From positions 1 to 32,092 of the forward strand of contig SUVA01000013.1 in the NCBI GenBank assembly GCA_015062245.1: a DNA stretch of 32,092 nt, read 5' to 3'. The position numbers and the translations under genes are program-made. Shown here in pieces: positions 1 through 32,092 of this stretch. Under the pieces are notes generated by a model. The model saw only the letters and a program-made list of their open reading frames with translations. It made no database searches and was not told where the DNA came from. Positions within the stretch are counted from its first letter, which is position 1. The number at the start of each line of letters is the position of its first letter. This DNA is from Alphaproteobacteria bacterium. GTDB lineage: Bacteria; Pseudomonadota; Alphaproteobacteria; CAAHEQ01; UBA3637.

Positions 1-159
1 GGGCTTTTTTTTAAATGCGTATCACAAGTGGGAGAGGACTCACGGGGGCAACGTGAAGTCCGAGCCGAAAGGCGAAAGGGGCCCATTGGAACAATGGGAA
101 TTTACATTCTCACCTGCGGCACCATGTTTTAAAGCCCTCAAAAAAATGAGGGCTTTTTT
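1..159 (+). ncRNA. Candidate structured RNA, copy A (left end cut by window)
   Basis: Positions 1-127 are identical, base for base, to 941-1067. The segment folds on paper into a closing helix (GTGGGA at about 28 with TCTCAC at about 108) around three hairpins: GGACT/CACG with CGTG/AGTCC (about 36-61), a GCC-GAAA-GGC tetraloop hairpin (about 64-73) and CCCATTG-GAA-CAATGGG (82-98). A Rho-independent terminator follows directly. The T tract at its start is the tail of an upstream terminator in copy B, so it looks like an independent transcript of about 150 nt. I do not recognise the family. The strand is inferred from the terminator T tracts. It lies in the intergenic block below a minus-strand gene and could also act as a recombination or recognition structure rather than an RNA. 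Confidence 0.45.
133..159 (+). terminator. Rho-independent terminator after structured RNA copy A
   Basis: AGCCCTCA pairs with TGAGGGCT across a short A-rich loop and is followed by six T. The stem is preceded by A residues, so it could also end minus-strand transcription coming from the gene at 222-797. Confidence 0.75.
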
Positions 160-183
160 ACTTTGTTTATATACCTTTTCGCG

Positions 184-235
184 AGTCCGATAGTCCGATT
201 GTAGAAAATTGCAAAAATTCCTCAATTATCGGACT
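184..235. repeat. Boundary palindrome of intergenic block 0
   Basis: AGTCCGATA at 184 and TTATCGGACT at 226-235 form the arms of an imperfect palindrome. The left arm carries an extra partial copy of the motif (a second GTCCGATTG), so one arm would have bulged bases when folded, as in integron attC sites. The same design recurs at 1123-1174, 1939-1990 and, interrupted, at 3524-3664. The stop codon of the gene at 222-797 lies just inside it. Confidence 0.6.
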
Positions 236-797
236 CTTTTTCAATATATTTTGACAAATGTTGATTTCCACTATTATCAAAATCTACAACCAAAGATCGC
301 TTCCCTGATTCATAATCATAATAAAAAATCCTTTTTTTCTTACCATTTTCAAATTCAATTTCTGATTCTAATGGGAAAACACCTCTTTCATAGTCATATC
401 GCTTCCAAATTCCAATTTTTTTACCATTTTTATATTCACCGATTTCTATGGGCCTATCCAAGTAGTCATAGTGCCCCCATTCACCATCTAATTTAAAATT
501 TAAATAATTTTCTTTCATATAACTATCTGAAAATTGTATAATCAAAGGGCCATTCTTAACTGATTTAAGACGACAATAATAACCAAATTCAACCATTTCT
601 TCAAAACCATCGTTTGTCATATACCTATCGCTACAAATTTCTGAACATTTTGACCTTGGATTCATAAAAATAGGTCTTTCATCTGAACATAAATAGCACT
701 CACCATCAACATAAAATGGACAGAAGATTTGTTTAATAGTGTAAAGTAAAATTCCACCAAACAGAACAATGCTAGAATATAATAAACCCTTCTTCAT
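222..797 (-). CDS. Membrane-anchored MORN-like repeat protein, hypothetical
   Basis: A 191-residue protein of unknown function. Residues about 4-24 form a hydrophobic helix after MKK, giving a signal anchor or uncleaved signal peptide. A Cys-rich stretch follows. The C-terminal half has MORN_2-like segments of the form G-x-Y-x-N-G-K-K-I-G-x-W-K-x-Y, a class seen in YwqK-like proteins, so an extracytoplasmic location is likely. I chose the ATG at 797 because a GGGGGA ribosome site lies just upstream; a longer frame from a TTG at 836 has none. The gene ends with codons for Glu-Ser-Asp-Asn and a TGA within the repeated boundary motif, so its 3' end comes from the repeat. It sits in a cassette-like array with unrelated neighbours. 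MORN-like proteins of this type can act as immunity partners, but no toxin is adjacent. Confidence 0.7.
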   Translation of the reverse strand: MKKGLLYSSIVLFGGILLYTIKQIFCPFYVDGECYLCSDERPIFMNPRSKCSEICSDRYMTNDGFEEMVEFGYYCRLKSVKNGPLIIQFSDSYMKENYLNFKLDGEWGHYDYLDRPIEIGEYKNGKKIGIWKRYDYERGVFPLESEIEFENGKKKRIFYYDYESGKRSLVVDFDNSGNQHLSKYIEKESDN

Positions 798-927
798 ATA
801 TCCCCCTTTTTCTTTTGATAATAACAAAAAGTGCAATTAATTACAACTTTATTTTTTGTAATTTATCTTTCAAATCTTCTGATATTTGAGTCCGATAAGT
901 GCAAAGTAGCCCGCACCATTTAAAAAG

Positions 928-952
928 AGCCCCATTTTTGGGGCTTTTTTTT
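928..952 (+). terminator. Rho-independent terminator within block 1
   Basis: AGCCCC pairs with GGGGCT across ATTTTT, followed by a run of eight T. It lies immediately before structured RNA copy B, separating it from anything upstream on the plus strand. Confidence 0.75.
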
Positions 953-1098
953 AAATGCGTATCACAAGTGGGAGAGGACTCACGGGGGCAACGTGAAGTC
1001 CGAGCCGAAAGGCGAAAGGGGCCCATTGGAACAATGGGAATTTACATTCTCACCTGCGGCACCATGTATTATAACCCTCTTCTAAATGAGGGCTTTTT
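953..1098 (+). ncRNA. Candidate structured RNA, copy B
   Basis: Second copy of the element at 1-127, with the same three hairpins and closing helix. Identity runs from 941 to 1067 and then breaks at the terminator, which here is a different CCCTC/GAGGG hairpin (1075-1092) followed by T-rich sequence. Keeping a terminator despite divergence around it suggests that a defined 3' end matters. No -10/-35 pair is obvious inside the preceding terminator tail, so a start site is not evident. No known riboswitch or ribozyme consensus was matched. Confidence 0.45.
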
Positions 1099-1164
1099 CT
1101 TTTAACCGCAAGCGTTTCGCCAAGTCCGATAATTGAGCTTTCAAAAAATAACAAAAAATGCAGA

Positions 1165-1758
1165 TTATCGGACTTTTTTCTTTCGCTGTTGCGCCCATTC
1201 AGATTTCAATTTGGAATAGATGGCAGTGCTCCTGATAGCTTTACCAGAGGCTGATAAATCATTGTCACGCATAATTCCTTCTAATTGATATCCACATCTT
1301 TCTGCGAGCCTCCTGGACATAACATTACCTTTTTCAGTACAAATTTGAATTCTATTCATGCCACGATTGAAAAATTCAGATTCAAGGGCAAGAATTGCCT
1401 CTGTCATATATCCTTTGCCAGTATATTCTTCCCCCATATAGCAACCAATCTCACCACAAGCTATTTTATAATCAATATCCTTCATATTGATTTGACCAAT
1501 TAATGTCCCATCCTTGAGGTATATATTATAATCAGCTTCTTTCAAATCCTGCCATAATTGACTACTTTTATAGCATTTTCTATAACTTATTTCAGGTGTA
1601 TTCTCCTTCCACGCAAATCCTATCCATTTGCGAAGAAATTTTGTATTACGTTGAATAAGATCTGCGAAAGCATTTGCCATTTCAAAAGTTGCCAATTCCC
1701 TACCACTTAGAATAAGGCGTTTTGTACAAATTTGCTTTTTGAATTTCTGTTGTTTCAT
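1165..1758 (-). CDS. GNAT family N-acetyltransferase (RimJ/RimL-like)
   Basis: A 197-residue cytosolic acetyltransferase that would transfer acetyl from acetyl-CoA to an amine; the substrate is unknown. The N-terminus has the RimJ/RimL-type opening (T-K-R-L-I-L). The acetyl-CoA pyrophosphate loop is visible around residues 132-140 (Tyr-Thr-Gly-Lys-Gly-Tyr-Met-Thr-Glu-Ala), and the later motif Asn-x-x-Ser-x-x-x-Ala-Glu-x-Cys-Gly-Tyr-x-x-Glu-Gly-x-x-Arg is well kept. Length fits the family. The ATG at 1758 follows a purine-rich AAGGGGAAAG site. The TAA stop is formed by the boundary motif TTATCGGACT (1165-1174), so the last codons (Lys-Val-Arg) come from the repeat. GNAT genes are common cargo in integron cassette arrays, which matches the context here but does not prove it. 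Confidence 0.9.
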   Translation of the reverse strand: MKQQKFKKQICTKRLILSGRELATFEMANAFADLIQRNTKFLRKWIGFAWKENTPEISYRKCYKSSQLWQDLKEADYNIYLKDGTLIGQINMKDIDYKIACGEIGCYMGEEYTGKGYMTEAILALESEFFNRGMNRIQICTEKGNVMSRRLAERCGYQLEGIMRDNDLSASGKAIRSTAIYSKLKSEWAQQRKKKVR

Positions 1759-1803
1759 ATCTTTCCCCTTCCCTAAAAAAGTTTAGCAAAACTTTTCACA
1801 GAT

Positions 1804-1990
1804 TACAACTGTATTTTTTGCAATTTCTCCTTCACAACTTTTGATATTTTAGTCCGATAAGCGCAAAGCAGCCCGCACCATGTATTAAAGCCCTCAAGAA
1901 AATGAGGGCTTTTTCTTTTAAGCGCAAGCCTTTCCATGAGTCCGATAGTCCGATTGTAAAAAATCAAGAAAATTTATCCATTATCGGACT
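1804..1990. repeat. Intergenic repeat block 2 (short form)
   Basis: The AT-rich conserved stretch (1804-1850), AGTCCGATAAGCGCAAAG (1851), the GCACCAT word, a terminator with AGCCCTCA/TGAGGGCT arms (1889-1910) and T tract, and the palindrome AGTCCGATA (1939) to TTATCGGACT (1981-1990). The structured RNA of block 1 is absent. The stop codon of the next gene (TAG, 1989-1991 on the minus strand) overlaps the end of the block. Confidence 0.7.
1889..1915. terminator. Rho-independent terminator in block 2
   Basis: An eight-base-pair stem AGCCCTCA/TGAGGGCT with a six-base loop, T-rich on the plus-strand 3' side and A-rich on the other, so it may work in both directions. On the minus strand it lies downstream of the pilin-like gene at 1989-3146. 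Confidence 0.7.
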
Positions 1991-3146
1991 ATTCTATGCA
2001 AAGAGCATAATAATTTTTGCATGCCCAATCATTAAGGGCTGCTGTTCCAAGAGCAGACCATGGCTGAATCGTGAAGATGCGATTTGTCATCCAAAGAGGA
2101 ATACTTTTTGTCCAAAAATTATTACTTGGATTAAAAGTCGAATAAGTATATGAAATTATCTGATTTTCTGAAGGACAATTAAATTGATTGTTCTCCCAAT
2201 AGTGCGAAGGGAAACCTTCAATACAACAAATGCCTTCTTGATCATCTGGACATCCCAAATCAGATGCTGTGATTAAATGCATACCATTTGCTTCACAAAA
2301 ATCAACAGCGCTCCACCAACTCAAGCCACCTGATGAAGCAATGTATTTTCCCGTTGTTTCTGTTTGCTTTGAAATATCTTTACAAGTTCCTGAATCAGGT
2401 TTGGAATTACCACAATCAAATTCACAGTACTGATTATTTTCACAGTTCGTATAATCGGTACATTTATCATCTTCGCATTTACCCGTATCTTCATCGCGTT
2501 CTTTACCAGAAGGACAAGCAGAAACACATTTCTTTTCCCCCGCAACTGTTAAACAACTTTGTCCCGTGAAACAGGTATCACACATATCACTGGCACATTG
2601 TCCATTATTATAAATAAATCCAGCATTGGTACAAGAACTTTTATCAGAAAATTCCCCAGCCACAGCATTGGTACCCATATCATTATTATAAACCATCAAG
2701 AAAGTATTTGTTTCACCACAAGTTGTAATGGGTGTTGTTGGGGCTTCAGTGGTTGACAATCTGCGAATAACAGTATTATCTCCAATCGTATTTAATATAT
2801 TTTGACAAATACCTTTGGAAACACCAGATACCTTTATCCCAAATTGTCCGGCCGGTAAGTTATCAGATTTGTTGGTATAAACTTTTGCATCAAATTCGCC
2901 ATATCCCAAATCATTATTAATAAATTCAGTTATGGTTGGATTTTCATCTCCCATCAATTGAATCTGTGGCACAACCAAAGTCGCCCGTTTTTGAGCTTCA
3001 TGAATAATCGTATTTGCGCGATTTTTATCCATCGCACGACTAAATCCTGCAATACCCATCACGGACAATACCCCTATAATTGCCAATACCCCCAGCATTT
3101 CCACCATTGAGCGACCGGTTTCGTTTGTTTTTCTTAAATTTTGCAT
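1989..3146 (-). CDS. Type IV pilin-like protein with cysteine-rich middle and lectin-like C-terminus
   Basis: About 385 residues. A short basic leader is followed by a prepilin peptidase site, Gly then Arg-Ser-Met-Val-Glu (Glu at mature position +5), and a hydrophobic helix typical of class III signal peptides, so export and assembly by a type IV pilus or type II-like system is likely. The middle (about residues 185-265) is rich in paired cysteines, with EGF-like spacing. The C-terminus has a Trp-Trp-Ser-Ala-x-x-Phe-Cys-x-x-x-Gly-Met-x-Leu stretch and a late Ala-Leu-Cys-Ile end that resemble C-type-lectin-like folds and resemble the protein at 21655-22737. I favour the ATG at 3146: the AAAGGA site is eight bases away, against two for the ATG at 3152. 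Its TAG stop overlaps the boundary motif. A surface adhesin or minor pilin role is inferred. Confidence 0.8.
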   Translation of the reverse strand: MQNLRKTNETGRSMVEMLGVLAIIGVLSVMGIAGFSRAMDKNRANTIIHEAQKRATLVVPQIQLMGDENPTITEFINNDLGYGEFDAKVYTNKSDNLPAGQFGIKVSGVSKGICQNILNTIGDNTVIRRLSTTEAPTTPITTCGETNTFLMVYNNDMGTNAVAGEFSDKSSCTNAGFIYNNGQCASDMCDTCFTGQSCLTVAGEKKCVSACPSGKERDEDTGKCEDDKCTDYTNCENNQYCEFDCGNSKPDSGTCKDISKQTETTGKYIASSGGLSWWSAVDFCEANGMHLITASDLGCPDDQEGICCIEGFPSHYWENNQFNCPSENQIISYTYSTFNPSNNFWTKSIPLWMTNRIFTIQPWSALGTAALNDWACKNYYALCIE

Positions 3147-3152
3147 TTTCAT

Positions 3153-3383
3153 TTTCCTTTCACTTTTTTTGTTGACAGTTAGTTAAACGAATAAACCCCA
3201 CTGTATAGCACATACAGTGGGTCGGTTGTGCCAAGGCACAACTTAATATTCAAAATTACATGTGTGTGTGTGTGTGTACAAGGTCCATTTATTTATACCT
3301 TTACCGTGGTTTAAATTCATTTTTTAGAGCCTCCTTCACTCCCCACTTATCCCCATACTAGCCAACTTTTCACCCTTTGTCAA
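3153..3383 (-). promoter_or_regulatory. Promoter and long leader of the pilin-like gene
   Basis: Read on the minus strand, TTGACA (3383-3378) and TAGTAT (3360-3355) are 17 bases apart. Transcription from there would give an untranslated leader of about 200 nt. The leader holds an alternating CA tract (3262-3278), a hairpin GTTGTGCC/GGCACAAC (about 3225-3242) and a strong hairpin CCCACTGTAT/ATACAGTGGG (about 3198-3222), then the AAAGGA ribosome site (3160-3155). The long, hairpin-rich leader suggests post-transcriptional control. Confidence 0.6.
3262..3278. repeat. (TG)8 dinucleotide repeat
   Basis: Seventeen bases of perfect TG alternation in the leader of the pilin-like gene, the only dinucleotide tract of this length noticed in the window. 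It lies between the predicted promoter and the ribosome site, not in coding sequence. Confidence 0.9.
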
Positions 3384-3473
3384 GCGACTTAATCAATTTT
3401 TTTTGCAATTTTTTCATCAAATCTTCTGATATTTGAGTCCGATGATTGCAAAGCACCCTGCACCATGTATTAA

Positions 3474-3498
3474 AGCCCTCAACAAAATGAGGGCTTTT
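3474..3498. terminator. Rho-independent terminator in block 3
   Basis: AGCCCTCA pairs with TGAGGGCT across a six-base A-rich loop, followed by TTTTA. Same module as in blocks 0 and 2. Confidence 0.65.
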
Positions 3499-3528
3499 AC
3501 TTTTATTTGCAAGCATTTCGCCGAGTCC

Positions 3529-3624
3529 GGTGGCAAGGGACGCATTTGTGTCCCGCAGACAGGACGCCGTAGGCGGTCCCGAACAAAGCGAGGGATAAAT
3601 TGTGCGTCAGCCAATTTACATACA
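3529..3624. other. Hairpin-rich insertion inside block 3
   Basis: Relative to blocks 0 and 2, where AGTCCGATA runs straight into GTCCGATTG, block 3 has about 95 extra bases between the two halves. The insert contains hairpins GGGAC/GTCCC (3537-3554), GGAC-GCC-GTA-GGC-G-GTCC (3562-3579) and AAATTG/CAATTT (about 3597-3616), and is GC-richer than its surroundings. It has no open frame of note and no obvious target duplication. I do not recognise it. Confidence 0.5.
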
Positions 3625-3681
3625 CCGATTGTTAAAAACAGGAAAATTCGCCAATTATCGGACTCCAACAGATCAAGAACA

Positions 3682-3710
3682 TTGACAATTAAGACCTTTT
3701 ATGCTATAAT
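3682..3710 (+). promoter_or_regulatory. Promoter of the ankyrin gene
   Basis: Perfect sigma70 match: TTGACA (3682-3687), 17-base spacer, TATAAT (3705-3710). It lies just downstream of block 3, so this gene carries its own promoter. Confidence 0.85.
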
Positions 3711-3746
3711 TCAACTGCATTTAAAATTTAAACAAAAGGAAAAGTT

Positions 3747-4376
3747 ATGAGTAATGAAGAATGGCGTCAACCTTGGTATTTGCTGATAAAAAAGAGCGGC
3801 CACCCGCAAACAATAATCCCGCCTAAACCGGATGCGAAACTTGTCTCCTTTGATCCGCATGAATATGATAAGCATTATTATACCCTTCAACAGATTGACT
3901 CCGATTTGTTGATTGCTATTGATAATGATGATGTTGTATCGGTAGAAAGAGCCCTAAAGAAAGATAAAATTGATGTTAATACGCCCTATATGATTCCTTC
4001 CTGGGAGGTTCCGGATGGCTACACTCCACAACTTCAAACATTTTTGCATCGAGCTTTATGGGAACATTCCGAAAATGTCTTTAAATTTTTATTGGATAAT
4101 GGGGCAAACCCACGTATCCAAGGACATTGTGATGATACAGTTATAAGCAATGTGTTTGACAATCGTCGTAAAGAAGAAGATTTCCTTAAATTTGGAAAAA
4201 TGTTAGTTGATGCTGGCATGACCATGAAAGAAATACGACGAGAAGCAGAGTATAAAGATGATAAGTCGGCCGTTTCAAAACTTATGAAGTATGCAGAGGC
4301 AAAAAGAAAACCTCAATCAATATCCAAAAAGAGAACTGTTATTCGTACAGCAAGAAATATCCGAATTAAAGATTAA
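3747..4376 (+). CDS. Ankyrin-repeat protein
   Basis: A 209-residue protein without a signal peptide or membrane helix. Residues about 50-75 and 92-118 look like ankyrin repeats; the clearest reads Thr-x-Leu-His-x-Ala-Leu-Trp-Glu followed by Phe-Leu-Leu-Asp-Asn-Gly-Ala-Asn-Pro. The C-terminus is basic (Lys/Arg-rich from about 180). Ankyrin repeats bind other proteins; the partner is unknown. The start has a good AAAGGAAAAG site seven bases upstream and its own consensus promoter. It is the only gene of the left array on the plus strand, although the flanking boundary motifs keep their usual left and right order, as if the gene had been inserted or inverted between them. The function may be cytosolic scaffolding or host interaction; neither is shown. 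Confidence 0.75.
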   Translation: MSNEEWRQPWYLLIKKSGHPQTIIPPKPDAKLVSFDPHEYDKHYYTLQQIDSDLLIAIDNDDVVSVERALKKDKIDVNTPYMIPSWEVPDGYTPQLQTFLHRALWEHSENVFKFLLDNGANPRIQGHCDDTVISNVFDNRRKEEDFLKFGKMLVDAGMTMKEIRREAEYKDDKSAVSKLMKYAEAKRKPQSISKKRTVIRTARNIRIKD

Positions 4377-4412
4377 GCAATTTTTCCGTAATTTGAGTCC
4401 GATAAGCGCAAA
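4377..4412. repeat. Half block at the right end of the array
   Basis: Contains a GCAATTTTT-like stretch and AGTCCGATAAGCGCAAAG (4396-4413) as at 889 and 1851, but the terminator and palindrome that should follow are missing. The sequence becomes unrelated (ATGATGGCGG). This marks the right edge of the repeat array. Confidence 0.6.
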
Positions 4413-4459
4413 GATGATGGCGGATAGAAAAGATAAAAATTAAAATTAAAAAAAATCTA

Positions 4460-4488
4460 TTGACAAATAAAAACAAAAATCATATAAT
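4460..4488 (+). promoter_or_regulatory. Consensus promoter of the leader RNA / 4672 operon
   Basis: TTGACA (4460-4465), 17-base spacer, TATAAT (4483-4488). The predicted start of transcription is about 4495. Confidence 0.9.
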
Positions 4489-4494
4489 CCCACC

Positions 4495-4644
4495 ATCATG
4501 ACAAAAAACGTAAACTTGTTGGGCTTTTATTATACTTCTTTGTGGTTCTTGTTTAACACAAAGAAGAGCTTTTTGTTGTGATTTTAATTAAGTAAATTTA
4601 AATAAAAAACGGTAAAAGGCTCTTTCAAATTGAAAGAGTTTTTT
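4495..4644 (+). promoter_or_regulatory. Attenuator-like leader RNA
   Basis: Between the promoter and the gene at 4672 lie a 10-bp hairpin CTTCTTTGTG/CACAAAGAAG (4535-4566) and a Rho-independent terminator CTCTTTC/GAAAGAG followed by six T (4620-4644). The strand AAGAGC (4564-4569), which overlaps the first hairpin, can pair instead with GCTCTT (4619-4624) and would break the terminator. This is the standard shape of a transcription attenuator. It could also be a stand-alone small RNA ending at the terminator. The signal is unknown. Confidence 0.55.
4498..4581 (+). CDS. Possible 27-residue leader peptide
   Basis: An ATG at 4498 opens a 27-codon frame ending TGA at 4581. The peptide is rich in Leu, Phe, Tyr and Trp, and its second half spans the first leader hairpin. 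The ATG is only about three bases from the predicted transcript start, so translation would have to be leaderless; there is no ribosome site. It may be chance. It is listed because it sits exactly where an attenuator peptide would. Confidence 0.25.
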   Translation: MTKNVNLLGFYYTSLWFLFNTKKSFLL

Positions 4645-4671
4645 GTATATGAAAGGAAAAATAATAAAAAA

Positions 4672-6333
4672 ATGTCAAATGATATGGAAATTTTAAAAGC
4701 ACTGCCTGTTTTACAAAAAATATGGAACACCCCTACTTTATCGGATTATTTCAAAGATACAGTCAAGCCGTTGGCTCAGATGAAAGAAATGCCCGAAAAA
4801 CAGATATTCATCAATGCCGTTAAAGAAGAAGCAGAACGTTTGTATTCAAAAGATACCGCCCAAGAAATTTGTGAACAAATCAGCGGTTTTCCCGTTGTCG
4901 AAACCGGCACTCATTTGGCTTTTTTGCGTGATTATGACACCCAGCGCAAAGACGATTTACGTTCACGTTTAAATCAAAACGTTTTGATTTCCAGCGCTTT
5001 GATGCGTCATATGGGGCAAAAGTATCATATCGGTATTTATGGCAGTAATGTCAGCTTAAATCATCCCTGTGGCGGTGGTTTTTTCCAATTGGGCGATGAA
5101 ATTTTTCCCGTAACTTCCATTAAAAACATCAATCAATTTTCTTTATATGATGCCCCAAAGATTGAGCAAAAACATTTTAACACTTCTGTTTTGATGACAG
5201 CAAAGTTAAAAATGTTGAATGAAGTTTTAACAGATGAGATCATCAATAAAACCCCCTCACCCCGTAAGGAAATGTTAGCAAAAACAAAAAAAATCATCGC
5301 CTCTTTATTGGATCCCGTCAAAGATGGAAAAACAAACTATGAAATTGTTGATAAAAAATTCAACACCTTAAATGCAAACAACCAAGGCTTCATCAAATCG
5401 GCCATGTTAAGTTTGTCGGCCGAAGCATATAAAAAGTATGGCTATACCTTTTCGGATATTGACAAACAATATCAAGAATTGAAAGAAGTTTTTGATCGTC
5501 AAGATTTAAAATTACCCGATCAGGTCGCTTTGGTTCAATCAAAAACAATCAACCAAGCTTTAAACGGAACCGGCATTAAGCATGTATCCATAGACGGGGT
5601 GGAGGTTGTGCGAAAATTTTTAATTTCTGCATTAGAAAATAAAGACAGTTTATGGTATAAAATATTCAATAATCCCGAAAATTTCAAACAAATGCATCAA
5701 ACATTTACTGATATCAGAGGCAGTTGGAAAGAAAACGAATCTCCTTTTGATTATGTCAGAAAAGATAAAGGATTTTCAAAGCCTGTATCTTTACCGTTAG
5801 AGGCAATTGACCATAAACCTCAAACGATTTTACCGTTATTAAAAGACAGAAAAATTATGCCGTCTTGCAGTTTGATTATTTTGGCTTTACAAAGTTGCCA
5901 AATTATGGCCCATGGCGGATTTTTCCAAACAACCTATGCCGATAAAATCAAAAAGCGCTTTATCAATTACCTGAAAAGCATCAACGAAACAGAGCGAGCA
6001 GAAAACTTGGAAAAACTGCCGGTAGATATGGCTTTGTTATCTTTGGCCGTTCAAAAAGACAAATCGCAAAATCCGATGAAGTTGTCCGAAATTGCAAGAA
6101 TGCCCCTTGAAAAAAGAAAAGAATTGATGGATAAAATACCCAATCATCCTTCGTGTCAGGCAGTTGTCAATGCTTTACCAATACTGGGAAAATATTTGGA
6201 TTCAACGGCACCAGGTTATGTTCAAAATGAATCCAAACAACAACCTGAACCAGGGCTGGTTTGTCGGCATTGTAAAACAAACCAAATTTCTTCGCAAATC
6301 CAAGAACAAAAAAGCTATGCGAGGTCTGCATGA
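4672..6333 (+). CDS. Conserved-looking protein of unknown function, 553 aa
   Basis: I do not recognise this protein. It is soluble-looking, mostly helical, with no signal peptide or clear membrane helix. A distinctive stretch near residues 110-155 combines Arg-His-Met-Gly, a Gly-Ser-Asn turn and His-Pro-Cys-Gly-Gly-Gly-Phe-Phe, which could be a catalytic or ligand-binding core. Cys-Arg-His-Cys near the C-terminus is a lone CxxC. I chose the ATG at 4672, preceded by GAAAGGA; the frame also extends back to a TTG at 4630, but that codon lies in the stem-loop of the upstream terminator. The stop overlaps the ATG of the dipeptidase gene (ATGA), so the two are translationally coupled and probably work together, perhaps on D-Ala-containing peptides. 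That link is inference. Confidence 0.8.
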   Translation: MSNDMEILKALPVLQKIWNTPTLSDYFKDTVKPLAQMKEMPEKQIFINAVKEEAERLYSKDTAQEICEQISGFPVVETGTHLAFLRDYDTQRKDDLRSRLNQNVLISSALMRHMGQKYHIGIYGSNVSLNHPCGGGFFQLGDEIFPVTSIKNINQFSLYDAPKIEQKHFNTSVLMTAKLKMLNEVLTDEIINKTPSPRKEMLAKTKKIIASLLDPVKDGKTNYEIVDKKFNTLNANNQGFIKSAMLSLSAEAYKKYGYTFSDIDKQYQELKEVFDRQDLKLPDQVALVQSKTINQALNGTGIKHVSIDGVEVVRKFLISALENKDSLWYKIFNNPENFKQMHQTFTDIRGSWKENESPFDYVRKDKGFSKPVSLPLEAIDHKPQTILPLLKDRKIMPSCSLIILALQSCQIMAHGGFFQTTYADKIKKRFINYLKSINETERAENLEKLPVDMALLSLAVQKDKSQNPMKLSEIARMPLEKRKELMDKIPNHPSCQAVVNALPILGKYLDSTAPGYVQNESKQQPEPGLVCRHCKTNQISSQIQEQKSYARSA

Positions 6334-6944
6334 TTTTAAAACGTATTTGTTCATCCCACATACAATCAAAGCTTTTGTATGCCACAAAAAATAATTCTTT
6401 TTATCAAGATATGTATTCAGAATTTGGATTAAAAGAAGCCTTAGTCCATCCTGAATTATACAATCGTCTGATGCAAGCAGAAAAAGAATTGATTAAACAA
6501 AATTTAATTTTGGTCATCTATGATGCATTCCGACCTTTGGCTGTTCAAAAGTTTATGTACGAAACAGCACCGGATTATTTAAAGCCTTACATAGCCCCTC
6601 CCCCAGCGCCTGATTCCAAACGGGGCTTTCATCCAAGGGGAGTAGCCATTGATTGTTATTTAACGGATATGGCAGGAAAAAGCCTTACCTTTCCAACCGA
6701 ACCCGATGCCTTTTATCCAGGTTATGAAAAAGATCCAAACTATCAAACCTATTTAAAAAAATGCCACAGAGATTATGATGGCCCAGATTTAACCAATGAG
6801 CAAAAAAACAATCGTACTTTGTTGGAAAAAATAATGCAATCTGTTGGCTTGGAAGGCCTTCCCCATGAATGGTGGCACTTTAATTTGCCCAATGCTTGGC
6901 AATATCCTTTGATTGAATCTTTGAAAGATGTGGAAATAGAGTAA
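6330..6944 (+). CDS. D-alanyl-D-alanine dipeptidase, VanX/DdpX family (peptidase M15D)
   Basis: A 204-residue zinc dipeptidase that would hydrolyse D-Ala-D-Ala to D-alanine. The VanX signature residues are visible: Arg68 in Tyr-Asp-Ala-Phe-Arg-Pro, zinc ligands His101 and Asp108 in the His-Pro-Arg-Gly-Val-Ala-Ile-Asp motif, and the Glu180-Trp-Trp-His183-Phe motif giving the base and third ligand. No convincing signal peptide, so it is probably cytosolic. The ATG overlaps the stop of the preceding gene by four bases. There is no vanA/vanH-like ligase or dehydrogenase nearby, so a role in peptidoglycan recycling or D-Ala use fits better than glycopeptide resistance. Family assignment is firm; the physiological role is inferred. 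Confidence 0.92.
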   Translation: MILKRICSSHIQSKLLYATKNNSFYQDMYSEFGLKEALVHPELYNRLMQAEKELIKQNLILVIYDAFRPLAVQKFMYETAPDYLKPYIAPPPAPDSKRGFHPRGVAIDCYLTDMAGKSLTFPTEPDAFYPGYEKDPNYQTYLKKCHRDYDGPDLTNEQKNNRTLLEKIMQSVGLEGLPHEWWHFNLPNAWQYPLIESLKDVEIE

Positions 6945-6981
6945 CAAACGCCCATAAACTGAGATGTTTTTCCGTCAAAAG

Positions 6982-7009
6982 TTGCTTTTTTGGCGTTTTG
7001 TGGTATAAT
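6982..7009 (+). promoter_or_regulatory. Promoter of the small membrane protein
   Basis: TTGCTT (6982-6987), 16-base spacer, TATAAT (7004-7009), followed by a strong AGAAGGAGG ribosome site before the ATG at 7033. Confidence 0.65.
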
Positions 7010-7032
7010 TATATTATAGAAGGAGGGAAAAT

Positions 7033-7236
7033 ATGATTGATACTTTAAGAAAAAATTCTCAACCTGAGTTTTCTTTTACCAGATGTTGTGGGATGTTGAT
7101 GAAGTTGGCGATTTTGGGCGCTATATTATATGCCGGTAAAGGTACTTATGACACCTTAACAAAAGACACCGATACTTTTACAAAAAATATCGGCACCGAA
7201 AAAATCAATCGGATATCAAATTCTTTGGGCAGGTAA
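7033..7236 (+). CDS. Small single-pass membrane protein, hypothetical
   Basis: A 67-residue protein with one hydrophobic segment at about residues 23-40 (Met-Leu-Met-Lys-Leu-Ala-Ile-Leu-Gly-Ala-Ile-Leu-Tyr-Ala) and a polar, Thr/Lys-rich C-terminus. No known domain. It has a strong ribosome site, its own promoter and a terminator after it, so it is likely expressed on its own rather than with its neighbours. Two adjacent cysteines precede the membrane segment. The function is unknown. Confidence 0.65.
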   Translation: MIDTLRKNSQPEFSFTRCCGMLMKLAILGAILYAGKGTYDTLTKDTDTFTKNIGTEKINRISNSLGR

Positions 7237-7259
7237 TCATTCCATTTAATTAAAAGACA

Positions 7260-7279
7260 GGGGGCGTGTTGCCCCCTTT
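7260..7279 (+). terminator. GC-rich terminator hairpin
   Basis: GGGGGC pairs with GCCCCC across GTGTT, followed by TTT and A residues. The short T run makes it a modest terminator. It separates the small membrane protein from the hydrogenase operon. Confidence 0.65.
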
Positions 7280-7308
7280 AAAAATGCATAAAAACCTATC
7301 ATTTTTGC

Positions 7309-7337
7309 TTGACAAACGAATTGTTTTTTTCTATAAT
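7309..7337 (+). promoter_or_regulatory. Promoter of the hydrogenase-adhE-rex operon
   Basis: TTGACA (7309-7314), 17-base spacer, TATAAT (7332-7337). An AAAAGGAAAAAG ribosome site precedes the ATG at 7364. Confidence 0.9.
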
Positions 7338-7352
7338 GTGAAAAAAATCACA
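7337..7352. promoter_or_regulatory. Palindromic operator, probable Rex site
   Basis: TGTGAAAAAAATCACA is an interrupted palindrome that begins on the last base of the -10 box and covers the likely transcription start, a position where a bound repressor blocks initiation. It is one base from the TGTGAA-N4-TTCACA form of Rex sites, and rex is the last gene of this operon. It also fits the TGTGA-N6-TCACA core of CRP-family sites, but this position is unusual for an activator. Confidence 0.6.
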
Positions 7353-7363
7353 AAAGGAAAAAG

Positions 7364-7594
7364 ATGATAACAATAAAAGTTTGTTTGGGAAGTTCGTGTT
7401 ATATCCGTGGTAATGATAAAACCCTTGCGTTTTTAGAAGAATATATACAAAAAAGCAAAAAAAATATTCAAATTGAATTATCAGGTTGTCGCTGTGGTAA
7501 TTTATGCCAAGACGGCCCGAATATATTTATCAACGATAAAAAATATTCGCACCCAACCCAAAAAGAACTTATTCAGATTTTGGAGGCTTTATGA
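7364..7594 (+). CDS. hfsA: Thioredoxin-like [2Fe-2S] ferredoxin (HfsA/NuoE-type)
   Basis: A 76-residue thioredoxin-like 2Fe-2S protein. The four expected cluster cysteines appear as Cys-Leu-Gly-Ser-Ser-Cys near the N-terminus and Gly-Cys-Arg-Cys-Gly-Asn-Leu-Cys in the middle (an extra cysteine is present). Such proteins carry electrons to or from complex I-like and hydrogenase modules. It is the first gene of the operon, overlaps the next gene by four bases (ATGA), and matches the position of hfsA in the hfs hydrogenase operons described in thermophilic clostridia. The symbol is by operon analogy. Confidence 0.8.
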   Translation: MITIKVCLGSSCYIRGNDKTLAFLEEYIQKSKKNIQIELSGCRCGNLCQDGPNIFINDKKYSHPTQKELIQILEAL

Positions 7595-9300
7595 GCAATC
7601 AAAACGCCGCTGTTTATACGCTTTTTAACGAATGTCAGGATTGTTATAAATGCGTCCGTCGTTGTCCGGTTAAATCTATCCGTATTCAAGACGGTCATGC
7701 CTGCGTTTTATCGGAAAAATGTATTGCTTGTGGCCGATGTGTGGCCCCCTGTCCCAGCCACGCCAAACGTGTCAGAAATGATGTGGATGCCGTTCGCCGT
7801 CTGATCAATTCCCAAAAAGATGTTTATGTATCATTGGCCCCCAGTTGGCGTGCTTCTTTTCAATGTATATCCAGACAATTGATTGCCACATTGAAAAAGC
7901 TAGGTTTTAAAGGTGTCAGCGAAACAGCCTTGGGCGCACAAGAGGTTTCCATAGAAACAACCAGAATCTTAAATTCAATGGATAAAGGTTTACTGATATC
8001 AAGTGCTTGTCCTGTTATTGTTAAATATATCAGATTATATAAACCACACTTATCTGATTGTATTGTTCCCATTGCCTCACCGGCTTTAACACATGCTAAA
8101 ATGTTAAAAGAGCATTACGGAAATGATATTTCTGTCGTCTTTATTGGCCCTTGTATCGCCAAAAAAGAGGAATCAGATACACATAAAGATTTAATTGATT
8201 ATGCTCTGACCTTTGAAGAATTAAAAATGTGGTTAAAAGAATCCGATATTGCCATAGAAGAAGGCGATTGTATAAATGAAGCTTTTGTTCCGCAACACGC
8301 CCATGAAGGATGTTTATATCCTATGGATGGGGGAATGTGTGAAACCATCAAAAAAGTCGGAATTAAAGATAATGTTCATCTGTGCCCAACCTGTTCTTTG
8401 GAATCGTTTGATTTGGCAATAGAATCGTTATCAAACGAACATTTTAAAAACCCTGTTTTTGTTGAGGCTTTGGCCTGTATCGGTGGTTGTATGCACGGTC
8501 CATGCATTGCAACAAAAATGTCGGATATCAACAATGTTTCACGCCTTTTACGTCACATTAAACAGCGCAATAACATTCCACAGACGGCAAAAACTGTTGT
8601 TTGTGAAAAATATAGCCCTTCTCCTGTTATTGAAAAAACCTACACTATGGAAGAAATTCGGGAGGCTTTACACAGAATCGGAAAATATACCCCGGAAGAC
8701 GAATTGAACTGTGCCGGATGCGGATATCAAACCTGTAAGGATATGGCAAAAGCTCTATTAAAGGGAAATGCCGAACCGTCTATGTGCGTTTCCTATATGC
8801 GCAAACTGGCGACCAAAAAGGCAAATGCCATGTTAAAGAGCATTCCATCGGCTATGGTGATGTTGGATAAACAATTGAATATTTTAGAAACAAACGAAGC
8901 CTTTGTCAAAATGTTTGTGGATGAAGATAAAGATATTTACCTGTCCAATCCGCAAAAGTTAATCGGATTACCGATACAAAAATTCTTTGATGCCGAAAAA
9001 TTATTTACTTCTGTTTTAAACAGTGGCCAGGAAATTCAAAAGGAAAATTACCGTTTTAATAATAAATTTTATGATTTGCATATATTCCCCGTTGAACCAA
9101 CCGTCAGTATTGGCGTTGTCATAACGGATATGACAAGCGCAAATCATTCACGTGAAAGGGTTGCCAAAAAAGCAAAAGAAGTGATTGATAAAAATATATC
9201 AACCGTTCAACAGATTGCTTGTTTATTGGGTGAGCATATGGTAGAAACCGAAACAATTTTAAATACAATTGCCAGCGAATATAATCAGGATCAGGAATAA
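7591..9300 (+). CDS. hfsB: Sensory [FeFe]-hydrogenase with PAS domain (HydS/HfsB-type)
   Basis: A 569-residue protein with domains in this order: two 4Fe-4S clusters (residues about 15-55), an H-cluster domain (about 80-310), a further Fe-S domain with Cys-x2-Cys-Gly-x3-Cys (about 373-400) and a PAS domain (about 412-515). The H-cluster motifs are L1 Ser-Ser-Ala-Cys-Pro (137-141), L2 Gly-Pro-Cys-x-Ala-Lys-Lys-Glu (186-193) and L3 Glu-x4-Gly-Gly-Cys-type (292-300, Cys296 and Cys300). In L1 the first of the usual paired cysteines, the proton-relay residue in catalytic enzymes, is Ala139, as known for sensory HydS proteins. It therefore probably senses H2 or redox state rather than evolving H2, and the PAS region and adjacent phosphatase suggest an output pathway. 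It is 4 nt overlapped with the gene before and abuts the gene after. Confidence 0.88.
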   Translation: MSNQNAAVYTLFNECQDCYKCVRRCPVKSIRIQDGHACVLSEKCIACGRCVAPCPSHAKRVRNDVDAVRRLINSQKDVYVSLAPSWRASFQCISRQLIATLKKLGFKGVSETALGAQEVSIETTRILNSMDKGLLISSACPVIVKYIRLYKPHLSDCIVPIASPALTHAKMLKEHYGNDISVVFIGPCIAKKEESDTHKDLIDYALTFEELKMWLKESDIAIEEGDCINEAFVPQHAHEGCLYPMDGGMCETIKKVGIKDNVHLCPTCSLESFDLAIESLSNEHFKNPVFVEALACIGGCMHGPCIATKMSDINNVSRLLRHIKQRNNIPQTAKTVVCEKYSPSPVIEKTYTMEEIREALHRIGKYTPEDELNCAGCGYQTCKDMAKALLKGNAEPSMCVSYMRKLATKKANAMLKSIPSAMVMLDKQLNILETNEAFVKMFVDEDKDIYLSNPQKLIGLPIQKFFDAEKLFTSVLNSGQEIQKENYRFNNKFYDLHIFPVEPTVSIGVVITDMTSANHSRERVAKKAKEVIDKNISTVQQIACLLGEHMVETETILNTIASEYNQDQE

Positions 9301-10461
9301 ATGTTTATTGATATAGATTGCGCCCAGATAAAAAAACACGGACAAAACGCCTTCGGTGATTATTTTGTATCAAAAAGAACAGATAATCAGGAACGTGTTT
9401 TGGCTGTTCTTTCTGATGGTTTGGGTAGCGGTATCAAAGCCAATATTTTATCCTGTATGACATCCACTATGTTGTTACGCTTTATTGAAGAAGATATTCC
9501 TATTCAAAAAGCCGCCAGCATTATTATGGATTCTTTGCCCGTTTGTCAAATCAGAAAAATCAGCTATGCGACCTTTTCTGCCATTGACTGTCGCAACGAT
9601 GGCAGTGTTTGGGTAGTTGAAGAGGGAAATCCGTCTTTCGTTTTGATGAGAAATAACTCGGATATTCCTTTAGAATACACAGAATTCAGCTCACCAAAAT
9701 TCCCTGACAGACAATTAAAATTATATCAGTTTAAAGCCCAAGACGGAGACAGAATTGTTTTTTGTTCTGACGGTGTTAGTCAGGCCGGTATCGGAACACC
9801 AGAATATCCTTTGGGTTTTCAACGAAAAGGGTTGATTGAGTTTTTAAAAAGTTATCTGAATACCAATTCAAATGTATCCAGCACAAAATTGGCCGGTGAT
9901 GTTATACAAAAAGCCTTAACGATTGAACCAAAACAACATGCCGGTGATGATATTTCTTGCGCTGTTTTGTATTTCAGAAAACCAAGAAAAGCCTTAATTT
10001 TTACAGGCCCGCCCTATAATCGTGTCAAAGATAGGGAATACTGTTTATCTTTTGGTTTCTTTTCGGGTAAAAAAGCCATTTGTGGCGGAACAACGGCAAA
10101 TATGATATCCCGTGAATTAAAACGTGAAATTATAAATGTTACCCATAAAACATCCGGTGATTTACCGCCTATTGCAAAAATGAATGGTGTTGATTTGGTA
10201 ACCGAAGGTATCTTGACATTAACCAGAGCCAGCGAGTATTTAGAACGTGAAGAATTAAAACATAGAGATGCCGCCGGTTTATTGGTTGATTTCCTTTTAA
10301 GTTCTGATATTATTGAATTTATGGTCGGGGCAATGCTGAATCAAGCGCACTACGACCCATCTTTACCAATTGAAATAGAAGTGAGGAGAACAATCATCAA
10401 AAAAATAAAAAATACATTAGAAAATAAATATTTTAAACAGGTTATTATACATTATATATAG
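9301..10461 (+). CDS. hfsC: SpoIIE-type PP2C phosphatase of the hydrogenase operon (HfsC-like)
   Basis: A 386-residue protein whose first 230 residues are a PP2C/SpoIIE-type serine phosphatase: Leu-Ser-Asp-Gly-Leu-Gly-Ser-Gly (38-45) and a later Gly-Asp-Asp-Ile-Ser-Cys supply the metal-binding aspartates. The C-terminal part (about 235-386) is a separate domain with a Gly-Gly-Thr-Thr-Ala-Asn motif, as is usual for phosphatases beside sensory hydrogenases. It starts directly after the stop of the sensory hydrogenase gene, so the two are probably co-translated. A role in relaying the H2 or redox signal by dephosphorylating an unknown partner is inferred from the conserved operon; no partner anti-anti-sigma-like protein is visible here. 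Confidence 0.82.
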   Translation: MFIDIDCAQIKKHGQNAFGDYFVSKRTDNQERVLAVLSDGLGSGIKANILSCMTSTMLLRFIEEDIPIQKAASIIMDSLPVCQIRKISYATFSAIDCRNDGSVWVVEEGNPSFVLMRNNSDIPLEYTEFSSPKFPDRQLKLYQFKAQDGDRIVFCSDGVSQAGIGTPEYPLGFQRKGLIEFLKSYLNTNSNVSSTKLAGDVIQKALTIEPKQHAGDDISCAVLYFRKPRKALIFTGPPYNRVKDREYCLSFGFFSGKKAICGGTTANMISRELKREIINVTHKTSGDLPPIAKMNGVDLVTEGILTLTRASEYLEREELKHRDAAGLLVDFLLSSDIIEFMVGAMLNQAHYDPSLPIEIEVRRTIIKKIKNTLENKYFKQVIIHYI

Positions 10462-10470
10462 GAGGAAAAA

Positions 10471-10734
10471 ATGAGAAAAATAACTGTTAAAGTCTGTCAA
10501 GGGACAACCTGCTTCGTTATGGGTGGGGAAATTATCAAATCCATGCTGAACAGCTTGGAGGAAAAATATGCAGATAAAATTGAAATCTCATCTGTCAGAT
10601 GTTTAGGAGCTTGTGATAAGAGCGATTCTTTTTCAAAAGCACCCTATATTATGGTAGATGACGAAATCATTTCATCCGCAACATTGGAAAAAGTAGTAAC
10701 TGTAATTGAAAGAAAATTAAAAAATGACCAGTAA
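10471..10734 (+). CDS. Thioredoxin-like [2Fe-2S] ferredoxin
   Basis: An 87-residue paralogue of the first operon gene, with Cys-Gln-Gly-Thr-Thr-Cys near the N-terminus and Cys-Leu-Gly-Ala-Cys in the middle as cluster ligands. It has a strong AGGAGG site and overlaps the next gene, the catalytic hydrogenase, by 11 bases in another frame, which points to tight coupling. Likely the electron-transfer small partner of that hydrogenase. The family is clear; the partner is inferred from position. Confidence 0.8.
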   Translation: MRKITVKVCQGTTCFVMGGEIIKSMLNSLEEKYADKIEISSVRCLGACDKSDSFSKAPYIMVDDEIISSATLEKVVTVIERKLKNDQ

Positions 10735-12196
10735 TTCTGAATTAGAAACAAAAAGATTAAAACGTGAAGTTTTGGTGCGATTAATCCGTGCCTTTTTATC
10801 CGATAATTTTGCCGAAAATGCAAGATTAATCCCTTATGATATGCGTCCGAAATATGCCGAAGCACCTTTTCGTTGCTGTAATTATAAGGAACGTGGAATT
10901 TTGCGAGCCAGAACATTGGCTGGCTTGGGCTTTTCCATTGAAGAAGATGATGAAAGAACGCTTTTGTCGGATTATGCCAAAAGGGCCTTGGAACGGGAAA
11001 AACCGGACTCTAATCCTTTGACCGTTGTGGAAAGCGCTTGTCACAGTTGTCCTTCATCTCAGGTTTATGTGACAGAATTATGCCAAAATTGTGTTGCTAA
11101 ACCATGTATGAATGCATGCCGTTTTGGGGCGATATCACACATTGGTGGTAAATCAGTAATTAATCCTGAAAAATGTAAAAAATGTGGCTTATGTATGTCG
11201 GCGTGTCCCTATGGGGCGATTGTCAAGACGGTTGTTCCTTGTGAACAGGCCTGTCCCGTCAACGCTATTACAAAAGATGAGCATGGTTATGCCCGCATTG
11301 ATCACGAAAAATGTATTTCATGCGGAAAATGCGTATCCGCCTGTCCTTTTGGTGCCGTTCACCCAAAATCTCAGGTTATTGATGTTTTAAAACAAATCAA
11401 AGCCGGAAAAAATGTCATTGCTTTGATTGCACCGGCTTTAATCGGCCATTTACCGTGCAACCCGGAACAAATACAGGACGCCTTAAAGAAAATAGGCTTT
11501 TCGGCTGTTTATGAAGTGGCACAAGGGGCCGATATCACAACCCAAATAGAAGCCAAAGATTTCCAAGAACGTTTAGAACAAAGCGCTACTTTTATGACGA
11601 CTTCTTGTTGTGCCGGCTATACCGAATTGGTCAAAAAACATTTACCGGAAATAAAGCCTTTTGTATCTGATGCCAAAACACCGCTTTATTATACGGCTGA
11701 GTTAATAAAAAAAGAATATCCGGATGCCATAACCGTATTTATCAGCCCGTGTTTTGCCAAACGTCGGGAGGTTTTGGATAATCCCAATGTCAATTATTTG
11801 ATGAATTTTGAAGAATTAGGGGCAACTTTAATCGCTATGGGCATTGAAATAGATGCTTGCGAAGAAAAAGAATTTGACTATCAAAGTTCTAAAGAAGCCC
11901 GAGAGTTTGCCCTGACAGGCGGTGTGTCACGTGCCGTGTTGGCCGCTTGGAAAGGCGAAAAAGATGCTGTCAAGCCCGTTGTTATCAATGGTTTAGATAA
12001 AGCATCAATCCGTGATTTGAAAATATATGCCAAAACTGGCAAATGCCCGGCCGGCAACCTAATTGAAGTTATGTGTTGCCCCGGTGGATGTATTGCCGGT
12101 AATGCCTGTTTAGGGTCATTAAAGGATGCATTCAAAAAAGTCACAGCTTATGCAGAAAAAGGACAATCACTAGAAGAAAGGAAAAATGATGAGTGA
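10724..12196 (+). CDS. hfsD: [FeFe]-hydrogenase, group B (catalytic; HfsD-like)
   Basis: A 490-residue enzyme for reversible 2H+ + 2e- to H2. The N-terminal half carries several 4Fe-4S ligand sets between residues about 106 and 210 (Cys-x2-Cys-x3-Cys-Gly-type and Cys-x2-Cys-x2-Cys-x3-Cys-Pro). The H-cluster domain has L1 Thr-Ser-Cys-Cys-Ala-Gly-Tyr (293-299), L2 Ser-Pro-Cys-x-Ala-Lys-Arg-Arg-Glu (341-349) and L3 Glu-Val-Met-Cys-Cys-Pro-Gly-Gly-Cys (448-456). The Ala-Gly-Tyr variant of L1 and the Cys-Cys-Pro variant of L3 are typical of group B. Both L1 cysteines are present, so this copy should be catalytically active, unlike the sensory one upstream. Maturases HydEFG are not in the window and must be elsewhere. 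Confidence 0.92.
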   Translation: MTSNSELETKRLKREVLVRLIRAFLSDNFAENARLIPYDMRPKYAEAPFRCCNYKERGILRARTLAGLGFSIEEDDERTLLSDYAKRALEREKPDSNPLTVVESACHSCPSSQVYVTELCQNCVAKPCMNACRFGAISHIGGKSVINPEKCKKCGLCMSACPYGAIVKTVVPCEQACPVNAITKDEHGYARIDHEKCISCGKCVSACPFGAVHPKSQVIDVLKQIKAGKNVIALIAPALIGHLPCNPEQIQDALKKIGFSAVYEVAQGADITTQIEAKDFQERLEQSATFMTTSCCAGYTELVKKHLPEIKPFVSDAKTPLYYTAELIKKEYPDAITVFISPCFAKRREVLDNPNVNYLMNFEELGATLIAMGIEIDACEEKEFDYQSSKEAREFALTGGVSRAVLAAWKGEKDAVKPVVINGLDKASIRDLKIYAKTGKCPAGNLIEVMCCPGGCIAGNACLGSLKDAFKKVTAYAEKGQSLEERKNDE

Positions 12197-14786
12197 AATT
12201 AAAACAACAGAAGATCTTGAATCTTTAATTGAACGGGTGCATATTGCCCAAAATCAATTTGCGACCTTTTCGGAAGAAAAAGTCAATGCGATTTTTAAAG
12301 CCGCCGCAACAGCAGCCGATAAAATGCGTATTGATTTGGCGGAAATGGCCGTGGCAGAAACAGGCATGGGGGTTTTAGAAGATAAAATCATTAAAAACCA
12401 CTTTGCCGCTGAATATATTTATAACAAGCATAAAGGTGTTAAAACCTGTGGCATTATCAAACGGGATAAAGTGAACGGGACAAAAATTGTTGCTTCTCCT
12501 TTGGGTGTGATTGCCGGTGTTATTCCGACAACAAACCCGACATCTACGGCGATTTTTAAGTCTTTAATCAGTTTAAAAACACGCAACGGTATTATTTTTT
12601 CACCGCACCCACGCGCTAAAAACTGCACGATTGCCGCTGCAAAAGTTGTTTTGGATGCCGCCGTTAAAGCCGGTGCACCCAAGGATATTATCGGTTGGAT
12701 TGATGAACCGTCATTGGAATTGACGCAGACATTAATGACACACCCGAAGATTCAAGCCATCTTGGCAACCGGTGGTCCCGGTATGGTGAAAGCCGCCTAT
12801 TCCAGTGGTAAGCCTGCTTTAGGGGTTGGTTCGGGCAATACACCGGCCGTCATTGATGAAACTGCGGATATTGTTCGTGCCGTATCATCTATTTTAATGT
12901 CTAAAACCTTTGATAACGGTATGATTTGTGCATCCGAGCAATCCGTTATCGTGGTTGATAAAGTGTACGAAGATGTCAAGAAAGAATTTGTCTATCGCGG
13001 TGCATATTTAATGAATGCCCAAGAGATGGAAAAACTCGGCAAAATCATTTTAACGGATAAGGGAACGGTTAATGCTGCTATCGTGGGACAACCTGCCCAT
13101 AAAATTGCCGAACTGGCCGGATTTAAAGTTCCCGAAAATGCCAAAATTTTATTGGCCGAACAAACATCTTATGAGGTTTCAAATCCGTTCGCCCATGAAA
13201 AATTATCACCGATTTTGGCAATGTATAAAGCCGATAGTTTTGAACAGGCAACAGACATGGCCTTTGCCTTGATAAATCTGGGCGGTTTGGGTCATACATC
13301 TGTTTTATACACAGATGAACGTGATCAAACACGTATTGATATGTATGCCCAAAAAATGCCGACAGGACGTATTTTAATCAACAGCCCAGCCTCCCAAGGC
13401 GGTATCGGAGACCTTTACAACTTCCGTTTGGAACCCTCTTTAACTTTGGGTTGCGGTTCTTGGGGCGGAAACTCAGTCAGCGAAAACGTTGGTGTTAAAC
13501 ATTTAGTGAATTATAAAACAGTTGCAGAAAGGAGAGAAAATATGTTGTGGTTCAGAGTACCGTCTAAAATTTACTTTAAACGTGGTTCAACGGAATTGGC
13601 TTTGCGTGAATATGAAGGCAAAAAACGTGCTTTCATTATTACAGACCGTTTCTTGTTTGATTCAGGGGCTGTTCGTACCATTACGGATACCTTTGAAGAA
13701 ATGGATATTGATTATCAGATTTTCTTTGATGTCAAACCCGATCCGACATTATCCACGGCCAAACAGGCTTTGACAATGGTCAACACATATCAGCCTGATT
13801 TGATTGTTGCTTTGGGCGGTGGCTCACCTATGGATGTCGGTAAGATTATTTGGTTGATGTATGAACAACCCGAAACAAACTTTGAAGATATTTCCATGCG
13901 CTTTATGGATATCAGAAAAAGAATTTGTGCTATTCCGGAATTGGGTAAAAAGGCCGATTTGGTCTGTATTCCGACAACTTCCGGTACAGGTTCCGAGGTT
14001 ACACCGTTTTCAATTATTACGGATGACGAATCGCATGTTAAATACGCCATTGCCGATTATGCCTTAACACCCAAAATGGCCATTATTGATGCCAACTTTG
14101 TGGATGGTATGCCCAAAGGCTTAACATCGGCCGGCGGTATTGATGCTTTGGTACATGCTTTGGAAGCCTATGTATCCGTTATGGCGACGAACTATACGAA
14201 CTCTCTTGCCTTGGAAGCCATCAAGCAAATCTTCCGTTATTTGCCGGCTTCTTATGAAGAAGGTGCTAACAATCCCAAAGCCCGTGAAAAAATGCATAAT
14301 GCGGCCACTATTGCCGGTATGGCCTTTGCCAATGCGTTTTTGGGTATTTGCCATTCTATGGCACATAAATTGGGGGCAATGTATAATATCCCGCACGGAA
14401 TTGCCAACGCTTTGTTGATTTGTCAGGTTATTCGTTTTAACGCAACGGATTGCCCGAAGAAACAAGCTATCTTCCCGCAATATAAAGCACCGGAAGCCAA
14501 AAAGCGCTATGGACAAATTGCCCACGTGTTATACTTGGCCGATGAAAAAGCGTCCGATGACGAAAAGGTAGAATTGCTGATTAAAGCCATTGACGAATTA
14601 AAAGGCAAAATCGGTATTCCCAAATCCATTCGTGAATGGGGCGTTGATGAAAAGACCTTTAACGACAACTTGGATAAGTTGGTTCGTTTGGCCTTTGACG
14701 ATCAATGCACGGGTGCCAATCCGGTTTATCCTTTAATGTCAGATATCAAGCAAATTTACTTGGATGCTTTTGAAGGTAAATATTAA
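12189..14786 (+). CDS. adhE: Bifunctional acetaldehyde-CoA/alcohol dehydrogenase AdhE
   Basis: An 865-residue fusion. The N-terminal aldehyde dehydrogenase half converts acetyl-CoA and NADH to acetaldehyde, with the catalytic Cys in Gly-Met-Ile-Cys-Ala-Ser-Glu (about residue 247). The C-terminal iron alcohol dehydrogenase half (from about 455) reduces acetaldehyde to ethanol, with Gly-Gly-Gly-Ser-Pro-Met-Asp for NADH and histidines in Asp-Ala-Leu-Val-His and His-Ser-Met-Ala-His-x9-His for iron. Length fits full AdhE, which forms spirosomes. Two ATGs are adjacent (12186 and 12189); the second is six bases from AGGA, so I prefer it. The start overlaps the hydrogenase stop. Co-transcription with hydrogenase and Rex makes this the NADH-consuming branch of mixed fermentation. 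Confidence 0.97.
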   Translation: MSEIKTTEDLESLIERVHIAQNQFATFSEEKVNAIFKAAATAADKMRIDLAEMAVAETGMGVLEDKIIKNHFAAEYIYNKHKGVKTCGIIKRDKVNGTKIVASPLGVIAGVIPTTNPTSTAIFKSLISLKTRNGIIFSPHPRAKNCTIAAAKVVLDAAVKAGAPKDIIGWIDEPSLELTQTLMTHPKIQAILATGGPGMVKAAYSSGKPALGVGSGNTPAVIDETADIVRAVSSILMSKTFDNGMICASEQSVIVVDKVYEDVKKEFVYRGAYLMNAQEMEKLGKIILTDKGTVNAAIVGQPAHKIAELAGFKVPENAKILLAEQTSYEVSNPFAHEKLSPILAMYKADSFEQATDMAFALINLGGLGHTSVLYTDERDQTRIDMYAQKMPTGRILINSPASQGGIGDLYNFRLEPSLTLGCGSWGGNSVSENVGVKHLVNYKTVAERRENMLWFRVPSKIYFKRGSTELALREYEGKKRAFIITDRFLFDSGAVRTITDTFEEMDIDYQIFFDVKPDPTLSTAKQALTMVNTYQPDLIVALGGGSPMDVGKIIWLMYEQPETNFEDISMRFMDIRKRICAIPELGKKADLVCIPTTSGTGSEVTPFSIITDDESHVKYAIADYALTPKMAIIDANFVDGMPKGLTSAGGIDALVHALEAYVSVMATNYTNSLALEAIKQIFRYLPASYEEGANNPKAREKMHNAATIAGMAFANAFLGICHSMAHKLGAMYNIPHGIANALLICQVIRFNATDCPKKQAIFPQYKAPEAKKRYGQIAHVLYLADEKASDDEKVELLIKAIDELKGKIGIPKSIREWGVDEKTFNDNLDKLVRLAFDDQCTGANPVYPLMSDIKQIYLDAFEGKY

Positions 14787-14788
14787 AA

Positions 14789-15436
14789 ATGGTGAATTTA
14801 TCCGGTAAAGTCATACATCGGCTAACCCTTTATCATTGTATTTTAAAATATACATTGATAAATCAGGAACGTGTTTCAAGCTTTGAAATTGCCGATTTAT
14901 TGAATCTGGATGATTCTCAGGTACGAAAGGACATCGCCTTGTGCGGTGTCCTTGGTCGTAAAAAGCAAGGTTATGCCACCAAAGATTTAAAACGGGCCAT
15001 AGAAAAAAAATTGGGTTTTCAACAAAGAAAAGAAGTCTTTATTATCGGTGCCGGCCACTTGGCAATGGCGCTGACAAATTATACGGATTTCAACGATTAC
15101 GCAATTGATATTTTATGCTTGTTTGATAATAATCCAAACAAAATCGGACAAGAAATCAATGGTAAAAAAATATTGCCATTGGAAAAATTACCCAACCTGA
15201 TATCACGCGTCAACATCAAAAATATCATTTTGACCGTTCCGCCCGAACAGGCTCAATCAGTAACTGATTATGCCGTTCAATGCGGTGTGCAATTTATTTG
15301 GAACTTTACACCAACGGTTTTAAAAGTTCCGACAAACGTCAAAGTATATTATGAAAACATTATCAGCAGTTTTATGCAGATGCATCAAGAAACAATAACA
15401 ATCCCATCTGTTAAGGCTGATAAGAAAACATCTTAA
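14789..15436 (+). CDS. rex: Redox-sensing transcriptional repressor Rex
   Basis: A 215-residue NADH/NAD+ sensor. The N-terminal winged helix includes Asp-Ser-Gln-Val-Arg-Lys-Asp (42-48), the usual DNA-recognition region. The Rossmann domain starts near residue 84 with Ile-Ile-Gly-Ala-Gly-His-Leu-Ala. The Gly-Ala-Gly-His-Leu-Ala form differs from the common Gly-x-Gly-Asn-Leu-Gly, a mild oddity. The gene starts two bases after the adhE stop, with a weak ribosome site, so translation is probably coupled. Rex releases DNA when NADH is high; here it would de-repress hydrogenase and AdhE and its own gene through the operator at 7337-7352. It converges with mnmG, only 20 bases away. Confidence 0.93.
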   Translation: MVNLSGKVIHRLTLYHCILKYTLINQERVSSFEIADLLNLDDSQVRKDIALCGVLGRKKQGYATKDLKRAIEKKLGFQQRKEVFIIGAGHLAMALTNYTDFNDYAIDILCLFDNNPNKIGQEINGKKILPLEKLPNLISRVNIKNIILTVPPEQAQSVTDYAVQCGVQFIWNFTPTVLKVPTNVKVYYENIISSFMQMHQETITIPSVKADKKTS

Positions 15437-15456
15437 ATAACTGAATTTAAAATAAT

Positions 15457-17304
15457 TTATTTTCCTTTTAAATAGCCAATGACGGCCGTCACAGAGGCCG
15501 GTGTAATACCGCGCATACGGCTCATCGCCCCAATGGTGGCTGGGCGTGTTTGTTCCAATCTTTCCACAATTTCATTGGATAAACCACCGACTTTTTTATA
15601 ATCAAAATCTTCCGGTATCAAAAGAGCTTCTTCTTTTTTAAAGGCCAAAATATCCAAAGACTGGCGAGCAAGATATCCTTGATAAATCCCTTCAATTTCC
15701 AATTGTTCGGCAACTTCTGGTTTTATATTACTCAATTCAGGGAATACCTGAACGACATCCGCCCACTTCACATTAGGATATGCCAACAAATCCAACGGTT
15801 TTCGATTATGTCCATCCACATTGACTTGGAAACCCAATGCTTTTAATTGTTTGGGCGTTTTATGTAATGTTTTAACAAAAGCCCTTGCTTTTTCCAAAGC
15901 CCGTTTTTTAGCACGGAATTTTTTGGCACGCTCCTTGCCAACACATCCTACTTTAATTCCTAACTCCGTCAAACGTAAATCAGCATTATCCGCCCGCATT
16001 GTTAAACGATATTCGGCACGGGAAGTGAATAAACGATAAGGTTCATCCACACCCAACGTGGTAATATCATCTATCATCACACCCAAATAGCTGTCCGCCC
16101 TGTCCATTATCAGTTTTTTGCGTTTGCCAAGTGCTTTCAAGCCCGCATTCACACCCGCCAATAATCCTTGACCGGCCGCTTCTTCATAACCTGTCGTACC
16201 GTTTATTTGACCGGCCAAATAAAGATTGGGAACTTTTTTCGTTTCCAAGGTCAACTTCATTTCCCTTGGATCCACATAGTCATACTCAATCGCATAAGCA
16301 TAACGCAATATTTTGACATTTTCCAACCCTGGAATAGAACGGATAAAAGATTCCTGCACATCCTTTGGAACACTGGTTGAAATACCGTTGGGATATATAC
16401 TATTACCATTATAAGTTTCGGGTTCCAAGAAAATATGATGACTGTCACGGCCCGAAAAACGCACCAATTTTGTTTCAATGCTGGGACAATAGCGGGGGCC
16501 CACCGACTGAATCTGACCATCATACAAAGGCGCTCTGTCCAGATTATCCAAAATAATTTTGTGTGTTTCGGGCGTGGTATGGGTAATCCAACACGGAATT
16601 TGATCAGGCGCAAAATCCCCCGTCATAAAGGAAAAAGGTTTGGGCGGATTATCACCGTCTTGACGTTGACACTTGGACCAATCAATCGTGTTTTTATCCA
16701 AGCGAGCGGGCGTTCCTGTTTTTAATCGGCCGATAGTTAAACCCAATTTTTTAAGGGCCGGTGTAATACCATAACAGGCCGGCTCACCAAAACGACCACC
16801 TTTTGTTTGTTCTTGACCAATATGCATCACACCGTTTAAAAAAGTCCCTGTTGTCAAAATAACACATTTGGCATAAATTGGTTTGCCATTTACCAAAACA
16901 CCCGAAATTTTGCCGTCTTTAAAGACCAAATCTTCCACGGCACCTTCCTTTAAGGTTAAATTGGGATAGTTTTTTAACTCTTCCTGCATATATTTCATAT
17001 ATAATGTTTTGTCGGCCTGGGCTCGTGGACCTTGAACAGCAGGACCTTTGCTGGCATTCAACATACGAAATTGCAGACCTGCTTTATCAATCACACGCCC
17101 CATAACACCATCCAGTGCATCAATTTCACGCACCAATGTACCTTTACCAAGACCACCGATCGCAGGATTGCACGACATATCGCCAATGGTTTTGATGTGA
17201 TGTGTCACCAACAAAGTTTTAGCCCCTACTCTGGCCGAAGCTGTACAAGCTTCGCACCCTGCATGTCCCCCACCCACAACAATGACGTCATACCCCTTTT
17301 GCAT
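15457..17304 (-). CDS. mnmG: tRNA U34 carboxymethylaminomethyl enzyme MnmG (GidA)
   Basis: A 615-residue FAD protein that with MnmE modifies the wobble uridine of certain tRNAs. It opens with the FAD motif Val-Gly-Gly-Gly-His-Ala-Gly-Cys-Glu and has [10 protein letters not shown] soon after, with the MnmE-binding helical end ([10 protein letters not shown]) at the C-terminus. Full length. It starts one base after the stop of a small membrane-protein gene, which separates it from mnmE in the same orientation. Converges with rex; the 20-base gap holds only an AT-rich inverted repeat (AAAATA/ATTTT), so readthrough between the two units is possible. Confidence 0.98.
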
Positions 17305-17305
17305 T

Positions 17306-17698
17306 TTATGCGAAACTCCGTTCTTGTTGTTTTAAAAGGGACATTTCTTGTTTTAGTTTCTTTTCTTGTTTAGTCAATATTGTGTGTGTCACAACGCCTG
17401 TGAGAGCAGCCGATATACCAACCCAACGAGCAACCTCCCCAATTTTTGATTTAGGAGAGTAACAAAAAGCACCCAAAACTGCCATATAAAGCAATAATGA
17501 TGCACAGGAACTTTTAAATTGGAGATCACGATTTTTTACTAACTTTTTATTGACAGAAAGTTGTTGTTGATAATTATCCCGTTGCTTTTCCAATTTCTGT
17601 CTTTTTTGTTCTATTTGATTCAAAGAGATAAAACCACCCTCTGGAGTTTGAATAAAAATATCAATTTGTGGACCTTTTTGTTTAGGAATAGAATACAT
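17306..17698 (-). CDS. Coiled-coil membrane protein between mnmE and mnmG, hypothetical
   Basis: A 130-residue protein. Residues about 28-60 are strongly charged and likely form a coiled coil; about 63-80 and 91-110 are hydrophobic and could span the membrane; the tail (about 110-126) is again Lys/Glu/Gln-rich. Not recognised. It has a good AAGGAG site and its own promoter-like sequence, and its stop is one base from the mnmG start, so mnmG translation may depend on it. Nothing in the sequence links it to tRNA modification. Confidence 0.65.
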
Positions 17699-17722
17699 AA
17701 AAACTCCTTTTCTCAGGGAACA

Positions 17723-17750
17723 TTATACACCATTTACCCAAAAAAATCAA
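17723..17750 (-). promoter_or_regulatory. Promoter for the small membrane gene and mnmG
   Basis: On the minus strand TTGATT (about 17750-17745) and TATAAT (17728-17723) are 16-17 bases apart, just after the mnmE stop codon. It would let the downstream pair be transcribed independently of the yidC-engB-mnmE unit. Confidence 0.6.
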
Positions 17751-19064
17751 TTATTTTCCTATGCAAAAATCGCGGAAGATGACGTCCAAAAGTTCATCCA
17801 CATCTATGCGTCCTGTAATACGCCCAATGGCACGAGCCGCTAAACGCAAATCTTCGGTTTTGAGTTCCAATTCAGGGGCAACTAAGGCATTTTGTAAATG
17901 TGCCACACATTGGGTCAAGGCCACACGATAGCGTTCACGGGTAATGGCAACACCACCTGAAAAAGAATCTGTTAGAATCTGTTTTATTTCATCCCAAAGA
18001 GTGGTAATGCCAGCCCCTGTTTTGGCCGAAATAAAATGTTCTTTCTTGGATATTTTTTTATTTAATAAATCTGATTTATTCCAAATAGTTATGACACGTT
18101 TTTCATTTAAAGCTTTTGGTAATTTTTTGGTATTCGGATAATCTTTGGCATCTTGGATAGATAAAATCAAATCCGCCTGTTCAGCCCGTTTTACCGCCCG
18201 ACGAATTCCTTCGGCTTCAATTTCTTCTTCTGAATCACGAAGTCCTGCTGTATCGGCCAAAATGACCGGAAAACCAGCCACATCCAAATGGGCTTCCACA
18301 ATATCACGAGTCGTGCCGGCCGTCTGTGAAACAATAGCCACTTCTTTTTTTGTCAATGCATTGATAAGCGAAGATTTGCCCACATTCGGAACGCCAACAA
18401 TAGCTATTTGAAATCCTTCACGCAAACGTTCCCCCCGCCTGTCATCCGATAAATGGGCGGATATTTTTTCAATTAAATCCCGAATATCATCATCAATTTG
18501 CTTTTCTTTTTCGGGCGGAATTTCCTCTTCGGGAAAATCAATAAAAGCTTCGGCATAGGCCAAATGATGAACCAACTGTTTGCGCCAACTTTCATAAAGC
18601 TGACCTAAATTACCGCTTAATTGCGCCAAGGCTTGTTTTCTTTGTTCTTCCGTTTCCGCATGAATTAAATCCAATAAGCCTTCGGCCTCGGTTAAATCCA
18701 TTTTACCATTGATAACGGCACGGCGGGAATATTCGCCCCTTTCGGCTGGCCGACAATTAGGCATCTGAGATAAAGCATTCATCACGGATTGAATCACCCC
18801 TCGCCCACCATGAATTTGCAATTCAGCCACATCTTCACCGGTAAAACTGTGTGGGGCTTTAAAATAAAGAACCAAGCCCTTATCCAAAACCTTATCCTGA
18901 AAAATCAAAGAACGAAAATAGGCGTAGTTGGGTTTTGGATTTTCAAGGCCACACAGATTTTTAAGAACCTTTAAAACATCAGGACCCGACAAACGAATAA
19001 CAGCTATCCCAGCCGTTCCCAAGCCCGAAGCCAACGCATAAATCGTATCGCCCGATTGATACAT
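17751..19064 (-). CDS. mnmE: tRNA modification GTPase MnmE (TrmE)
   Basis: A 437-residue GTPase partner of MnmG. An N-terminal formyl-THF-binding-type domain is followed by the G domain: Gly-Val-Pro-Asn-Val-Gly-Lys-Ser-Ser (G1), Asp-Thr-Ala-Gly-Leu-Arg (G3) and Asn-Lys-Ser-Asp (G4), and by the conserved C-terminal Cys-Ile-Gly-Lys. All key residues are present and the length is normal. The start codon shares one base with the engB stop (TAATG), with a GGAGG site, so the two are coupled. Confidence 0.97.
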   Translation of the reverse strand: MYQSGDTIYALASGLGTAGIAVIRLSGPDVLKVLKNLCGLENPKPNYAYFRSLIFQDKVLDKGLVLYFKAPHSFTGEDVAELQIHGGRGVIQSVMNALSQMPNCRPAERGEYSRRAVINGKMDLTEAEGLLDLIHAETEEQRKQALAQLSGNLGQLYESWRKQLVHHLAYAEAFIDFPEEEIPPEKEKQIDDDIRDLIEKISAHLSDDRRGERLREGFQIAIVGVPNVGKSSLINALTKKEVAIVSQTAGTTRDIVEAHLDVAGFPVILADTAGLRDSEEEIEAEGIRRAVKRAEQADLILSIQDAKDYPNTKKLPKALNEKRVITIWNKSDLLNKKISKKEHFISAKTGAGITTLWDEIKQILTDSFSGGVAITRERYRVALTQCVAHLQNALVAPELELKTEDLRLAARAIGRITGRIDVDELLDVIFRDFCIGK

Positions 19065-19684
19065 TATAATTCCTCCAAGACTTTATAAACCTCACCACGC
19101 AGTTGGGCAACACCCAAACCTGATTGAGAGCTGGTCATTAAAATTTCAGGATAACACGCCACATGGGTTTTACCTTCATCCACGGTTTCTTGATAAACCT
19201 TTTCTAATTCACTTTTCTTGATTTTATCGGCCTTGGTTAAAACAATTTGATAGGTCACAGCTGATCTGTCCAACATTACCATAATATCTCTATCCACTTT
19301 TTTAAGGCCGTGGCGTGAATCTATCAATAAAAAAACCCTTTTTAATTGTTGGCGACCACGCAAATAATCATGAATCAATCTGGTCCATGTTTCAACCAAT
19401 TTTTTTGGGGCCGCCGCAAAACCATAACCCGGCAAATCCACCAAGAAAAACTTTTTACCGACTTGGAAAAAATTCAATTCCTGAGTACGCCCTGGGGTAT
19501 TACTTGCCCGAGCAATCGGCTTGCCCGATAAGGCATTTATCAAAGAAGATTTTCCCACATTGGAACGACCGGCAAAGGCAATTTCAGGCAAACGTAAAAG
19601 AGGTAAATCTTCCACACACCTGACACCACGGGCAAATGATATGTCCGTTGAAAAAAGCTCTTTACCTTTTGTTTCAAATGCCAT
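19064..19684 (-). CDS. engB: Ribosome biogenesis GTPase YsxC/EngB
   Basis: A 206-residue GTPase involved in large-subunit assembly: Gly-Arg-Ser-Asn-Val-Gly-Lys-Ser-Ser (G1), Asp-Leu-Pro-Gly-Tyr-Gly (G3), Thr-Lys-Ala-Asp (G4). I chose the ATG at 19684, which shares one base with the yidC stop (TGATG) and has AAAGGTG upstream. The open frame extends to 19807, but that part is yidC read in another frame. The length from 19684 is typical for the family. Confidence 0.96.
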   Translation of the reverse strand: MAFETKGKELFSTDISFARGVRCVEDLPLLRLPEIAFAGRSNVGKSSLINALSGKPIARASNTPGRTQELNFFQVGKKFFLVDLPGYGFAAAPKKLVETWTRLIHDYLRGRQQLKRVFLLIDSRHGLKKVDRDIMVMLDRSAVTYQIVLTKADKIKKSELEKVYQETVDEGKTHVACYPEILMTSSQSGLGVAQLRGEVYKVLEEL

Positions 19685-21333
19685 CACTTCACCTTTTTCA
19701 TAATATAGCGTTGTTGCATAATGGAAAGGATATTGCTCCAAGTCCAATAAATAATCAAACCAACGGCAAACTGTCCCATCATAAAGGTAAAGATGACAGG
19801 CATCCATTTAAACATATTCATTTGGGCTTTATCCATACCGGCGGTCTGAGGCGTCATTTTTTGTTGGATATACATGGTCAACCCCATCAATATCGGCATC
19901 ACACCCAGATTTAAAAAGCTTGGAATCGGCCAAGGAATTAAACCAAATAAAGTAAATACGGAACTGCTGTCAGGGGCCGATAAATCTTTAATCCACCAAA
20001 AGAACGGCGCTTGACGCATTTGCAAAGAAACAGACAAAACTTTATACAAAGCGAAAAAGACCGGAATTTGAATCAACATCGGCAAACATCCGCCGGCCGG
20101 ATTGACCTTTTCACGCTTATAAAGGGCCATTACTTCCTGTTGCATACGCAAACGATCATCTTTATAACGCTGTTGAATGGATTGTAATTGAGGTTGAATC
20201 TTTTTCATTTGGGCCATTGACACATATGACTTTGTTGCCACAGGCAATAACAATAAGCGCAACAATGTGGCAAACAACAAAATGGCAATACCCATATTTC
20301 CAACAAAAGCATTTAACCATTGTAAGAAATACAAAAACGGCTTGGTTAAAAAGTAAAACCATCCAAAATCAATACTCAATTCAAATTTAGGGATATTATA
20401 CAATTGCATATAATCATTTATCAAATTCAAATCTTTAGCACCGGCAAAAACACGGGTTGTGCGTGTTATCGTTTGCCCTGAGGCCAAAGTCAAAGAATTG
20501 CCTTCAAAAGAAGCCCGATAGGCATCATTATCAAATGCGTTTGTGATTTTCACTTGATCATCGGCCTGAGGGATTAAAATTGTTTGCCAATACTTATCCG
20601 TCAAACCCAACCAAGTATTTTTACTTTGATAAGAAATCGTTTCTTCATCAATGGTCGGATAATCATTTTCCTGTAAGCGGTTATCGGCCATTGATACAAA
20701 GCCCGTATGAACAACGCTTCTTTGTTCCGATATTGTATCTTTTGAACGATAAATTTGCCCTTGCAACGTGGCCGAAATAGGTTGAGCCGATGTATTGGAA
20801 ATTTCATCCACAAACGTCAACATATAATGATCATCCAAAGAAATTGTTCTTTTTAATGTTAAATCACGACTCTTTGCACCAAAAACCAAAGGGGTATTTG
20901 GTGTTAAAGTTTCGCCTTCTTGTAAAATCAAGGGGATTTTTTGCCCCGCCACAGTCCAATAAACATCCAAGCCATATTTATCCGACAATAATTGCACATC
21001 AGGGCTGTCTTCAGCCAAAGTTTCCTTATATTGCGTCAAAGTCCAATCATTGATGGTTAAGCCATCGGCGGTAATTTTACCGGATACAAAATCATTTTGA
21101 ACGGCAAATGTAGCTTGTTCAAGGGCTTTTTCCACAACTGGCAAAGTCGGTTGAACAACCTGAACGGGCTTCGTTTCAACAACCTGTTCCGCAACCTGAG
21201 TTTGTTCAGGGGCAACAGTATTTTCCACTTTCGGACGGGTAAATGTTTGAAAACCCATCAACACAAAAATAATTAAAATTAAAGCGACAAATAAATTTCT
21301 TTCTTCACTTTTAAATTGCTTTGGATTTTGCAT
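19684..21333 (-). CDS. yidC: Membrane protein insertase YidC
   Basis: A 549-residue inner-membrane insertase. An N-terminal membrane helix (about 13-29) is followed by a Pro/Val/Gln-rich linker, a large periplasmic domain (about 70-310) and the five-helix Oxa1 core (about 330-545), including Gly-Gly-Cys-Leu-Pro-Met-Leu-Ile-Gln-Ile-Pro and the conserved membrane Arg in the first core helix region (Leu-Leu-Arg-Leu-Leu). It heads the yidC-engB-mnmE unit. The usual neighbours rpmH and rnpA are not upstream; a divergent pilin-like gene is there instead, suggesting an insertion or rearrangement at this locus. Confidence 0.97.
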   Translation of the reverse strand: MQNPKQFKSEERNLFVALILIIFVLMGFQTFTRPKVENTVAPEQTQVAEQVVETKPVQVVQPTLPVVEKALEQATFAVQNDFVSGKITADGLTINDWTLTQYKETLAEDSPDVQLLSDKYGLDVYWTVAGQKIPLILQEGETLTPNTPLVFGAKSRDLTLKRTISLDDHYMLTFVDEISNTSAQPISATLQGQIYRSKDTISEQRSVVHTGFVSMADNRLQENDYPTIDEETISYQSKNTWLGLTDKYWQTILIPQADDQVKITNAFDNDAYRASFEGNSLTLASGQTITRTTRVFAGAKDLNLINDYMQLYNIPKFELSIDFGWFYFLTKPFLYFLQWLNAFVGNMGIAILLFATLLRLLLLPVATKSYVSMAQMKKIQPQLQSIQQRYKDDRLRMQQEVMALYKREKVNPAGGCLPMLIQIPVFFALYKVLSVSLQMRQAPFFWWIKDLSAPDSSSVFTLFGLIPWPIPSFLNLGVMPILMGLTMYIQQKMTPQTAGMDKAQMNMFKWMPVIFTFMMGQFAVGLIIYWTWSNILSIMQQRYIMKKVK

Positions 21334-21356
21334 AATTTTCCTTTCATTATTTTTCT

Positions 21357-21385
21357 ATTTTACCCAAAATGCATCTAAAATGCAA
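21357..21385 (-). promoter_or_regulatory. Promoter of the yidC operon
   Basis: Minus strand TTGCAT (21385-21380), 17-base spacer, TAAAAT (21362-21357), followed by GAAAGGA before the yidC start. Divergent from the pilin leader promoter 18 bases away. Confidence 0.65.
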
Positions 21386-21402
21386 ATACTTTTATTTTTT
21401 AC

Positions 21403-21431
21403 TTGACTATTGTTGTTTTATTTTTTATTCT
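21403..21431 (+). promoter_or_regulatory. Promoter of the structured leader and pilin-like gene
   Basis: TTGACT (21403-21408), 17-base spacer, TATTCT (21426-21431). Predicted start near 21438, which is the first base of the structured leader. Confidence 0.6.
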
Positions 21432-21437
21432 TGAAGT

Positions 21438-21628
21438 ACTTTTGCATTGGCAAAAGTGTGGGCTTAGAAAACCCATAGAAACATGAGTTGCACAACACAA
21501 CTCAATTAAAAAGTTGACATTCGCCGTATTTGGGCGGATGTCAGCGAATAAGGCTCCCGCCAAATAAGCTGAGCCATAGTGTTTCATGGTTTTCTAACAT
21601 CCGTCCACTTTTTAAAAGTGGATTTTTT
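21438..21628 (+). ncRNA. Structured leader RNA or sRNA upstream of pilin-like gene
   Basis: A first hairpin ACTTTTGC/GCAAAAGT (21438-21457) is followed by a long helix of about 18 bp with two single-base bulges, whose strands are 21464-21483 and 21580-21597 (for example TTAGAAAAC with GTTTTCTAA). It encloses three hairpins: GAGTTG/CAACTC (about 21485-21503), GACAT-x-CGCC/GGCG-x-ATGTC (about 21516-21542) and GGCTC/GAGCC (about 21552-21575). A Rho-independent terminator, TCCACTTTT/AAAAGTGGA plus T7, ends it (about 21604-21628), 27 bases before the gene. AAAAGTG at 21452 can pair instead with CACTTTT of the terminator. No known riboswitch consensus was found; a 6S-like RNA was considered but the multibranched shape does not fit well. 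Confidence 0.6.
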
Positions 21629-21654
21629 TATGATTTAAAAAAGGAGAAGAAAAA

Positions 21655-22737
21655 ATGACGGTAAAAAATAAAACAAACAAAAATTATAAAAGAAGTCAAA
21701 AGGGGCGCAGTATGGTTGAAATGCTGGGCGTGCTGGCCATCATAGGCGTTTTGTCCGTAGGTGGCGTTTATGGTTATGGCGTCGCCATGAAAAAACATAA
21801 AGCGAATGAATTATTGCATCAAGCCTCAATGTTGGCCGCCACCATATCGGCACAGGCCATGACCAATGATGGAAAATTGCCCGAAACGATTACAGATTTT
21901 GGTAATACCAACTATGGAACATTTTCCACAAGCGCAACCAACGCTTTGGACGGAAAAGGATTTACGATTACAATTTCTGAAATGGATTCTGCGGTTTGTG
22001 ATCAATTGGAAAAGATGGCGGGCGGTATGGTGCGTGATGTTGATTGTGATGAAGCGACAGGCAACGCCACTATCACCTATTACAAAAACCTGGCAACTAA
22101 TGATGAAGAGGGAAAGAATAGCCCAACAGGGGGAAGTGGTGATACAGAACACACATTGGTTGAAACATGTTCTGATGGAACTTCAACATCAAACATTGGT
22201 GATTCAACGAATGAAAAAACAAAAGATGATATTTGTCGCTGTCCAGGCGATAAACCGCAATGGGATGGTAAAGAATGTAAAAAAGCGGATACCGAAAATA
22301 GCTGTACCAGCTATACAACTCAAGAATGTCCTGAAGGATATTATTGCCAATTTAATGAATGGAATGATTACTATTTAGATGGTCATGGAAATGGTATTTG
22401 TACCAAAATTACAGGAGTTGTAGAGTCTAATGGTTATACAGCTTCAACGCTTCGTTTGAATTGGTGGAGTGGTAACAGTTGGTGTATCGCTCAAACAGGT
22501 AAAGGATTGATTACCGGAGAATTGGCTGGTATTTCATTAATTGGATCAGCTGGTGGAGATCATAGCTTTGAAGGAAGTGGACCATATCAAGAGTTGGGTA
22601 TTACAGGTACTTTTTTCACTGGAAATACAATAGATAATGGAGGTTCTGTATGGTTTATTTCTGTTTCAAAAACAGGCATGTATTTGGACTATGGAACTGA
22701 TGTTACTAATGATTACCGTCCATTGTGTGGGAAATAG
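21655..22737 (+). CDS. Type IV pilin-like protein with variable, lectin-like C-terminus
   Basis: A 360-residue protein. A basic leader (about 18 residues, Lys/Asn-rich) ends in Gly before Arg-Ser-Met-Val-Glu, the prepilin peptidase site with Glu at +5, then a hydrophobic helix. Residues about 19-165 are almost identical to the protein at 30471-31943. After a Gly/Ser/Thr hinge the sequence becomes Cys-rich (about 180-250) and ends in a domain with Leu-Asn-Trp-Trp-Ser-Gly-x-x-Trp-Cys and a terminal Arg-Pro-Leu-Cys-Gly-Lys, similar in pattern to the protein at 1989-3146 and to C-type-lectin-like folds. A ribosome site AAAGGAG precedes the ATG. Likely a surface pilus or pseudopilus subunit with an adhesive tip domain; this is inference. 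Confidence 0.82.
   Translation: MTVKNKTNKNYKRSQKGRSMVEMLGVLAIIGVLSVGGVYGYGVAMKKHKANELLHQASMLAATISAQAMTNDGKLPETITDFGNTNYGTFSTSATNALDGKGFTITISEMDSAVCDQLEKMAGGMVRDVDCDEATGNATITYYKNLATNDEEGKNSPTGGSGDTEHTLVETCSDGTSTSNIGDSTNEKTKDDICRCPGDKPQWDGKECKKADTENSCTSYTTQECPEGYYCQFNEWNDYYLDGHGNGICTKITGVVESNGYTASTLRLNWWSGNSWCIAQTGKGLITGELAGISLIGSAGGDHSFEGSGPYQELGITGTFFTGNTIDNGGSVWFISVSKTGMYLDYGTDVTNDYRPLCGK
21829..22008 (+). repeat. Inverted repeat, copy 1 (identical to 31590-31769)
   Basis: A 180-base stretch of the pilin gene with no mismatch that I could see to the reverse complement of 31590-31769. The flanking coding sequence on the 5' side is also similar but carries several synonymous differences; on the 3' side similarity drops and then resumes around the Asn-Asp-Glu-Glu-Gly-Lys hinge codons. 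Confidence 0.85.
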
Positions 22738-22758
22738 CCTCTGTTGTTTTAAAACCTC

Positions 22759-22785
22759 AGCCCCTCATAACAAGGGGCTAAAATT
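22759..22785. terminator. Terminator between pilin-like gene and valS
   Basis: AGCCCCT pairs with AGGGGCT, followed on the plus strand by AAAATTTTAAAA and preceded by TTTTAAAACC, so it may serve the convergent pilin (plus) and valS (minus) genes. The same stem sequence follows the pilin-like gene at 30471. Confidence 0.6.
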
Positions 22786-22804
22786 TTAAAATCAACTTTT
22801 AAAA

Positions 22805-25441
22805 CTATCCCAATAAGGTCAAAATATCATTGATTTTTTGTAAAGATAATTCACTATCAGAAAGTGATTTTTTCTTTTCTTCAACGATATTTACGGGCGC
22901 CTTTGAAACAAAAGCTTCATTGGAAAGTTGCGCTTTTAATCGGGCAATAAATCCTGTTAAATTATCAATTTCTTTATTCAGGCGTTCTTTTTCCTTTTCA
23001 ACATCCACAATACCCGCCAAAGGAATCAATAATGTCAAACCATCCAACACCTGAGCCACTTCGCCCTTGCCTGTTTCATTGGTAAAGGTTAAATTTTCCA
23101 CACGGGCCAAAGATTTAATAATATCCAAGTTGGTATTGATGATATTTGTTTGTTCATCATTGGCATCTTTGATTTTTAATTGAATCTTTGTGCTGGCCGG
23201 CACATTGACTTGGGTGCGAACCGAACGCACGGATGTGATTAAATCAAAAATCCAATCTTGGTTTTGCATTGAATGAATATCTTCATATTTTGTCCAATCG
23301 GGCCAAGATGTTTCCATCAACATTTGATTACGAACAGCCGTTTTGTCCCATAATTCTTCGGAAATAAAGGGCATAAACGGATGAATCAATTTTAACATTT
23401 CATCCACCACGGCCCCCATCACGGCACGGGTTTCGGCTTTACCCTTTTCATCGTTGCCATAGAAAATGGGTTTTACGGCCTCCAAATACTTATCACAGAA
23501 TGTGTTCCACACAAAGTGATACAACACATTGCTGGCTTCGTTAAAAGCATAAGTTTCCATCCACTTGGCGATTTCTTTGGCCGCCAAAGATAATTTGGTA
23601 ATCATCCATTTATTGATAGGCAATTGAACCAAACTTAAATCCGAAGCATTATGTGTCATTTCGTTCATTTCGCAAAAACGAACAGCATTCCAAATCTTGG
23701 TGGTAAAATTACGATAATTTTCCACACGGGATTCGCCCATCAACACACTGCGACCTGAACCTTCCTGAACCACCAAAGAAAAGCGCAAAGCATCGGCGCC
23801 ATATTTATCACACATAGCCAAAGGATCAATGCCGTTTCCTTTGGATTTGCTCATTTTTTGGCCTTTTTCATCACGCACCAAACCATGCAAGTGGATTTCC
23901 TTGAACGGCACTTGATGCATATTGTACATACTCATCATCATCATTCGGGCCACCCAGAAAAAGATAATATCAAAACCTGTAATCAAAACGGATGTCGGAT
24001 AGTATTTTTTCAAATGCACGTCATCTTCATTGGGCCAACCCAATGTTGAAAAAGCCCATAATCCCGATGAAAACCAAGTATCCAAAACGTCCGTATCACG
24101 TGTCAAAACGGTCGGCTGACCATAATGTTTATCAGCTTCGGCCTGAGCCAATTGTTCGGTTTCTTCGCAAAAGATTTTGCCATCCGGACCATACCAAACA
24201 GGCACCTGATGTCCCCACCACAATTGACGGGAAATACACCACGGTTGAATATCCTGCATCCAAGAATAATACATATTTTCCCAGTTTTCAGGCACAAACT
24301 TTGTGTTGCCGGATTTAACCGCTTCCACAGCCGCCGGTGCCAACTTGGATGTATCCACAAACCATTGATCGGTCAACCACGGTTCAATAATCACATCCGA
24401 ACGATCACCATAGGGAATGGTCATAGGGTTATCTTCTTCGTGATCATACAAACCCAAAGCTTTGATATCTTCTAACACCAAAGGACGGGCCTGCAACGGG
24501 GACATACCTTGATATTTTTCGGGAACGTTTTCGTTGAGTTTTGCTTCTTTTGTCAATAAATTCACCAAAGGTAATTGATGGCGTTTACCAACCTCAAAAT
24601 CGTTAAAGTCATGGGCGGGGGTAATTTTCACAGCGCCTGTTCCTTTTTCGGGATCGGCGTGTTCATCCGCCACAACGGGAATCGGCTTATTGATAATCGG
24701 AATCAAAACATTTTTGCCGATAAAATCCTGATAACGTTCGTCTTTATCCGAAACCGCCACAGCCGTATCACCAAACAATGTTTCAGGACGTGTTGTACCC
24801 ACCATAATGAATTTTTCGGGATTATTTTCCAAAGGATATTTGAAATACCACATTTTGCCGACAGTTTCCTTTTGAACCACTTCCAAATCAGAAATCGCCG
24901 TTTGTAATTTCGGATCCCAGTTGACCAAGCGTTTATCACGATAAATCAAACCGTCCTTATACATTTTAACAAAAACTTTGCGCACGGCGGCTGACAAGCC
25001 TTCATCCATGGTAAAACGTTCACGGGACCAATCACAAGAACAGCCCAAACGTTTTAATTGGTTAACAATCTGACCACCGGAATGAGCCTTCCATTCCCAC
25101 ACTTTTTCCAAAAACTTTTCACGACCCAAATCATGGCGGGAAATGTTTTCTTTGGCCAACATTCTTTCCACAACCATTTGAGTGGCAATACCGGCGTGAT
25201 CCGTACCCGGTTGCCATAACACATCAAAACCTTTCATGCGCTTATAACGACACACCGTATCCTGTAAGGCATAGTTCAAAGCATGCCCGATATGCAAATT
25301 ACCCGTCACATTAGGGGGCGGAATAACAATAGAAAAAGGCGGTTTTTCAGATTCGGGATGACAGGCAAATAAATCTTTATCCGTCCATTTTTGAAAAATT
25401 TCTTTTTCGGCAGTTTGTGGGTTAAAAGCTTTTTCCAACAT
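22805..25441 (-). CDS. valS: Valyl-tRNA synthetase
   Basis: An 878-residue class I synthetase. The HIGH motif is at residues 50-53 within Pro-Pro-Pro-Asn-Val-Thr-Gly-Asn-Leu-His, and Lys-Met-Ser-Lys-Ser-Lys-Gly-Asn lies near residue 545. The editing domain lies between, the anticodon domain after, and the C-terminal 65 residues form the coiled coil typical of ValRS. Full length, with AAAGGA before the ATG and its own promoter. Convergent with the pilin-like gene at 21655. Confidence 0.98.
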   Translation of the reverse strand: MLEKAFNPQTAEKEIFQKWTDKDLFACHPESEKPPFSIVIPPPNVTGNLHIGHALNYALQDTVCRYKRMKGFDVLWQPGTDHAGIATQMVVERMLAKENISRHDLGREKFLEKVWEWKAHSGGQIVNQLKRLGCSCDWSRERFTMDEGLSAAVRKVFVKMYKDGLIYRDKRLVNWDPKLQTAISDLEVVQKETVGKMWYFKYPLENNPEKFIMVGTTRPETLFGDTAVAVSDKDERYQDFIGKNVLIPIINKPIPVVADEHADPEKGTGAVKITPAHDFNDFEVGKRHQLPLVNLLTKEAKLNENVPEKYQGMSPLQARPLVLEDIKALGLYDHEEDNPMTIPYGDRSDVIIEPWLTDQWFVDTSKLAPAAVEAVKSGNTKFVPENWENMYYSWMQDIQPWCISRQLWWGHQVPVWYGPDGKIFCEETEQLAQAEADKHYGQPTVLTRDTDVLDTWFSSGLWAFSTLGWPNEDDVHLKKYYPTSVLITGFDIIFFWVARMMMMSMYNMHQVPFKEIHLHGLVRDEKGQKMSKSKGNGIDPLAMCDKYGADALRFSLVVQEGSGRSVLMGESRVENYRNFTTKIWNAVRFCEMNEMTHNASDLSLVQLPINKWMITKLSLAAKEIAKWMETYAFNEASNVLYHFVWNTFCDKYLEAVKPIFYGNDEKGKAETRAVMGAVVDEMLKLIHPFMPFISEELWDKTAVRNQMLMETSWPDWTKYEDIHSMQNQDWIFDLITSVRSVRTQVNVPASTKIQLKIKDANDEQTNIINTNLDIIKSLARVENLTFTNETGKGEVAQVLDGLTLLIPLAGIVDVEKEKERLNKEIDNLTGFIARLKAQLSNEAFVSKAPVNIVEEKKKSLSDSELSLQKINDILTLLG

Positions 25442-25471
25442 ATCAAATTCCTTTTGTTAAATATGGGGGAT

Positions 25472-25500
25472 ATTATAGCCTGTCCCCCTTCAAAAGTCAA
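25472..25500 (-). promoter_or_regulatory. Promoter of valS
   Basis: Minus strand TTGACT (25500-25495), 17-base spacer, TATAAT (25477-25472). Confidence 0.75.
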
Positions 25501-25533
25501 GGAATTTTAAACAGTAAATATCTTGGAAAAATT

Positions 25534-26616
25534 TCAGCTTGTTTTTTGCATAACGCACAAAAAGAAACCGTCTGTTTGTGTCAGATAAGGGGAATAGCGC
25601 TTTTGTTTTATAACAGTATAATTTGGATGTTCTGCCAAAAATTTTTCAACCTGTTGTTCGTTTTCATCAAAGGTTAAAGAACAGGTAATATATGACAAAT
25701 ATCCCCCTGTTTTTAAATATTGTTCGGCCCGATTTAAAATTTCACCTTGTGTTTTCACAATATGATTTAATTGTTTTTCGGTTAAATGCCAACGCATATT
25801 AGGCGTTCTGCGCCACGTACCACAGCCCGAACAAGGGGCATCCACCACCACATGATCAAACTTTTTATCGGGGCGCTCCAATTTTGTAATAATTTTAATA
25901 ATTTTAATTTGCGCCCGTGTGGCCCGTTTGACCAACTCAAACAATTTTTTGGGCGTTATGTCGTAAGCCTGAATTTGTCCTTGATTTTGCATCATTTGGG
26001 CAAAAATTAAAGATTTTCCCCCTGCCCCGGCACAAAAATCAAACACACTTTGCTTGGGTTTTACGCCAATTTCCAACGATAAAAGCTGAGCCCCTTCATC
26101 TTGAATTTCCAACATCCCCTTTTTCCAAGCATTCGTATTTTTTATATTGGCATATGTTTTTAAAATAATGCCAAAGGGTGATTTTGCGCAAAGCTCTACA
26201 TCTAATCCTTCATTTTTCAGGCTTTCTAAAATCTCATCACGTTGGCCGATAGCTCTTAAAATAATTGGCGGATTTTCCAATAAGGCGGGTAACTCATTTT
26301 TCGCCTCAGGAATATGCGATAAAAACCATTCGGGCACTTCCCATTGAATCCAATCGGGTGCCTGTGATGTTTCAGGAACGCCGTTTTGTATGAACTTTTG
26401 AACACGGCTTTGCCAATTATCATCCGGATAAGCCCACTTTAATCTGGCCTGACAGCGAATAACAGACCACACAAGTTTCAAAAATTCGACCTTTTCAGGA
26501 CCTTTTATAAATTTATGTTTAGCCAAATAATCATTGATGATTTCAGGGGCAACAGCAGGCTTTTTATCTATAACCCGCATTAAATCAACCAAAACCATCA
26601 ACTCACGATCATTCAT
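25534..26616 (-). CDS. RsmB-like rRNA/RNA m5C methyltransferase (NOL1/NOP2/Sun family)
   Basis: A 360-residue SAM-dependent cytosine-C5 methyltransferase. The SAM site is Asp-Phe-Cys-Ala-Gly-Ala-Gly-Gly-Lys-Ser; the two catalytic cysteines lie in Asp-Ala-Pro-Cys-Ser-Gly-Cys-Gly-Thr-Trp-Arg-Arg and Tyr-Ile-Thr-Cys-Ser-Leu. The motif pattern is closest to RsmB (16S C967), but the N-terminal region is short and lacks the full NusB-like domain, so the exact target base is uncertain. The start overlaps the pth stop by four bases, forming an rplY-pth-rsmB operon on the minus strand. Confidence 0.88.
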   Translation of the reverse strand: MNDRELMVLVDLMRVIDKKPAVAPEIINDYLAKHKFIKGPEKVEFLKLVWSVIRCQARLKWAYPDDNWQSRVQKFIQNGVPETSQAPDWIQWEVPEWFLSHIPEAKNELPALLENPPIILRAIGQRDEILESLKNEGLDVELCAKSPFGIILKTYANIKNTNAWKKGMLEIQDEGAQLLSLEIGVKPKQSVFDFCAGAGGKSLIFAQMMQNQGQIQAYDITPKKLFELVKRATRAQIKIIKIITKLERPDKKFDHVVVDAPCSGCGTWRRTPNMRWHLTEKQLNHIVKTQGEILNRAEQYLKTGGYLSYITCSLTFDENEQQVEKFLAEHPNYTVIKQKRYSPYLTQTDGFFLCVMQKTS

Positions 26617-27164
26617 TTGATTTTATTCATAAAGGCAGACATATCGCCATTGAGTAATAATTCAACATTTTGGGCAATTTGTTCAAATAAACCATCCAAA
26701 ATCTTTTGTTCATCAGCGGACGGTTTGCCCAATACATAATTGGCCGTATCAATCATTTTGTTTTTATCAACGCCAATACGCACACGCATATAATCAACAC
26801 CAATATGCAAATCTATATTTTTAATACCGTTATGACCACCACTGCCACCACCGATTTTTACCTTTACTTTACCAACAGGTAAATCCAAATCATCATGAAA
26901 AACGATAACGTCTTTCGGATGAATCTTATAAAAAGCCATTACGCTTTGAACGGATTCGCCCGATAAATTCATATAGGTTTCAGGTTTTAAAACAAAACAT
27001 TTTTGACCGTTTATTTCACCTTTTGACAAAAGTCCTTTATGTTCTGATTTAAAGGCATCAAAGGAAAAGCGGCGGACAAGTTCGTCCACCGCCTGAAATC
27101 CCATATTGTGGCGGGTTTTTGCATATTCCGTTCCCGGATTGCCCAATCCCACCAACAACTTCAT
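26613..27164 (-). CDS. pth: Peptidyl-tRNA hydrolase
   Basis: A 183-residue hydrolase that frees tRNA from dropped-off peptidyl-tRNA. Gly-Leu-Gly-Asn-Pro-Gly near the N-terminus, catalytic His19 in Thr-Arg-His-Asn-Met-Gly, Phe-His-Asp-Asp-Leu-Asp, and Gly-Gly-Ser-Gly-Gly-His-Asn-Gly are all present. It shares one base with the end of rplY and overlaps the methyltransferase start, the usual rplY-pth pairing. Confidence 0.98.
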   Translation of the reverse strand: MKLLVGLGNPGTEYAKTRHNMGFQAVDELVRRFSFDAFKSEHKGLLSKGEINGQKCFVLKPETYMNLSGESVQSVMAFYKIHPKDVIVFHDDLDLPVGKVKVKIGGGSGGHNGIKNIDLHIGVDYMRVRIGVDKNKMIDTANYVLGKPSADEQKILDGLFEQIAQNVELLLNGDMSAFMNKIK

Positions 27165-27796
27165 TATTTTTTCTCCTCTGTTTTTTCTGCTTCAACCGGG
27201 GCCGCTTCTGGTGTATTGTCAGCAACGGTTTCTTCCTGTGGTGCCACAACGCTGGCCACTGTGAAGTCTTCTTTGGCTGACAAAGAAACACCTTCGGGTA
27301 ATTGAATGTCAAAAGCGTTAAAGGCATCACCGATTTCGGCTTTGGACAAATCAACCGTAAAGTATTCAGGAATTTTATCAGCCGTACATTTTGCTTCAAC
27401 CGTACGGTGCACGATGTTCAACACACCGCCTTTTTTGAAGCCAGGAGCAACATCTTCACCAACAAATTGCAAAGGAATATCCAAGGTCAGTAAAGCTGTC
27501 TTTGAAATTCTTAAAAAATCCGCATGAATCGGGCGATTTGAAACCGGATGTTTTTGAATATCTTGGCATAACACCAAATGTTTTTCTTTTCCATCCACAT
27601 TGATTTCATATTGACGGGTCCAAAGACCTTTTTTATTCATTTCAGCCACCATGAATTTTTCTTCAATGGCGATCATTTCAGGAGCCTGTTTATCCCCATA
27701 AATAACGGCAGGAATAAACCCCTTAAGACGAATAGCCCGAGAGGCCCCCTTGCCAGCTTTTTCACGCTTTGTTGCGTTTAATGATACTGTTTTCAT
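27164..27796 (-). CDS. rplY: 50S ribosomal protein L25 (CTC/general stress form)
   Basis: A 210-residue L25 of the long CTC type: the 5S rRNA-binding L25 domain (about 1-92, with Lys-Gly-x-Ile-Pro-Ala-Val-Ile-Tyr-Gly) followed by the TL5-like C-terminal beta domain and a Glu/Ala/Pro-rich tail. The AAAAGGAT site precedes the ATG. First gene of the rplY-pth-methyltransferase operon, with its own promoter and a hairpin in its leader. Confidence 0.96.
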   Translation of the reverse strand: MKTVSLNATKREKAGKGASRAIRLKGFIPAVIYGDKQAPEMIAIEEKFMVAEMNKKGLWTRQYEINVDGKEKHLVLCQDIQKHPVSNRPIHADFLRISKTALLTLDIPLQFVGEDVAPGFKKGGVLNIVHRTVEAKCTADKIPEYFTVDLSKAEIGDAFNAFDIQLPEGVSLSAKEDFTVASVVAPQEETVADNTPEAAPVEAEKTEEKK

Positions 27797-27824
27797 TTTT
27801 TATCCTTTTTTGTTTTTAAGTAAC

Positions 27825-27852
27825 GGATTTTTCCTCCAGGGGTGAAAAATCC
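27825..27852 (-). promoter_or_regulatory. Hairpin in the rplY leader
   Basis: Minus strand GGATTTTTC and GAAAAATCC pair perfectly over nine bases with a ten-base loop (ACCCCTGGAG). It lies about 28 bases before the rplY start and contains a GGAGG sequence at the loop edge. Could be an autoregulatory site; there is no T tract, so it is not a terminator. Confidence 0.45.
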
Positions 27853-27881
27853 CATCCATATCACATGATACGAACAGTGAT

Positions 27882-27909
27882 ATTATACACATTTTTCAAA
27901 AAAATGCAA
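27882..27909 (-). promoter_or_regulatory. Promoter of the rplY operon
   Basis: Minus strand TTGCAT (27909-27904), 16-base spacer, TATAAT (27887-27882). Confidence 0.7.
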
Positions 27910-27920
27910 GAAAATTTATA

Positions 27921-29240
27921 TTATTGTTCGGTTTTATTTTTTATCGGCAACATAATCAAAACTCGCAAACCTTTCATAGGCGAAGTTTCCAATTTAATTT
28001 CACCGCCATGCGATAAAATCGTATCCCGTGCAATTGTCATACCCAAACCGACACCGCCCGTATTTTTATTACGGGACGGTTCCACCCGATAAAAAGGTTT
28101 AAAAACTTCTTCGCGTTTTTTGGCGGGAATCCCCGGACCGTTATCATCAACGGTTACCTGAATCATATCGTCCCGAATCCCCATAGAAATATTTGTTTTG
28201 GTGGCATAATTTTGCGCATTGGATATTAAATTTGAAAAAGCACGCATCAGTTCATGAGGGCGTGCCATCAACTTAGCCGGTTGTTCAATGTGCAAAAAGA
28301 CACCAAAACCGACACGTTTATATTTTTCCACCAAGGAAGTTAAAAATAAATCCAAATCAATTTCTTCCATTTTTTCTTTGCCGGCGCCCCGGGCAAAATC
28401 CAAATATCCCGTCAACATACTTTCCATTTCGTTGATATCCTGATGCAACATTTGGGTTGTTTCATCGGGTTCCATCATTGATAATTCCAACTTCATTCGT
28501 GTTAAGGGGGTGCGCAAATCATGCGAAACACCGGCCAACATTGATGTCCGTTCACTCATATAACGGGCCAAACGTTCCTTCATTTCAATAAAAGAAAGAC
28601 CGGCCAAACGAACCTCATAAGCTCCCTCAGGCTTGAATTTCACCTCTTGCCCCATACCAAATAACTCGGCCGCTTTTGCCAAACGGGTAATCGCCCGAAC
28701 CTGATTTTTCATAAACAAAAATGCGATTAAAAACAGCAAAGTAGAAGACCCCAACATCCACCACAAAAAAGACGGAACGGTTGTGCTGAAAAATCTTTTG
28801 CGTGGCACAATAACGCTTAAAACACCTTTTGATAACTGAATATCAATTTCCTGTTCGCCTTTTTCATTTGTAAAAGTCGTTTGGGGATAAGGTAAATCTT
28901 CAATTTTGTTTCGCAATTTTGCAGACGTTAAACGTTCGTTTATTTTATCATAAGAGAGTTTTTCATCCGCTTTCCATTCAAGATGCATACCTAAATTTTT
29001 TTCAAACACATCTAACTTGGCGCTTGGGTCTTCCTGCATTTCCGACCAATGGGCGATTAAACGAATTTCACCGATAACGTCGTTGGCCAAGCGCCGGCTG
29101 ATCGTATCCCAGTGCTTATTGAAAAAGTAAATACCGACCATTGCCTGTAATATCACCAACGGTAATAAAATAATCAAAATAAATCGGGCCAATAAATGAC
29201 GCGGGAAAAACTTTCTTTTTAACCATTTAAAAAATATCAT
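27921..29240 (-). CDS. EnvZ-like sensor histidine kinase
   Basis: A 439-residue inner-membrane kinase. Membrane helices at about 20-40 and 157-177 enclose a periplasmic sensor region of about 115 residues; a HAMP linker follows (about 178-230). The phosphorylated His is His240 in Gly-Val-Ser-His-Asp-Leu-Arg-Thr-Pro-Leu, and the ATPase boxes Asn-Leu-Ile-Ser-Asn-Ala, Asp-Asp-Asn-Gly-Pro-Gly-Ile and Gly-Gly-Val-Gly-Leu-Gly-Met follow. It shares one base with the stop of the response regulator gene, so they are a pair. The Pro after the phospho-His region and the domain order match EnvZ-type kinases. The signal is unknown. Confidence 0.93.
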   Translation of the reverse strand: MIFFKWLKRKFFPRHLLARFILIILLPLVILQAMVGIYFFNKHWDTISRRLANDVIGEIRLIAHWSEMQEDPSAKLDVFEKNLGMHLEWKADEKLSYDKINERLTSAKLRNKIEDLPYPQTTFTNEKGEQEIDIQLSKGVLSVIVPRKRFFSTTVPSFLWWMLGSSTLLFLIAFLFMKNQVRAITRLAKAAELFGMGQEVKFKPEGAYEVRLAGLSFIEMKERLARYMSERTSMLAGVSHDLRTPLTRMKLELSMMEPDETTQMLHQDINEMESMLTGYLDFARGAGKEKMEEIDLDLFLTSLVEKYKRVGFGVFLHIEQPAKLMARPHELMRAFSNLISNAQNYATKTNISMGIRDDMIQVTVDDNGPGIPAKKREEVFKPFYRVEPSRNKNTGGVGLGMTIARDTILSHGGEIKLETSPMKGLRVLIMLPIKNKTEQ

Positions 29241-29905
29241 TACAACCTCACTAACTTATACCCCTGCCCCCGAATGGATTGAATCCAAACGGGATGTTTG
29301 GGATCTTTTTCAATTTTGCGTCTGAGACGGGTAATTTGAACATCCACCGTGCGGATGGAATCCGTTTTTAATTTTTGCGCCAATTCTTCACGGGTTAAAA
29401 CACTATCAACCGATTGCACCAAAATATCCAACAGTTGTTGTTCTGCACCGGTTAAAGAAACAGGAATATTTTGATTTATCAAAGACTTTTTTGATTTAAT
29501 GTAAGTAAAATCACCAAACGAAACAGTATCCGAAAAACTTTGTTGATGTTTCATCAGGTTTTTAATTCTTAGCAACAATTCTTTTGGATCAAACGGTTTG
29601 GGCAAATAATCATCAGCACCGGCCTCTAATCCATTAATGCGACTGGCCACATCCCCCATGGCCGTCAACATTAAAATAGGTGTTTGAATGCCTTTTTGGC
29701 GCAATTCTTGGGTATATTCAACGCCGTTTTTATGGGGCATCATCACATCCATTATCACCGCATCAAAGATAAACAGTTGAAATAATTCTTGTGCCTGAAT
29801 ACAATCTTCGGCCACCGAAACCAAAAATCCCGCCTGAGTCAGGTACTGTTTTAATAACTGACGCAACCGTTTATCATCATCCACAACCAATAAATGTCCA
29901 ACCAT
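29240..29905 (-). CDS. OmpR-family response regulator
   Basis: A 221-residue regulator. The receiver domain has Asp9-Asp10-Asp11 acidic residues, phospho-acceptor Asp53 in Ile-Met-Asp-Val-Met-Met-Pro, and Lys in Leu-Pro-Lys-Pro-Phe. The C-terminal winged helix ends with Val-Asp-Val-Gln-Ile-Thr-Arg-Leu-Arg-Arg-Lys-Ile and Ile-Arg-Gly-Gln-Gly-Tyr, as in OmpR. It sits between an HPt-like gene and its kinase. Targets are unknown. Confidence 0.94.
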   Translation of the reverse strand: MVGHLLVVDDDKRLRQLLKQYLTQAGFLVSVAEDCIQAQELFQLFIFDAVIMDVMMPHKNGVEYTQELRQKGIQTPILMLTAMGDVASRINGLEAGADDYLPKPFDPKELLLRIKNLMKHQQSFSDTVSFGDFTYIKSKKSLINQNIPVSLTGAEQQLLDILVQSVDSVLTREELAQKLKTDSIRTVDVQITRLRRKIEKDPKHPVWIQSIRGQGYKLVRL

Positions 29906-29917
29906 TTAATACCTTTT

Positions 29918-30349
29918 TTATATCAGTTGGTTTAAAATTCGGCGCCCTTCTTCACCGCCGTCCCCGCTGATACGTTTCCATAAAATGTTTTGCAGGGTTA
30001 AAACGTCATTATAAACACTTTCAAATTCTATTTTATTAAAAATTTTATGACTTTGGATGTAATTATAAAGGTGTGAAGCCACATCCGTTACCAAAGGATA
30101 ACCAAAGACAGCACCTTGATTTTTCAAACGCATTGCAATGGGCAACAATCGGGAATGGATATGTTCGGCCCGATGGGGATTAGACAAATTCCGTGCTTCA
30201 TTCAAAGCCAAGCGCATTGTTTGAACTTCACCACACACCATCATTGGAAAAGCACGGGCCAAATCCGCCTGAGCCTCAGCTTCAATTTGTTCTTTTGAAG
30301 AATGTTTTTTGTTTTCTTTTAAGTTATTCGGCAATTTAAAAACGGGCAT
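29918..30349 (-). CDS. HPt-like helical protein lacking the usual histidine
   Basis: A 143-residue protein, mostly helical after a charged N-terminus. Residues 66-98 resemble alphaproteobacterial HPt proteins, whose core reads roughly Ile-Ala-His-x-Ile-Lys-Gly-Gln-Gly-x-x-Phe-Gly-Tyr-Pro-Leu. Here it is Ile-Ala-Met73-Arg-Leu-Lys-Asn-Gln-Gly-Ala-Val-Phe-Gly-Tyr-Pro-Leu, so the phospho-accepting His would be Met. It is the first gene of an operon with a response regulator and kinase. It may be a regulatory pseudo-HPt that binds but does not pass phosphate. The family call rests on my reading of one motif and is moderate. Confidence 0.6.
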   Translation of the reverse strand: MPVFKLPNNLKENKKHSSKEQIEAEAQADLARAFPMMVCGEVQTMRLALNEARNLSNPHRAEHIHSRLLPIAMRLKNQGAVFGYPLVTDVASHLYNYIQSHKIFNKIEFESVYNDVLTLQNILWKRISGDGGEEGRRILNQLI

Positions 30350-30369
30350 TTTGACCTCCTTTTTTGAAA

Positions 30370-30398
30370 ATTATAGAAAAATTTTATTTAAATGTCCA
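30370..30398 (-). promoter_or_regulatory. Promoter of the HPt-like/response regulator/kinase operon
   Basis: Minus strand TGGACA (30398-30393), 17-base spacer, TATAAT (30375-30370), then a strong AAAGGAGGT ribosome site before 30349. Confidence 0.75.
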
Positions 30399-30416
30399 GT
30401 TTTTTATTAAAAATCT

Positions 30417-30441
30417 CAGCCCCTTGGGATTCAAGGGGCTG
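30417..30441 (-). terminator. Terminator of the pilin-like gene at 30471
   Basis: Minus strand CAGCCCCTT/AAGGGGCTG with a seven-base loop, followed by AGATTTTT. Same stem as the terminator at 22759, supporting a shared origin of the two pilin units including their 3' ends. Confidence 0.75.
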
Positions 30442-30470
30442 ATGTTTTTCCTACGCATTCAGGTCTTAGA

Positions 30471-31943
30471 TTAGTTTTCACAATCACAACTGCAATTATG
30501 TCCGTTACAACTGGACGTTCCCTTAGTTGCTCCTATACCATATTGACAAAAATCATTACATTGTTCTTTGGCATATTCTTCCATCGGCATACAGCCATGA
30601 ACTTCATAAGCAGAGGCATTCCAGTAATAAAATCCTATTTCTGAACATTTTTCTAAAGTACAACTATCAGCACTACCATCCTCAACACAAGGATTAGGAT
30701 TAAGCTCTTCACATGTACAAATAGCACTACTACATGTATAATATCCGGAACACTGCGATGAAATCTCATTTTCATTTTTATAGCAATTCGACGAATCAGT
30801 TAACCAATACCCCTCTACACTTAGGCAACTTTGAGATGTCGATATACCACACGCAGAATACGAATCGGTGAGTTCTAGACATTCGGCAAGTGTACGTTCA
30901 CGACATGAACAAATATGACCATCGCAATCTCCAGTTCCCCCCAATTGACTTTGAGGTACTTCATTACTATAATAAACTTCACACAAATTAATCACACTAG
31001 CCACATCTTCATGACAGCGGTTGTGTACTGTGTCCCAATAATATCCGTCTGCTAAGCAGTCGGATTGCGAATCATAGCAAATGTATATACAGTCCGTCGA
31101 AAGGTCATATTTTGCGCAACATTCAGCTGGTGGCAATTGGACACAACTACAATCATGACCATTACATTGCAAAAATTCATTCTTTTCTACCCCGTCATCA
31201 CAACACCCACCCGAGGAGTATATCCAACTTTTTAATTGACATTCATTTTTTAATCCGCACCAATAACCACCTTTTGAAAGACACTCTGATTTTGTTTTGT
31301 CTGAACCTATACATGTCGAAGGATCTTCGGCACACTCATCCGGAAAACATCCCTCTCTATCATCCCAAAATCCACCTACTGCCTGACAAGCCTCTGGTGT
31401 TTCACAGCCCTCCAAATTTCCAACCTCACATAATGGTTTTGCTCCGCTTTCATCACTTCCCCCAGTTGGACTATTTTTTCCCTCTTCGTCATTGGTGGCC
31501 AAGTTTTTATAGTAGGTGATTTTGGCATCTTTTTTGCCTGAGGTTGCAGAATCAACACATTCAACACCTTGAACCATACCGCCTGCTTTCAATTGATCAC
31601 AAACCGCAGAATCCATTTCAGAAATTGTAATCGTAAATCCTTTTCCGTCCAAAGCGTTGGTTGCGCTTGTGGAAAATGTTCCATAGTTGGTATTACCAAA
31701 ATCTGTAATCGTTTCGGGCAATTTTCCATCATTGGTCATGGCCTGTGCCGATATGGTGGCGGCCAACATACTGGCTTGATGTAATAATTCATTGGCTTTA
31801 TGTTTTTTCATGGCGACACCATAGCCATACACGCCACCTACGGACAAAACGCCTATGATGGCCAGTACGCCCAGCATTTCAAGCATACTGCGCCCCTTTT
31901 GACTTCTTTTATAATTTTTGTTTGTTTTATTTTTTACTGACAT
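30471..31943 (-). CDS. Type IV pilin-like protein with repeated cysteine-rich modules
   Basis: A 490-residue protein. The leader and processing site (Gly then Arg-Ser-Met-Leu-Glu) and the first 160 residues nearly match the protein at 21655-22737. After the same Asn-Asp-Glu-Glu-Gly-Lys hinge the remainder is unrelated to that protein and very rich in cysteine. It is built of imperfect modules of about 60-75 residues, marked by Cys-x-Gly-His-x-Cys-Ser-Cys or close variants (near residues 259, 347, 405 and at the very end) and by Gly-Tyr-Tyr-Trp or Gly-Tyr-Trp before Asn-x-Cys. No lectin-like end is visible. The final residues are Cys-Asp-Cys-Glu-Asn. A disulfide-rich stalk or adhesive domain on a pilus is the likely role. 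AGGAG precedes the ATG. Confidence 0.8.
   Translation of the reverse strand: MSVKNKTNKNYKRSQKGRSMLEMLGVLAIIGVLSVGGVYGYGVAMKKHKANELLHQASMLAATISAQAMTNDGKLPETITDFGNTNYGTFSTSATNALDGKGFTITISEMDSAVCDQLKAGGMVQGVECVDSATSGKKDAKITYYKNLATNDEEGKNSPTGGSDESGAKPLCEVGNLEGCETPEACQAVGGFWDDREGCFPDECAEDPSTCIGSDKTKSECLSKGGYWCGLKNECQLKSWIYSSGGCCDDGVEKNEFLQCNGHDCSCVQLPPAECCAKYDLSTDCIYICYDSQSDCLADGYYWDTVHNRCHEDVASVINLCEVYYSNEVPQSQLGGTGDCDGHICSCRERTLAECLELTDSYSACGISTSQSCLSVEGYWLTDSSNCYKNENEISSQCSGYYTCSSAICTCEELNPNPCVEDGSADSCTLEKCSEIGFYYWNASAYEVHGCMPMEEYAKEQCNDFCQYGIGATKGTSSCNGHNCSCDCEN
31590..31769 (-). repeat. Inverted repeat, copy 2 (identical to 21829-22008)
   Basis: Reverse complement of the 180-base stretch in the other pilin gene; see that entry. 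The two lie about 9.6 kb apart in inverted orientation, around valS, rsmB-pth-rplY and the two-component genes. Confidence 0.85.
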
Positions 31944-32092
31944 TTTATACTCCTTTCTATTTAAGTTATTTGTAAAAATTGTTTTTGTTGTTCAGGCATT
32001 AAAATTTAAATTATCTAAATTCTTCGCTAACAACGCTCATCATTAATATAATTTTTAAATTTTAGTTCCTTTCGTTAAATGTTAAGACAGTA
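31944..32092 (-). promoter_or_regulatory. AT-rich leader of the pilin-like gene at 30471
   Basis: Contains an inverted repeat AAAATTTAAA-AA-TTAT/ATAATTTAAATTTT (about 32064-32005, read on the minus strand) enclosing a ten-codon ATG frame, then AGAAAGGAG before the start. No clear -35/-10 pair was found before the window ends. It does not resemble the leader at 21438-21628, although the coding starts of the two genes are nearly identical. Confidence 0.4.

Follow-up and report, generated by a model that had tools for sequence, protein, structure and literature searches.

Two pilin-like genes, P0001 and P0002, share a sharply bounded tract of 180 identical nucleotides in inverted orientation within the window, i.e., the whole 32,092-nt stretch of DNA analysed here (Table 1). 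Both are members of a pilin-like gene family with about 50 copies scattered over the genome, which probably encodes modular pilins related to type IVb, and the tract would have arisen by ectopic gene conversion, as one of many reshufflings of leaders, N-domain blocks and C-terminal modules.

Table 1. Pilin-like genes, their 5′ leaders and the repeated segments in the window
Feature	Position	Strand	Basis
180-nt identical tract, P0001 copy	21829..22008	+	exact-match comparison
180-nt identical tract, P0002 copy	31590..31769	-	exact-match comparison
360-nt inverted-repeat arm, 96% alike, over the 5′ part of P0001	21652..22011	+	
360-nt inverted-repeat arm, 96% alike, over the 5′ part of P0002	31587..31946	-	
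P0001, pilin-like gene, 360 aa	21655..22737	+	
P0002, pilin-like gene, 490 aa	30471..31943	-	
Third pilin-like member, 387 aa, whose C-terminal WWSA...ALC module resembles the one in P0001	1989..3152	-	
P0001 5′ leader, of a class differing from that of P0002	21530..21654	+	
P0002 5′ leader	31944..32080	-	

The match between the two genes is exact and maximal, 21829-22008 being the reverse complement of 31590-31769, and it lies within the two 360-nt inverted arms, which are spaced 9,575 nt apart. The original prediction of a perfect 180-bp inverted identity between genes 9.6 kb apart was thus borne out. In the 174 coding bases 5′ of the tract (21655-21828), P0001 and P0002 differ at 12 positions, nine of them synonymous (three of these within one serine codon, 21826-21828) and three amino-acid-changing (21658, 21660 and 21715). 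These differences had been described as synonymous and confined to the first 170 bases or so; three of the 12 change an amino acid. At the 3′ border, 22008 is the final common base, with differences beginning at 22009 and followed by a 6-nt indel. The two sequences can still be aligned for about 130 nt past the border, first at 73.5% identity and then at 88.6% over 44 nt, and are unrelated from there on, so that the earlier description of unrelated C-terminal halves applies overall but not to this first portion.

Given the divergence of the first part, the chance of 180 matching bases is low (P about 3e-6). Site permutation yielded a pairwise p < 1/5000 for the tract, both with all polymorphic sites and with third positions, and a family-wide p of 0.001 with all sites vs a non-significant 0.40 with third positions only, which comprise 23 sites and have little power. 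A stronger argument than the permutation statistics is the position of the identity: in the block that contains the tract, no other paralog comes closer to P0001 or P0002 than about 80% identity. The tract is therefore private to this pair and does not represent a constrained stretch.

The protein encoded by P0001 consists of a prepilin leader followed by a hydrophobic helix (G17/R18), a pilin head reaching to about residue 145, a linker, a Cys-rich part and a C-type-lectin-like module (residues 256-360). In class III signal peptides of type IV pilins, a hydrophilic leader ending in Gly precedes a run of some 21 hydrophobic residues that carries Glu at +5; these features can be read directly in P0001 (RSQKG/RSMVEMLGVLAIIGVLSVGG). 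With default thresholds, neither Pfam nor NCBIfam assigned P0001 or P0002 to a family. The Pfam family N_methyl matched 10 of 18 aligned members of the pilin-like family, with P0001 falling under the curated cut-off. An AlphaFold model of P0001, built with 17 relatives and of moderate confidence (pLDDT 68.7, pTM 0.45), comprises a helix (20-70), strands (88-143), a low-confidence stretch and then a module (229-360), and contains the long N-terminal helix and beta-sheet head that are the hallmark of type IV pilins. Residues 18-142 superimposed on the pilin TcpA with a VIA-align Z of 7.5 (120 residues, 4.2 Å), and residues 256-360 on C-type-lectin-like domains with a Z of 8.7 (86 residues, 2.5 Å). 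For the latter segment, nearly all of the best 50 VIA-align rows have the C-type-lectin-like fold, intimin included. Foldseek alone gave no E-value below 0.001 for this C-terminal module, and Pfam gave no match to it. By its predicted fold, and with no function implied, P0001 would be a type IVb-like pilin with a separate C-type-lectin-like module at its C terminus; the predicted segment 256-360 is the kind of extra, separately folded unit beyond the pilin part by which modular pilins are recognised. P0002 has an N-domain as in P0001 and continues into an unrelated C-terminal part of Cys-rich repeats.

The window stems from a draft genome (G000) of 1.12 Mb in 27 contigs that is 94% complete. 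Searching it with the N-domain of P0001 returned 65 matches, of which 53 to 54 had an E-value under 1e-8; since some matches are the halves of a gene split by a contig end, the family size of about 50 genes is an estimate. The genes are dispersed over the genome in both orientations and are not clustered. Beyond the window, the stretches around pilin genes and the contig ends were examined, and, leaving aside copies truncated at a contig end, most family members examined there have an intact reading frame with a start and a leader. The pilin-like family is present in all 43 genomes searched from the taxonomic family; copy numbers range from 5 to 96, and genome sizes from about 0.7 to 1.8 Mb. 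Relatives in public collections are mostly metagenome-assembled Alphaproteobacteria, many of them named for animal gut samples, and a few records carry other names. Among the family we also noted short pilins (about 130-175 aa) that occur in tandem pairs and lack a large C-terminal module (L038 at G000:C4:7500-10077, L108 and L110); these are candidates for major pilins. Another C-terminal part, ending in FKTNLDE, is present in L041, L043 and L044 and is common to copies L109, L114, L116 and L118 of the related genome G001.

Aligning the pilin-like genes of the genome and mapping their identity tracts, the check suggested along with the original prediction, revealed mosaic N-domains and exchange of C-terminal parts among other copies. 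Divided into three blocks, the N-domains of P0001 and P0002 are 94%, 98% and 73.5% identical, and in the third block the nearest relative differs between the two genes. All but one of the 12 differences 5′ of the tract correspond to alleles that are both found in other paralogs. The PHI test on 23 copies gave z = -10.8 (third positions, z = -5.1), and significant tracts were detected in 54 of 325 pairs using all sites and in 6 of 325 using third positions. Several pairs are chimeric: L012 and L023 are 64%, 64% and 78% alike in their N blocks and 96.5% over 375 nt of the C-terminal part, L004 and L011 have a middle block at 50% and a C-terminal part at 79% over 676 nt, and for L008 and L021 the corresponding values are 54% and 81% over 660 nt. 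It is these three pairs, and not P0001 and P0002, that back the idea of a constant assembly part linked to interchangeable display domains. We read the mosaics and chimeras as probable traces of ectopic homologous recombination. The bounded tract, the mosaics across the family and the occurrence of the differences as alleles in other paralogs likewise lend good support to the gene conversion suggested at the outset, which may have been recent.

Each of the two genes, P0001 and P0002, comes with a separate leader, ribosome-binding site and start. The P0002 leader matches eight other sites of the genome over at least 114 nt (95-99%), the majority of which are located at the end of a contig or close to it. 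The P0001 leader resembles those of L032 and L043 (83-88% over about 65 nt). One leader class carries (AC)5-8 tracts about 116-213 nt upstream of the start codon. Such (AC)5-8 or (TG)n tracts were seen 5′ of pilin starts at window positions 3241-3300 and in the leaders of L004, L007, L009, L013, L014, L016, L019 and L026, and are a possible slippage site for phase variation.

Elsewhere in the window, positions 1-4413 contain direct repeats of about 120-160 nt between small genes, spaced at about 0.8-1.6 kb and with hairpin-like parts (AGTCCGAT...ATCGGACT). Similar stretches are also present on contig C17, and the layout looks somewhat like that of a gene-cassette array. At 7591-14786, two genes with iron-only hydrogenase domains flank a gene for a SpoIIE-type phosphatase and are followed by a fused aldehyde/iron-type alcohol dehydrogenase gene (AdhE-like), which suggests an anaerobic fermentative metabolism. 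A search of the window against Rfam returned nothing above the gathering score.

Comparison with related genomes places the homogenisation of the N-domains within the window's own genome. A pilin gene adjoins yidC in both the window and G001; between the two, identity is 76% for YidC and likeness 50% for the N-domains. The other genus members examined showed no pilin next to yidC. In seven comparisons of G000 and G001 pilin loci with at least one common flanking gene, most of which rest on one common flank (both flanks are common at L032/L113), the N-domains are 36-50% alike and the flanking proteins 66-95%. The N-domain of the best own paralog reached 82-94% in six of the seven G001 locus comparisons, the seventh (L039, 49%) not fitting. 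In the close own family, codons at identical residues of the first helix match in 69% of cases, where codon usage alone would give 43%. The figure is 45-46% when own copies are compared with those of sister species, and 43% within G002, no more than codon usage predicts. These figures demonstrate strong homogenisation at the DNA level in the window's own genome but not in G002, and DNA-level homogenisation as a genus-wide rule was rejected for this reason.

G000 encodes a type IVb pilus operon on contig C25 with TcpQ, a secretin, PilO, T2SSE and T2SSF, further T2SSE ATPases beyond this operon, and a single prepilin peptidase match (C26:34962). It thus has the set of parts by which a type IVb pilus system is recognised: TcpQ, a secretin, an accessory protein of PilO type, an assembly ATPase, a platform protein and a prepilin peptidase. 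Judging from gene content, the C25 machine may assemble the pilin-like family. In the mechanism that we propose, the 180-bp tract would have been copied between P0001 and P0002 by ectopic homologous recombination, and 5′ leaders, N-domain blocks and C-terminal modules would be reshuffled among the copies genome-wide. Cleavage of the conserved N-terminal part (prepilin leader, long helix and head) would fall to the one prepilin peptidase matched in the genome, and its assembly to the type IVb pilus machine. The variable C-terminal part, whether C-type-lectin-like or Cys-rich, would serve as an exposed binding module. Recombination would keep the N-terminal parts alike and at the same time yield new combinations of leader, N-terminal part and end. 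The lectin-like modules have variable ...ALCE ends, which led us to consider a diversity-generating retroelement; this was rejected, as no match to reverse transcriptase PF00078 was found in the genome (94% complete).

The pair could also stem from a recent duplication, in which the 5′ half of one gene was copied to a new site along with another C-terminal part, and other paralogs subsequently overwrote the first 170 bases. P0002 lacks a counterpart upstream of the u143/RR/HK genes in G001 and may thus be a newcomer, and a tract private to the two genes would fit such an origin. Yet their leaders differ, so that no simple copy of a gene start is seen, and the later overwriting would be gene conversion itself; this scenario, which departs from ours mainly in the order of events, appears unlikely to us. 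The inverted pair had further been suspected of flipping the 9.6 kb in between; in such an invertible switch, the two genes would serve as recombination sites at which 5′ ends are exchanged. We found no support for this and consider it highly improbable: both genes have their own starts, ribosome-binding sites and leaders, about 50 other copies exist in both orientations, none of the window proteins scanned matched a recombinase family, and the segment between the arms carries housekeeping genes and includes valS, an rsmB-like gene, pth, the gene for ribosomal protein L25 and a two-component pair. This judgement stands even though 180 identical bases in inverted arms suffice for homologous recombination and the gene block past the yidC pilin in G001 is the one that ends contig C17 (right end) in G000, which indicates a rearrangement breakpoint, or an assembly join, at the yidC pilin.

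The assembly itself has to be weighed as well, because many G000 contig ends fall in N-domains or leaders of the family and several groups of them share exactly 127 nt, as if the contigs had been assembled with k = 127 and broken at these repeats. The assembly may be in error where contigs were joined across repeats of more than 127 nt, and since the 180-nt tract exceeds this k, the assembled orientation of the 9.6 kb could stem from a mis-join. If both loci had been passed through one common path, either the identity itself or the pairing of N-terminal with C-terminal parts would be erroneous. A mis-join, however, swaps flanks and does not create identity, and mosaics are present in many other copies. 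The tract is moreover shorter than 2k, so that an internal difference should not have been able to form and pop a bubble at the final k. We consider an assembly artefact very unlikely, and ectopic gene conversion within the family remains our preferred explanation.

Several known systems offer parallels. In Neisseria, gene conversion acts among the pilin sequences of pilE and pilS, which have a conserved N-terminal part, and silent truncated cassettes feed one expressed gene. Gene conversion is the likeness to the family described here, the difference being that most copies examined in the latter have an intact reading frame and a leader of their own; a Neisseria-type silent cassette system was rejected on these grounds. 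The pilin locus of Moraxella consists of an inverted gene pair with a common 5′ part, in which a dedicated invertase flips a short segment and joins one promoter and start to either end. P0001 and P0002 are also an inverted pair with a common 5′ part, but both have starts, and 9.6 kb with housekeeping genes separates them. The pili of the IncI plasmids R64 and TP114 belong to the type IVb class, which the pilus proposed here would resemble. In these plasmids, as in the family studied here, a constant N-terminal part is combined with alternative C-terminal ends, which are adhesin ends in the plasmids, and the PilV shufflon thereby alters the C-terminal end of a minor pilin acting as an adhesin (PMC9045228). 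The shufflon involves one gene with clustered cassettes and a tyrosine recombinase acting at sfx sites, whereas we find dispersed full-length genes with marks of homologous recombination.

Modular pilins have been described as widespread and as bearing many kinds of extra module (PMC8179133). Streptococcus sanguinis PilB and PilC (PMC8179133, PMC9934059) combine an assembly pilin part with an extra ligand-binding module, an arrangement that the predicted fold of P0001 recalls, and lectin-type modules occur among modular pilins. The S. sanguinis modules are of the vWA or concanavalin A type, whereas a C-type-lectin-like fold is predicted for the extra module of P0001, and S. sanguinis has two modular pilins, compared with about 50 in a 1.1-Mb genome with recombination among the copies. 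The present case thus differs from known modular pilins and shufflons in copy number, dispersal and apparent mechanism. A search of the open-access literature, with subscription journals mostly outside its scope, found no earlier description of this pilin-like family in gut Alphaproteobacteria.

More speculatively, the family may amount to a dispersed, chromosome-wide equivalent of a shufflon, in which the leaders, N-domains and ligand-binding ends of some 50 full-length modular pilins recombine continually, cells of one population carry different sets of binding domains, and (AC)n tracts in one leader class lead to phase-variable expression; we regard this wider picture as possible but doubtful. 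If recombination is ongoing, surface ligands would be varied without a retroelement. The recurrent contig breaks in pilin-like genes are one reason why such genomes assemble poorly. For the small genomes of these uncultured, mostly gut-derived bacteria, 5 to 96 copies represent a large investment, an indication that the ability to attach to varied surfaces is important for their way of life.
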